From NCBI GenBank assembly GCA_037447655.1, contig JBBHKE010000601.1:59339-123338 (forward strand): 64,000 bases of DNA. Direction: 5' to 3'. The notes beneath the pieces are model-generated. The model made no database searches and had not been told where the DNA came from. It saw nothing but the letters and a program-made list of their open reading frames with translations. The translations under genes and the position numbers were made by a program. Source of the DNA: Zygnema cylindricum (lineage: Eukaryota; Streptophyta; Zygnematophyceae; Zygnematales; Zygnemataceae). Positions 1-64,000 of this stretch are shown piece by piece. Within the stretch, counting starts at the first letter, position 1. Every line of letters starts with the position of its first letter.

Positions 1-527
1 GAAGAATGCCTTTGCCCATTTCGATGTTTGCTTACATAATGGTGAACTGAAAAAGTTATGTTTTTGACTTAAATCTGAGAAAAAAATCTCCCGTCCCTTT
101 TTCTATGGTTGGTAAGCTCATCTTAGACATTGCACACTTTTTGTCCTTATGTCCGTTTATGTTTTTTTTTCTCCTTTTTCCTTCTTCTCCATTTTTTTCT
201 TTTCTCCTTTTTCTCCTTTTGTCCTTTTTGTCCTTTTCTCCTTTTCGTCCTTTTTATTCTTTTCTCCTTTTCTTCTTTTCCTATTTCCTTCTCCTTTTTT
301 TTCCGTTTCGCTTTTTTTCATTTTCTCCCTTTCCCTTCCCTCCTTTTCTCCCCTTCTCCCCTTCTCTGTTCTTTTTTCCCCTCCTTTTCCTTCTTTTTCT
401 CCTTTTCCTTCTTTTTCTCCTTTTCCTTCTTTTTCTCCTTTTCCTTCTTTTCTCCTTCTTCTCCCTTACTCCCTTTCTCCTTTTCTTCCTTTCTCCTTCT
501 CTCCCTTTTGTCCTTTTTGTCCTACAG
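1..527 (+). other. OGDH intron (3' part) with a polypyrimidine tract
   Basis: No coding sense is seen. From about 150 to 525 the + strand is almost pure C and T, with a 17-18-bp unit (CTCCTTTTCCTTCTTTT type) repeated about four times at 380-455. It runs directly into the acceptor at 526-527. Open frames here are Phe/Leu/Ser/Pro low complexity and are not genes. Confidence 0.85.
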
Positions 528-832
528 GCACGGGAGATGTCAAGTACCATTTAGGTACATCTTACGATCGCCCAACTCGAAGTGGGAAACGTATTCATTT
601 GTCGCTCGTCGCGAACCCTTCTCATCTTGAAGCAGTAGATCCTGTGGTAATTGGGAAAACAAGAGCAAAACAATATTATTCGAAGGACAAAGATAGGACG
701 AGAAATATGGCAGTTCTCCTCCATGGAGACGGCTCGTTTTCGGGTCAGGGAGTGGTCTATGAGAGTTTTCACTTGCAGGACCTCCCCAATTACTCCACTG
801 GAGGCACAATTCACATTGTGGTCAATAATCAG
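528..832 (+). CDS. OGDH: OGDH exon A (first in window)
   Basis: The acceptor is the CAG ending at 527 after a long pyrimidine tract, and the donor is CAG|GTGAGT at 832/833. The exon starts two bases into a Gly codon. It encodes residues 1-101 of the partial protein, including [10 protein letters not shown] and the thiamine-diphosphate motif that starts at [10 protein letters not shown] and ends at VVNNQ. Its 3' third is duplicated in degenerate form at 916-1018 in the next intron. Confidence 0.95.
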
Positions 833-3800
833 GTGAGTGATGTTTTTTAAGAGTTTTTAGGTTTGTTCAGGGTTTTTTTTAGGATTTTTTCTAGGGTTTT
901 TTTAAGGTTTTTTAAGGGGTGATGTATGAAAGTTTTCACCTATAGGACCTCCTCAATTTATTCCACCGGAGGCATGATTCACATTGTGGCCAGTTATCAG
1001 ATGAACGGTGTTTTTAGGGCTTTTTTCAAAGGGCTTTTTGGGGTTCTTTAAGGCGTTTATTGGGGGGGTCTTTTAGGGGATTTTTAAGTTTTGTTAGGTT
1101 GTTTAGGGTTTTTTTGCGGGGTTGTTTTAAAGGATTTTAAGTAGTGACGTATATCGAGGAATACTTCTCAATGTTTGATATGGGGAATTACGTTGGCCCC
1201 TGCAATATTTGACTAATTTATGTTTTAAACAAAAAAAACCCCAAAAAAACCCCCCAAAAACCCCCTTAAAAAAACCGATTGTCCGTCAATATTAGAATTA
1301 ATCACTCTATTTTGTGTGAGTGCTTTTTTACACAAAATCATAACTTAGTATTAATAGCACTATTTTATGTAAGTGACCTATCATGAGTCATGTGGCAAAA
1401 CATAATTTATGTAATTAATTCTAATAAAGTGTTAACAAGAATAATTCAATAACTCTAATGTCGATGGGCGGTGTACTGTAATGTAGCGCCCAAATTTGTA
1501 CTGCGGGATAGTATATCGTGATAGGGATGGGTACTCAGGTATTGTGTAGTATATCGAATCTGTATCGATTGTGATATCACGTCATGGGTATGAAATCGAG
1601 CTAGATGTGATACCATTAAATGTATCTTATTCTAATGTTTATTTATAAATTGATGAGATGTACAACAGTACTCAAAGGGTTTTTGCAAGGTTTTTTTGGG
1701 AGTTTTTCTTGTATGTTTTTTAGGGTTTTTTAGGATTTTTTTTTAGATATTGTTTTTGGGTTTTCTATGGTATTTTATGTTTTTTCAGAGTTTTCAGGGT
1801 ATGCATGTGTGATGTCAGGTGTGTGACGGATGTTAACTCGTTTCATGAAGGTGTTTTTTTTTTCTTTTTGCACATTTTGTTTCTATTTGTACAGGTACGG
1901 TTCAGAAGTTCGATGAGTTTCTTTATGGGATTTTTTTGTGGGACATAGCTGCAATCGTTTTTTGTATCTGATAAAAATATCTCTTAGAAATCTTTATACA
2001 AATATTCATAGAAATGTTTACACAAATATTTCACGTGTGTAATAAAATGTTACTTCTCTGGTTCGGATTGCAGGTGGCCTTCACAACTGACCCCAAATCT
2101 AGCAGATCTTCTCCGTATTGTACGGATGTTGCCAAAGCATTAAATGCTCCAATTTTTCATGTAAATGGTGATGACGTGGAGGCAGTTGTTCACTGCTGTG
2201 AACTTGCAGCAGAATGGCGACAAAAATTCCACTCTGATGTGGTTATAGATATTGTTTGTTACCGGAGGTTTGGGCATAATGAGATTGACGAGCCATCATT
2301 TACACAGCCTCGAATGTATCAGGTGAGATTTCTTCAGATTTTTTAATTTTATGCCTATATTTTTGGATGTATGTAGTTTTTTTCTGAATAACACTTATTT
2401 TACTGTTTACTCAATGTTTGGAAAGCTGGGCTCCCTGTCCTTTTCTCTCTCCCCTTAGCCTGACTTACGCTTCACTGTGGTTGCTGACCTTCTTTTTTAG
2501 TTTTGGAGTCATGCCATTAGGATGCCTGAGACATGATTATGTATGTATATGCACAGATTATAGATGTATATTTAAGTACGCAATGTTGTTGTTAATCCAC
2601 GCTGACATATAGCGTGCACTCAAATGAATTTGCAATTCTTCCAAATTTTGTCAACATTTCATGTTACATGGCTAAAATCCTATTTTCTATTGAACCTGTT
2701 AGTGATCAATGTATGTTAGTTGCTTGCATCTTTAAAAATTTCACATTCCTGCATGTGTCTGCACCTTCTTGTTTCGTTCTGAACCTTATTATTTTTGTCT
2801 GCACCTTCCCTTTTTAACGCTGGGCCAACCTTTTTAATTTTGTATATTTCTTTTCTTATTCTGCAACTTTATTCTTTAATTCTTTACCATTCTTGTCTAA
2901 GTCAGGCGTAATGGTTCTCTAAAATCAGTTTCTCACACTGCACACAGCCTGTACTTGCTGACTGCTGGTTTTCCTTTTTTCACTTTATGGAGTAATGTTG
3001 AAGAACAAGGGGTTTATATTCATCTGTTGCAGTGAATCTGGGAGATTTGAAAAAAGCAGTGTTGAAGTTTTTAGCTCAAAAGCGCCTTAATGCGCTCGTA
3101 TCTTGAATGGGTTACTTTGTGAATGGCTATGGCAATTTAGTACACATGTCTATTTACATTGTAGTGATTGGATGAATCTTGTAAAAATTGTGACAGACTT
3201 GAAAGTAAAATGGAAAAGAATGCTCGCAGACTGACCACAATGCTCATTGAGGTCAATAAAGATTAGATAAAGCTGTTTTCTTTTAGTTGAGTTTCTTACT
3301 TTTTTAGTGAAGACATGCTTTTAAATGAAAGTTAAACTTTACATGGGGAATCTGTGTTTCAAATGTGTTCAGGTAATTAAGGAGCATCCGCCTCCCTTGG
3401 AGATTTATAGAAAGCAGTTAATTGACTCCAAAGTTCTTTCTGAAAAGGAAGTCAAGGACATGGAGGACCGAATTTATGGCATATTAAATGAAGAATATAT
3501 CGGTAGTAAGGATTACGTTCCGTCAACTCGAGACTGGTTGGCTGCATACTGGGCGGGTTTCAAAGGGCCCGAGCAACTGTCAAGAATTCGAAATACAGGG
3601 TACGAATGTCCTGGTGTTTTGGATAACAAGAAAAAAACTTGGTTATGGTGAACTGACACCTTCTGTTTCTATTAGAGTCAAAGACTCCTTTTTGTGATAT
3701 TGATTATCGATTGCATACTCAGCGAATGAAATGAAATTATCTTGATAGGGACTGACAAAATGCTGAAGAGGTTTCTCCAATCCACGGTTCTGTCTGTCAT

Positions 3801-6800
3801 CCAATCCCGGATGAAATGCCATGGACATCGATTGTTGTATGCCGATACACTTGCAAATCTCCGTTCAAGACGGTAGTGAACGAACGCCTTGATCAATCAG
3901 AAATTCCTCTTGGGGTCATGAAGTTTCCACGTTTTTTTTTATCAAAACACTAAGTAGCCACGTAGGCTGAGCAGAATTTAGAGTAGCTACTAGTAATACC
4001 ACTTTAACACCATGGATTCAGTTTCTCTCATGGCGATGAAAGGTGTAAAACATGCTAGATATTCAGCAGTTGCTGGAAGAGATTTATGTCTGTAGATAAT
4101 TACGAGTTCAAGTTGCACTTTGGAGTTAAAATGTTTTCTTTAACACCGGTTTGAGATGCCTTTTTTTAAGGGAAGGACACCTAAATAGCTAAATTCTTTC
4201 ATGCATGTGCATTCAGGACAACTCCGACTTGTTATCGATTTCTTGTATGATGAGTTTGGCAATGTTACTTTACTGCATTTCCATATTTGATATCACACCC
4301 TCCTCTACTGATTGTTATGTTTGCACACTTACATTCTGGTATTTGTGTCACAAAAAACGGACTTGCTCTTCTTCTTTCTCATCTGGAGTTCTCAACATGA
4401 TCGTTTCACTATCCATTTTTTTTTAAAACGAGTTATTGATATTGTCCTCCTCCTTTTGGTTGCAACTCTTTTGCAGAGTGAAACCTGAGATCTTGAAAGA
4501 TGTTGGCAAATCTTTGGTTAAAATTCCTGAAGATTTTTCTCCACATCGGGGTATTAAGCGTGTATATGATGCACGCCTACAGGCAGTTGAATCGGAAACG
4601 GTACGTTTCAGTAACCATCTTAACAAATTATGCTGCTATTATTCGGTTGTAAATAGGTATGGTTTCTGAAAGAAAACGCATGCTGAAATTTACATGAATG
4701 TGGCTTTTTGTTAGGTGCAAGACTTGTTAGAAAGGTTGTTGAGGATATGATACAACCCTCGGCCGGGCCGGGTTGTTGGTTACTGCAGCTCGCTCTTAGT
4801 AGTTCACAAGGTTTATGTCTTTTCTGCTGAGGCTTTCATCAAGTCCTTTTGCAAATCGAGGGCTTAGTAAGGTGGTTACATTAGTAAACTTGTACTAACT
4901 GATGAGAAGTTAGGCATTCTTTATACGAATACTATTGTTTCAACATACTGTTGCATGGGACCGTTTGAATTTGACGATTTCACTATTAATTTTGTTTTAC
5001 TTTTCATTCTGTTTCAAACAGCATTTTGTGATTCTATGCACTTTTCATTGTGTTTCTATCGGCAATTCCTGATCTTAAGCGTGTTCCAATCTGTTCAAAT
5101 CAGCATTTACTGATTCTAAGGACTTTTTGTTATTTTTAAATTATCACCTACTGATTCTATGCGATGGATTTTTGAGAAGGCAGGGATTGGATTGGGCTAT
5201 GGCGGAATCACTTGCCTTTGCCACACTATTGGTTGAGGGAAATCACGTGAGGCTCTCAGGACAAGATGTCGAACGAGGGACATTTAGTCATCGTCATGCA
5301 GTGATTCATGATCAGAAAACTGGCCAAAAATATACTCCGTTGAACGAAGTTTTGCCACATCAGCCTAAGGAAATGTTTAGCATTAGCAACAGGTAACTTA
5401 ATCAACTGATCTCGGTTTTGTCTTCGTTCTCATTCTCGTTTTAAATGTCTTACTTTGTTGATTCACCATTTCTAATATGATGATGTATACTGTTTCTTTC
5501 ATTATATTGATATTTCTAGATTGCCTTCGTAAAATGTTTTATTATTTCAATCTTTTTGACCTTTTTCTCCAATGTCTTCTCAAGCACCAAGAGTTGTCAT
5601 CCGAGTTTAATCGTGGGTCTGTCGGTTCTGCTCTTTATCTATTTTCCTTCTCTAACCTTTTCTGCTGCTTATGTTTTGTGGAACAGCTCGTTGTCAGAAT
5701 TTGGAGTGCTTGGATTTGAGTTAGGATACTCGATGGAAAACCCTAATTCGCTTGTGCTTTGGGAAGCGCAATTTGGAGACTTTGCCAATGGAGCACAAGT
5801 CATTTTTGACCAGTTTTTGAGTTCAGGAGAGTCCAAATGGTTGAGACAAACAGGCCTTGTTTGTTTGCTTCCCCATGGATATGATGGACAGGGTCCTGAG
5901 CATTCTTCCGCGAGATTGGAGCGATTTTTACAGGTCAGGAATTCAATTGATATTAGTAATGAAAGTGATTCTAGTATTGTAAGTCTTTTCTGTCAGGAAT
6001 CTCCTTTCCGTCAGGAATCTGGAGAAGCGGTAGTGTAGGATCTAATGAAGATTATTAGTTTGAGTATGTTAGTAATGACATTTATTGGTAATGGAAGGCT
6101 TTTTTGTCAGGAAGCATAGCTGTGGTCTAGAATCCAGTTGGATATTAGTAACGAAAATGATATCAGTAATGAAAAGCTATTCTGAAAAGGAGTTGGCTGC
6201 ATTTGTTATAGGTGCTACATATGCCAACACAGGGGGAGGAATTTGATATTCAACTACACACGTATGTAAATGTTCATTAGTACTCTTATGTTTTTCTATT
6301 TAAGTTGTATAGCTATTGTTTCTTTGCGATGAACAATATGTTTTCAGATTTTACGTCACCGATAAACCATCAACCTGTTCATCCATACTTTGAATGGAAG
6401 AAACCTTGCCTTCTTGCCTTTTATCCATGCTATTTTGTCCTTGCTATTTTTTCTTTGCTATTTTTCCTTACTGTGTGACTTTTTTCTCTAATGCACCTGC
6501 AGATGAGCGACGATCACCCCCATATCATCCCAGAAATGGATCCAACATTGCGGCGCCAAATTCAAGAATGCAATTGGCAGGTGGTGAATGTCACTACTCC
6601 CGCAAATTACTTCCATGTACTTCGACGACAGGTCAGTTAACTTCGTGTTTTTACTTTACCTCCCAATGTTTGAGTCATTTCACTATACTACCAATGTTCC
6701 TTTTAGTCATTTTACTCTACTCCTACTGTCCGTTTTCGTCATTTTGCTTTACTCCTAACGCTCAATTTAGTCAATTTTTTGTACTTCGAATGTTCATTGT

Positions 6801-7457
6801 AGTAATTAGTGTTGGGTATCGGGTAAATTCATATCGCGATAATTGCGATATTCGATATATCGAATATCGATCGAGCAGATTCCTCGATATATCGTACCGG
6901 GACCAACATAAATTATCGCGATATATATCGCAAAAAAATGGGTATCCGTACAGTCATAGTACGGAAAATCGTACGGATATTTACCCCCCCCCGCCCNNNN
7001 NNNNNNTATTAGCTATATAGCGAAGCTATATAGCTTTTGGTTTAATAGCGCGGGGTTGAAAAAAAAAATGAAATTTTTATTTTTTTTATGGCTCGATATA
7101 TCGGCGATACGATATATCGCGATAATTTGGTTTTCGATATATCGAAGCGATATATCGATTATCGGGTACCTGAAATTGGGTCCTCGATACCCAACACTAG
7201 TAGTAATATTATATTTGGTCCTTCTACTATATTCCTGATGTTGGTTTTAGTCATTTCACTTAACTCCCAGGGCTCGATCTAGTCATTACCATGCTAATGT
7301 TCGTTTCTTGCTCAACATATGTCTATGGCGTCTGTATCCCTATTTCTACTGTTGCATATGAATTCTACACTCTGTCATTGGTTTTACGTTTTGCATTGCA
7401 GAAGGAAAGATATGTCTCAATTTGTTCAAATTAGTATATGGCAGTCAGAAACCCCTC

Positions 7458-7501
<44 letters not shown>

Positions 7502-9615
7502 GCCCTCTCAGTTCTTCCCTTGCTAGTTTTCTCTCCCTCTTCTTTCGTGAGTGTCTGCTGAAGGGCTTGCGTATGCTTGTTGTGGCTCCACTCAAATAAG
7601 AAAAAAATTCAGGGTAAAGCGCAATCTTTTGCTTTTGACGTTGTTCATGGACCTTTTTTTTTTCCCTCATATTTTTCTGTTTTTAATGTGTCTCTATGAC
7701 TCATTATGCGGCATTGGTTGTTTCAGATCCATCGTGATTTTCGCAAGCCCCTCATTGTCATGTCTCCTAAGAATCTTCTTCGACACCCTCTGTGCAAAAG
7801 TGACCTGGTAGAGTTTGACGATAATTCAGGTCACCCAGGCTTCAACCAGCAAGGTACTCGTTTCAAGCGTCTCATAAAGGACAAAAACAACCATAGCGAT
7901 GCAGAGCCTGGAATTCGACGTCTTATCTTGTGCTCCGGAAAGGTGGTTTCTAACTTGAATGCCCATATTTAAGCTCTTCGTATCCTTTTCTGCTTTTTAA
8001 GAGATTATGTGTGAACATTGATGTTAACTGATGATTTCAGCAATGATGTTAGATTTTAAGTGACATGATGGATTTGGGGGTCAACACAGGCTGTAATGTG
8101 ACGTAGATGAATGCAAATAACTTTTGACATTCTGGGTCCTATTGTTTGGACTGATAGCAAGGTGGTTCAATCCATTTTTGTTCTGCGTGCAATTCAAAAT
8201 GGTTATTAGTCTTATTTTTTATGCTTTCTCAAGTTGTCGTAATCTTGGAGAGAACCTGACATTGTCTCTCTGCAAGCTTCTGTATTTACAGGTTTACTAC
8301 GAACTGGAAACTGAGAGGGATCGTGTTGAGGCAGATGATGTAGCTCTCTGTCGAGTCGAGCAACTTTGTCCTTTCCCGTATGACCTCATTCAGCGAGAAC
8401 TCAAGCGATATCCAAGTGAGTCTTTCCACTTTTGCCTTCTGAGTTGGACTAAGGGAAAAGAAAGGTTTTGGGTTGTTGTTCTCATGTACATATTCTTGCT
8501 AGTTTACGGGTCAAAAAGGAATTTCTATTGTAGCACAGTAATCCACATAATTGTCGAATGTACACTTAGGAATGACCATTCGGAAATTAATGGCTTTATC
8601 TTTCAATTGTGATATTTTGAAACCCAACACCGATATAAGAAATGATCGACATTGGGACCTCGGAATTTCTAACTCTTAACAATTTTACACGTTGTCGGTT
8701 CTTTAATGTACTGACATCCTCTAAATCACTCTTGAAATGATGTGACTTGTGGTCCTCACAACTAATTTTCTGAGTCCAATTATACAGTAACACCGAACTT
8801 TTTGAGACAAACGTACCTCTCTTCCTCTTCTAAGTCTGTAACAGGAATTAAAGGTTCCGTCTCTTTCACTGGGAATATCTTGGGGTTCCAATTATAATAT
8901 GTGGATACATGAAGGTTCTCCTGAGCTTTCCATCAGCTCTCTATAAGATTTTTTAATGTAATAAGATGATATGGTAATGGACACTAATAACAATATTAAG
9001 GTTTTCACCTTTTAATATTTATGGGTTTCTTTTCAACCTTTGCTTTTTTTTTCTTTTTTGCGGATGCGGAAGTGTTATGGTGTCGGGAAACAATAACAAC
9101 AGTATTAACAATGATAAAAATGTTAGGATTTTGTGAAATAAAACCATCAGTTTTCTTTTTTTTTAAACATCAGTTTTTTTTTTTTTTTTTATGCTGTGTT
9201 TTTTTCGTTCGCAGATGCGGAAGTAGTCTGGCCTCAGGAGTCGTCTATGAACAACAATAAGAATTATAACGACGATAACAATAATGACATTAGCAACAAA
9301 TAATAACCATAGCAATATTTTGTAAAATAAAAAGATTGTCAACTTCTAAACTATCCGGTATGTTTTTGTTGTTTTGCAGATGCGGAAGTGGTATGGTGTC
9401 AGGAGGAGCCCATGAACATGGGAGGCTACAGTTATATTTGGCCTCGACTCGCGACCGCCTTGAAGTCCGTTGGACGAGGTTCCTATGAAGACGTCAAATA
9501 CGTTGGACGGGCTCCGTCAGCCGCAACGGCAACCGGTTTTAACCAACAGCATGTGAAGGAGCAGAAAGAGCTCGTGACGAAGCCCTTCCAAAAGGAGCCT
9601 TTGGGGTTCACATAA
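528..9615 (+). CDS. OGDH: 2-oxoglutarate dehydrogenase E1 component, 3' ten exons (partial)
   Basis: Thiamine-diphosphate-dependent E1 subunit of the mitochondrial 2-oxoglutarate dehydrogenase complex: it decarboxylates 2-oxoglutarate and passes the succinyl group to lipoyl-E2 in the TCA cycle. I joined 528-832, 2074-2322, 3373-3599, 4477-4600, 5184-5392, 5687-5933, 6503-6631, 7727-7942, 8292-8415 and 9380-9615. All introns are GT-AG and the junctions keep one frame with no stop for 687 residues. Visible motifs are [11 protein letters not shown], the ThDP-binding GDGSFSGQG...[27 protein letters not shown] and [14 protein letters not shown]. Plant E1 is about 1,020 residues, so roughly the first 330, including the transit peptide, lie left of the window. 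The C-terminus is complete (stop 9613-9615). Closest resemblance from memory is plant E1. The intron-exon model is inferred from sequence only; the family call is secure. Confidence 0.96.
833..2073 (+). other. OGDH intron with T/G-rich low complexity
   Basis: A 1,241-base intron. It holds runs of degenerate TTTAGGG-like sequence (841-1140 and 1675-1800) and an A/C-rich reverse-complement stretch at 1217-1275 that could pair with them. It also holds a decayed copy of the preceding exon end (916-1018). No other gene is visible. Confidence 0.8.
916..1018 (+). repeat. Decayed duplicate of the 3' end of OGDH exon A
   Basis: It aligns with 748-848 across the exon end and donor at roughly 80% by eye, sharing TATGA-AGTTTTCAC, GGACCTCC-CAATT and TTCACATTGTGG. 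The copy has a one-base insertion that shifts frame and a stop (CTATAG for CTTGCAG), and its donor reads ATGAAC instead of GTGAGT. It cannot serve as a coding exon. It is an intragenic tandem duplication. Confidence 0.85.
2074..2322 (+). CDS. OGDH: OGDH exon B
   Basis: The exon lies between CAG at 2071-2073 and GTGAGA at 2323. It is 249 bases in phase 0 and encodes 83 residues, including VAFTTDP and [18 protein letters not shown], both strongly conserved in E1. Confidence 0.95.
2323..3372 (+). other. OGDH intron, nothing recognised
   Basis: An A/T-rich intron of 1,050 bases bounded by GTGAGA and TTCAG. I see no coding similarity, repeat or RNA gene in it. Confidence 0.75.
3373..3599 (+). CDS. 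OGDH: OGDH exon C
   Basis: The acceptor is TTCAG at 3368-3372 and the donor is GTACGA at 3600. The exon is 227 bases and ends two bases into a Gly codon (RIRNT-G). It encodes the helical linker between the two transketolase-like domains, less conserved than its neighbours. The donor is non-consensus, but it is the only site that keeps frame with exon D. Confidence 0.9.
3600..4476 (+). other. OGDH intron, nothing recognised
   Basis: An 877-base intron between the GTACGA donor and the TTGCAG acceptor. Short open frames on both strands show no family resemblance. Confidence 0.7.
4477..4600 (+). CDS. OGDH: OGDH exon D
   Basis: The acceptor is TTGCAG at 4471-4476 and the donor is GTACGT at 4601. 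The 124-base exon completes the split Gly codon, then encodes [11 protein letters not shown] and [12 protein letters not shown]. Confidence 0.93.
4601..5183 (+). other. OGDH intron, nothing recognised
   Basis: A 583-base A/T-rich intron. It has a weak internal repetition of the phrase ATTC(T)ATGCACTTTT around 5025-5165 and nothing else of note. Confidence 0.7.
5184..5392 (+). CDS. OGDH: OGDH exon E
   Basis: The acceptor is GGCAG at 5179-5183 and the donor is GTAACT at 5393. It encodes the start of the second, pyrimidine-binding domain: [15 protein letters not shown], then [17 protein letters not shown]. It ends two bases into a Ser codon. Confidence 0.95.
5687..5933 (+). CDS. OGDH: OGDH exon F
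   Basis: The acceptor is GAACAG at 5681-5686 and the donor is CAG|GTCAGG at 5933/5934. The 247-base exon encodes [31 protein letters not shown] and [18 protein letters not shown], the most conserved stretch of E1. Confidence 0.96.
5934..6502 (+). other. OGDH intron with a short internal repetition
   Basis: A 569-base intron. The phrase TTAGTAATGA(A)A recurs near 5955, 6068 and 6145, together with TTTTCTGTCAGGAA-like phrases. This suggests small tandem duplications; no gene is seen. Confidence 0.65.
6503..6631 (+). CDS. OGDH: OGDH exon G
   Basis: The acceptor is CTGCAG at 6497-6502 and the donor is GTCAGT at 6632. The 129-base exon encodes 43 residues, from [14 protein letters not shown] to [10 protein letters not shown]. 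Confidence 0.95.
6807..7199. mobile_element. Non-autonomous hAT-type MITE with 8-bp target duplication
   Basis: The terminal inverted repeat TAGTGTTGGGTATCG starts at 6807, and its exact complement ends at 7199. It is flanked on both sides by the 8-base direct repeat GTAGTAAT (6799-6806 and 7200-7207). Eight-base target duplications with a TAGTG-type end fit the hAT superfamily. The interior is made of nested TCGATATATCGA-type palindromes with no coding sequence, and includes a run of 10 Ns at 6997-7006 next to a C-rich run. A related copy, in opposite orientation, is at 32,031-33,937. Confidence 0.9.
6997..7006. other. Assembly gap (10 N)
   Basis: Ten undetermined bases lie inside the palindromic MITE, next to a C-run and the inverted repeat GCTATATAGC. 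The true length is unknown. Confidence 0.99.
7460..7500. repeat. (CT)n microsatellite
   Basis: About twenty uninterrupted CT units lie upstream of an OGDH acceptor in the intron. Confidence 0.97.
7727..7942 (+). CDS. OGDH: OGDH exon H
   Basis: The acceptor is TTTCAG at 7721-7726 and the donor is AAG|GTGGTT at 7942/7943. The 216-base exon encodes 72 residues, including [20 protein letters not shown] and [10 protein letters not shown]. Confidence 0.95.
7943..8291 (+). other. OGDH intron, nothing recognised
   Basis: A 349-base intron between GTGGTT and TACAG, with no repeat or gene apparent. Confidence 0.7.
8292..8415 (+). CDS. OGDH: OGDH exon I
   Basis: The acceptor is TACAG at 8287-8291 and the donor is GTGAGT at 8416. 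The exon encodes [11 protein letters not shown] and [17 protein letters not shown]. It ends one base into an Asn codon that the last exon completes. Confidence 0.95.
9056..9090 (+). repeat. Decoy copy 1 of the exon J start (acceptor lost)
   Basis: ATGCGGAAGTGTTATGGTGT matches the real exon start, which reads GG for TT. The preceding bases are TTGCGG, so the AG needed for splicing is gone. It is followed by an AACAATAACAACAGTATTAAC tract shared with copy 2. Confidence 0.85.
9202..9303 (+). repeat. Decoy copy 2 of the exon J start (acceptor AG intact)
   Basis: TTCGCAG precedes ATGCGGAAGTAGTC. Spliced from exon I, this would read [11 protein letters not shown] and then an Asn-rich tail to a TAA at 9301-9303, in frame. 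The catalytic-domain C-terminus (77 residues) would be replaced by about 29 residues. Whether it is used cannot be told from sequence. Confidence 0.8.
9380..9615 (+). CDS. OGDH: OGDH exon J (last exon, stop)
   Basis: The acceptor is TTGCAG at 9374-9379. The exon encodes [16 protein letters not shown], then [14 protein letters not shown] and HVKEQKELV, the conserved E1 C-terminus, with TAA at 9613-9615. Two degenerate copies of its first ~30 bases lie in the preceding intron and could act as decoy acceptors. Confidence 0.95.
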
Positions 9616-9753
9616 ATGGAGGAAATGAGGAAAAGGAGTAAAAGGAGTAAAATATCTTTCAGGAGGAGCCCGTGGAGTTTGTATATGGAGTCGTGGGAAA
9701 GAGTCAAAAACCGCCCTTTAAAAAGAGCCCTGGGACTTTTATATAAATAGAGG
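9585..9753 (+). repeat. Three decayed copies of the coding end of OGDH
   Basis: The last codons and stop (CCAAAAGGAGCCT...ATAAATGG, 9585-9622) recur at 9657-9693 and 9715-9753 with a spacing of about 60-70 bases. They keep AGGAGCC or AAGAGCCC and ATATAAAT-like phrases. They lie in the presumed 3' UTR. Confidence 0.6.
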
Positions 9754-11230
9754 CTTGGTTGATTGGTTAAAATGGAAGATTGATTAACTCCTCACACAGA
9801 TATGGGGTTATTTCGTTGTGACGATGGTAACAAGGACGTGACATTGGTTGATGGAGAGAGCTTGAAGGTTAATAGTTTGGGAAGATGAAATGCCGGAGAC
9901 GATAAAAAATGAAAAAAAAGGAGGAATGGGAGTTTTCTTTTCAATACACGTAATAACTGTTAAGAGACATACCGATGTCTTCGGTGGAGATAAGGACAAG
10001 TTTAGAAAAGGGAAGTGGTACTTTAATATTCTTCATAGATTGATGTGCATATAACAACACATGAAAGACGGTTTAGTAGGGAGATAAGGTCTTTGTAGTA
10101 AGGAATTGGAGCTTTTTGGATGAGACCACACTTAGTATTAGAGACTTGATTTATAGAGCGCGGAGAATGTAATATGAGAAGAAAAGTCAAAATCTATGGA
10201 TTTCTGGAGAAATGGCGTCACGTCTATGTGTAAGGTGTCGTCGTTATGGAATGATCTTTGGATGACGATGGTTTAATTTTTTAATTGAATCTTGATTACA
10301 TGTGGGATGGAGTTTGTTGCTTGGTTCGTTTGTTTCCTGGAGTTAAACTCGTTGTTTCGTTGGTTTTTGGTTTAACAGTTTTCGTGTCTAGCATGAATTA
10401 ATGATGTTACAGATAATAGCTTTTTAGTCATTTCATTTCATGCGATAAATTGTTCTTACAGGTTTCAGTTTATTGATTACCTGCTAGGTTCTAAAGTCAA
10501 TTCTGTGGTAATTAGACTGTTGGCGTCTTTTTGTCGTAAGCTTCGTACTGTCCAATGGTGATGCTTAGGGAGAAAAAAAAAAAAAAATCTTAGGGGAGGA
10601 TTCCATTGTAATATTGTGCTTTATGTTACGCTGTCAGAACGTATGCCTGACAATATACTGTAGGCGACATGCACGGTACATACTTACCACATAACCACAG
10701 ATGGCAGTCATATGATAGTGTAACGCATTATGTTACAATGGAACTTTACCCTCACCCTGTCTCCTTCAGTCCTTTTTATTTCCTTTTATTTTCTACATTT
10801 GGCCAAAAAATTAGAAATACACATTATCAAAAACAGAGCTTCTTTCTGCCCACCGTAAAGCCATTTGGTAGATCCAACATCCAACATTTTTGCCAGTGCT
10901 CATATGTCCGTTTCTGGAATTCTGAGTTGTTACGTTAACATGGTAATGAACTAATTCACATAAGCAATCTCTGTAACGCCAGAAATCGCAGTAATTGTAC
11001 AGAAAAATAAGAAAGCGTACCCGCCTAAAAATATCGATGAAACTATATGATAAAATCACTTTCTTATCTTGTACAAAGTTTATTTCGTTTCGTGCGAATT
11101 AATTTATACATATGACGTCGTCCTTTAATTTGTGTCCAAGTTCAACGTAACGGCTCGCAATTAGATTCCTTTTTTGCGGCTAAGTTAAATGTCAGTATGT
11201 GCTCTCACATTCGAGCTCACGTGAAGTGAG
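9754..11230. other. Intergenic, nothing recognised
   Basis: About 1.5 kb downstream of OGDH. Small open frames exist on both strands but none resembles a known family. There is an A-run at 10568-10587. It probably contains the OGDH 3' UTR and polyadenylation site, which I could not place. Confidence 0.6.
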
Positions 11231-11512
11231 TGTCAAGCGTGCCTGAGAAACATGAGAGAAGGACCCACTGTCCGGAGTAGTCGGCATCGGAGTCCTGCAA
11301 ATAACCCCCAAAATGCGAATGCTTTCCATAATAATGATTATGCCCACTGCTGCCCGCATCCCTCCCATAGACATGCATGCAAAATAGGGGAGACAATCGG
11401 ACAGGTAGTAGGAATGAGTGCATGGGAGGGCGAAAAGATATCTCCTCCCCCTTCCTTTCCGCACCTGGCCGGGGAAAGGGATTGGGTTCTTGGTAATTGA
11501 GCCGGTGTCCCA
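11231..11512 (-). repeat. Truncated Gypsy LTR (Gy1 family)
   Basis: It is nearly identical to 12707-12987, the end of the Gy1 3' LTR, and stops at the same TGTCCCA terminus. The homology begins abruptly at 11231, so most of this LTR is missing. Confidence 0.85.
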
Positions 11513-11580
11513 ATTTTGTACTTAATCCACTGGAAGTCTTGAACACTTGCTCCCTCAAAACCCACTGTTCTGATATCAAA
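11513..11580 (-). promoter_or_regulatory. Remnant with a tRNA-Met-type primer-binding site
   Basis: Sixty-eight bases separate two LTR copies. The last 14 (GTTCTGATATCAAA on +) resemble the complement of the usual plant PBS TGGTATCAGAGC, two bases from the adjoining LTR. This is what remains between two LTRs after loss of an internal region. Confidence 0.6.
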
Positions 11581-12987
11581 TGGGGTTGCAGCTTACTCCG
11601 GAAATGTCACGCCAAAGCAAGAGGTAACTACAAACGGAGAAACAAATGCACTACCATGTAGAAATATAGATAGAAAGATAATTGGCTGTTTTCACAATTA
11701 ACAATATCACCTTGCCCCAGAAAAGAGAATAAAAGATAGAAGGTATGAAATATGGCGAAGTAAGCTCAACAAACCCCCGACAATTAACGATGACAATGAG
11801 GAAAGGCGACACCTCTCCCGATGGTATCGCAAATAGGTACGATTCTCCTTCACCCCTCGGTGTCCGCAAATTAGAAGCGACAGGACTCTTCTCGGTCTCA
11901 AACAGCAAAGGTCCAAAAATCACCCAAAAAGGGGAAGATAGTGCCAACTACCCGCCCGGACTATGATTTCCTAAACAAGACAGATCCAAAACCAAGATGG
12001 CAATAGAGTCAAAACAAAACAAAGATTCTCCAAAGAAGGTTTGTTGGGATTTCAGAAGGTTTTCACAGGAGACAGTAGAGAAAAAGCAACCTGTCTCCTT
12101 CGGCCCCAAGTGCCTTATACATCAAAGTTTTTTAAATCGTAGGCCCAAAAGTCAAAGCTGTACTACTAGCCAATGAGCGCTAAGTAAGTGTAATAGAATT
12201 GACATGAGACAAATTAATCCGTACTACGCTTGGCGCAAAAAGTTATGCACCGGGCTGCGGCTAGATCCGCGGCTGGAAGTTATTTTTTGTTCCACTATTA
12301 TAAGACATATTACTAAAAAGGACACAAAAGTGCCAGACTTTGACCTAAGGTAATTAATGGACCAAAAGTCAGCTGAACCTGAACTGAATTCCTATTGACA
12401 GCTAACAACATAATTTAGACGACAATCTGAAAGTTTACGTGGCAATCCACAATGTACCCCCCACGAGGGCTGGTGTAAACTGGTCTCATGTAACAGAATT
12501 GCAATCTGTGAGACAAAATAACTTGGTCGTCTGGCCTCCGTTAGGTGCAAAATAAAGTGCGTTCCGCTTAGTTTAGAAAATAGAAGAATCTCGTATAGCT
12601 GGGTAAACTCCTTGCTCCGTACTCTGATGAGCCTACAAGGGAGAAACGGCCCGTAAATCCTTGGTGATATAAAGGTGTGCCCGTAAAGCACACGAGCTTG
12701 ACAACTGTCGAGCGTGCCTAAGAAACATGAGAGAAGGGCCCACTGCCCAGAGTAGTCGGCATTGGAGTCCTGGAAATAACCCCCAAAATCCGAATGCTTT
12801 CTATAAAAATGATTATGTCCACTGCTGCCCGCATCCCTCCCATAAACATGCATGCAAAATAGGGGAGACAATCGGACAGGTAATAGGAATGAGTGCATGG
12901 GAGGGCGAAAAGATATCTCCTCCCCCTTCCTTTCCACACCTGGCCGGGGAAAGGGATTGGGTTCTTGGTGATTGAGCCGGTGTCCCA
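11581..12987 (-). repeat. 3' LTR of Gypsy element Gy1
   Basis: A 1,407-bp unit starting TGGGG and ending CCCA. On the right it abuts a G-run polypurine tract (complement of CCCCCCCTCTTAG at 12992-13004), as expected for the 3' LTR of a minus-strand element. It has no coding sequence. The right 280 bp are repeated at 11231-11512. Confidence 0.8.
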
Positions 12988-13000
12988 ATTTCCCCCCCTC

Positions 13001-13507
13001 TTAGTCAATCGTGACTAAGACATAAGAATAATTACCCGCCCAATTCGTAGTTCCCACATAACCATGTGCTAGAGGGTAGAGTGCGTGGTTCCCACGAGGA
13101 GTGGAGGGTAGAGTGCGTGGTTCCCACGATGAGGGGAGACAGGCTGGATGCCAACACTGACCGCACTGATGGCAGATAAAGACGTTGCCCAGCTGAGAGG
13201 ACAGGCTGCATGCTGATGAACAAGAAGAAGGATCGGCAAAGTAAGTCAAGTGAAAAGTGGATTCCTCCTCCAATCCCCGAAGATGGGAAGGGGCCACATT
13301 GATCTGATTCTCCTTAATTTTTCGACCATCCTTCCCCTCCATTGTAAGAACTCTCTTGTTGCAAACTTGTATCACTTTCAAAATCACCCGCCTTGCAGAA
13401 ATATCAAGTGTGTCCTTCTTCTGTTGCATCAGATATACCAAGTCCCCCGGCATAAATCCTCGCTGACGGGGCACATAATTCCCGCTCCGGCGCTGAGAAT
13501 ACCACAA
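13001..13507 (-). pseudogene. Gy1 integrase C-terminus with PHD-like zinc finger
   Basis: A 168-residue open stretch. Residues ~15-75 are the SH3-like integrase tail (PRQRGFMPGDLVYLMQQ). A Cys-rich block follows, with the spacing C-x3-C-x10-C-x2-C-x4-H-x2-C (FICHQCGQCWHPACL). That pattern fits the first six zinc ligands of a PHD finger; the last Cys pair is not seen. After the finger the coding sequence holds a 27-bp-type direct repeat (GTGGGAACCACGCACTCTAC twice). Gypsy integrases more often end in a chromodomain here. Related to the clearer fingers at 20,440-20,640 and 28,103-28,245. Confidence 0.7.
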
Positions 13508-13558
13508 CTGATCCCTCTATTGAGCCGCCTGTAAATTCCTCATTGCGAGAGGCATCTC

Positions 13559-14384
13559 TCAGTGGAAGATCTTGGCTCTATCGGCGATCAGTTTTTCGAC
13601 CGTTCCCTTGTCATCCATCTCCGGAGGACCACCGTTTGGGCCAAAGAAGCCCCGGGTAGGATGGGATGTCGCCGAATAAAATAAAGAAAGGGCTATAGGA
13701 GTCGAGAGAAGCTTGTCTTTTGAATCTGTATCCCATGGCGATCGAAGGCACCTTTCCGTCCCACTCTCCCAAATCTTCATCCACGAAATATTTACGTAGT
13801 GACCGCTTCATTGTCTTTACGCTCTTTTCAGCCAAACGTCGGCTTGGGGGTGGTCGCGGCTTGTCAGTCGATGATAAATGAGGCATTTCTCCAAAAGATT
13901 GGTAAATTCTCCGGCAAATTCGGATCCTAAGTCTATTAGAACATCTGTTGGCTCCCCAAATTGTGACAGCACCCTCTACAAAAAGGCATCTCCAATTGAC
14001 TTGGATTCCTTCCGGGGAAAAACCAACAACTTTATCTATTTCGAAAAATGTTCAATCATGACCAACACAAAACGGTTCCCCGGTCTGCTGGTTGGAACAC
14101 GTTCCAAAAGATCTAAAGACCAGCGATAAAACATCCCCCGGATAGGAAGAGAATGAAGCTCAGTTCCGCCCTATTTATCAAAAGCTGCCTTGACTTGATC
14201 GCATGAAGAGCAAGTCTGCACAATTCGGTTGACTTGGGCTTGCAACCCGTGCCACCAATAAGAGCCTGTAACCAAGGGAGTGGTCCGCTTCTGCCCGAAG
14301 GGTCCACATTGTTGATGGAGATGGATAATTAGAGTTTTCCGAGCCGAGGGGGGAGGAACCACTTTCCTCGTACTGTCTCACCAT
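13559..14384 (-). pseudogene. Gy1 integrase zinc-binding and catalytic core (frameshifted)
   Basis: The HHCC part reads QTCSSCDQVK around 14200. The core is spread over frames: SLDLLERVP, a SKWI phrase, then VLIDLGSEF near 13,920, and LAEKSVKTMKRSLRKYF near 13,820, which keeps the expected Glu. At least three frame changes break it. Its role in an intact element would be strand transfer into the host genome. Confidence 0.75.
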
Positions 14385-14652
14385 TTCCGGAGGAGAATGC
14401 CTCGGTCACAATCATATGCCGTCATCCGGGTTTGCACCCGAGATAATTGAACTCCAACGAAGTGGGGAAGAGGAGACCTCGCTGGATAGATTTGAGAGCA
14501 TCGGAGTCGTTCCAGATATCCTTTCGTCCGGCTCCTATGAGCGCCAGCCCCTCTTCGTCTGCCGCAAAAGTTGACAGTTCCCCCCAGATTGGGGAAGCCA
14601 GATTAAGGCGGAAGATGCTTGAATGAGCCCTAAACTGATTTCTGGGTCCTCA

Positions 14653-15153
14653 TCATGTCGAGCCCTGGTAGAATCTAGGGTAGACGGATCGAGATTTTCG
14701 GCTAAGTCCGTCGGCATTCCCGTGGATTTCCCCTGCCTTTTGAACAATGCTGAAATCATATTCCTGCAGGATAAGAACCCATCTGGCGAGTTTGCCGGTT
14801 AACTTACTATTTTCCATGATCCATTTCACGGGTTGGTGGTCGATAACCAAAGTGAAATGGACCCCATACAAATAAGGCCGAAAATGCTGGATTGCCCAAA
14901 CACTTGCGAGGAGCTCTCCGTGGTAACTGCTATAATTTCCCTCTGCTCGGTTATTGCTCCGGCTGGCGTAACCCACCATATATTCAGCTCCGGCATCATC
15001 CACTTGAGCGAAAACCGCTCCCAATCCAAACCTGCTCCAATAAGTATTAAGGAGGAAAGGCCTCTGGTGATCAGCATCCAGAGCACGGGACGCTGTTTCA
15101 GAGCATCTTTCAAGAATAAGAAGGCAATCTGTAGCTCTTCGGCCCATTTCCAT
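14653..15153 (-). pseudogene. Gy1 RNase H domain
   Basis: A 166-residue open stretch with the Gypsy RNase H signature: GYASRSNNRAEGNYSSYHGE, then LVIDHQPVKWIMEN and GEIHGNADGLSR. It adjoins RT upstream, partly in another frame. Confidence 0.85.
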
Positions 15154-16017
15154 TCTTTGTCCTTCCGCATTAAGTGATTGAGGGGTTCGGGGTGACTACT
15201 AAACTCCGGGATAAACCGCCGATAGTAGTTGGCCAAGCCGAGGAAGGTGCGAAGGGCCGAGATGTCTTGCGGTGGGGGAAGAGCATCAAGGGCTACCACC
15301 TTGACCATGTGGGGACCCATAGTCCCGGGAGCCAGTTTGATGTCCGAGGTAAATGATTTTCTGTACCCAAAAAATGCCTTTGCCCGGGTGACATTTCAAG
15401 CCCGCTGCTTGGAGTGCTCGGAGAATGATCTGGATATTCTCCAAGTGTTCCTCAAAAGTCTTTAAGAATATGATCACATCATCAACATAGCACCAAGCAC
15501 AATCGATTCCTCGGAGTGCTTCGTCCATTGCCCGTTGGAATTTGGCCGGTGCATTCTTCAACCCGAAGGGCATGTAAATCCATTCATACAGTCAGCAACT
15601 TGTCCAAAATGCCGTTTGCTCCAGGTGCTTCGGTTCCATGGCGATTTCGTGGAAACCGTAATTCTTTTCCAGAGGAGAGTAGATAGTGGCACCAATAAGA
15701 GAGTCCAATATCTCTTCCGGAGTTGGCATCGGATACCGGTCAGAGATGGTGACCATGTTCAGCATGCGATAATCTCCACACATCCGGAAATCTATAGTTT
15801 TCTCGGACGAGTCCTTCTTAGGAGGGATAAATGTCGCGGAAGCAAACCCATGGAGTCCTATGTTTTCCTGAAATAAATGCGGCTTCCACCAAAGTCTAGA
15901 CTTCAGCCGTGATGAATTATTTCTCCTAGAACCTAAGAGGATACTGCTTCTGCCAAACAGTAGCCGTCTCATTAATTTAATCGATTTGGAAAGGGGTTCG
16001 TTTGTAGATGCCGACAT
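15154..16017 (-). pseudogene. Gy1 reverse transcriptase
   Basis: It has PLEKNYGFHEIAMEP, MPFGLKNAPAKFQRAM and the catalytic YVDD (CAWCYVDDVIIF, near 15,495), then AGLKCHPGK and FLGLANYYRRFIPEF. Frame changes near 15,590 and 15,320 break it. The order RT then RNase H is typical of Ty3/Gypsy. Confidence 0.88.
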
Positions 16018-16532
16018 CTGTTTCTGACCATGAGAACACCTGCTTGTTATCCCGCTAAGCTGTCGCCGTCTGAGCCAGCCCCCCCCCCCCCACTAAGAAA
16101 ACCTGCCGTGGTGAATTGTGAATTTTTCTTCTCCTTTCGCTCTCCCCCTCAAGCTGCAAAGTTGCTTGCATCTCTAACAACTGAGAAGCTTCAAGGTAAA
16201 CGACCCTAGATTCCAGGGACCTGAGACTGGAAAAGGCGAGTGCATGCTTGAGTACCCATGTGATAGAATTCAGATCTATATTTTGCCCAATTTGGCTGCA
16301 CCGCTGAAGGTCTGAAATAGCTGGTGGTGCCGTGATGACTTCGTGAAATCCCATCTCTTCTTCCCAATCTGCAATTGTTGGTGTTCTTAGATTCCTGCCT
16401 TACCGTCAAAAATCATTCCTATGGCTCCTTTCCGATATGCGTGACTGTGAGGAAAAGAGACCAATGTCGGGATAACTTTCCGTGGGAATCCCGGTCTGTT
16501 GCACCGAAAGAAAGGGGGGCGGTTGGGTCTAG
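16018..16532 (-). pseudogene. Gy1 linker between methyltransferase and RT
   Basis: Overlapping short open stretches in two frames show no recognised domain. A C-run at 16,079-16,092 interrupts. It corresponds in position to 23,504-24,230 of Gy2. Confidence 0.5.
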
Positions 16533-16752
16533 TCACAAGGTGGCTATTCTACCTTTCCCAAGTATTTGGTGAACAAAATTTTTTGGGTTGGGGATTTCCT
16601 TCTCCAACAGTCGCCGCAGGACTGGAAGCGAGATCATATTGGTCCAATATTCCCTGACTCTGTGTGCCCGGGATCCCATCTGTGCGGCATCGAACACTAA
16701 GGGGGGCCCTAAAATTTGGGTTACATGACTCCAACTGTCTGTAACTTGTTTG
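16533..16752 (-). pseudogene. Gy1 cytosine-5 DNA methyltransferase, C-terminal fragment
   Basis: An open frame enters from the Cp1 LTR at 16,753. It carries ILGPPLVFDAAQ and then GSRAHRVREYWTNMI (16,676-16,635), the late C5-methyltransferase motif in which HR-R-YWTN is conserved. It aligns with LIRPPLIIGAAR and SLAHRVRSKWTNLV of Gy2. The catalytic half lies beyond the Copia insertion and is absent here. Location just upstream of RT matches Gy2, so the domain is an old part of this Gypsy lineage. Confidence 0.7.
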
Positions 16753-18230
16753 TGAAACTCTATGTCCTCCATTGGACTACAGTGTACAGCAAGCCTCTAG
16801 ATAGTTATTAACTAACCCACTTTTAATGGCAACCATTGCTACCCAAGCACACAAGTAGACAATCTCACTACACCACTCTGCAGCTTGGACTCCCCTAAGT
16901 CCGTAGGAAAAAGAATCTCTAAAAACGCCCAACCATGCGATAAGTTATAAGCCGGCAAAAATGTCAATTTATACAACCTTTCAAAGAGAGAGAAGACCAT
17001 CTACCAGATTTTTCTAAGTCCTAGCTCCCTCTCACAACCCTTTCTACTAACTGTACCAACCAATTAGAATGCTGTATAGTACACAAAAGTACTACTGCCG
17101 AAGTACTTTTTGTACGACCTTTGTACAACAAGGCCATTAAGCGGACGCATGTCCGTTTTCCACTCGTCCGTACATTCCTCGGAATTCCAGCGACCGAATG
17201 TTATCTCTCCACGTGGCGCCAGTCATGCCACGTCACTTAATGCCAAAGTAACCATTCCGCGATTTCGGCGATGATGTGTGCCGTTGGATTTGACTTGAAA
17301 TGCAATCTCAGCCGTTATAAATACTTGCGCAATATTTGTTTTTGCTGTCGAAACAAAATGCGTGGTATCCATTTCAAAGTAGTTTCGTACTTCGTTCTTT
17401 ATAAAACTGTATCTATGCATGCCGTATAGAGTTTCAAATAGATGAATTTGTTCCCTGCTAAATACATATATATTTATCACATACAATACCATTTACCAAT
17501 GGTCATAGTCTAATAGGATAAAGCTGACCGCTATCAGCCAACTTAATGGATGGCAGGTACCGGGATCAAATTTCGGGTCCGTCAGGTATATTTTTAGTAA
17601 CTTTTGAAGGTCATGGGCATTCTACCTCGGCACTGTTCCACTCCCACTAGGCGTCACACTTGCACCATTTGGGACTGAGCCATTAGTAGACATGGCAGCA
17701 AAAGCAAACCCAAAGAGTAATACCTTTTTGACTAGATTTATGTTTTAAGATATGTAGCTTTAAGTGAGAGAGGTCTTACAACCAGACAAACATATACCAC
17801 AACCAAAATAAAGACAATAGAACAAAATAACACCTTAAATTGCACTTAGTGCTCTCATTTCTTTCAACTCTGTGTAGAATGTACATTCTGTGTCGAATTT
17901 GCTCAATCCTAATTGAACTAAATACTCAAAAGATCTAGAAAACATCTAAAACGTATGAACAGGGTTCACCTAAATATCTACTGACAAAAATCTAAGTACT
18001 TGGACCAGAATTGTGTAGAAACAATATCTACACCCAAAAATTCCGTGAGATATTTATTACGTCCACATTCATTGGCAGCCTACACACTAATTTACTTAAA
18101 GATAACTATTTGTGTAGATACTACGAAAATCCACACTAAATTTGGTGAATATTGAACTGTTGGTGATCCAAAATTATTTCTAAGTCCTAGACTCTAATTT
18201 CTAAGACTTACTAAAGCTTACTTTTCAATA
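16753..18230 (-). repeat. 3' LTR of Copia element Cp1
   Basis: A 1,478-bp unit starting TGAAACTCT. It ends at 18230 before a polypurine tract (complement of CTCCCTTTAAGC). It shares the family layout: GTAC cluster (about 17,080-17,170), CCACGTGGC box near 17,211, tRNA-like A/B boxes near 17,505-17,585. It is inserted in the Gy1 methyltransferase. Confidence 0.85.
17505..17585 (+). promoter_or_regulatory. tRNA-like A/B-box module in the Cp1 LTR
   Basis: TCTAATAGGATAAAGC resembles a pol III A box. About 45 bases later CGGGATCAAATTTCGGG gives a B-box-like core with a short stem. It lies antisense to the element. Weak alone; supported by the same layout in other LTRs here. Confidence 0.4.
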
Positions 18231-18720
18231 CTCCCTTTAAGCTTTAGAAGACTTACTCACTAAGACCACATGCTCTCTGCAGTACTCCAACTTAGCAGAT
18301 GGTAGGGCTTTTGTCAACATGTTTGCAACCATTTTCTCATCAGGCAAATAACAAAGTTTCACCACTCTTGCAAATACTTTTTCTCGTACCAAATGTAGCC
18401 GAATGTCCATATGCTTACTCTTAAAATGGTGACTTGGATTTGTAGCCACAGAAATGGTTGCTTGATTGTCGCACCACATTATTTGTGTTCCGTGTTGTGT
18501 AAATCCAAATTCTTGAAGAAATGCCTTAATCCAAAGCAGCTCTTTTAACGCTGCGCTCGGAGCTATGTATTCGGCTTCCATAGCTGATTGTGCCGTGACT
18601 TTTTGAAGTTTACTACTCCAACTACAAGTTCCACTTCCAATCTGAATGACATACCCTGTTGTAGACTTCCTACTAGGCACATCACCATAGCTAGCATCAC
18701 TCCAAGTATTAATACTAACC
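18231..18720 (-). pseudogene. Cp1 RNase H domain (Copia)
   Basis: A 147-residue open frame (18,237-18,680): TTGYVIQIGSGTCSWSS, AMEAEYIAPSAALKELLWIK, WCDNQATISVATNP, HHFKSKHMDIRLHLVREKV, then ANMLTKALPSAKL. This is the standard end of a Copia polyprotein. The 5' rest of the element is missing: homology stops near 18,720, where a Gypsy fragment of opposite orientation begins. Confidence 0.9.
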
Positions 18721-18727
18721 CTACGCT

Positions 18728-19662
18728 AAGCAAAAATGATGCATAAACCTCCAAGGGTTCATGACTTCCTCCAAAAATCAGTAGGAGGGGACCGAGAGAA
18801 AGCCGAGATGCAGGCTACCGTGGCGGCCATGATGAAGGAGCAGTTTGCCGCGCTTATGGCGCAAGTCAAACCACAATTAACTGGAATGGCTCGAACTGTG
18901 GTCCATATGCCCTCTTTCCCTCAGCGATCTCTTCGGGAGTCCACTGTTCAACAGCGGGCAGCTCAATTTAAAGTTACTCCCGATCATAATCGCGAGTCAA
19001 AATCCATTAACACACGTATCCCACTATCATTTGCTAAAGATTCCCGCTCACCGATTCCAGAAACGGCCTCTAGCATCACCGTTGAAGCATTAACAATCCT
19101 TGAGAGGAGCATACAAGACACTTATAAGGTCAAAGAATGTTTGTCAATCCTGTCCACCATGCTCCCCGAGTTGGATATCAACGAAAAACATGTAGATCTT
19201 ACTCTTTCAGCAGTTGCGTTACAGGCATTACAAAACCATCGTCATGCTCTCTCCCTTCAAGCTATTACTCTTGAAGAGCGTTCTAGCCTCACTCCTCACA
19301 TCAGTTTTCTAGATAACAAATTGGGTGTGTTCACGGTGAATGGGTTTGCTCTAGCACTTCCTCTCATGGATACAGGCGCAAAGCCAATTATCCTCGGTTC
19401 AGATTTTGCAATCAAAATAGGTCTTACAGCAGATAAGCTACAACCCATTACCATACGGCTATTGACTTCCACAGGTACCACAAAATCGGTCCTCGGAATT
19501 ACAAAGGAAACAGTCTGTTTCCAGTTTCAGAGTGAATCAGAGACAGATTTTGCAGAAATATATGCCCTCGCCTTGGTCACCAAGTGTAGTGATTATGAAT
19601 GCCTTGTCGGCTAAGACGTAATTTTCCGCGAAGGGGGGGGGTTGATATGCACGATCAAACAA
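18728..19662 (+). pseudogene. Inverted Gypsy fragment: LTR bit, gag end and protease
   Basis: A 292-residue open frame (18,736-19,614). It is nearly identical in protein to the minus-strand gag-protease of Gy2 at 25,206-26,045 and contains the retropepsin motif PLMDTGAKPIILG. The first 40 bases copy an LTR phrase (AAAATGATGCAT-AACCTCC, also at 19,886). The homology ends at 19,662, exactly where the Gy2 LTR begins, so Gy2 or its LTR inserted into this older, opposite-facing copy. A stop follows CLVG, and the G-run at 19,633 differs in length from the other copy. Confidence 0.85.
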
Positions 19663-20397
19663 TGTTGGATTCCTGTACTTAATTTGCAAAAGTTACTATC
19701 TCGCCAAATGCCATTTATCCTATGCTTTCACTAATTCGTATGGCTACACTAATTCCTACATGTCTCTGAGCAGGCAGGTTTCTATGTTAAAATGCTGCCA
19801 GTTTCAAGAGACGACCGCTACGTGGCCGCCTCGGACTGCCTAACATCTACACCTCGAGGATGAAAACCTACCCTAAGCTAAGCAAAAATGATGCATGAAC
19901 CTCCCAGGGTTCATGACTTCAGACACCTGTCAGGTTTGTAGCCGTTTGAATTCTTGACGTCTGATGCCGTATCGCGGTCCACTTCCACGCTAATTTCACA
20001 TCGTGTTCCGTGGGGCCGTACGAGAGTATATTCCAACCTTTATCCCGTCCGAATCACTAGTTATTCTCTTGGATATGAATCTGTCATGTCACGGAAACAT
20101 CAATTAGTACACAATTAAATCATAATACCCGTTGACGTCTTACGGCATGACAGCTGTCGTGCATGGCACTACAACCGTGAATGGCATGCATCACATCCAG
20201 TGTGGGCCGCCAATAAACACCAGAAAATGAATGACCATTATATACGTACAGTATTTGTGACCACAATCGGAGTACAAAGCATATATAACGCAAGGAACAA
20301 TAAATGAATCTGCCGGAAAAACAAATTATTCCAAACACATGGACCTAGCAAGAAAATAAAAGACAAAGCAAGATCAGGTAAGTAAGGATGGAATTCC
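19663..20397 (-). repeat. 3' LTR of Gy2 (approximate inner end)
   Basis: The outer end is TGTTGGATTCC at 19,663. The same sequence ends the plus-strand LTR at 29,031 (GGAATCCAACA). The inner end abuts a C-run at 20,398 (polypurine tract on minus). I could not find a TG at the inner edge, so that limit is approximate. Confidence 0.65.
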
Positions 20398-20439
20398 CCC
20401 CCCCCCCCCAGCTCCTTAGCCCGCGGGGGAGCTGGTAAG

Positions 20440-20640
20440 GATAGCCAGTAGGTTGGGACACCCGTGGCAAAACCAATGTCTGGCCGGGATAGTGTGTAGA
20501 GTTGGAACCAAACACTCCATATGGAATCCCAGATTGCAATAGTCACTGAGGAGCATTGTTCTTTCTCCATCAGATCGTCAGCATAACTGACACTTGTTGT
20601 TTCTCCATCAGATCGTCGGCATAACTGACACCCAGTGGCC
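20440..20640 (-). pseudogene. Gy2 PHD finger, broken by a 38-bp duplication
   Basis: It starts with GCQLCRRSDGET, the first Cys pair of a C4HC3 PHD finger. The phrases FHMECLVP-type and FCHGCP follow in other frames. Two copies of a 32-base phrase (TTTCTCCATCAGATCGTC...) at 20,562 and 20,600 form a 38-base tandem duplication that shifts frame inside the finger. Intact PHD fingers usually bind methylated or free histone H3 tails. Confidence 0.72.
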
Positions 20641-21816
20641 TCAGTAATCGGCATCCGCCACGGGTCCATGCTATGGGAAAGATCAGGTAAATAACAAGGG
20701 GCACAATTTTTCAAATGCTCCCGCAAAGTTTGCGTGTCGGCCCCTTGTAGGCTCAATAATCCATTGGAGTCGATTTTTGTTATCCTCAAGATATGAGCCT
20801 AAACATCCGTGTCGAGTGTGTCAAAAGTTTGCCGTCGCAAATAAATGTAATCCCCCACCCGGAAGGGTTTTTGTTGCGACCGGTAGCTGCCACTCCGAGC
20901 CGTCGAAAACCGTAAGGAGTCGCGATGTTGGGCAATCTGCAGGTTTTCAAAAGCCATGGGCATTTCTCTAGCGGAAAGCAAAGCCCCGGTTAGTTAGTTG
21001 TTCCAAAAAAAGAGAATCAGACATAAGAGGTAGAGGTAAGCTCGCGACATTCTGTACATTCCTACCTAGTGGTGGTTTTCGACCAAACAACACATAATAG
21101 GGGCTGAAATTTGCTAGGATGGCCTGTACAGACATGCGATAAACCATGAAAATATATCCCAATGATTCATCCCACACCGTAATATGTTTTTCTAAGCAAT
21201 GTTTACGCAAAGCACGCTTAAAGGTTTGTACATCTCTCTTTGCCAAACTGTCTATTGGAGGATGATTTCGGCTCGTCCGCCGGTGATCGATTAATGCCTC
21301 ATCTAGCATCTCCTAAAATTCGCCACGGAACTCGGTTCCTTGGTCTGTAAGTAATTCTGCAGGGGCTCCATATCGGAGGAGCACGTGCTCCTTAAAAGTT
21401 GCGGTGTTAAGTTTGGCAGTTTTCTGCGAGAGTGCCACAACTTCCACCCATTTACTGAAATTCTCGATCATTATCATGATGTATTGTTTGCCCTTTCGAG
21501 AAATGGGAAAGGGACCTGCAAGATCACACGACCACCTGTAAAAGAGACCGCGAATAGGCAAGGGTTGAAGGGAGGTCTGTCGCTAAGAAAATGAAGTTCG
21601 TAGCCGGTCACATGTGCTGCATTCCTGCAACACAGCTACCACATCAGCCTGCATGCCGGACCACCAATATCGTGCCTGTACCAAACTCAAAGTCCGTTTG
21701 GTGCCATAGTGTCCAACGTGAGTATGAATTTGATTGATAAGTGATAGTCGTTCTGTCGGCCGTGGGACATGCTGGTGACTTCCATATGAGAGAAGACGAA
21801 TAAGTGAGCCCCCCAT
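20641..21816 (-). pseudogene. Gy2 integrase (zinc domain, core, C-terminal tail)
   Basis: The zinc domain spans 21,816-21,583: HVGHYGTKRTLSLVQARYWW and CSTCDRLR. The core starts WSCDLAGPFPISRKGKQ, has LLTDQGTEF and, after a stop at 21,313, HRRTSRNHPP. Where the catalytic Glu is expected the sequence reads AKRDVQTFKRAL, Lys instead of Glu (Gy4 has AERA). The C-terminal tail carries FRVGDYIYLRRQTFD, then NCAPCYLPDLSH just before the PHD finger. The Lys change alone would kill strand transfer. Confidence 0.85.
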
Positions 21817-21967
21817 TCATAAGTAACCTGGGGCTCTCTTACGAACACGCTCCTCTTCAATTGGTAAGGTGCCCCGCCCGAAAATACTGAGTAGATAGAA
21901 AAAGAGTTAAAGCACTGTCTTGCCATGGATCGTGTCCGGTTTTGTGGTTTGTAGGTGCTACAAAACT

Positions 21968-22426
21968 TTATATCAGATGTGCTCCGGCTAATAAGGAGGC
22001 AACTGATCCGTCATCAAAATCTTGCCATACACCATTATCATTGGAGTGGGGCAACGGGTTCCTGGACCAGCCGTCGGCATTCAAACTGAGGAGCCCGGGT
22101 CGATGGATTATTTCCATGTCATATTCCTGTAAAATAAGAGCCCAACGGGCTAGTTTGCCGGATAGCTTGTCATTGGTCATGAGCCAATGCAATGGTTGAT
22201 GGTCAGTAAGAAAGGTAAAAGGCTTGCCGTAGAGATGGTGTCGGAAATGCACAATACCCCCAACTGTGGCAAGGCACTCCCCCTCATAACTAGTGTAATT
22301 TGACTCGGCCTGATTGTTGCTCCGACTGGCATAAGCCACCACATATTCCTCACCGGTGAGTTCACGCTGAGTTAGGATGGATGCAATACCGGGCTTACCA
22401 AAGTCCGTCTGTAGGCAAAATGGCAA
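21968..22426 (-). pseudogene. Gy2 RNase H domain
   Basis: A 152-residue open frame with LQTDFGKPGIASILTQ, VAYASRSNNQAESNYTSYEGE, FLTDHQPLHWLMTN and HRPGLLSLNADGWSR. This is a Ty3/Gypsy-type RNase H, joined to RT upstream. Confidence 0.9.
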
Positions 22427-22507
22427 CTTATGATTTGGGGAACGAAGAATAGGAGCGGTGGACAGTGCGACTTTTAATCCCTGAAATGCCCCGATCTGGG
22501 AGGGCCC

Positions 22508-23503
22508 CTACGTGAACGCAACCGAATTCTTCAAGAGTTCATTCAGTGGAGATGCAAGTGCGCTGAAACTTGGGACAAACCGTCGGTAATAATTTACTAA
22601 CCCCAGGAATGCACGCAGGCTAGTCAAATCTGTTGGGGCCGAGAGTTTACTAATTGCTTCCACTTTTACTTCTAACGAAGTAATTCCCTCGGATGAAGTA
22701 AAGTGTCCTAGATAGGGTGCACCTTCGGCCACGAAAGTGCATTTGGCAGGATGACATTTGAGTCCTACCTTTTTTAATTCCTTCAATAGCCACTCTATAT
22801 GCACTGCATGTTCCTCTATAGTGGCTGAAGCGATGATTAGATCGTCGATATAGCAACGGGCAAACTTACATCCCCCAAAGAGTGAGTCCATGACTTTTTG
22901 GAATACCGCCGGTGCATTTTTCAGTCCAAAGGGCATAACCGCCCATTCCCAACGTCCGTCACTACCCCAAAATGCAGTCTTATGTCGACCTTTTTCCTCT
23001 ATTTCGATCTGATTAAATCCCTTTCGCAGATCTAGGATGCTGAAATATTTAGCTCCTCCAACATGATCAAAAATATCCCGAGCCAACGGCATTCGACGTC
23101 AGTATTGGATTGTACGTGCATACAGTTCTCTGTAGTCCCCACACATGTGACGTCCTGTAAAATTCCCCTCCGCGTCTTTTTTACGAGGCATGACGGTGTG
23201 CGCCGCAAAGGTGGAATCGGACCTATAAATAAGACCTGCCTCTTCTAACTTTGCGCATCGTTTGTCTACAAATTCCCATTCAGTTTCGGATAGACGATGC
23301 TTGGGCTTAAATATAGGTGTGTCATCTTCCAGGTCAATAGACATTTTGTAAGTGGTGTGTCGACCTAAGTCTTTCATGGAGAAAGCAAATGCGTCTACGT
23401 TTCGGTTTATGACTTCATCTAACAGTTCGTGTTCAGTTTTTGTTAGTCCAGTTCCGAATTTCCATGTCGGTTTTTCAGGCGTGTTAATGGTCATGGCTTC
23501 CAT
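22508..23503 (-). pseudogene. Gy2 reverse transcriptase
   Basis: The N-terminal part spans 23,503-23,099 (ELLDEVINRNVDAFAFS, KHRLSETEWEFVDKRC, RHMCGDYREL). After one in-frame TGA comes 23,092-22,508: FSILDLRKGFNQIEI, MPFGLKNAPAVFQKVMD, catalytic YIDD, GLKCHPAKC, LRAFLGLVNYYRRF. All core RT motifs are present, and the single nonsense codon near 23,096 is the main defect. Confidence 0.92.
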
Positions 23504-24255
23504 GGCTTGTGCAAATGCTAGCTATTCATCTGCTATCAAGGAGTGACCCAACTTATACTCAACAAGAAGCTGATGCAAACAATTTACTGCGTGATGCCAA
23601 CTTCAAGACGGAAATGCAGCTGTCTAGTGTGGTGATGCCCGTACCGGTACCTAAGATCTAGCGGCCGTGTATGTTGGGAGAGACCAACTCATGTGACTAG
23701 GTTCCAAAAAGATCCTAAATAGTGTGATCTGTGTCAGCCTTAGCGAGAAAAGGAAAATGTCGAGCTGAAAGGTTGTACCCCGAAGAGAAGGTGAGGATTT
23801 GGATGCTGTATGTTTAAATAGTGTATGCTTCCCCCAGCTGATTGAGAAGGATTGTTCTGTGCGTAACGGCCAGCTGCAAACCCCATGCCCAAGATGAACA
23901 ACAATGATTGGGGGTCGATGACTCGACCAAGTAAAGTGCAGCGTTGTCGCTCGGTGAGTCTCGGAGCGTCAGTAGTGACTGGAATGAAATATAAAAGATG
24001 TTCTTGTTCGCGGCAATAGGTTCTTCTAAGCTGCCTTTATGAGTATTCTGAAGCATGCCCGGTCCATTATGTGAGTATGCGTGAGAATGTGGATATGCAA
24101 CTAGTGTAGGCAGTGCACGTAGTGGTTGGCTGGGATGTTAAGACCAAATGCAAGAGAATAGTCTGTGTGTATACATGTCTGGACCTTATGAAATGGAAGA
24201 AGTGCATCCTGAATGGAAAGGTTAGGTGGTTGGACGGCAAGGTTAGCTTCTCGAA
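23504..24255 (-). pseudogene. Gy2 linker between methyltransferase and RT
   Basis: About 250 codons' worth of sequence with short open stretches (24,056-23,814 and 24,327-24,067 in other frames). No domain is recognised. In a working element it would join the methyltransferase to RT in the polyprotein. Confidence 0.5.
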
Positions 24256-24850
24256 GCCGACCCATGTCAACCAGGTTAGTCCACTTGGAACGAACGCGAT
24301 GGGCCAACGAACCGTGGCGTGCGGCACCGATAATTAGCGGTGGTCTTATCAATGATTCAATGCGTTTGTAATCTACGATAACCGTCGGTCGGGGATCGTT
24401 ATAAGCTGCGATATTTTCTAGGATGTATCCGAAAGGACGATCCAATTTTTGGAAGAAGTGGATCAAATGAACCACCTCGAAGAACAGCTTAGTACGCGGA
24501 TCTGCGAGACCTAAACCTTTCCCGGCCCTAGACATACCCTAACATTCCTTTTCGGCAAAGAGGAGATCAATTAGTTCCAATTCCATTAATTGATGATTTC
24601 CTATTAGCCAGATATATTGTGGCAACGCCGAATGCATATCGTGAAACACAAACTGGGGTAAGAGATGAGGATAATGTTCGTGCAAGACTTGACAGTGGTG
24701 CAGTTCAGCGCGTCTAGCCAATGGGTCAATATCTACGAAATAGTAATGCTTTATCAGAAGACAGTTCCGAAGAAAAGAGAGAAGTGAAGTCCCTATTCAT
24801 GCAATAAAGACTAAGATAACGAGACCGTTTTGGTGAGGTTGTAAATTGAC
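24256..24850 (-). pseudogene. Gy2 retrotransposon cytosine-5 DNA methyltransferase
   Basis: One reading frame between protease and RT. Motif I is a LVFIA-stop-IGTSL stretch (TGA at 24,799-24,797 at the usual Gly position). Motif II is YYFVDIDPLARR (near 24,730). Motif IV is LLFAEKEC followed by TAG at 24,541-24,539 and then GMSRAGKGLGLADPRTKLFFE, with the catalytic Cys kept but PCQ read as E-C-stop. Motif VI is GYILENI (Glu at 24,418-24,416). The late motif is GSLAHRVRSKWTNL (24,310-24,272). Spacing and motifs fit Dnmt3/DRM- or phage-like C5 enzymes, which transfer methyl from SAM to cytosine. Two in-frame stops, with no frameshift, disable this copy. The family call is firm; the subfamily is open. 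Confidence 0.82.
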
Positions 24851-25204
24851 CAGTGTCCATTTAATGGGCAAGAAATTGGAAGGATCTATGGTAATGGAGG
24901 GTAGATCTGGAAAACTAGATAAAGGAAATGGTATAGTTAATTTATATAGTCGGTCAAAATTTGAAGATTCAACGATAAATCCGGGTGTACTAAATAATTC
25001 TGGTAAACTCGGGGAATCTGGTGAGATTTCATCTGATGTTAGAAATTCAAGGATTTCTGCACCTATGCCAACTGCAGCATAGGCTGGCAAGATCAGCGCC
25101 GAATGGGCCGTGGTAGGCATTGGTTGGCGGGCCGAGATAAAAGGTAAGCAAATTTTACGTTCCAGAAAGTTGTTCGGTCTATACGAAACTGTTTGATTGT
25201 GCAT
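24797..25204 (-). pseudogene. Gy2 region between protease and methyltransferase
   Basis: A 135-residue open frame beginning MHNQTVSYRPNNFLER and leading in the same frame into methyltransferase motif I. Pro/Leu-rich and of unknown function, perhaps a linker. It starts two bases after the protease stop, in the +1 frame relative to gag-protease, right after a run of nine G. Confidence 0.55.
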
Positions 25205-25205
25205 A

Positions 25206-26070
25206 TCAACTCCCCCCCCCTACGCGGAAATTTACGTCTTGGCCGACAAGGCATTCATAATCACTACACTTGGTGACCAAGGCGAGGGCATATATTTCTG
25301 CAAAATCTGTCTCTGATTCACTCTGAAACTGGAAACAGACTGTTTCCTTTGTAATTCCGAGGACCGATTTTGTGGTACCTGTGGAAGTCAATAGCCGTAT
25401 GGTAATGGGTTGTAGCTTATCTGCTGTAAGACCTATTTTGATTGCAAAATCTGAACCGAGGATAATTGGCTTTGCGCCTGTATCCATGAGAGGAAGTGCT
25501 AGAGCAAACCCATTCACCGTGAACACACCCAATTTGTTATCTAGAAAACTGATGTGAGGAGTGAGGCTAGAACGCTCTTCAAGAGTAATAGCTTGAAGGG
25601 AGAGAGCATGACGATGGTTTTGTAATGCCTGTAACGCAACTGCTGAAGGAGTAAGATCTACATGTTTTTCGTTGCTATCTAACTCGAGGAGCATGGTGGA
25701 CAGGATTGACAAACATTCTTTGACTTTATAGGTGTCTTGTATGCTCCTCTCTAGGATTGTTAACGCTTCAGTAATGATGCTAGAGGCCGTTTCTGGAATC
25801 GGTGAGCGGGAATCTTTAGCAAATGATAATGGGATACGTGTGTTAATGGATTTTGACTCGCGATTATGATCGGGAGTAACTTTAAATTGAGCTGCCCGCT
25901 GTTGAACAGTGGACTCCCGAAGAGATCGCCCAGCGAAAGAGGGCATATGGACCAAAGTTCGAGCCATTCCAGTTAATTGTGGTTTGACCTGCGCCATAAG
26001 CGCGGCAAACTGCTCCTTCATCATGGCCGCCACTGTAGCCTGCATCTCGGCTTTCTCTCGGTTCCTCCTA
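25206..26070 (-). pseudogene. Gy2 gag end and aspartic protease
   Basis: A 279-residue open frame from 26,045. The N-terminal ~150 residues are unassigned gag-like sequence (MQATVAAMMKEQFAALMAQ). The retropepsin motif PLMDTGAKPIILGSDFAIKI follows near residue 185. The frame is open but lacks a 5' start, leader and capsid region, which are missing right of 26,070. It is the inverted twin of 18,780-19,660. Confidence 0.85.
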
Positions 26071-26107
26071 CTGATTTTTGGAGTGTTGTCTTTCTCTACC
26101 CCCTTGG
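26071..26107. other. Junction between Gy2 gag leader and repeat R1
   Basis: A short sequence (GTGTTGTCTTTCTCTACCCCC) not shared with the inverted twin; probably Gy2 leader. Plus-strand LTR-like sequence begins at 26,108. Confidence 0.4.
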
Positions 26108-27012
26108 TTGGTTACTTACCTGATCTTGCTTTGTCTTTTATTTTCTTGCTAGGTCCAAGTTTTTGGAATAATTTGTTTTTCCGGGCAGATTCATTTATTG
26201 TTTCTTGCGTTATATATGCTTTGTACTCCGATTGTGGTCACAAATACTGTACATATGTAATGGTCATTCATTCAAATGGTGTTTATCAACGACCCACACT
26301 GGTTATGATGCATGTCATTCACGGTTGTCCTGCCATGCACGACAACACGTCAAAAATCTATAATAACGATAGCAAATTGCGAAAAGATAAAAACGTACAC
26401 TTGTTATAAAGCCCTAAATAGAAGTCGAAGACAAAGAGAAAAAATGACAAAAATGAGATGGCATTTTATGCCCCCACTTTTGAAAGAACGTCTAACACAT
26501 ACACTCATCCAAAGCCACTCTCACACAACCAATTATCTACACTATCATTGGAGTATAATCATCTATAACATCATTGTGTGCATAATCACACCGCTTTCTT
26601 AACATTGTCACGCTCAATTTCTTTAACAACTGATTGTAACCAAGGAAGGGTTTACTAAGATGAAATCACAAAAAATATAATGTTCTCCGTCAAGCAAAAG
26701 TGTTACAATCCTCCGCGATTGAGTAAGACGTGAAACCTTCTTACAAACCAAATGAGGCACCTCATAAGCAATAGTCTCAATCATGTTGCAAATGGTGTCA
26801 CATACTTTAATTTACTCTCCCTATTGGGAACAACAAAACAAATACATGCGATCGGCCTGAACGACATAATCGCACGAGTGCGATTAACGGTGGATGAGGG
26901 TGAAAGTGGAAACCTGAAGTCAGTGGTGAATTGAGTATGCTTAAAAATGTAGAGGGAGATAAAGGTGACCGAAATCACCAGTTGAACACTAGAGCTTACG
27001 TAACGGAGAAGA
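26108..27012. repeat. Repeat R1 (Gypsy LTR start plus retroelement remnant)
   Basis: It is near-identical to R2 (29,482-30,393) in the same orientation. The first ~240 bp are a plus-strand copy of the Gypsy LTR start (TTACTTACCTGATCTTGC..., also at 20,378 on minus). The remaining ~660 bp read better on minus: LDGEHYIFCDFILVNP resembles the phrase at about 61,450-61,500. The two copies flank Gy4. Confidence 0.75.
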
Positions 27013-27990
27013 TGCAATTTTATCAACCACGGTATTGGTGGTCCGGCATGCAGGCTGATGTGGCGGTTGTGTCGTAAGAATGCAACACATGTGACTGGCT
27101 ATGAACCTCGTTTTCTAATCGGCAAACTAACCTTCAACCCTTGCCCATTCAGGGGCTCTTCTACAAATGGTCGTGTGACTTGGTAGGTCCATTTCCAATC
27201 TCTCGAAAAGGCAAGCAGGACATTATGATAATGATCAAAAATTTCAGCAAATGGGTGGAAGTTGTGGCCCTCTCGCAGACTATTGCCAAACTCACCACTG
27301 CAGCTTTCAAAGAGCATGCTCTTCTTTGATACGGATCCCCCGCAGAAGTACTTACCGACCAAGGAACCGAGTTCCACGATGAATTTCAGGAGATGCTGGG
27401 AGAGGCGTTAATCGACCATCGGCGGACAAGTCGAGATCATCCTCAAGCAAATGGTTTGGCAAGTCGAGATCATCCTCAAGCAGATGGTTTCGCAGAGAGA
27501 GCTGTACAAATTTTTAAGCGTGCTTTGCGTAAACATTGCTTGGAAAAACTGATTACGGTGTGGGATGAATCATTGGGATATATTGTCATGGGTTATCGCA
27601 TGTCTATATAGGCCAGCTTGGCAAATTTCAGCCTCTATTATGTGTTGTTTGGTCGCAAACCACTACTAGGTAGGAGTGTACAGAAAGCCGCGAGCTTACC
27701 TCTACCTCTTGTGTCTAATTCTCTGTTTTTGGAAGAACTAACTAACCGAGCGTTGCTTTATGCTAGAGAAATGCCCATGGCTTTTGAAAACTTGCAGATT
27801 GCCCAACATCGCGACTCCTTACGGTTTGCAACGACTCGCAGTGGCACCTACCGGCCACAATAAAAACCCTTCCGGGTAGGGGATTACATTTATTTGCGAC
27901 GACAAACTTTTGACAAACTCGACACGGATGTTTCAGCTCATATATTGAGGATAACAAAAATCGACTATAATGGATTATTGAGCCTACAAA
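27013..27990 (+). pseudogene. Gy4 integrase
   Basis: It has WSCDLVGPFPISRKGKQ, VLTDQGTEFHDEF and AERAVQIFKRALRKH, so all three acidic catalytic positions are present, unlike Gy2. A 33-base in-frame tandem duplication (27,428-27,460 and 27,461-27,493) doubles SRDHPQANGLA just before the catalytic Glu. Stops occur at 27,328, 27,609 and 27,861. The tail has FRVGDYIYLRRQTFDKLD. Confidence 0.85.
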
Positions 27991-27999
27991 GGGCCGACA

Positions 28000-28245
28000 C
28001 GCGAACTTTGCGGGAGCATTCGAAAAATTGTGCCCCTTGCTATCTACTTGATCTTTCCCACAACATAGACCCGTGGCGGATTCCGATTACCGAGGCCACT
28101 AAGTGTCAATTATGTCGAGGATCTGATGGAGAAACAATAATGCTCCTCTGTGACTATTGCAATCCAGCATTCAATATGGAGTGTTTAGTTCCACCTCTGC
28201 ACACTACCTCGGCTGGATAGTGCTTTTGCCACGGGTTTCGCGACC
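28000..28245 (+). pseudogene. Gy4 PHD finger (best preserved)
   Basis: After NCAPCYLLDLSH comes KCQLCRGSDGETIMLLCDYC, then AFNMECLVPPLHT and FCHG. C-x2-C, an acidic MLLCDYC, x4-(H replaced by N)-x2-C and PPL are the classic C4HC3 PHD pattern. The zinc-ligand His reads Asn, and a stop (TAG, 28,218-28,220) replaces the Trp region before the last Cys pair. In host proteins this fold reads histone H3 tails. At the end of an integrase it would tether the integration complex to chromatin. Confidence 0.82.
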
Positions 28246-28289
28246 TACCGACTTTCCTTACCAACTCCCCCGCAGGCTAAAGAGCTGGG

Positions 28290-29031
28290 GGCGGAGGGAA
28301 TTCCATCCTTACTTACCTGATCTTGCTTTGTCTTTTTTTTCTTGCTAGGTTCATGTGTTTGGAATAATTTGTTTTTCATGGCAGAATCATTTATTGTTTC
28401 CTGCGTTATATATGCTTTGTACTTTGATTGTGGTCAAAAATACTGTACATATGTATTGGTCATTTATTTTTTGGTGTTTATCGGCGACCCACACTGGATG
28501 TGATGCATGCTATTCACGATTGTACTGCCATGCACGATAGCTGTCATGCCGTAAGACGTCAGCAAGTATTATGATTTAATTGTGTACTAATTGAAGTTTC
28601 AGTGACGTGATATGTTTATATCCGAGAGTACAACTAGAGATACGTACGGGATGAAGGTCGGAATATACTCCCGTACGGCACCACGCGAACACGATGTAAA
28701 ATCAGCGTGGAACTGGATCGGGGTACGGCATCAGATGTTAGGAATTCAAACGGCTACAAACCTGACAGGTGTATGAAGTCATGAACCCTAGGAGGTTCAA
28801 ACATTATTTTTGCTTAGCTTAAGGAGGGTTTTCTTCCTCAAGGGGTAGATGTAAGGCATTCTGAGGTGGCCACGCAGCGATCGTCTCTAAAACTGGCAGC
28901 GTTTGAACATAGAAACCTCTCTGCTCAGAGACAAATAGGAATTAGTGTAGCCGTACGGATTAGTGAAAACATAGAATAAATGCCATTTGGCAAGATAGGA
29001 ACTTTTACAATTTAAGTACGGGAATCCAACA
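28290..29031 (+). repeat. LTR of Gy4
   Basis: It matches the Gy2 LTR in inverted order through to GGAATCCAACA at 29,031. The inner edge follows GCTGGGGGCGGAGGG, a polypurine tract (about 28,286-28,300). Confidence 0.7.
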
Positions 29032-29481
29032 TTGGGAGGTTGTCGTTTTGTGACAAGCATTATTCTCGAGATTTGTCGAACTCTATCGTTAGGGTTTCAC
29101 CTAAATATTTAGTGGCAGGCTAGCTTTTGAGTTAGGGTTTTTCCTTTTTCAGACCCATAGTTTCATGCTAGTAATTGTCTATGAGCTTCTCTTTCTCTTT
29201 GTACTAAGACCTTACCTAATCTACCGGCGCAAGCCAACCTGCAAGGTTTCCCTCTAGAGCGTCTTCTACTTGGTGTGGTTGTTGAATTGCGTCTGTGGAC
29301 TTGGTGTTTCTTGTTGTCAGAGCGTTGACTTTGCAGTCTAGCTCCAGTCTTGTCTGGCTTTGTGGGAATACCGGCTATCGTGGCTCCTTTGTCCAGTTAA
29401 GGAAGGGTTCTTGTCTGTTGGTTGGACTCCTGTAGGGAATATAAAAAGACTTCAGAGCCTAGTGGCTACTGTCGCAAATAT
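29032..29481. other. Unassigned sequence between Gy4 LTR and R2
   Basis: 450 bp without recognised coding sequence. If the Gy4 LTR is a 5' LTR of another copy, this could be leader sequence, but I see no clear primer site. Confidence 0.5.
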
Positions 29482-30393
29482 GAATTCCATCCTTACTTAC
29501 CTGATCTTGCTTTGTCTTTTATTTTCTTGTTAGAACCATGTGTTTGGAATAATTTGTTTTTCCGGGCAGATTCATTTATTGTTTCTTGCGTTATATATGC
29601 TTTGTACTCCGATTGTAGTCACAAATACTGTACATATGTAATGGTCATTCATTCAAATGGTGTTTATCAACGACCCACACTGGTTATGATGCATGTCATT
29701 CACGGTTGTCCTGCCATGCACGACAACACGTCAAAAATCTATAATAACGATAGCAAATTGCGAAAAGATAAAAACGTACACTTGTTATAAAGCCCTAAAT
29801 AGAAGTCGAAGACAAAGAGAAAAAATGACAAAAATGAGATGGCATTTTATGCCCCCACTTTTGAAAGAACGTCTAACACATACACTCATCCAAAGCCACT
29901 CTCACACAACCAATTATCTACACTATCATTGGAGTATAATCATCTATAACATCATTGTGTGCATAATCACACCGCTTTCTTAACATTGTCATGCTCAATT
30001 TATTTAACAACTGATTGTAACCAAGGAAGGGTTTACTAAGACAATATCACAAAAAATATAATGTTCTCCGTCAAGCAAAAGAGTTACAATCCTCCGCGAT
30101 CGAGTAAAACGTGAAACCTTCTTACGGACCAAATGAGGCACCTCATAAGCAATAGTCTTAATCATGTTGCAAATGGTGTCACATACTTTAATTAATTCTC
30201 ACTATTGGGAACAACAAAACAAATAGATGCCATCGGCTTGAACGAGATAATCGCATGAGTGCGATTAACGGTGGATGATGGTGAAAGTGGAAACCTGAAG
30301 TCGGTGGTGAATTGAGTAGGCTTAAAAACGTAGAGGGAGCTAAAGGTGACCAAAATCACCAGTTGAACACTAGAGCTTGCGTAACGGAGAAGA
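29482..30393. repeat. Repeat R2, second copy of R1
   Basis: Same orientation as R1 and nearly identical over ~900 bp. It ends at GAGAAGA, where the Copia M LTR begins. Differences include GGTCCAAGTT versus GAACCATGTG near the start and a handful of substitutions. Confidence 0.8.
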
Positions 30394-30896
30394 TATAATT
30401 TTGTGACCTCCATTGGCCCACAAAATGTCCATCTTATATGAAGCCTCTATGATAATGTTTGCCCGTTTGACTTTCCCTGTAAATAAGTGCCACCATGGCA
30501 CGCAAATATTCTGACCACCCTCACCCCTGTGAAGGTCCGACTCCTTTGAGACGAACGGAAAAAGAATCACTAAATTTGCTCCCTTGAGCATTTTTTTAAG
30601 GGCGGCCAAAGATGGCCTATAAATACAAAAGGTCTCTGAGAGAGAGGTGCCTCAAAAATGCCTAAGTCCTTATTCCTTCTCTAAACCCTACTACTACTAC
30701 TACTGTACTTCACCACCCACAAAACTGTAAAGTAAATGAAGTACAGTTGCCGTGGTACTTTTTGTACGGCCATGGTACGGTATTGCCGTCTCGCTGACGT
30801 TTGTGAGCCATGGTCGATCTTCTCGTAATATCCACCGTCCACTTATAGCTTGCTTGCCACGTGTCATCTGCCGACATTAGCTCGCAAACCGCCAAA

Positions 30897-31815
30897 CATA
30901 GATGTTTCATTCGTACTATGCGCACGGAAAAGCATTTTGAAAAAAAATGCATATGCGCATTATTCAAAATTTCACATTTTTTAAAATTCCTTGACCGACT
31001 TTGACTTAATTATATAATAAAAATACGTAAACTTCATCAAAAATACTACTACAACTTAGGGTATGTGCCCATGTATTAAAGTAACGATTTTTTTATTAGC
31101 ACCAAGGAGAGTACTCCTTATTTTTTTCATTGCCCATCACGCACATGTAAGTAAAAAAATTGCAGTTAATCAAATTTAACTAAAAAAGTTTACATCAACG
31201 TTTGTACTGTTTAACTAGCGATAGTTATTCTAATGTCCAATATTTATAGATATTGTAATTTAAAAATGTGTCAGTCCGTACTATAACTGCTCATTGTTTA
31301 GTACAGGCGCACAAAATAAGTTTCAAAGAATGGCGCTGAAAGAGATTATTGAGTGCGTCGCACGGAAAAGCGTACTCAAATTTGATTCCAAGTCAAAAAG
31401 ACGAGGGAAAATATGTCATTCCGTACTAGTACTGCTCATTATTCGGTACAGACGTACAATATTAGTGTTAGATAATGGCATCATTGGGGGAAATTGAGTG
31501 CGTCACACCGAAAAAAGTACTCAAATTTGATTACAATTCATAAAAGACGAGAGAAAACCGCGAGAACATGTTCTCACATATTCAGGCGTCGAATATGTGA
31601 ACACCGAATTTCGCGGTTACCCTAAAAGCATATGAAACTGTATCGATTTCTTGACTCTAACAACGATTCACGGTGTACATTTAACCATTTTTTTTTAAAT
31701 TGCGTACATTATAACTGTACACGAAAAGTATACGAAATTTACGAAAAGTTCAAAAAACCCTAAAAAATATCAATAACCGTAAAAAAACAAAATTTTAACG
31801 AATGAAACCTCTATG
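30897..31815. mobile_element. TIR DNA transposon, 919 bp, with 8-bp target duplication
   Basis: The termini CATAGATGTTTCATTCG and CGAATGAAACCTCTATG are inverted repeats with one mismatch over 17 bases. CCGCCAAA occurs directly outside both ends (30,889-30,896 and 31,816-31,823). The homologous LTR at about 53,635 lacks the insert. The interior has no transposase but holds a ~150-bp tandem repetition (about 31,270-31,410 and 31,411-31,555; TTGAGTGCGTC, AGTACTCAAATTTGATT). The 8-bp duplication suggests hAT-like mobilisation. Confidence 0.88.
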
Positions 31816-33410
31816 CCGCCAAATGACCACTCTGGTGCGTCTGCTCCATTGTGAAGTCCATAATTAATTGCGTCCATTTAATTTAAACGTCGTTTCGTTT
31901 TGTAATCCGTGAAATGAAGTATGTAGATTGGTACCGTGTTTAAATACAAATAACACCAACATTGTGTAACGTTTCATCAAAAACTTAACGGATAAGGGCG
32001 ACAACTATCTACTAAGTAGTGACTGCGAACTAGTGTTGGGTATCGAGGACCTTTTGCCGATATTCGATATATATCGAATTTCAGGAACCTGATAATCAAA
32101 ATATCGCTATATATCGCCAATATATCTTATCGCAAATATATCGAGGCATTAAATTAAAAAAAAATGAAAAATTTCACAGGTCTCTAAAGTCACGTGCCTT
32201 CGGAAAAAGGGACAGTCAAATCTTTGTCGAAAAAAAATACGGTTTTTTTTAGAAAGTCAGCAGAGGGAAGGAGATTTCTCAAGTACATTGACTCGGTTCA
32301 CTTGCGAAGTACACGTACATAATACGCAAGTACGGATTTCCATACGAAAATGGTCGGTTTTCAAATCTTTGACAATTTTAAAGATTTGATCGTCAACTCA
32401 TAAGGAACCACTCAAATCAGAACACGTTTGTAAAAACCTGTTTAAAAACGACACGCGATGTAATCGAGGCCATTGTAATACATAAATTTTGTTGTCTGTA
32501 CTATTACAACGACCTCCTGATGTAACCATACCGAAATAAGTAATAATATGAATTACAAAATTAGTATTTTTTATGTGAAATTCTATGGGTTCCATTTCCC
32601 CACAGAAATCGCAGACTTAAAGAAGCTTATCTAGATAGTGCCGACTCCAATATTATACAAACCCAAATAAATGACACCTTGAAAGTTAGAACTCGTATAC
32701 AGATTCACCCTTGTGAAAGAAGACTTTCTGTGTGCTCAGTTTTACCACAGAATGCAAAGCTTGAACATGTGTTTTGGACAACATTCCACACTTTGACTTT
32801 CCCTTATAAATTCCGCCACCTTAGCAAGCAAAAACAATGACCGACTACACCCCTGTGTAGCGTGAATTCCCTTGAGTCCGTAGCAAAAAGAATCAGTGAA
32901 TTTGCTCCCCTGACCAGTTAGTTATGGCTGGCCAAAGATGGCCTATAAATACAAAAGGTCACCTGGAGGCGCCTCAAACATGCTAAGTCCCTTAACTCCT
33001 ACTCCCAACTACCTACTACTCTACCTAATGCCAATCAAAATAGTGTATCGTACAAGAAGGTTTAGTGGCCGATTGTACTTCTTGTACGGCCATTGTACAA
33101 CATGGCATTCTGGTTGACACTTGTTAACTTGGGAGCCATCGTTCCTCCTCCCATCAATTTCGGCGTCCAATGATATGGCGCCACGTGGCAAAGCGGGCCG
33201 TTATGTCCAAAAGCCGCCAAAGATTCATGCGGGTTTGGCGGGGGTGGCGTCGTCCGTCGGATCATGTATTTCAAACGGTTAGATTTGCGTCCGCGAGCGC
33301 CGTTTGACTATAGATGTTGTTTCGTCAATTTTGGTCTGTTTTAGTGAAAGTGACGTTTGCGTGACACTTTAATTAATCACCAAACCACACACGTGTATCG
33401 TTTCGTTAAT

Positions 33411-33471
33411 GCCTTAGTGGTTATAGCGTACGTCTACAACGTCTACTATAAACCCTTGTTCAAATCTTTTT
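33411..33471 (+). promoter_or_regulatory. tRNA-like module with A box, B box and T-run
   Basis: GCCTTAGTGGTTATAGCG (A-box-like, D-arm-like) is followed 35 bases later by TTGTTCAAATC (B-box-like) and then CTTTTT, a pol III terminator type. The best single example of the module shared by the Copia LTRs here. It runs antisense to the LTR. No complete cloverleaf, so not a tRNA gene. Confidence 0.5.
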
Positions 33472-33544
33472 AAGGGCAACATTTTTGTAATCTATTAATC
33501 TTCACCTGTCTGCCTTTTTTTTTTTTTAAATATTGCAGCCATGG

Positions 33545-33547
<3 letters not shown>

Positions 33548-33606
<59 letters not shown>
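33548..33606. repeat. (CT)n microsatellite
   Basis: About 29 uninterrupted TC units within the solo LTR. Confidence 0.97.
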
Positions 33607-33610
<4 letters not shown>

Positions 33611-34134
33611 TCTACGTTAATTAAAGTGAATGTGAATTACTTCTTTTCAACATAGACAAACCAAACCTAGAAAATACATTTGCTTTTTTGTCGGTTGCGT
33701 TTTGGTCTACCAAGTCACGGAAAAAAAGTCACGCCACGCGTGGCGTATCAAACAATTTGTATTTTCGCTAAAATTACATATTATATAAAAATATAAAATA
33801 CCAAATTTAAACAAATACTATATATCGGGATGATTTATGTTGGTCCGTACGATATATCGAGGATTCTGCTCGATCGATATTCGATATATCGAATATAAAT
33901 ATTATCGGGATATGAACTTACCCGATACCCAACACTATTGGGAAGGGACTAGGATCATATCCTACTGGGGTCACGAATTCTTTTGTTAATTACTCCTTTC
34001 TCTCTCTCTCTCTCTCTCCTTAGTCTACATCGTGTCTGCTAAAGAGACAGCCATGGTGGCTCTCTGCCTGAATCTCTCTCTCCTATCTAGAGTCTAGGAA
34101 ATAAACTAGTGACGTGAGAATTACTTTTTCAACA

Positions 34135-35145
34135 CTCCCTTTAATTCTTAGTCACTTTTAAGTTTCAATCCATACTTTTCTATAGCAATTTTGGAGAGAG
34201 CATAGATTTCGTCATTATATCCGCCACCATTTCCCCATAACTTGCATCACTCCAAGTGGTGATGTCACCGTTTCCCACACCCAAATGCAACCATTGATCT
34301 TTGGTTCCTACCATGAATCTCATTAATCTCCTCTAGATTCTTACTTAGAACTCCGACAGTTGTCGCTATGTCTGGATGGGTACAATTCATTAAGTAAATC
34401 AAACCCCTTACGATGTGTCTATAGGGAATGTGTTTTATAAATTATCTCGCTTCTTCATCCATCTGATCTAGGATTATAATTCCTCCCTCTAAGCTCCCCT
34501 CGGACGCCTTTTTTAAGTCCATTGGAGTAGAGCAACTGCTGGCTTTCTCCATCTGAAACCTTTTTCAACATGTTTCCTATTTCTTCTTTCTGAGTCAATT
34601 TTATCATTCTATATTCTCTATCTCTATCCATCTGAATTCCTATATCGAGCTACTCCTAGATCCTTCATATCAAACAAACTCTTCAAATCCTTTTTCAACT
34701 TATTGATCATTTCAATTGATTTGCTGAGACTAATTGATCATCAATATAGATAGCAACAAAAATTACAACATTCTTGTCTTCAAACAAATAGATAGAATGG
34801 TCCGAACTAATTCGGATGTAACCAAGGTTAGTGAAGAACTCAACTTGACGTTCTATTGTTGTGGCGCGTGCTTAAGTCCATACAACAATTTGATCAATTT
34901 GCACACCTTACTCTCTTGGCCATTCTCCACAAAACCTTTCAGTTGTTTCATGTTTTCTTCTTGTTGAACCTCCATGTTTTCTGCTGCTACCAGACTACGG
35001 AGATATTCTCAATACCGCAGCGAAGGTCTCCACATAATCTTTCCCATCTTTCTGTTTTTCTCGGAGTCTTTTACTACTCATTCTTCCTTCCTCAAGTTCG
35101 GTTGCTGGTATCAATAGTAACCTCAGATTCTTCTTTGGATGCTCC
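34135..35145 (-). pseudogene. Copia M: RT and RNase H remnant
   Basis: Minus-strand phrases in several frames: VCKLIKLLYGLKHAPQ, an IDD remnant, CTTPMDLKK-like and TTWSDASYGE. RNase H jumps directly from SDASYGE to MVADIMTKSMLSPKL (about 34,215-34,245), a deletion of ~100 codons. Gag, protease and integrase are not seen; LTR L begins at 35,146. Confidence 0.8.
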
Positions 35146-35628
35146 TGTTGAAATGAGATATTTAATAGATCACTCTTCTATTTTAGTTATGCTTTGAAAA
35201 GAGAGAGAGAGAGAGAGAGAGTGAGGATTAAAGGCACGCCATGGCTACCGCCTTATTTAGAAAGGGGCAGATTTTGAAGTAGATGATATTTTACCAAAAT
35301 GATGCCTAGATCCGGATCTGAACTTGGGTCTGTGGACTATAAGTAGTCGCTTGCCTTATCCACTAAGGCATTTACGAAACGATACACTTAATGGGTTTCA
35401 ATAGTACATAAACAATGACGCAACGGCTAATTAACACCAAACAAACGACGAGGGAAAAGTCATGCACGTACGCTAATCTGAACCGTGTAAAATATGTTTT
35501 GATCGGACAACCATCTTTGCAACCGGGATCCGAAGTGAGATTTTAGTGGCATTCGGAGATAGTGTTACGCGGTGCCACGTGGCACCATATTATTGGATAC
35601 CGGAGAAGATAGGAGAGATGTAGAGATG
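35146..35628 (+). repeat. Copia LTR fragment L (H type)
   Basis: It starts TGTTGAAATGAG and aligns with the H 3' LTR from 50,322, including the GA microsatellite (35,201-35,222), the tRNA-like module on minus (35,310-35,375) and CCACGTGGCACC near 35,575. It ends at a junction with element I where GATGTAGAGATGA is directly repeated. Confidence 0.8.
35310..35375 (-). promoter_or_regulatory. tRNA-like module in LTR L
   Basis: On the minus strand, GCCTTAGTGGATAAGGC forms a perfect 4-bp D-arm-like stem and matches the A box. GACTA...TAGTC forms a second stem. AAGTTCAGATCC fits the B box, and ATGCCT...AGGCAT can close the ends. Antisense to the plus-oriented LTR. Confidence 0.5.
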
Positions 35629-36970
35629 ACACGGATGTAGAGATGAGGTTTTTGTTCAGTTCTGGAATAAACAATACATCGGAGAATGTTACTATCGATG
35701 TCTTTCCTTCTACTAACACTTTCAAATCTACCGATCCTACAAGAGTAGTGGTGACTATCCTCCCATCCCCGTACTCTATCTCTACGGTGGGAATCTTTCT
35801 TATCTTAGTGAACAGGTGCCTATCCTTACACATGTGCATGGAGGCACCTGAATCTACAATCCAACCTGCTACACCTTTTAATCCACCGTAAGCACATTTC
35901 TGCCTTCGTGGTATTTCGACCTCGTTTTTCGCCTCCAACTCCTCATCTAAAAAGAGCTCATCCTCCTCGTCCTCAGATTTCGCCTCATATACCTGTGTCA
36001 CAAGGGCCTTTATCTTTCCTCTCGGGGTACCACCGGTCTGCCCCTAATTTAACCGAAGCTCGGTTAGCTTAGTGCACTCTGCCATATAGTGCCCAGGTTT
36101 CTTACAAAAATTTCATAAACCTTTAGGAGCCCTTGGTCCAAACTCGTCAGTTTGATTTTTCTGCTCCCCCCCCCCCATAGTTTTCGACCGGTTGTCGGGA
36201 ATCCTTGTTCCTCCAATCGGTCGCAGTTGCCAAGGCTTCACCACTCTTTCCTCCCCTTTCGATCTCAATCGTATTCTCCCGAACGAGAATCATCCCTACG
36301 ATTGAGTTCTATATCCACCTTGAGTCCGACAAGTCCTGCACACGGTTGACTATGTTCTCGAACTCATCAGGTAACTTCATCAGTAAAGAGTTAACCTTTT
36401 CTTTTTCACTAAAATCTTTTCCCGCACTCTCTAGCTCCATGAAGAGTGTAGGAAGCTCATTGTAAAAATCCAACATCTTCCCCCCTTTGTATACATACTC
36501 CTTAACTTTTTGATCAACCAACTGTTGTTGCTGAATCGTACCACTTCGGTACATCTCTATGAGAGCCATCCAAAGATCGAATGCCCTTTCTACTTGCAAA
36601 TGAGGACATGCAAGTCCTTGAGTGAGATGGCGTAGGATGAAGTGCTTTGCCGCCATATTGATGAAGTCCCAGGCTTGAGTATCATTCTCCTCGTTCATCG
36701 TAATAGGTGACATGAATGCAGAACCAGTTGCTATTGATGTGGTTGCCTCCCTCTCCTTCTTTTCTTTCCCCTAATGAAGGTGGATCCTCTTTCCTGGTGA
36801 ATCTGCTTCATCCAAACCCTGGAGGAATTCCAATACTTGATGGACGCCCCAACCGTCCACTCACTATCCCCCAAAACCTTTTTTCGCATACAGCTCCTAT
36901 CATCATACTTTCCCAATATATGAAACTAGTTCCATTAAAGATTGGTACCTTGGAAGGTGGGCCTATAACC
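35629..36970 (-). pseudogene. Copia I: gag and protease remnant
   Basis: Gag lies at 36,970-36,010 in several frames (LTQGLACPHLQVERA, GTIQQQQLVDQKVKEYVYKGG, LLMKLPDEFENIVNRVQDL). A decayed zinc knuckle follows, then protease 36,001-35,640 with WIVDSGASMHMC and IEYGDGRIVTT. It is interrupted right after NLISTSV by LTR L. Close relative of element F. Confidence 0.85.
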
Positions 36971-37057
36971 TAAAACTCTGAGACCTCCATAAGTCCTCAG
37001 AGCCTCTAGGATAATCATGACCCCTTTTTGTTTCAGCAAGAACAACTGCCATCCTGA
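36971..37057 (-). repeat. 5' LTR of Copia I, first part
   Basis: It starts TAAAACTCTGAG after the primer-site sequence GGTGGGCCTATAACC and is broken by element E at 37,058. Continued at 41,628. Confidence 0.85.
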
Positions 37058-38400
37058 TGAAATTCTATGGGCTCCATTGCCACACAGAATTCGCAGATCA
37101 AAAGAAGCTAATCTAGATAGTGCCGACTCCAACTTGATATTAACCCAAATGATTGACCCCTTGACAATCAGGACCCCATTACAGCTTCACCCCTGTGAAA
37201 TAAGACTTTCTGTGTGCTCAGTTCCACCACAAAATGCAAAGTTAGAATATGAGTTTTGGACACATTCATCCACTTTGACTTTCCCCTAGAAATGCAGCCA
37301 CCCTGGCAGGCAAATAGTCTGACCGGCTACACCCCTGTGTAGCCTGGACTCGCCTGAGTGCGCAACAAAAAGAATCACTGGAATTGGTCAACTGAATTGA
37401 TAATTATGGCTGGTCAAAGTTTGCCATTTATACAAGGTGCTCTCTGGGAGAGGCAGCTACCTACCAAAAATATTCTAAGTCCTAAAACCCCTCTCTAAAC
37501 CCCCTAGTACTAAAGTACGAACCAATGACAAGACTGTAAAGTACATAAAGGTACAGGTGTCGGTGTACCTTTTGTAGGGCCATCGTACGACATAGCCAAA
37601 AACCAGCATGTGTCTTATCCGGACTCGTTATTTTACTTCCCATAATTCGTGCTGTCAAATATTATCTCTCCACGTGGCTCCAAGTCATGCCACGTATGAT
37701 AAACGGTACCGTACAAGAAAGTACAGGTATCGGTGTACTTTCTGTACGTACAATGTACGAAATCACTATAATGCGACATTTGTCATTCCCGGATTTGTTT
37801 TCTGCCGTTCCGGAAATTCCGTAAGCCCGTATGAAGTTGCCACGTGTCATCCGGAGTGGCGGCGCTAGAAAACGCCAAGTCGGCCATTTCGGAATCTCGA
37901 CTCGCATCGCGGCTGTCGATTAAATCCAGCATTCAATTATTGCCGTCAAAATTATGTGCGCGGTATTTGTTTCGCCGTCGAAACAAATGCGCGGTTTCAG
38001 TTTCGTGAAGTACCGTAATCCGTACTACTGTATCTATGTACTAAGAATCAGCTCGCACCGTTAAATGAATATTTCAAATTGTATGTGTTTATATATTTAT
38101 CAATCCCTACATAGTGTAGCACTAGTCTTAGACTTAACGGATAAAACCTGGCGGCTACGTGACACTTGACGGACGGCAGGTGCCAGGATCAATTCCTGGG
38201 TCCGTCAACGTTCCTTTTAGTAAATCTATATTTATATACACCTGTCTCTCCGGAGAGCTTAGGCAGACATGGCTTTAGCTCCCTTTCCAGCCTTCAGTGA
38301 CTACAACAAGTGTGGGGGCTTGGAGAAGGGAGTCAGAGGCAGGACTGCCTCTACTCTTTTCTTATCTAGTAATGACCTAGAAAATACCCAAATATCAACA
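37058..38400 (-). repeat. 3' LTR of element E
   Basis: 1,343 bp, TGAAATTC...ATATCAACA on +. It has a TATA-like site on minus (TATAAATGGC, about 37,428-37,437), a GTAC cluster (about 37,515-37,762), CCACGTGTC near 37,840 and a tRNA-like module at 38,130-38,207. Confidence 0.95.
38130..38207 (+). promoter_or_regulatory. tRNA-like module in the E LTR
   Basis: TTAACGGATAAAACC is A-box-like. CCAGGATCAATTCCTGG forms a perfect 5-bp stem around a 7-base loop with a B-box-like core, and it is enclosed by GACGGAC...GTCCGTC (7 bp). The same module is at 41,357-41,433. Confidence 0.5.
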
Positions 38401-38415
38401 CTCCCCTTATTTTCT
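38401..38415 (-). promoter_or_regulatory. Polypurine tract of element E
   Basis: The complement of CTCCCCTTATTTTCT directly abuts the 3' LTR; it would prime plus-strand DNA synthesis. Confidence 0.85.
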
Positions 38416-38435
38416 AGTCTACTTCCTTTCAACTC

Positions 38436-40304
38436 TTACAAACAAAAATAAACAAAACACTCCCTCCCCTTTTTCCTTTTTCTTATCTTTTTCCTTTTAT
38501 AAAACTTTAGAAAAATGCTCTCGTATTTAAAACAATGCATTAGATGAAATGAAATAATAATTGCATCACACATTACATTTCGCATCCCACTTATCATAAA
38601 TCCGAGCAAAGATTTTATCCACCTCATCTCTTTTCCATCCACACTAAATCCACTTTCCCTCATGCAATTCAAACAACCAGCCCCATCTCCAATCTGCAAC
38701 ATACATCCTGATGTTAACCCTTTTACAAGCACACTTTCATAAATACCATCATTCCCTTTAGTGATGTTAAACCCATTACCCGCAAAAATTGAACTTTCCT
38801 CACTCTCTCCCATGGATTTCTTTCCACTCTTTCTTTCTAAATTTATTCTCAATAAGTATTTCTCCTCCCCTAAACCTTTCATTAAATATTCCTCTTCTCC
38901 CCTATCCTTTAAAACACTTTCAAGTTTCACTTCTCCCCTTTCCTCGGAATCTGTAGAAGTCTCCCTTTCCAACCAATTCTCTTTTTCCAAAATATCTATA
39001 AAATTATCCTCATTATTTTTATTTTTCCCTTTTTCATTAATTGACCCTAGATCCGACTTACTCATTTGTAAGTCATAATTTCTACACTCCTCGACATCCT
39101 CAAGTACCTCCCCTCTCTTTACTTCTCTTATACCTCCAAAAGCACACTGTTGCCTTCGTGGAATTTCTGTGTACTTTTCTCTCTTTTCCATTCTACCAAT
39201 ATGAAGAAGCTCCAAGATTTCTTCATCCTCTTTCTCCTCTTTCTCCTCTTCCCCTTTTTCATCCTCATTCACATACCAACTTCTAAGTTCTTCCAAACAA
39301 GGACACTCCTCCATATAGTGACCCAGTTTCCTACAAGCAAAGCAAACCCCTTTTTCCAAAGCTCGTCTTTCTTTTCTTCTCCCTCGCTTTCCACCAAAGT
39401 TCCGATAAGGTTTACCTTTGTCTTTCTTCCTCTCATCACGCTTCCGCTCGTCATCGCCGTTCCTCACATCACGCTTCCGCCAGTCACCACCAGCTGTAAA
39501 TGCAGTCACCCTTTCACTTCCCTTACGAAGCTCCAAAGTGCTTTCCCTCACAAGTATTATCCCCATGGTAACGCTCCAAGTCCAAGAGGAGCCATCCATT
39601 TCCTGCATACGGTAAATGATGTCTTCGTACTCATCCGGGAGTTTCATTATTAGTGTATTAATCTTTCTCTCCTCAGATTCTACATATCCCGCACTAGCAA
39701 GCTCAACATATAACGCAGCAATATCATTGCAAAACTCTATCATATTGCCGCCTTTATAAACATAGGCCTCTATTTCTTGTTTCACTAATTGTTGCCTCTG
39801 TATAGTCTCACTCTTATAAATCTGAATTAGTGCTTCCCAGATTTCTGAAGACTTAGTTAGACTTAAAAGAGTGATAGCTATGGACTTAGACACATATCTA
39901 AGTATGAGATGTTTTGCTATAGTGTTTTTATATTCCCATATTTTTCTGTCATTTTCTTCAGTTTTAATCCCTACAAGTGGTACCATAGTTGAGAGCATAT
40001 CTCCCCTCACCATACGTGTCCCTTTTTCTTTTTCCCCTATTTCCCTATCCACGACAAGGTTTTTCCCTTCACCTTCCCTTGCATCTGAATTCTGGTTAGT
40101 TTTCTGGGCAGCCCCAGATGATTCTCCATAGTGAGATCCTCCAAAGTTCGGTGGCGGACACCTCACTTGTCCCGAAACAATTCCCCATAAGTGCTTCTCG
40201 AAAAGCAATCCCTCCATTGTAAACTCCCAATAAGTGAAGTCAGTTCCATCGAACATAGGCACCCTAGATGGTGGGCCCATAACCTGAAATTCTATGGGCT
40301 CCAT
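38436..40304 (-). CDS. Element E gag-like protein with residual pol scraps (622 aa)
   Basis: One uninterrupted frame. I take the ATG at 40,304, which lies in the 5' LTR; a second in-frame ATG at 40,280 lies inside the primer site (MEPIEFQVMGPPSRVP). Gag fills the first ~360 residues: TYWEFTMEG, LILRYVSKSIAITLLS, TIQRQQLVKQEIEAYVYKGG, then a zinc knuckle CFACRKLGHYMEEC (C-x2-C-x4-H-x4-C). After EIPRRQQCAFGG, the usual start of protease, comes an acidic, Lys/Glu-rich stretch. Short echoes of RT (GEEKYLLRINLERK) and RNase H (ISGMRN..., RWIKSLL) follow. The frame has stayed open although most of pol is gone, as in gag-only Copia derivatives. The C-terminus is Lys-rich. Confidence 0.85.
   Translation of the reverse strand: MEPIEFQVMGPPSRVPMFDGTDFTYWEFTMEGLLFEKHLWGIVSGQVRCPPPNFGGSHYGESSGAAQKTNQNSDAREGEGKNLVVDREIGEKEKGTRMVRGDMLSTMVPLVGIKTEENDRKIWEYKNTIAKHLILRYVSKSIAITLLSLTKSSEIWEALIQIYKSETIQRQQLVKQEIEAYVYKGGNMIEFCNDIAALYVELASAGYVESEERKINTLIMKLPDEYEDIIYRMQEMDGSSWTWSVTMGIILVRESTLELRKGSERVTAFTAGGDWRKRDVRNGDDERKRDERKKDKGKPYRNFGGKRGRRKERRALEKGVCFACRKLGHYMEECPCLEELRSWYVNEDEKGEEEKEEKEDEEILELLHIGRMEKREKYTEIPRRQQCAFGGIREVKRGEVLEDVEECRNYDLQMSKSDLGSINEKGKNKNNEDNFIDILEKENWLERETSTDSEERGEVKLESVLKDRGEEEYLMKGLGEEKYLLRINLERKSGKKSMGESEESSIFAGNGFNITKGNDGIYESVLVKGLTSGCMLQIGDGAGCLNCMRESGFSVDGKEMRWIKSLLGFMISGMRNVMCDAIIISFHLMHCFKYESIFLKFYKRKKIRKRKKGRECFVYFCL
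40270..40284 (-). promoter_or_regulatory. Primer-binding site of E: initiator tRNA-Met anticodon arm
   Basis: The + strand reads GGTGGGCCCATAACC directly against the 5' LTR. This is the anticodon arm of plant initiator tRNA-Met as I remember it (15 bases including anticodon CAT), so the element RNA can pair there. Drosophila copia and yeast Ty5 are known to prime from such a half-tRNA. No canonical TGGTATCAGAGC site is present. Confidence 0.8.
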
Positions 40305-40651
40305 TGCCACACAGAATTCGCGGATCAAAAGAAGCTAATTTAGATAGTGCCGACTCCAACTTGATATAAACCCAAATGATTGACCCCTTGACAATCAGGA
40401 CCCCATTACAGCTTCACCCCTGTGAAATAAGACTTTCTGTGTGCTCAGTTCCACCACAGAATGCAAAGTTAGAATATGAGTTTTGGACACATTCACCCAC
40501 TTTGACTTTCCCCTAGAAATGCAGCCACCATGGCAGGCAAATAGTCTGACCGACTACACCCGTGTGTAGCCTGGACTCCCCTGAGTCCGCAGCAAAAAGA
40601 ATCACTGGAATTGGTCAACTGAATTGATAATTATGGCTGGTCAAAGTTTGC

Positions 40652-40985
40652 CATTTATACAAGGTGCTCTCTGGGAGAGGCAGCTACCTACCAAAAATAT
40701 TCTAAGTCCCAAAACCCCTCTCTAAGCCCCCTAGTACTAAAGTACGAACCAATGACAAGATTGTAAAGTACATAAAGGTACAGGTGCCGGTGTACCTTTT
40801 GTACCGCCATCGTACGACATGACCAAAAACCAGCATGTGTCTTATCCGGACTCGTTATTTTACTTCCCGGAATTCGTGCTGTCAAATATTATCTCTCCAC
40901 GTGGCTCCAAGTCATGCCACGTATGATAAATGGTACCGTACAAGAAAGTACAGGTGTCGGTGTACTTTCTGTACGTACAATGTAC
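40652..40985 (-). promoter_or_regulatory. LTR promoter: TATA-like site and cluster of 13 GTAC motifs
   Basis: TATAAATGG on minus at 40,652-40,660. Upstream on that strand, from 40,742 to 40,985, I count 13 GTAC tetramers in 244 bp, where about one would be expected by chance. GTAC is the core bound by SBP-domain factors, including the copper regulators CRR1/SPL7. The other Copia LTRs here keep the cluster. Confidence 0.6.
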
Positions 40986-41060
40986 GAAATCACTATAATG
41001 CGACATTTGTCATTCCCGGATTTATTTTCTGCCGTTCCGGAAATTCCGTAAGCCCGTATG

Positions 41061-41080
41061 AAGTTGCCACGTGTCATCCG
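41061..41080. promoter_or_regulatory. G-box in the E LTR
   Basis: GCCACGTGTCATCCG holds the palindromic CACGTG at 41,068-41,073, and is conserved in the E, F, J and G LTRs (41,997, 44,518, 53,603, 54,242, 59,495 regions). It is the core of plant bZIP/bHLH sites. Confidence 0.5.
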
Positions 41081-41627
41081 GAGTGGCGGCGCTAGAAAAC
41101 GCCAAGTCGGCCATTTCGGAATCTCGGCTCGCATCGCGGCTGTCGATTAAATCCAGCATTCAATTATTGCCGTCAAAATTATGTGCGCGGTATTTGTTTC
41201 GCCGTCGAAACAAATGCGCGGTTTCAGTTTCGTGAAGTACCGTAATCCGTACTACTGTATCTATGTACTAAGAATCAGCTCGCACCGTTAAATGAATATT
41301 TCAAATTGTATGTGTTTATATATTTATCAATCCCTACATAGTCTAGCACTAGTCTTAGACTTAACGGATAAAACCTGGCGGCTACGTGACACTTGACGGA
41401 CGGCAGGTGCCAGGATCAATTCTTGGGTCCGTCAACGTTCCTTTTAGTAAATCTATATTTATCTACACCTGTCTCTCCGGAGAGCTTAGGCAGACATGGC
41501 TTTAGCTCCCTTTCCAACCTTCAGTGACTACAACAAGTGTGGGGGCTTGGAGAAGGGAGTCAGAGGCAAGACTGCCTCTACTCTTTTCTTATCTAGTAAT
41601 GACCTAGAAAATATCCAAATATCAACA

Positions 41628-42597
41628 CCTGACAGACAATAACTCTGACCACCTTCACCGTTGTAAAGGCAAGACTCCCCTGAGTCGATAGCAAAAAGAA
41701 TCTATGAATTTGCTACCCTGAGTATTAAGTTATGGAGAGTCAAAGTTGACCTTTTGTACAGAAGCTCTGTGGGAGAGTTGGTCCTATCTTCTAATTGTTC
41801 TAAGTCCTATCTCTCTCACAAACTCTATCTACTGATGTATGGAGCCAATCAGATTACACTTCTGTACACAAAAGTACAGCTGGCGGTGTACTTTCTGTAC
41901 GGATCCTGTACGACATGGCCTAAATGTCGACACGTGGTATATTCGGATTCGCTCCCTTAATCCTCGGAGATGTCGCGATCTAATGTCCTTCTGCCACGTG
42001 TTATCCGATGTGGCGATGACCGAAGATTGCCGAAATCCTCTTCCGCGATCTTGGCGTTAATTCTGGCCGTCCGATTAAATTCACATTTAGTTGTAGCCGT
42101 AATAAATACATGTGTGGTATTCGTTTCGCTAAAATAATAGATGCTCGGTATTCGTTTCTTATTCGTATCGTAATGCGTACTTTTACATTACTGGATCTAT
42201 GTCTCCCGTAAAACTGTTTCACTTAAATGAACTATCTTACGTATTAATGTTTAATTAAATATCAAACCCTATAGTACGTAACACTATGTCTAGACTTAAC
42301 AGTTAAGGCTACTGGCTACTGGTTGCTTACATTCTGGCAGCTTCCAGGATCAAATTCTAGGGTAATCACATATTCTTTTAGTAAATAAACCCCTAACGGT
42401 AAATATACTAATATATATATTTCACGTAAACCTCTGGATAGCCTAGGTAGCCATGGCTCTAGCTTCCTCTCCAACTTCTCAGTGACAGTGATAAGTTTGA
42501 GAGTTGGAGAGAGAAGTTAGAGGTAAACTGCCTCGGCTTCTTTCTATATTTCTATTTAGATCTAGAAAATACTTTAAACGGACCATTAATTTCTACA
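41628..42597 (-). repeat. 5' LTR of Copia I, second part
   Basis: It continues from 37,057; CCTGA at 41,628-41,632 is the duplicated target. It ends ATTAATTTCTACA at 42,597, like the F LTR. Total 1,052 bp against 1,050 for F. Element I itself appears inserted in element J. Confidence 0.88.
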
Positions 42598-44055
42598 AAG
42601 TACACTTTATTCTCATAGCTAGCAACAAAGACTCCTTTCTTAGTACTAGTCTCAAAACCCTTATCATCTAAGACCGACGTAGAGAAAAGATTCTTGTTCA
42701 ACTTTGGGATAAAAAGAACATCAGAGAAAGTGACTATGGATGCCTTTCCATCAACCAAGACTCTCAAATCCACTGATCCCACTAAATTAGTGGTGACTAT
42801 TCTCCCATCCCCATACTCTATCTCTACAGTAGGGATCTTTCTCATTTTGGTAAATAATAGTTTTTCTCTACACATATGCATAGAGGCTCTTGAATCAATA
42901 ATCCATCCTTCTTCAGGAGCTTTTCTTACTTCACCGAAAGCACACTTTTGCCTCCTTGGAATCTCCGGCTCACCTTTCACCTCCAGCTCCTCGTTGAGGA
43001 GGAGTTCTCCATCGTCCTCATCAGAGTCCTCTTCGATGACTTGTGTTCCCACAAATGTCTTCTTTTTATTTGCGGCTGGTTTTCCGACCTGTTCCTCCTT
43101 CAATCTCAACTCTGCCAGTTTAGTACACTCCGCCATGTAATGTCCCGGCTTCTTACAAAAGTGACAAGGCCCTTAAGGAGGCCTTGATCCAGATCCTTCC
43201 GATTGATTTCCTCTTCCCCCTCCACCAAAGTTTCTATAAGGTTTCTTAGAATCCTTATCTCCCCAATTAGTTCCAGCAGCCAATGCTTGAACACTCTAAC
43301 CTCCTCTCCGAATCTCAATTGTGTTTTCTCCAACCAAAATCATTCCCACAACGGAAATCCAGATCCATCGATGATCTGGCAAGTCCCGAACCCTGTTAAC
43401 AATGTTTTCATAATCACATGGGAGTTTCATCAACAAAGTATTCACATTCTCTTTTTCGGTCTCCCTCTTCCCTACACTCTCTAACTCCATAAATAACCCG
43501 GCCAAGTCATTACAAAAATCTAACATCTTTCCCCCTTTGTACCCATAAGCCTATACCTTCTAATATGCCAACTTCTGCTGCTGAATCGTACCACTCTTGT
43601 AAATGTTGACAAGAGCCTCCCACAACTCGTCCGCCCTGTCCACATGAAGATGAGGTGTAGCCACTACCTAGGTGAGACGCCCGAGAATAAAATGAGTCGC
43701 CACGGTATTGTTGAAATCCCAGATTTTGCTATCATTAGCTTCGGTTTTCTGAACACCTGCTGCCAAAACCGATCCAGTAGGCATCGGTGTAAGTTTCTCC
43801 TTCCCCTTCTCCTTCCTTATGTCCGACACGATGATCTTTCCAACATCCTCTTCCGCCTCTGCCCCCGCAGATCCTCCTGTGAAACGAGATCCTCCAAACC
43901 CTAGTGGAACTCCCAATTTTGCGGATGGCCGACGCACACGACCACTCACAATGCCCCATAGCCGTTTCGCAACTAGTGCACTCCTCATCATGGTTTCCCA
44001 ATAAATGAACCATGTTCTATTAAAAATGGGCACCCTAGAGGGTTAGCCCATAACT
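42598..44055 (-). pseudogene. Copia J: gag and protease
   Basis: Gag N-terminus at 44,033-43,668 (PIFNRTWFIYWE), then 43,526-43,296 (MLDFCNDLAGLFMELESVG) and the RFGE and knuckle region, then 43,136-42,598: MAECTKLAELRLKEE, EIPRRQKCAFGE, WIIDSRASMHMC, IEYGDGRIVTTNLVG. The protease catalytic motif DSGAS reads DSRAS, so the enzyme would be dead. Homology stops at the end of the I LTR; integrase and RT are not present. Confidence 0.85.
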
Positions 44056-44992
44056 TGAAACTCTGTGACCTCCATTGGTCCATAGAATGTCCAGCTTGTA
44101 TGAACCCTCTAGGATAATATTTGCACTTTTGTCTTTGGCAATGAATAAGTGCCACCCTGGCACGCAAAAACTCTGACCGACTACACTTGTGTGTAGCTTG
44201 GACTCCCCTGAGTCCGCAGCAAAAAGAATCACTGAATTTGCTCACCCGAGCATTAAGTTATAGCTGACCAAAGTTGGTCCATAAATACAGGTGCACTCTG
44301 GGAGAGAGGCTGAAAACCCAAAAATATTCTAAGTCCTAAGCTAACTCTCTAAACCTATTACTAAGATACTCCACCAATCATATGACTGTAAAGTAAAAGA
44401 AGGTATAACGGTGTACTTCTTGTACGGCCATAGTACGGTATGGCCGGTCCACTGACGCGTGTCAGTTCCGAGCCGTAGTTGCTCCTTCGTAATATCCGAT
44501 GTCCAACCATATGTTGCCACGTGTCATCCGCCGACATCTGGTCCGCAAAACGCCAAAATTTTATTCCGGCATTCCGGCTCCACTGTGAGCCGTTCAATCA
44601 CATCCGAACATTTGATTTCGTTCGTCGAAATTACATGTCGATTCGGCTATTTCGTGCGGTCCGATTTCGTTCGAACCGGTATGTCGCATAATTTGTTTAA
44701 AGGGAATATCTGGCGCCGTACATCTTTAAATTAATATCGCGTCATACACGTGTATTGCTCTTCTAAGACCTATTGGATAAGGCGCATGGCTAGTCCGTAC
44801 GGCGATCATCCAGAGGTCTTTGGATCAATTCCCACAACTGGCAGACTATGTTTTGCAAAAATAATATTAGTGTTCTGCCTGCATCTTTAGCTGCTAGAGG
44901 TAACCGTGGCTGCCTGTAGGTCCTCAGTGACTACAACAAGTATGAGGGCTGGAATAAGGTCACAAGAGAGACTACAAAATACCTCTTTTTCA
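44056..44992 (-). repeat. 5' LTR of Copia J
   Basis: It starts TGAAACTCTGTGACC after the primer-site copy GCCCATAACT. It contains a GTAC cluster, a G-box (44,518) and a tRNA-like module (44,768-44,835: CCTATTGGATAAGGCGC and TTTGGATCAATTCC). The right end is indistinct, near TTTTTCA. Confidence 0.75.
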
Positions 44993-46422
44993 GTACAAGT
45001 ACTCGAGTACTTTTTGTACAATATTTGTACTATATGGGCAAAATAGTGACATCTGTCACATCCGAATTTGTTATCGTGCGATCCGGAGATTCCATGAACA
45101 AGTAAGATGTTGCCACTGGTCATCCGGATTGGTGGCGTCCAAAAGCCGCCGAAATTGCCAATCCGTACAATCGGCTGTCCTAGTGAACCGTTGGATCATA
45201 TTTCACACTTTTAATTTCGTCCGTTGAAATAAATATCTTCGACATTTGTTTCGAGCGCCCCGTATTAATTTAGTGCGGTACCATTCCATGTATGTTTCGT
45301 TTGGTTTCGCTGTTAAATTGATGTATCGGCGTTAACATACTTTAAGCAATATTCAACCCATATAGATGTATCGATCACCTCTACATCTAGTGGATAAGGC
45401 TGGGGAGCATAATTGTACGTTGCTGGAGGTACTAAGCTCAATTCTTGTACCTTTCGGTTACCTTTTGATAACACCTAAGCATACTCCATTCCATCCTGTC
45501 TCCTTGGCTACTTAGGTAGCTTGCCTCCTACCTGTCTCCTTTGTTGAAGATGAAGATGATGCTAGAGTAGACATCACAGAATTCAGATAAGCAAGAAGCT
45601 CTCACAGATGCTTAGAAAAATACACACAATTTTGGAAAACAGCCTAAGATAATTTAGGGAACCAAATGGCCTACAAATCTGACACAATGCAGATAATACA
45701 CAAATGAACACAAGTGCAAATTTACACAAAAATCTGCAAATAGATTTGAGAGATATTCTCAGTCAAAGTTATCAAAGATGTCACAGCATAATTTTGATAC
45801 AACAAGTTCCTAATTCTGAAATGGCTAAGTCCTATATTTATACCTAAAAGATCTATTCTTTTAAGATCTAGCAACCACTCACTACCCTAACTAAGCAGAG
45901 AAGACATACCTGCCATGCATGAATAATATCTACTGTCAGAAAAGAGGATACCTGAATATGTCAAGGTATGTTATACAGAATGAATTTGAACTGAGACACT
46001 AATCAAACAAAACACGCTTATGTACAAACAAGAGATATATAACGTCAGAGTACACCGTGTATAAACACGTCAGATAATTACAGACGTGGTCCCGAATGAC
46101 CACCTTCCGTCGGCGGCAAATCTTCACCGTCCATCATTTCAAAGTTTCATCCAAGATGAAACTTTTATGTGACACTTCGATCTTTATGGTAAGTCTGAAT
46201 AGTACCAACGGATCTTTGTAAAGTGTCTCATTTTACTGACACGTGTCCTGAAGTGTGTCACAACGTGAACTCCCTCGCTGTTCATTGTAACATTAATTCT
46301 GGTACATACTGAACCAGACTTTCACAAAATATTCTAAGTACTGAGAAAACATTCCCCTCACCTATGAAGCTTAGTGAGGACTAAATCTTTCAAAACAACA
46401 GAAAATACCCAAATTTTAACAC
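44993..46422 (-). repeat. Copia LTR K, left part missing
   Basis: It begins inside the GTAC cluster (AGTACAAGTACTCGAGTAC), has a tRNA-like module (45,385-45,460: CTAGTGGATAAGGC) and ends CCCAAATTTTAACA at 46,422, like the E LTR. Positions 45,600-46,370 have no counterpart in the other LTRs and may hold an older insertion. No gene is seen. Confidence 0.65.
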
Positions 46423-47035
46423 TAGAGAGTGCAGGTAACTCATGGTCTGAGAGACAAAGAGTGAACATACTGATGATGAAACTACCTGAAGAGTATGAGA
46501 ATATCATTAACCGGTTGTAAGACATAGGAGATAACAATTGGAATTGGGATGTCACAGTGGGAATGATTTTAGTGAAAGAAAGCACCATTGAGCTAAGGAG
46601 AGGGAGTTCAAGTGTTTAAGCATTGTGTGTAGGAGGTGATTGGCGGAAGCGTGATGAGGAGAGAGGGAAAGATCCCTATCAAAACTTTAGAGAGAGAGGA
46701 CAAAGAGGTGGCAGATTTGATTGACAAGGGAGAAGAACTTCTCGAGGAGGATTATGTCACTTCTGCAAAAAACCGGGACATCTAAGGCAGATTTTATCAA
46801 ACTTGCAGATCTTTGACTGAAAGATGGACAAGGAACCTCAAGGGATATAGAAAAGAAAAAGGTTTTCCTGGCTCAAATTCATGATGAGGAAGAGGATAAA
46901 GGAACCGAACCGGAAGAGGAGCTTGAGGAGCTTATTCTTAATCCGAAAAACACTGAGAAGCATGTCGACATTCCACGCAGACAAAAGTGTGCTTTCGGAG
47001 GTAAGAGGGACCCACTCGAGGATGGGTGAATCATA
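46423..47035 (+). pseudogene. H gag remnant
   Basis: LMMKLPEEYENIINRL, NWNWDVTVGMILVKESTIELRRG and a zinc knuckle GLCHFCKKPGHLRQ. Several stops; the second half of the knuckle is altered. Confidence 0.8.
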
Positions 47036-47620
47036 GACTCAGGGGCTTCAATGCATATGTGCAAAGATAAGAGGTGGTTCACTAAACTGAGAAAGATCCC
47101 AACAGTTGAGATAGAGTACGGAGATGGTAGAGTAGAAACCACAAATCTTGTTGGAATTGTTGACTTAAAGGTTTTAGTTGATGGAAAGGCCTCATCTGTA
47201 ACACTCTCAGACGTTCTTTACATTCCAAAGCTGAAAAAGAGCCTAGTCTCAACAGCTGTCCTATATGATAAGGAGTTTGGAACATGAACTAGGAAAGGAA
47301 TTTTCACAGCAAGCTTTGATAATGAGGTTTATTTCATAGCTAAGAAGGGCAGTCAAGGAAAGTTCAGAATTGTAATTTGCAATGAAAAGAGTGTTCTCTA
47401 CTCGTGTGCAAGTGATATAATGCTTTGGCACAAAAGGTTGGGGCATGTACATCTAGATAGATTAAAGAAAATGAAGAAAAGCAGAATAGTGGAAGGGGTA
47501 TTACTTTTGAGGATGATGAGACCTTCGATGATTGCAGTGGATGTGCCCAATGGAAGATTCATAGAATTCCATTTCCAAAGGCAACCACATTTAGAAGAGA
47601 GAAAGTATTAGATCTAATTC
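47030..47620 (+). pseudogene. H protease and GAG-pre-integrase region
   Basis: The protease motif IIDSGASMHMC is intact at 47,030-47,062, followed by IEYGDGRVETTNLVG. A stop sits at 47,285. WHKRLGHVHLDRLKKMKK marks the pre-integrase zinc region. Confidence 0.85.
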
Positions 47621-48620
47621 ACACTGATGTTTTGGGACCTGCTAGGTATGCTTCACATGGGGGGAAGAGATGGATGTTAACCATCGAAGATGGTTGGTCT
47701 AGATACACTAAGGTATACTTTCTTAGCTTCACATGGGGGGAAGAGATGGATGTTAACCATCGAAGATGGTTGGTCTAGATACACTAAGGTATACTTTCTT
47801 AGACATAAGTCAGAGGTATTGAGATGTTTCAAAGAGTATAAAGTATAGAGTGAAGAACTACACGAAACCTCAATAGAAGAGATAAGAAGTGATAATGGGA
47901 AAGAATACACCTCAAAGGAATTTGAAGAATATCTTAAAGAAGAAGGAATTCATCATGAGAAATTTGTTCACTATAATCCAGAACAAAATGGAGTAGCACA
48001 AAGAGTGAATAAAACTTTAGGAGATATGTCTAGAAGTATGTTAACTGATAAGAGAATAGGATTGCAGTTTTAGGCCGAGTCTATGAACTATGGTAATTTC
48101 ATCAAAAATAGAGTCTCAACGTCAGCAAATAAGGAGGAAACTCCGTATGAGAGGTGGACAGGAAGAAAAACTGATTTGTCTAGTTTGAGAGTGTTCGAAA
48201 GTCAAGTCTACAGTTTAGATTTCGATAAGACTAAATGGAATTTAGAGGGGAGAGGAAAACCAGGATATCTTGTAGGATATGATGAGATCACAAAAGGATA
48301 ACGAGTGTATGACTTAAAAAAAAGAGATATATGTTTTGGTAAAACATATAGTGGTGATGAATGAAAGAAAGTCCATTGATCCATTTAAATATAATAAAGA
48401 AGTCAAAATCAGATTTGAACCGGATCAGTTTTCTGACTTTGAATTTGAAAATGAAGAGAAGGAAGTTGGAGAAAAGGAAAAATCTCCAAATCTAACAAAC
48501 GAGATGGAGGAAATGACAACAACCGAGGTAACGCAACAATACGAAGTGGAAACCGAGAGGAACTTGATGAGACTCCGGAATTCGAAGAGAGAGGAGCTGA
48601 AAATCTTCCTAAACGAAACC
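47621..48620 (+). pseudogene. H integrase, with a 76-bp tandem duplication
   Basis: Core residues can be read as HTDVLGP, then SDNGKEYTSKEFEEYL and NPEQNGVAQRVNKTLGD, giving Asp and Asp with the third position changed (AQR where AER is usual). An exact 76-base tandem duplication (47,651-47,726 and 47,727-47,802) shifts frame. The C-terminal part has PYERWTGRKTDLSSLRVF. Confidence 0.85.
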
Positions 48621-48622
48621 CA

Positions 48623-49720
48623 TTGATGCCTTCCATACCGGCGTCAAATTTTGAAGGGGGGAGAAGAAGTAGTAAACGACTTCAAGAAAGACAAGTAAAT
48701 AACCAACTCACAAAGATGTCTCACCTACATGAACCTCGGACATACTTAGAGGCCATAAGCACCCCAGAAAGGAGCCGATGGATCACTGCTATAAATGAAG
48801 AAATGGCCTCTATCATAGAAGCCAATACATGGGAGTTGGTAGATTCTCCATCAGATCGAAAACCGATTGGATGTAAGTGGGTTTTTAAACTTAAATTAAA
48901 CACGGATAATACCATTGAGAGGTACAAACCTAGGTTGGTTGCAAAAGTGTATACTCAAAAAGAGGGGATAGACTACGAAGAAATCTTTGCACCTGTAGTC
49001 AGATTTCCTTCTGTTAGAATCCTCTTAAGTTTAGCCGCAGCGGAGGATATGGAAATACATCAGATGGATGTTAAAACAACCTTTTTGCACGAATAGTTGG
49101 AAGAAGAAATTTACATGAGGCAATCAGAAGGATTCATAAAAAGTGGGGAAGAAAGCAAAGGTATGCAAACTAATAAAATCACTCTATGGGCTTAAAAAAA
49201 CCCTCGACAGTGGAATATAAAGCTGGACAAATTTTTGACCGGTTTGAGGTATATCAAAATTAGTTCAAACCACTCCATATATTTACTTGAGGATGAGAAT
49301 GGAATGATATTTATTGCAATTTATCTGGATGATTTGTTGGTCTTAAGCAAGTCTTTAGATAAGATTTACAAATTAAACGGAATATTAGAAGCCGTTTTTA
49401 CATAAAAGATCTCGGCGAAACAAAGTACATTTTAGGAATTCAGATGGAGAGAGATAGAGGGAATAGGATTATAAGACTCACTCAAGAGAAAAAATCGGTA
49501 ATATGCTAGAAAAATTTCAGATGGAGAAAACAAACGGATGTATTACTCCTATGGATTTGAAAAAAGAGTCAGAGGGGAGTGAAGAGGGAGGAATATTAAT
49601 CATTAATGATGAGATGGATGAGATAGAGAGAAGATTTATGGAAAATATCCCTTATCGCGAGATAGTAGGCAGTTTAATCTATTTTGTACCCGACTGGATA
49701 TAGATGCAACTGTAGGAGTC
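48623..49720 (+). pseudogene. H reverse transcriptase
   Basis: EEMASIIEANTWELVD, GCKWVFKLKLNTDNTIERY, DYEEIFAPVVRFPSVRI, then after a stop at 49,096 IFIAIYLDDLLVLSKS, with YLDD at the catalytic site (YVDD is usual). Frameshifts near 49,200 and 49,400. Confidence 0.88.
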
Positions 49721-49774
49721 CTCAGCAAGAGTCTAAATTAACCCAGAAAGAGAGAATGGGATGCCACCAAAAGG

Positions 49775-50308
49775 GTGATGAGGTATCTTTTGGGGACAAT
49801 GGAATTATGGTTGCATTTGGGAGGGGAGCACAGTGACATCACCACTTGGAGTGATGCCAATTATGGAGATGTGCCTTTAAGACGGTGTACGACTGGATAT
49901 GTGTGGCAAATTGCATCTGGTGCAAGTTTTTGGAGTAGCAAGCAACAGAAAGTAGTTGCTCAGTCCACTATGGAGGCTGAATACATGGCTTCCTGTGCTA
50001 CCACCAAAGAATTAATGTGGGTTAAATCTCTTCTTAGAGAACTTGGGTTCTTGAAGTTTGGAACTCAGAATGTTTTTTGTAATAACCAAGTTGTTATCTC
50101 TATTGCAGCTAATCCGAAACATCACTTCAAGGCTAAGCTTATGGATATCAGACTAAGTTTTGTAAGAGACAAGGTTGAAAATAAAATTATTAAACTGGTT
50201 CATAAAACTGTTGGAGAAATGATTGTAGACATGATGACAAAATCAATGCCTTCCCCGAAGTTGATATTTTGCAGAGAAAACTGTGGATTAAAATTGAAAA
50301 GTGACTAG
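49775..50308 (+). pseudogene. H RNase H domain
   Basis: A 177-residue open frame: WLHLGGEHSDITTWSDANYGD, STMEAEYMASCATTKELMWVKS, NNQVVISIAANPKHHFKAK, MTKSMPSPKL. The usual CDN reads CNN at the catalytic Asp. Confidence 0.9.
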
Positions 50309-50321
50309 GAATTAAGGGGAG

Positions 50322-51209
50322 TGTTGAAAAGAGGTAATTAATAGTTAACTTTTCTATTTTAGTTATGTTTTGAAGAGAGAGAGAGAGAGTAAGGATTAAA
50401 GGCACGCCATGGCTGCCGCTTTATTTAGAAAGGGGGAGATTTTGAAGTAGATGATATTTTACCAAAATGATGCTTAGATTTGGATCTGAACTTAGGTCTG
50501 TGGACTGTAAATAGTCGCTTACCTTATCCACTAAGGCATTTACAAAACGATACACTTAATGGATTTTAATAATACATAAACAATATCGCAACGGCTAACA
50601 CCAAACTAACGACGATGGACAATTTATGCACGTACGCAAATTTGAGCCGTGTAAAATATGTTTCGATCGGACGGCCATCATTGCAGCCGCCATCCAAAGT
50701 GAGCTTTTGGCGGCACTCAGAGATAGCGTCACGCGGTGCCACGTGGTGCCACATTATTGGATACGGGAGAAGATGGGAGGAGAAACCATGGCTCCCAATT
50801 TGACAAGCGTCACTTTGTAGGCCATGTGGTACAATGGTCGTACAATAAGTACATCGCCCATTGTACCTTCTTATACTTTATAGTGTTCTTATTGGACTAG
50901 GGTTTAGTAGTAGGTAGTCGTGAGTAGGCAGACCAAGACTTGGTGAAATTCAGGTACCTCTCTCTAAGAGAGCTTGTAACTATAAAGGTCATCTTTGACC
51001 AGCCACAACTTATTGCTCAGGGGAGCAAATTTAGTGATTCTTTTTGCGTTTAACTTAGGGAAGTCTTGTCCTCACATGGGTGATGGTTGTCAAAATATTT
51101 GTGTGCCTGGGCGGCACTTATTCAGTGTGAAAGTGGAAGTGGAAAATATTATCTTAGAGGCTTACATAGGCTGCTCATTCTTTGGGTCAATAGAGACCAC
51201 AGAATTGCA
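50322..51209 (+). repeat. 3' LTR of Copia H
   Basis: 888 bp, TGTTGAAAAG...GAATTGCA. It contains a GA microsatellite (50,375-50,388), a tRNA-like module on minus (about 50,490-50,560), CCACGTGGTGCC (50,740) and a GTAC cluster (50,830-50,875). Element G pol sequence begins right after. Confidence 0.85.
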
Positions 51210-53108
51210 GCTCCTTGACCCCTTTTATCCATAAATGCTGGAATAGTTACTTCTTCTCCCCTCTTGTTCGACATGGGAGGAATCTCTTGTTTCACTTCAA
51301 ATATTCTTTCTGTTGTACATGCATTGTCTTGATGAGTTGTCTCCCCCGTTACATCTTCTCTTTCAAATTTGATTTTGACAATTTTGTTTTATTTGATGAG
51401 ATATATATATTTTCTTTCTTCTATTACAACTAGATGCTATACCAAGATTATATCTTTCTCGTGAAGATCATAAACTCTATTTTCCTTTACCGCCTCATCA
51501 TATCCCACTAAGTATCCAGGTTTACCCTTTAAATCCACTTTATTTGCACAAGAGTACAAAACTCGTTTCATTTCATTGCTTAAGACAATCCGAAACATGC
51601 ATTGGCTTCCTTTTTCAGCAATGAAATGAACCTCAATTTCAAAGCTAGTTGTGAATACACCTTCTCAAGTTTTTCTCGCATATTCGTTTTCATCTAACAC
51701 CAATATAGATATCAGATTTTTGTTTAAATAAGGAATATACAAAACATTTGACAAGGTCAATATGAATACCTTTCCATCCACAAAGACCTTAAGGTCTACC
51801 GATCCCACTAAGCTTGTGGTGATAATTCTTCCATCCCCGTACTCTATCTCTACGGATAGAAACTTTCTCAGTTTTATAAACCATTTTCTATCTCTTCACA
51901 TATGCATGGATGCTCTTGAGTCAATGATCCACCCATCCTTGGGTGTTTCTTTCATACCTCTAAATGCTCACTTTTGCCTTCTTGGAACTTTCGTCTCCGT
52001 GTCATTTTTTTCTTGCTTTCTTCAAGGAGATGCTGCTCGTCGAGTGACTCTTCCTTGTCTCCACCCACTTGTGTTGCCATAAGTGTCTTCTTTTTCCCAC
52101 CTTGACTTGATTTCGCTTGTCTATCTTTCATTCGTTGCTTCGCCAATCTTGTGAAATCTACCATGTAATGCCCGGGTTTCTTGCAAAAATGGCATACTCC
52201 CCTTGGCGGACCGTTTCTTGGTCTCTCATATTGTCTTTCTTTTCCCCCTCTATCGAAATGCTTCTAAGGTTTCTTTCCATTTTGGTTCTTCGAATCCGTC
52301 CTTGCAGCAAGTGCTTATATACAAGGATTTCCTCGACGGAGCTCCATAATGTTCTCCCGGACCAAGATCATCCTATCAATTGAGTTTCAAATCCATCGAT
52401 TGTCAAGTAATTCTTGAACCCGGTTTACAATATTTTCATACTCATCTGGAAGTTTCATGATAAAAGTATTGACTTTATGTTTTTTTGTCTCTACCTTTTT
52501 TGCACTCTCAAGTCCAACATAAAGTCCAGCAAGATCATTACAAAAATCTAGCATGCTACCACTTTTATAAACATAGGCTTGTATTTACTGGTCTGCTAGT
52601 TGTTGTTCTTGGATAGTTCCACTCTTATACAAGCTCACTAGAGACTTCCACACTTCTGCAGATTTAGTTAGATTCAGAAGGGGTAGACTAATTGCTTGTG
52701 TGAGATTCCTCAAAATGACATGTTTGGCCAACTCATTTTTGTAGTGCCAAACCTCGTGGTCATTCTCCTCAGTTTTTTGTACAACTAGTGTTTTTACTGC
52801 TCCAGTTATTGCCGTAAGTATAACTTACTCCTTTTTTTTCCCATTCCTAATGATGGTTTCTTCATCATCCTCAGCTTCCTCTGAAGCTGTAGGCACTCCT
52901 AGGCACTCCTCTTCCCAGTCCTGATGCTCATAGAAATTGAGCTCCTCCAAAACTTGGTGGGGCTCCAATGCTCACTGTAGGACACTTCACCTACCCTGAT
53001 ACTATCCCCCAAAAGTTTTTTTCAATCGAGGTACCTCTCGTCATAGCTTCCCAATAAATAAACCCTTTTCCCTCAAAAATGGGCACCCTAGAGTGTGGGC
53101 CCATAACC
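51210..53108 (-). pseudogene. Copia G: gag, protease and part of integrase
   Basis: Gag starts near 53,108 and runs through LTQAISLPLLNLTKS-like and FHDKTFKMPDEYENIVNRVQ-like phrases in several frames. A knuckle copy lies near 52,170-52,200. Protease region 51,960-51,700 has IIDSRASMHMC-like sequence with IEYGDGRIITTSLVG. A deletion near 51,550 joins the pre-integrase region to the end of integrase (KPGYLVGYDEA). The 3' rest is cut by H. Confidence 0.75.
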
Positions 53109-53774
53109 TGTAATTCTGTGACCTCCATTGGCCCGCAGAATGTCCAGCTTATATGAAGCCTCTAAAATAATATTTGCCCGTTTGACATTCCCACTAAATA
53201 AGTGCCACCCTGACACGCAAATATTTTGACTACCCTCACCTCTTTGAAGGTCTGATTCCCCTCCATCACCCTTGTGAAGGCTCGACTCCCCTGTGCCGAA
53301 CGCAAAAAGAATCACTGAATTTGCTCCCTTGAGCATTTTTTTATGGTCGGCCAAAGATAGCCTATAAATAGAAAAGGTATCTTAGAGAGAGGTGCCTCAA
53401 AAATGTATAAATCCTATTTCCCTCTCTAAACCCCCTACTACTACTGTACTCAACCAACCACAAGATTGTAAAGTACAAGAAGTACAGCTGCCGCGGTACT
53501 TCTTATACGGCCATGGTACGGTATAGTCATCCCGCTGACGTCTGACAGTTCTTGAGACATAGTCGCTCTTTCTGTTATATCCACCGTCGACCTATGGCTT
53601 GCCACGTGTCATCCGCCGACATTAGCTCACAAACCTCCAAATGACATCTACGGTGCGTCGGCCCCACTGTGAGCCGTCCGATCTGAAATCCATAATTAAT
53701 CGGGTCCGTTTAAATTCAACGTCATTTTCGTTTAGTAATCCGTGAAATAGAGTATGTCGATTGGTACTATGTTG
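53109..53774 (-). repeat. 5' LTR of Copia G, first part
   Basis: It starts TGTAATTCTGTGACC after GTGGGCCCATAACC (primer site, 53,095-53,108) and is broken by element F at 53,775. Continued at 60,083. Confidence 0.88.
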
Positions 53775-54824
53775 TGTAACTCTGAGACCTCCATAAGTCC
53801 TCAGAGTGGATAGCTTCCAAGAAGCCTCTAGGATAATCCTGACCCCTTTGTGTTTAAGCAAAAATAACTGCCACCCTGGCAGACAAAAACGCTGACCAAC
53901 TTCACCCCTGTGAAGACAAGACTCCCCTGAGTCGATAGCAAAAAGAATCTCTGAATTTGCTCCCCTGAGCAGTAAGTTATGGAGGGTCAAAGTTGACCTT
54001 TTGTACAGAAGCTCTCTGGGAGAGAGGGTCCTATCTTCTAATTTATCTAAGTCCTATCTCTCTCACAAACTCTATCTACTGATGTACGGAACCAATCAGA
54101 ATTGAGTTCCGTACGCAAAAGTACAGCTGCCGGTGTACTTTATGTACGGACATTGTACGACATGGCCAAAATGTCGACACATGTCAAATCCGGATTCGGT
54201 GCCATAATCTCCGGAGATTCCACAATCCAACGGAATTTCGCCACGTGTCATCCGATGTGGCGATGGCCACAAACCGCCGAAATCTTCCTCCGCGATCTCG
54301 GCGCTAATCTCGGCCGTCCGATTAAAGTCGACTTTAATCGTAGCCGTAATAAATACATGCGCGGTATTTGTTTCATTTACGAAACAAATGCGCGGTACTG
54401 ATTTGTGTCCGTACTGTAAGTCGTACATTTATATTTTACTGGATCTATGCATCCCGTAATTCATTTCAGTTAAATGGTTTATCGCACGCATAACCATTTA
54501 AATAAATATCAAACTTTATAGTACGTAATACTACTGCTAGACTTAACGGCTAAGGCTACCGGCTATTTCTTATCTGCCGGCCGGTAGGTACATGGATCAA
54601 ATCCTGCCGCCGGCACATACCTTTTAATTAAATAAATAAACCCTAACATAAAATTCCCGTAAACCTCAGGACAGCCAAGGTAGCCATGGCTCTAGCTTCC
54701 TCTCCAATTTCTCAGTGACTGCGACAAGTTTGAGAGTTGGAGAGAGAAGTTAGAGATAGACTGCCTCGACTTCTATATTTCTTTTCAGACTTAGAAAATA
54801 CTAATAAAACCATTAGTTTCTACA
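53775..54824 (-). repeat. 3' LTR of element F
   Basis: TGTAACTCTGAG...TTTCTACA. GTAC cluster about 54,095-54,160, G-box 54,242, tRNA-like module 54,538-54,620. Confidence 0.95.
54538..54620 (+). promoter_or_regulatory. tRNA-like module in the F LTR
   Basis: TTAACGGCTAAGGC (A-box-like). TGCCGGC...GCCGGCA is a perfect 7-bp stem that encloses ATGGATCAAATCC (B-box-like). The same module lies at 59,791-59,873. Confidence 0.5.
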
Positions 54825-55821
54825 CTCCCCTTATTTTCTAGCCAATCTTTAATTTCAGACCACACTTCTCCCTGCAAAAAATTAGCTTAGGGGAAGGCAC
54901 AGGTTTGGTCATCATATCTGCTACCATCTCACTATCTGGTCTGTACTCTAAACTGATTATTTTGTTTTCTACTTTCTCTCTAACAAAGCTGAGTCTCATG
55001 TCCATGTGTTTGGCTTTTAAATGGTGTTTAGGATTGGCAGAAATAGCGATTGCTGCCTGATTATCACAAAATATTTTCTGCACACCACTCTTAAGGTGAC
55101 TAAGCTCACCAAGCAAAGACTTGACCCACATCAATTCTTTTACAGCAGAGCAAGAGGCCATATACTCAGCCTCCATGGTGGACTGAGCAATAACCTTTTG
55201 CTGTTTGCTACTTCAACAGCAAGCCCCATCACCCACATATAATACATATCCAGAAGTACAACTCCTCATCGGAGCATCACCATAACTGGCATCACTCCAA
55301 GTAGTGATGTCAGTATTCTCCCCACCCAAATGCAACCATAGATCTCTAGTTCCTACCAAGTATCTAAGGACTCTCTTAGCTGCCTCCCAATCCTTCTTAG
55401 TGGGAGCATTTAGACTTCTACTCAGCACTCCTACAGCTGCAGCTAAATCCGGCCGGGTACAATTCATAAAATAGATTAGACTTCCCACTACTTGCCTGTA
55501 AGGAATAGTCTGCATGAACTTCTGTTCATCAGGAGATAATTCCTCGTCTAAGACTATGACTCCTTCTTCCTCACTCCCCTCACTTCCCTTCTTCAACTCC
55601 ATTGGAGTTGTACAACTATTAGCTTTATCCATTTGAAATTTTTCAAGCATGTTCCCTATTGCTTCCTTTTGAGTCAGTTTTATAATTTTCCTTTTTCGGT
55701 CTCTCTCTACTTGAATTCCCAAAATATATTTTGCTTCCCCCATACCCTTCATTTCAAATCTCCCCTTAAGATCGATTTTCAGTTTATTAATTTTTTCCAT
55801 TGATTTACTTAAAACAAGCAA
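54825..55821 (-). pseudogene. Element F RT end and RNase H
   Basis: 55,821-55,213: LVLSKSMEKINKLKIDLKG, GMGEAKYILGIQVERD, QTIPYRQVVGSLIYFMN, TTWSDASYGDAPMRSCTSGYV. One TGA at about 55,215 (Trp expected). Then 55,176-54,838: MEAEYMASCSAVKELMWVK, CDNQAAIAISANP, HHLKAKHMDMRLSFVREKVE, MVADMMTKPVPSPKL. Otherwise intact. Confidence 0.92.
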
Positions 55822-57278
55822 ATCATCATTATAAATTGCAATAAATATAAAACCTCCTTTCCTTTTTCCACAAACCCTTCGGGTTGTCCCATGAAGATCT
55901 CCTCTTCCAATTCTCCATGCAAAAAGGCTGTTTTGATGTCCATCTGGTGCACTTCCATGTCTTCCGCTGCTGCTAAACTGAGAAGTATGCGGACGAAGGG
56001 AAATCTGACCACCGGGGCAAAGGTTTCCTCGTAGTCAATTCCTTCCTTTTGTGTAAATCCCTTTGCCACTAATCTGGCCTTGTAGCGCTCGATTGTGTTA
56101 TCTGGGTTCAGTTTTAGTTTGAAAACCCACTTACAACCGATTGGTTTTCGGTTAGGTGGACAGTCCACCAGCTCCCAAGTATCGGCTGCCATGATTGAAG
56201 CCATCTCCTCATTGATGGCTGTCTTCCACCGGTTTCTTTCTGGACAAGTCATCGCCTCTCCATAAGTTTGAGGTTCATCTTGATGAGATAGTTTAGTTAC
56301 CTTGTTATTAACCTGTTTTTCTTGCAGTCTTTTGCTACTTCTCCTCCCCCCCTCAAAATCTGAGGCCGGAATAGATGGTTCTCGTGGATTCTTTCGAACA
56401 AACTCGGCTTCTCCCCTATCCCTTGATTCCGAATCAATTTCCACCACGTCTTCCGCTTCGAGTAGAGTTGTCACTGGAGTTTCCACAGCCGAGTCCTTTT
56501 CAGTCTGATTTGTTCCTGCAAGAATGTCATCTTCTCTAAAACCTGGATAGTTAGGAAGCTCAAAGTCATCGGAATTTTCTGACTCAAATCTGATTTTTAC
56601 TGACTTCGTATATTTGAAGGGATCTACAGACTTTCCTTCATCCATAACTACTAGATGCTTTACTAAGATTATATCTTCCCTTTTTAGATCATAAACTCTA
56701 TATCCTTTAACATCTTCATCATATCCTAATAAGTATCCTGGTTTTCCTTTAGGATCTAGCTTCCAATTGGACCGATCAGTATCTAGACTGAACACTTGAC
56801 TGCCGAAAACCGTTAAGTGAGATATGTCTGGTTTCCGGCCTGTCCATCTCTCATAAGGTGTTTGATCTTTTATAGCTGAAGTAAGAACTCTATTCTTGAG
56901 GTAATTAGCACAGTTCATTGCTTCTGCCCAAAACCTTTTCCCTATCCTTTTATCTGACAACATACTTCTAGCACTATCACTTAGTGTTCTATTTAACCTC
57001 TCAGCTACCCCATTCTGTTCAGGATTTTCTGGAACTGTCTTTTGGTGTTGAACCCCATCTTCCCTCAAAAAATCCTCAAACTGGTTAGAAGTATACTCTC
57101 CACCATTGTCACTCCTTACTCTCTTGATTGGAGTTTCATGGAGTTTTTCGCTCCATGCTTTATATTGTCTAAAACAATCCTCAGCTTCGGACTTGTTTTT
57201 CAAAAAATATACCCGGGAATACCGAGACCAATCATCAGTTATAGTCATCATAAATCTCTTCCCCCCCGGTGAGGGCAC
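55809..57278 (-). pseudogene. Element F integrase and N-terminal RT
   Basis: A 489-residue open frame. The integrase core has TDDWSRYSRVYFLK, RSDNGGEYTSNQFEDFL and NPEQNGVAERLNRTLSD, so the D-D-E set is present. The tail has PYERWTGRKPDISHLTVFGS and KPGYLLGYDED. RT follows: EEMASIMAADTWELVD, IGCKWVFKLKLNPDNTIERY, YEETFAPVVRF, HQMDIKTAFLHGELEEEIF. At 55,850-55,870 a deletion joins EKGKE to GFIFIAIYNDD in another frame, removing ~60 codons before the catalytic motif, which reads YNDD. Confidence 0.92.
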
Positions 57279-57986
57279 TTTAGCCGGTCCCCAAATATCT
57301 GTGTGTACTAGATCTAGAATTTTTTCTCCCTTATAGGTGGCTGACTTAGGAAAGGGTAATCAGTGTGCTTTACCTTGAGCACATCCACTACAATCACTTA
57401 TATCATCACTCTCACTGAATTGAATCCCTTCCACCACTCCCATCTTTTTCATCTCTCTTAACTTATCTAGATTCACATGCCCAAGCCTCTTATGCCACAT
57501 CATAATATCATGAACACCAGCATAATAAAGTTTCTTCTTTTCATTACTTAAGATCAGCCTAAACATCCCATGGCTACCTTTCTCAGCAATGAAATAGACA
57601 TCATCCTCAAAACTAGCAGTAAAGACTCCTTCCCTAGTGCTAGTAAAAAAACCCTTATCATCTAATACTGATGTAGAGATAAGATTTTTGTTCAGCTCCG
57701 GAATAAACAATACATCGGAGAATGTTAATATGGATGTCTTTCCTTCTACTAACACTTTTAGATCTACCGATCCTACAAGAGTAGTGGTGACTATCCTCCC
57801 ATCCCCGTACTCTATCTCTACGGTGGGAATCTTTCTTATCTTAGTGAACAGGTGTCTATCCTTACACATGTGCATGGAGGCACCTGAATCTACAATCCAG
57901 CCTGCTTCACCTTTCAATCCACCGTAAGCACATTTCTGCCTTCGTGGAATTTCGACCTCAATTTTCGCCTCCAACTCCTCATCCAA
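57279..57986 (-). pseudogene. Element F protease and pre-integrase region
   Basis: 208 open residues: EIPRRQKCAYGGLKGEAGW, IVDSGASMHMC (protease active site), IEYGDGRIVTTTLVGSVDL, MMWHKRLGHVNLDKLREMKK and CSGCAQGKAH. A TGA at 57,360-57,362 separates it from the integrase in the same frame. Confidence 0.92.
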
Positions 57987-58072
57987 AAGGAGCTCATCGT
58001 CCTCGTCCTCGGATTCAGCCTCAAGTACCTGTGTGACAAGGGCCTTTTTCTTTCCTCTCGAGTACCACCGGT

Positions 58073-59047
58073 CTACCCCTCCTTTAACCGAAGCTCGGTT
58101 AGCTTAGTGCACTCTGCCATATAGTGCCTCGGTTTCTTACAAAAATGACATAGTCCTTTGGGAGCCCTTGGTTCGAACTCATCGGCCTGTTTTTTTTGCT
58201 CCCTACCCCCATAGTTTCCGACCGGTTTTCGAGAATCCCTGTTCCTCCAATCAGTCGCTGTTGCCAAGGCTTGGCCACTCTTTCCTCCCCTTCGGATCTC
58301 AATTGTATTCTCTTGAACGAGAATCATTCCTACCACTAAGTTCCATATCCACCTTGAGTCAGGCAAGTCCTGCACACGGTAAACTATGTTGACGAACTCA
58401 TCAGGTAACTTCATCAGTAAACAGTTAACCTTTTCTTTTTCACTAAAATCTTTTCCCGCACTCTGTAGCTCCATGAAGAGTGTAGCAAGCTCATTGCAAA
58501 AATCCAACATATTTCCCCCTTTGTATACATACTCCTTAACTTTCTGATCAGCCAACTGTTGTTGCTGAATCGTACCACTTCGGTACATCTCTATAAGAGC
58601 CATCCAAAGATCGGATGCCCTTTCTACCTGCAAATGAGGACATGCAAGTCCTTGAGTGAGATGGCGTAGGATGAAGTGCTTTGCCGCCATATTGTTGAAG
58701 TCCCAGGTTTCAGTATCATTCTCCTCGTTCCTCGGAATAGGTGACATGAATGCTAAACCAGTTGCTATTGGTGTGGTCGCCTCCTTCTCCTTTCCTTTGT
58801 CCACCACCTCTCCTTCCTTTGTTTCCTCCGTTGAAGGTGAATCCTCTTTCCTGGTGAATCTGCTTCCTCCAAACCCTGGAGGAATTCCAAGACTTGATGG
58901 ACGCCCCAATCGTCCACTCACTATCCCCCAAAACCTTTTTTCGCATAGAGCTCCTATCATCATACTTTCCCAGTATATGAAGCCAGTTCCATTAAAGATT
59001 GGTACCCTAGAGGGTGGGCCCATAACCTGTAACTCTGAGACCTCCAT
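58073..59047 (-). pseudogene. Element F gag
   Basis: 324 residues. The ATG at 59,047 is in the 5' LTR (MEVSELQVMGPPSRVP), and a second ATG at 59,023 lies in the primer site. Body: FIYWESMMIGAL, HFILRHLTQGLACPHLQ, TIQQQQLADQKVKEYVYKGG, LLMKLPDEFVNIVYRVQDL, and a zinc knuckle CHFCKKPRHYMAEC. It ends in KEG-TAG where related copies read Gln, and a one-base loss follows, so gag is cut from protease in this copy. Confidence 0.9.
59013..59027 (-). promoter_or_regulatory. Primer-binding site of F: initiator tRNA-Met anticodon arm
   Basis: GGTGGGCCCATAACC abuts the 5' LTR exactly as in E; the CAT on + is the gag ATG on minus. Confidence 0.8.
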
Positions 59048-60077
59048 AAGTCCTCAGAGTGGACAGCTTCCAAGAAGCCTCTAGGATAATCCTGACCCCT
59101 TTGTGTTTAAGCAAAAATAACTGCCACCCTGGGAGACAAAAACGCTGACCAACTTCACCCCTGTGAAGAGAAGACTCCCCTGAGTCGATAGCAAAAAGAA
59201 TCTCTGAATTTGCTCCCCTGAGCAGTAAGTTATGGAGGGTCAAAGTTGACCTTTTGTACAGAAGCTCTCTGGGAGAGAGGGTCCTATCTTCTAATTTTTC
59301 TAAGTCCTATCTCTCTCACAAACTCTATCTACTGATGTACGGAACCAATCAGAATTGAGTTCCGTACGCAAAAGTACAGCTGCCGGTGTACTTTATGTAC
59401 GGACATTGTACGACATGGCCAAAATGTCGACACATGTCAAATCCGGATTCGGTGCCATAATCTCCGGAGATTCCACAATCCAACGGAATTTCGCCACGTG
59501 TCATCCGATGTGGCGATGGCCACAAACCGCCGAAATCTTCCTCCGCGATCTCGGCGCTAATCTCGGCCGTCCGATTAAAGTCGACTTTAATCGTAGCCGT
59601 AATAAATACATGCGCGGTATTTGTTTCATTTACGAAACAAATGCGCGGTACTGATTTGTGTCCGTACTGTAAGTCGTACATTTATATTTTACTGGATCTA
59701 TGCATCCCGTAATTCATTTCAGTTAAATGGTTTATCGCACGCATAACCATTTAAATAAATATCAAACTCTATAGTACGTAATACTACTGCTAGACTTAAC
59801 GGCTAAGGCTACCGGCTATTTCCTATCTGCCGGCCGGTAGGTACATGGATCAAATCCTGCCGCCGGCACATACCTTTTAATTAAAAAAATAAACCCTAAC
59901 ATAAAATTCTCGTAAACCTCAGGACAGCCAAGGTAGCCATGGCTCTAGCTTCCTCTCCAATTTCTCAGTGACTGCGACAAGTTTGAGAGTTGGAGAGAGA
60001 AGTTAGAGATAGACTGCCTCGACTTCTATATTTCTTTTCAGACCTAGAAAATACTAATAAAACCATTAGTTTCTACA
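59028..60077 (-). repeat. 5' LTR of element F
   Basis: 1,050 bp, nearly identical to 53,775-54,824, with the same GTAC cluster, G-box (59,495) and tRNA-like module (59,791-59,873). Confidence 0.95.
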
Positions 60078-60355
60078 TGTTGAAATACAAGTAACACCAA
60101 TCTGTATGTAACGTTTTATCAAGACAAAACGAATAAGGCCAAGTACTATTATCTAGGTAGTGACTGCGAAAGGACTAGGATTAAACCCGACTGGGGTCAC
60201 GAAATCCTTTTGTTTATTACTCCTTTCTCTCTCTCTCTCTCCCTAGTGTGCATCTTTTTTTCTAAAGATACATCCATGGTGGCTCTCCGCCTAACTCTCT
60301 CTCTCCTATCTAGAGTTAAGGAAATAAAATAGTGCCCTGAGAATTTTTTTTTAAC
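60078..60355 (-). repeat. 5' LTR of Copia G, second part
   Basis: TGTTG (60,078-60,082) is the duplicated target; then the LTR continues, homologous to 31,942-32,030 and 33,938-34,134. It keeps the uninterrupted site GACTGCGAAAGGACTAGG at which the hAT element sits in LTR M. It ends near 60,355. Confidence 0.82.
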
Positions 60356-61199
60356 CTGAAGAATGTCACGTGTACAATCACAAAGAAAATCCTAGAGATC
60401 CTCAAATAGAGTGTTGGCAACAATGTTACAAAAAAAAATTAGTAAACACATGCAAAGGGCTCCGCATTAATCGTTGATAAACGGGTATGGTTGCTAAAGC
60501 AAATGGAGGAATGACGCATTTGTTAGAGGGAAAAGACAACGTCAGAAAGATGAAAGATGACTTAAGCCAAAATAGGAGTTTCTTGAAGAGAACACCTTTG
60601 TAAAAATGAGATATAAGCTTTGAAGACATAAAACACCAACTTTCTAAGTAGGAGATAGGTGCCAAATGTGTCGTAGATTTGACACACGTGCATTTCGTTC
60701 AAACACACAACTACAATCAAGATACAAACAAACATATGAATGAAATTTGTGTGGCCGATTCACAATTCAAATCACGTCTTCACAACGAATAAAGTTCGAG
60801 GATGTCTTACACGTGAAACCAATATATTTAGAAAGTTGGGCGGAGAAAACAATTCATAAATAGAGTGAGACTGTGGTGGATATCACAATACGTCAATGGC
60901 TTACAAATACGAGGTTTTTTAACAATAGTATAAGTATTTTATGTTATGAAAGCACGATGATTGGCGAGATGAGTACATATGATGCATATGATAAATACAA
61001 AACTGAAAAATTGTAAGCAAAATAAAAGAACATTGAGGAAAAAAGTCACTCTAGGTGTATCATCTAAGGCCATTAGAGAAAGCAAAAATCACAAGTGTAC
61101 CATAACATAGGGCACTTGAACCAACACCACCTAATCACACCACAATAGAGCTACAAATTTACTGAAAGCAGACCTTTTTTCCTAAGCTCGAAGGAACAT
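60356..61199. other. Unassigned, probably decayed repeat
   Basis: A-rich on +. No domain or terminal repeat is recognised; minus-strand reading is full of stops. Confidence 0.5.
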
Positions 61200-62350
61200 G
61201 CTGAGGAGTTATAGAACACGAGAACCGTTAAGAACAAAAATATTAGACTCAAAGAGGGTGGAAACTTGCCCTCGTTGTAAGGATAAAGAAACTCTTACAA
61301 AAATACTCCCAACAACCAACACTTTAACTGCCATCAAAATGAAATCATCCATAGTATCACGTTGTGTATAATGTCGCTCATTTTTCTTAGTTGCATCACG
61401 AATGACTACTCCAATATGTTAAGCTGCTTGAGCAACGACAATATCTTAGGGAGGGTTTGCCAAAGCAACGTCGCCAAAGATATGACGTGCACCGTCAAGC
61501 AATTCAATTTTAACCAAAGGTCGTTAAGACACCCCCCCTCAAAAGAATCAGTAGAAGACAACAGTAAAGGTGGATGAGGGAGGCCAAGCAGGTCCCCCAA
61601 GTCTGTGAGTTAACCAGTCGTGAAATATAGAGTGGCGAGCACAAAGTGTAGCTAATAACCATGCTCCGACCAACGCCACAGCAAGTGTGAAAAGAGCACA
61701 AACCACGGGTAAGTAAATTTAGAATATAGATCCGTCGGCGGCAACAACCTGATCATGAATGCATTCTTGCAACGGGTTTCGTTACTAGGCTTGAGATAAC
61801 TGACATATCGGACAAAACAAGAGGAGGAACAAAACAGGCAACTACAAAAATAGATTATTGGATGACAAAGATACCATCCAAATTGAGAGGGACAACGGTG
61901 GCATCAAAGGGAGCATCACCGACCAAAAAACGAGAGAGATAAGTAAAGGCACCAACTCACCAACTCCCCAAGTAGACAGCATGCGCCATATATGCCATAA
62001 AAGTTAAACCCAACCCTCCCACAGTGACGGGAAGGGAAGCCTCAATGCGAAGCCGATCCAAAATCGCGATAAAAAGGATCCAACAAATTGTGGAGGATGC
62101 CTATGAGGCGATCATTAAAGACACCCTCCAAAACAAGAGGGACAACGGTAAGAATAAGATGAGAATCCTCCATCAAAAAACGAGAGAGAAGTGTGGAGGC
62201 AATAAGGTACCAACCAAGTAAGGAACAGGTGACATGCGTGTCGTAGATGTTAAACCCAACCCTCTTACAATTGTTGGAAGGGATGCCTCAATGCGAGGTG
62301 CAGGCCTAGACTCGCTATCAAAATCCCCACGACCCAACAAAGAGTGGAGG
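61200..62350 (-). pseudogene. Non-LTR-retrotransposon-like C-terminal remnant
   Basis: On minus, two successive phrases (ILDRLRIEASLPVTVGGLGL near 62,060 and RIEASLPTIVRGLGLTS near 62,290) repeat with ~230-bp spacing. They resemble the LP-GGLGL-SA segment downstream of RT in some algal and protist LINE-type ORFs. Farther on, LDGARHIFGDVALANPP, then RDATKKNERHY (about 61,490-61,370), resembles the GDV-L-NP...KE-HY block of the same ORFs. Many stops. Assigned by phrase memory only, so moderate confidence. Confidence 0.45.
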
Positions 62351-64000
62351 AGACCCATGAGGCAATCATCAAAGGCAAAAAGAGACGAGACAAATTTGGT
62401 GGTGTGAGGGGGGTGCGCGGAAGGTAAGAGGGGTGATGGGGGGCGCACCTTTTTACCAAAGAAAAATCTACCTAAGGATAAAGAAGGTACGGAAGGTCGT
62501 CCACGAGGTGGAATAAAAAAAGGAAGGAGACTGGAAGGTCAACAAACAAATGTAGATGGTTATAGTTTTTTTACGTAGAAAACATAAATTTAAATTCATG
62601 TGAAAAACTTAAATCCATTCAAAGTGAAAGGTTTAAATGTACACACTCAGATGGCTACATTGAAAGGTTGATACTGGTCAAGTGCTCCATGAAATAACTC
62701 AAATTTGATAAAGGGTCCCATGATAAGCGTCAAAATAGAGAACGAATGTAGACGAGTAATAAAACCTAGAGATTGGAAAGAAAGTGAATGACTATATTTT
62801 GGGGATTGGTCCAAGGAAAATAATCGCATGGAAAAAAGTTCAAGTTCCGAGGGAGTTGCCATTACCTTTAAGAATTGAATTTACAAGTCCCTGGTGTTTA
62901 CACCATTCAAAACTTAAACTTACTTAAACTTGAAGGAACACTCAATCCAGATAGTGATCCAACAAATCTCAGATCTCTCCAACCATCGTTTAATTACCTC
63001 TATGAGTGTCTACTCAGGGATGTGGAAAGGAGCACAAGAGTGGAATGTACATGGTGCATTAATCTTTGAAGATGGCTCCATAACAAGCTCCCATGGGACG
63101 CCGTGAAGAAAATCACAAATCCGTGAATAAACATTGGCCCTATGGGTTACCAAGTAAACACGAAAGAGTGTGCAAAAAAATACTACCTAGAAACACAGGC
63201 GGCAAGGTGTGGCGTAATAACCCATAAACCATTGTCGAGGATCCTCCACAAAAAGAAGAAGAGAAGTGGATATCATTCGAAAAGATGTGTCGCGGTCTAA
63301 GTTGGGACGACTTATAGGGCTCAAAAGTGTGCATGGATGTGGACTAAAAGGTGGAAGGTTTGGAAGTTGGAGGGCTCAAAGGGTCGAGCTGAAGGTATAA
63401 AATTTTTAGTGGTGGCCCATAATGGATGATCTAGAAACATCCTGCGTATGTTTAACACGCAGGACTTTCCAATTCCTATTAAGAAACCTCCAACATTTGC
63501 TCATGTTCTCACTAGCCTCGCTACTCCTACGTGAGTCGGGTCGGATAAACACCGAGAAAGGAGGAAGCAGAAGGAGGAGATGCAACGGAGTGGCAAGCAT
63601 GGAGTCGGATCAGGTGTAAATATGTGACAAAGGAAGGTGAATAACAACTTGCACCAAAATTACCGCAAGGGAGAATGTGAGTACATAAAATAAAGGACAA
63701 AATCCTCATAGCACTCTAAAATATCGAACATATACTTGTGCCTCGCGGAGGGGGTCGGATGGAATGTGGGTAGGAGAAAGTTGTGGAGGGTTATCAAAGG
63801 AAGGAAGGGTTCGCAAGAGTTACCCTGGTAGCAACTCCCATTGCCGTAGATCTTTAGCCCATTTTGTAAATGGGTTTAGAGGCTTCTGTAAACCAAATCT
63901 CTTTGACTAAACTCAATCTCTTTGACGAAAGCCTTGCTATCCCTAGGCAGTGGTGGTAGGTTTTGACATGAGAGGTAGTGCATAAGGAAGAGAGGGGCCA
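62351..64000. other. Unassigned, decayed sequence
   Basis: No open frame above ~70 codons resembles a known family. Style and composition continue from the remnant on the left, so it may be the upstream part of the same decayed element. Confidence 0.45.

Follow-up and report, generated by a model that had tools for sequence, protein, structure and literature searches.

A cytosine-5 methyltransferase of predicted DNMT3 type belongs to Gypsy retrotransposons of Zygnema cylindricum with relatives in other green algae

In this study, we found a C5-methyltransferase relic between the protease and the reverse transcriptase (RT) of a Gypsy element, at positions 23875-24829 on the minus strand of a 64,000-nt stretch of Zygnema cylindricum DNA (the window). 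The assignment of this enzyme to the element family is well supported. Related elements widen the methyltransferase-bearing Gypsy case beyond a single charophyte, to a clade in which both green algal phyla are represented by named members, and most of these elements carry a PHD finger behind the integrase.

Results

The window copy and its surroundings

The window copy is a dead, rearranged Gypsy retrotransposon. Its parts, and those of a second relic of the same kind, are listed below; C1344 is the contig of an intact sibling, and A and B are the repeats of that sibling.

25209-26111, minus strand: pre-protease stretch and retropepsin in an open frame (profile match 25212-25520; Asp_protease_2 0.0051, under the cut-off; family profile 2.8e-31)
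23875-24829, minus strand: relic of a C5 methyltransferase of predicted DNMT3 type (PF00145 8.5e-5; family profile 1.2e-60)
22577-23317, minus strand: reverse transcriptase, its frame interrupted by a stop (RVT_1 9.8e-28 for 22511-23098; family profile 2.8e-97)
22094-22537, minus strand: RNase H (RT_RNaseH 2.7e-31; family profile)
20781-21783, minus strand: integrase in two frames (family profile 6.5e-109 and 1.2e-19)
20458-20595, minus strand: PHD finger behind the integrase (family profile 4.3e-16)
19660-20398, minus strand: 3' repeats, B at 20155-20398 and the beginning of A, in which the copy ends (alignment to the C1344 sibling)
18769-19661, plus strand: extra copy of the protease region in inverted orientation (97% identity with 25190-26083 by self-comparison)
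27028-29725, plus strand: inverted extra fragment with integrase, PHD finger and B-A-B 3' repeats (self-comparison, sibling alignment, family profile)
13130-16760, minus strand: relic of a second Gypsy family with methyltransferase (16241-16760), RT, RNase H, integrase and a PHD trace (family profile)

A preliminary description of the window had reported C5-methyltransferase motifs on the minus strand and proposed a PF00145 search there. The motifs are present at that place, and a 372-aa reading of the relic, with X at both in-frame stops, matched PF00145 at 8.5e-5, barely passing the cut-off (22.6 against 22 bits). The 145-aa stop-free piece alone stayed below it (0.007, 16.3 bits). The 372-aa reading also matched DNMT3B (1.2e-5) and phage cytosine methyltransferases (best 3e-8). 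In the reverse direction, three phage enzymes searched against the window matched 24185-24832 at 9e-13 to 3e-8, and their next-best match, 16578-16772 at 0.016 or worse, falls in the second relic. As a protein query, residues 110-372 of the X reading gave 706 candidates and none at 0.001, and the 145-aa piece found no related loci among viral contigs; the relatives described below were found with the full sibling frame and its methyltransferase region as queries, not with the relic sequence.

The domain had been placed at 24256-24850, whereas it in fact runs from 24829 to about 23875, past that limit. Motifs I-VIII lie in one frame (24829-24128) with in-frame stops at 24799 and 24541, and the rest is split over two other frames, 24137-24003 and 24042-23881; the family profile matched the three pieces at 1.2e-60, 2.4e-11 and 2.6e-08. 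The earlier statement that the copy has no frameshift thus holds inside the span first given and fails for the last third of the domain. It also fails beyond the other end: near 25212-25220, a G run separates the frame of the protease from that of the methyltransferase. A programmed frameshift at this G run was considered and dropped, since the sibling reads through in one uninterrupted frame, and the break is therefore most likely decay. Both stops had been attributed to C-to-T change; in comparison with six open sibling copies, one is consistent with a C>T/G>A change, but the other does not fit and this cause is ruled out for it.

The window protease is weak by Pfam (17.9 bits against a cut-off of 24.3) and has the MDTGA motif. 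The protease is also under the Pfam cut-off in the siblings L035 and L036 (best 2.2e-4, 22.3 against 24.3 bits), and that of the relative P0004 is annotated as PF13650. Relative to the two-ended sibling, the window copy has lost its 5' repeat together with some 510 residues from the start of the frame; it stops inside the 3' A repeat, so that both element ends are gone. The PHD finger in the larger inverted fragment (27864-28217) matches PF00628 at 6.9e-6. Segments 26112-27021 and 29493-30402 form a 96% direct repeat consisting of repeat B and about 670 bp that are perhaps duplicated flank; this part of about 670 bp had no match in either sibling element searched. These direct repeats were ruled out as LTRs, since the match to the sibling is confined to repeat B, about 230 bp at their start.

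Two further observations concern the rest of the window. An open frame at 116-850 on the plus strand, with a match to a dehydrogenase E1 component at its end (PF00676, 3.4e-11), was taken as a section of a 2-oxoglutarate dehydrogenase gene and is the only likely piece of a host gene examined. Repeat copies with Copia-type frames are numerous in the region 30396-60352; one example is 55213-59053, which has RVT_2 and rve.

Intact siblings and a second bearing family

The genome searched comprised 352.8 Mb in 2689 contigs. With the 145-aa piece as query, 1140 first-look candidates were obtained, and all 150 that were scored matched (E up to 4e-57), the window's own locus among them. Counted by eye, 86 of these 150 are stop-free over the 145 aa and 64 have stops. 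PF00145 gave 782 candidates, and 123 of 123 scored matched.

Intact siblings in the same genome, for which the preliminary description had suggested looking, do exist. Locus L034 on contig C1344 has a single 2395-aa frame with methyltransferase (PF00145 2e-11, 44.4 bits), RT, RNase H, integrase (zinc and core domains) and PHD finger (1.5e-9), together with a weak zinc knuckle (0.0086); the protease region precedes the methyltransferase. RT, RNase H and an integrase core of the rve type in one Pol frame are the hallmark of Ty3/Gypsy elements. The tyrosine recombinase that would mark a DIRS element is absent, with no PF00589 match in the L034 frame up to 0.01; nor was a chromodomain matched there up to 0.01.

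A second Gypsy family in this genome is represented by L041 and L042, with frames of 1525 and 1520 aa in the same domain order as L034 (methyltransferase, RT, RNase H, integrase, PHD) and protease matches in the preceding frame. The arrangement of protease, methyltransferase and RT is therefore seen elsewhere in the genome, in L034, L041 and L042, and neither outcome by which the preliminary description would have been refuted occurred. Between the second window relic and L041, identity is 66-75% in integrase, RNase H and RT.

The element ends are unusual for Ty3/Gypsy elements, which have one full LTR per end: the C1344 copy has A on the left and B-A-B on the right, giving the layout A-coding-B-A-B with an A of 931 bp and a B of 243 bp. 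Its two A repeats are 100% and its two B repeats 99.6% identical. The outer ends are TGTC...GACA, and TTGG on both sides forms a 4-bp target duplication in this one copy. At the inner B-A junction the sequence GACA-GC-TGTC resembles joined element ends with two extra bases, and the same GC occurs in C449. The C449 copy, which is more diverged (A repeats 80% alike), has the same layout and no perfect target duplication (three of four bases). Paired B repeats were also found in C1407 and C2234, whose sequences are without left ends.

Enzyme class, catalytic motifs and selection

In the 47 sequences checked, the catalytic Cys of motif IV and the Glu-Asn of motif VI are present in all, and the Arg pair of motif VIII in 45, in the expected order. 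The residue before the catalytic Cys is mostly not the Pro by which C5-methyltransferases are recognized: it is Glu in 51 of 71 domains, the L034 sibling included, whereas Pro followed by Cys-Gln occurs in 6, other letters in 4, and 10 gave no match. Glu in this position is an unusual change for motif IV.

A profile of eight domains compared with solved structures placed DNMT3A at the top (3.2e-23, three collinear segments), with HhaI at 3.3e-12, DRM2 at 3.1e-11 (1.1e-12 for 4onj, which is named only DNA methyltransferase) and DNMT2 at 5.1e-8. None of the 57 structure matches was named DNMT1, MET1 or CMT. DRM2 was matched only by the end of its chain, as predicted from its rearranged motif order. 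From this ranking and the collinear segments, we place the enzyme as DNMT3-related and unrearranged, the class reported from Klebsormidium nitens, a placement that follows from profile comparison with solved structures.

For selection, six open copies out of 30 loci were used; loci were read without gaps (L032 was out of frame), and stops in indel-bearing copies are therefore overstated. Over the 15 pairs of these first-family copies, dN/dS of the methyltransferase was 0.06-0.43. In the second family it was 0.13 for the methyltransferase, 0.13 for RT, 0.09 for the integrase and 0.49 for the PHD finger. Between C1344 and C449 dS is saturated, and dN is 0.16 in the methyltransferase against 0.05 in RT, so that the methyltransferase evolves faster than RT. 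The ratio of 0.64 for C449-C2234 comes from a near-identical pair with few changes. These values indicate that the methyltransferase is kept under purifying selection. The original claim that the family encodes its own C5-methyltransferase is thus borne out by intact sibling frames, the invariant catalytic Cys and the low dN/dS of the first family.

Relatives, trees and domain orders

Searching proteins with the L034 methyltransferase region gave 46 relatives at 1.7e-35 or better and up to 46% identity, and 42 of them also match RT. They include sequences assigned to Haematococcus lacustris (Chlorophyta) and Closterium sp. NIES-54 (Streptophyta). A search with the RT region, of which the best 120 of 3587 matches were taken, added 115 new sequences; 20 of these bear a methyltransferase, two as weak or short pieces (P0137, P0155). 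Among the 20 are Closterium sp. NIES-53 and three sequences labelled Tetstr1, which we take to be Tetraselmis striata. No K. nitens sequence appeared among the 46 methyltransferase relatives or the best 120 of 3587 RT matches.

Two domain orders were found. The methyltransferase lies before RT in 27 sequences, the window family included, and between RNase H and integrase in 39; five sequences had no call. In an RT-RNase H tree of 72 sequences, 50 bearing sequences and P0117 stand on one side and 21 non-bearing Gypsy sequences on the other, with support of 100/99.7 and a bootstrap that was not fully settled; to call the bearing side one clade assumes a root outside the bearing sequences. P0117 has no methyltransferase, and its frame starts 178 residues before RT, past the place of the domain. 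The RNase H-integrase order forms one clade in this tree (100/100). It also forms one clade (100/99) in a methyltransferase tree rooted with phage enzymes, nested among sequences with the domain before RT, and the deeper forks of that tree are weak.

The RT trees used 27 of 83 usable non-bearing sequences, namely 15 picked by hand (from algae, plants and animals, with P0117 among them) plus one in every six of the remaining sequences. Twelve sequences were dropped for the 72-sequence tree: seven near-duplicate bearing ones and five non-bearing ones, of which P0156, P0056 and P0108 had long branches and P0079 and P0118 were near-duplicates. As the RT relatives are the best 120 of 3587, the clade may also contain non-bearing members outside this set. 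Methyltransferase and RT distances correlate (Mantel r 0.72, 50 sequences, 0 of 999 permutations), with r of 0.95 within the before-RT order and 0.73 within the RNase H-integrase order.

A PHD finger behind the integrase was found in 47 of 55 bearing sequences and in 1 of 95 non-bearing ones (P0117 only); the bearing sequences counted are those with enough sequence behind the integrase, and 15 further ones were left out. The eight bearing proteins without it are P0007, P0014, P0107, P0115, P0131, P0147, P0163 and P0164, and the PHD finger is thus dispensable in some lineages. Its nearest solved structures include PHF12, KDM5-type demethylases, BAZ2B, WSTF, PHF21A, AIRE and UHRF1. Many PHD fingers of this set read the unmodified H3 tail.

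Discussion

The trees suggest that one capture of the methyltransferase, followed by one later move inside Pol, would be the simplest reading. Age by descent and transfer between algae would both fit this pattern. We tentatively propose, with slightly less than even confidence, that a DNMT3-type methyltransferase and a PHD finger were acquired a single time by one Gypsy lineage, at an early stage of green plant evolution, and that this lineage has since retained both as an epigenetic kit, which unites a DNA methylation writer with a histone-tail reader in one polyprotein. The writer would later have moved from before RT to before the integrase. If this is true, the published charophyte case would be one twig of an old clade across Chlorophyta and Streptophyta, and green algal genomes would carry hundreds of mobile DNMT3 genes.

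Since hosts use methylation against transposons, it is puzzling that a transposon clade should maintain a methylation enzyme of its own under selection. We infer self-methylation and chromatin targeting by these elements, in that the methyltransferase and the PHD finger would act jointly to mark the new DNA of the element and place it in suitable chromatin, a proposal that we regard as evenly balanced. The element protease would free the methyltransferase from the polyprotein, and the freed enzyme would add de novo methylation to the cDNA or to the newly inserted copy. Insertion would be steered by the PHD finger on the integrase, through binding of the histone H3 tail, by analogy with the chromodomain of chromoviruses. 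The new copy would then start out like the silent DNA of the host itself, and through this resemblance harmful insertions would be fewer and the response to foreign DNA weaker.

Possible traces of self-methylation in the sequence are mixed. CpG observed/expected is 0.84-0.94 in the first family, 0.62-0.63 in the second and 0.74 in the window; CpG depletion as such a trace is therefore absent in the first family and present in the second. Between copies, transitions are more frequent at CpG than at GpC (odds 1.88, p 2e-5, calculated from overlapping pairs); a small Copia control shows a less clear excess (1.29, p 0.46). Experiments in yeast point both ways: in the accessible text of PMC5890265, dinoflagellate DIRS DNMT domains methylate CG, which favours the proposal, whereas the K. 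nitens Gypsy domain gave no methylation, which counts against it, in a test that its authors called inconclusive. Further points against the proposal are the Glu in motif IV, the eight bearing sequences that do without the PHD finger and the dead state of the window copy.

Other roles for the enzyme should be considered. It might restrain the element or its rivals, with methylation silencing copies, lowering harm to the host and favouring hosts that keep the enzyme. This option is offered in the part of PMC5890265 that was available, and the many broken copies (the 64 of 150 with stops, by eye) would agree with it; self-silencing is nevertheless hard to square with selection at the level of the element, and the fully identical A repeats of C1344 tell us that copies still spread. 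We consider restraint improbable, though it is the best placed of the alternatives. Somewhat less probable still is that the enzyme methylates element RNA instead of DNA, for instance so that the genome is stabilised or packaged. RNA methylation was proposed, according to the available portion of PMC5890265, for dinoflagellate LINE enzymes inactive on DNA in yeast, and the Glu before the catalytic Cys may change activity, but the profile is far closer to DNMT3 (3.2e-23) than to the tRNA enzyme DNMT2 (5.1e-8). A defence of the host cell against DNA viruses, from which host and element would both profit, has been proposed for retrotransposon methylases in the accessible part of PMC6338049; no observation here bears on it, and we hold it very unlikely. 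The reading as a host DNMT pseudogene lying by chance beside retrotransposon debris, for which the broken state of the window copy is the only point, is refuted by the unbroken sibling frame with RT and integrase, the RT matches of 42 of the 46 relatives, and the second window relic with the same domain order.

Joint action of methyltransferase and PHD finger is the reading that we prefer. With a candidate partner at hand and many copies in one genome, what the element gains from DNA methylation becomes testable. Furthermore, mobile DNMT3 copies bear on counts of host DNMT3 genes in algae; an algal transcriptome survey found, in the portion of its text at hand, no DNMT3 in green algae (PMC9998398).

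Retrotransposons with DNA methyltransferases are not new as a kind. DNMTs under purifying selection have been described from a Gypsy element of K. nitens as well as from LINE and DIRS elements of dinoflagellates (PMC5890265, accessible text). Streptophytes and dinoflagellates are again named for such elements in the part of PMC12344493 that was available, and PMC6338049 lists, in its available part, retrotransposons with adenine or cytosine methylases (pooled) in several groups, green algae included. In the literature searched, mostly outside subscription journals, we found nothing on a PHD finger in such elements and no cytosine-methyltransferase Gypsy in a named chlorophyte. As far as that literature shows, the Haematococcus relatives, the position of bearing elements on one side of an RT branch, the two domain orders and the PHD finger are new.

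The present elements share a chromatin-reader type of domain at the C-terminal end of the integrase with chromoviruses, Gypsy elements with a chromodomain behind the integrase. The likeness is one of analogy: here a PHD finger stands instead of the chromodomain, and a methyltransferase is present in addition. De Mendoza and co-workers reportedly described in 2019 arthropod retrotransposons with a methyl-CpG binding domain. Those elements, too, captured a part of the methylation system, a reader there and a writer here.

SymbioDIRS-Dnmt3 and SymbioLINE-Dnmt of dinoflagellates are likewise DNMT-bearing retrotransposons, and according to the accessible text of PMC5890265 two domain orders occur in the DIRS elements, whose Pol includes DNMT3; they use a tyrosine recombinase or LINE machinery, in contrast to the rve integrase core and 4-bp target duplication found here. 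The closest known system is the charophyte KnitGypsy-Dnmt3 of Klebsormidium nitens (de Mendoza et al., 2018; PMC5890265), through which the kind is already known. As described in the available part of that paper, it also combines a Gypsy Pol with an unrearranged DNMT3-related enzyme under purifying selection, and the legend of its Figure 4 gives DIRS-like repeats with Gypsy domains, the same layout as the A-coding-B-A-B of C1344. The word PHD is absent from the accessible text on KnitGypsy-Dnmt3. Compared with KnitGypsy-Dnmt3, by description only, the elements reported here differ in their reach into Chlorophyta, their two domain orders and, in most members, a PHD finger.
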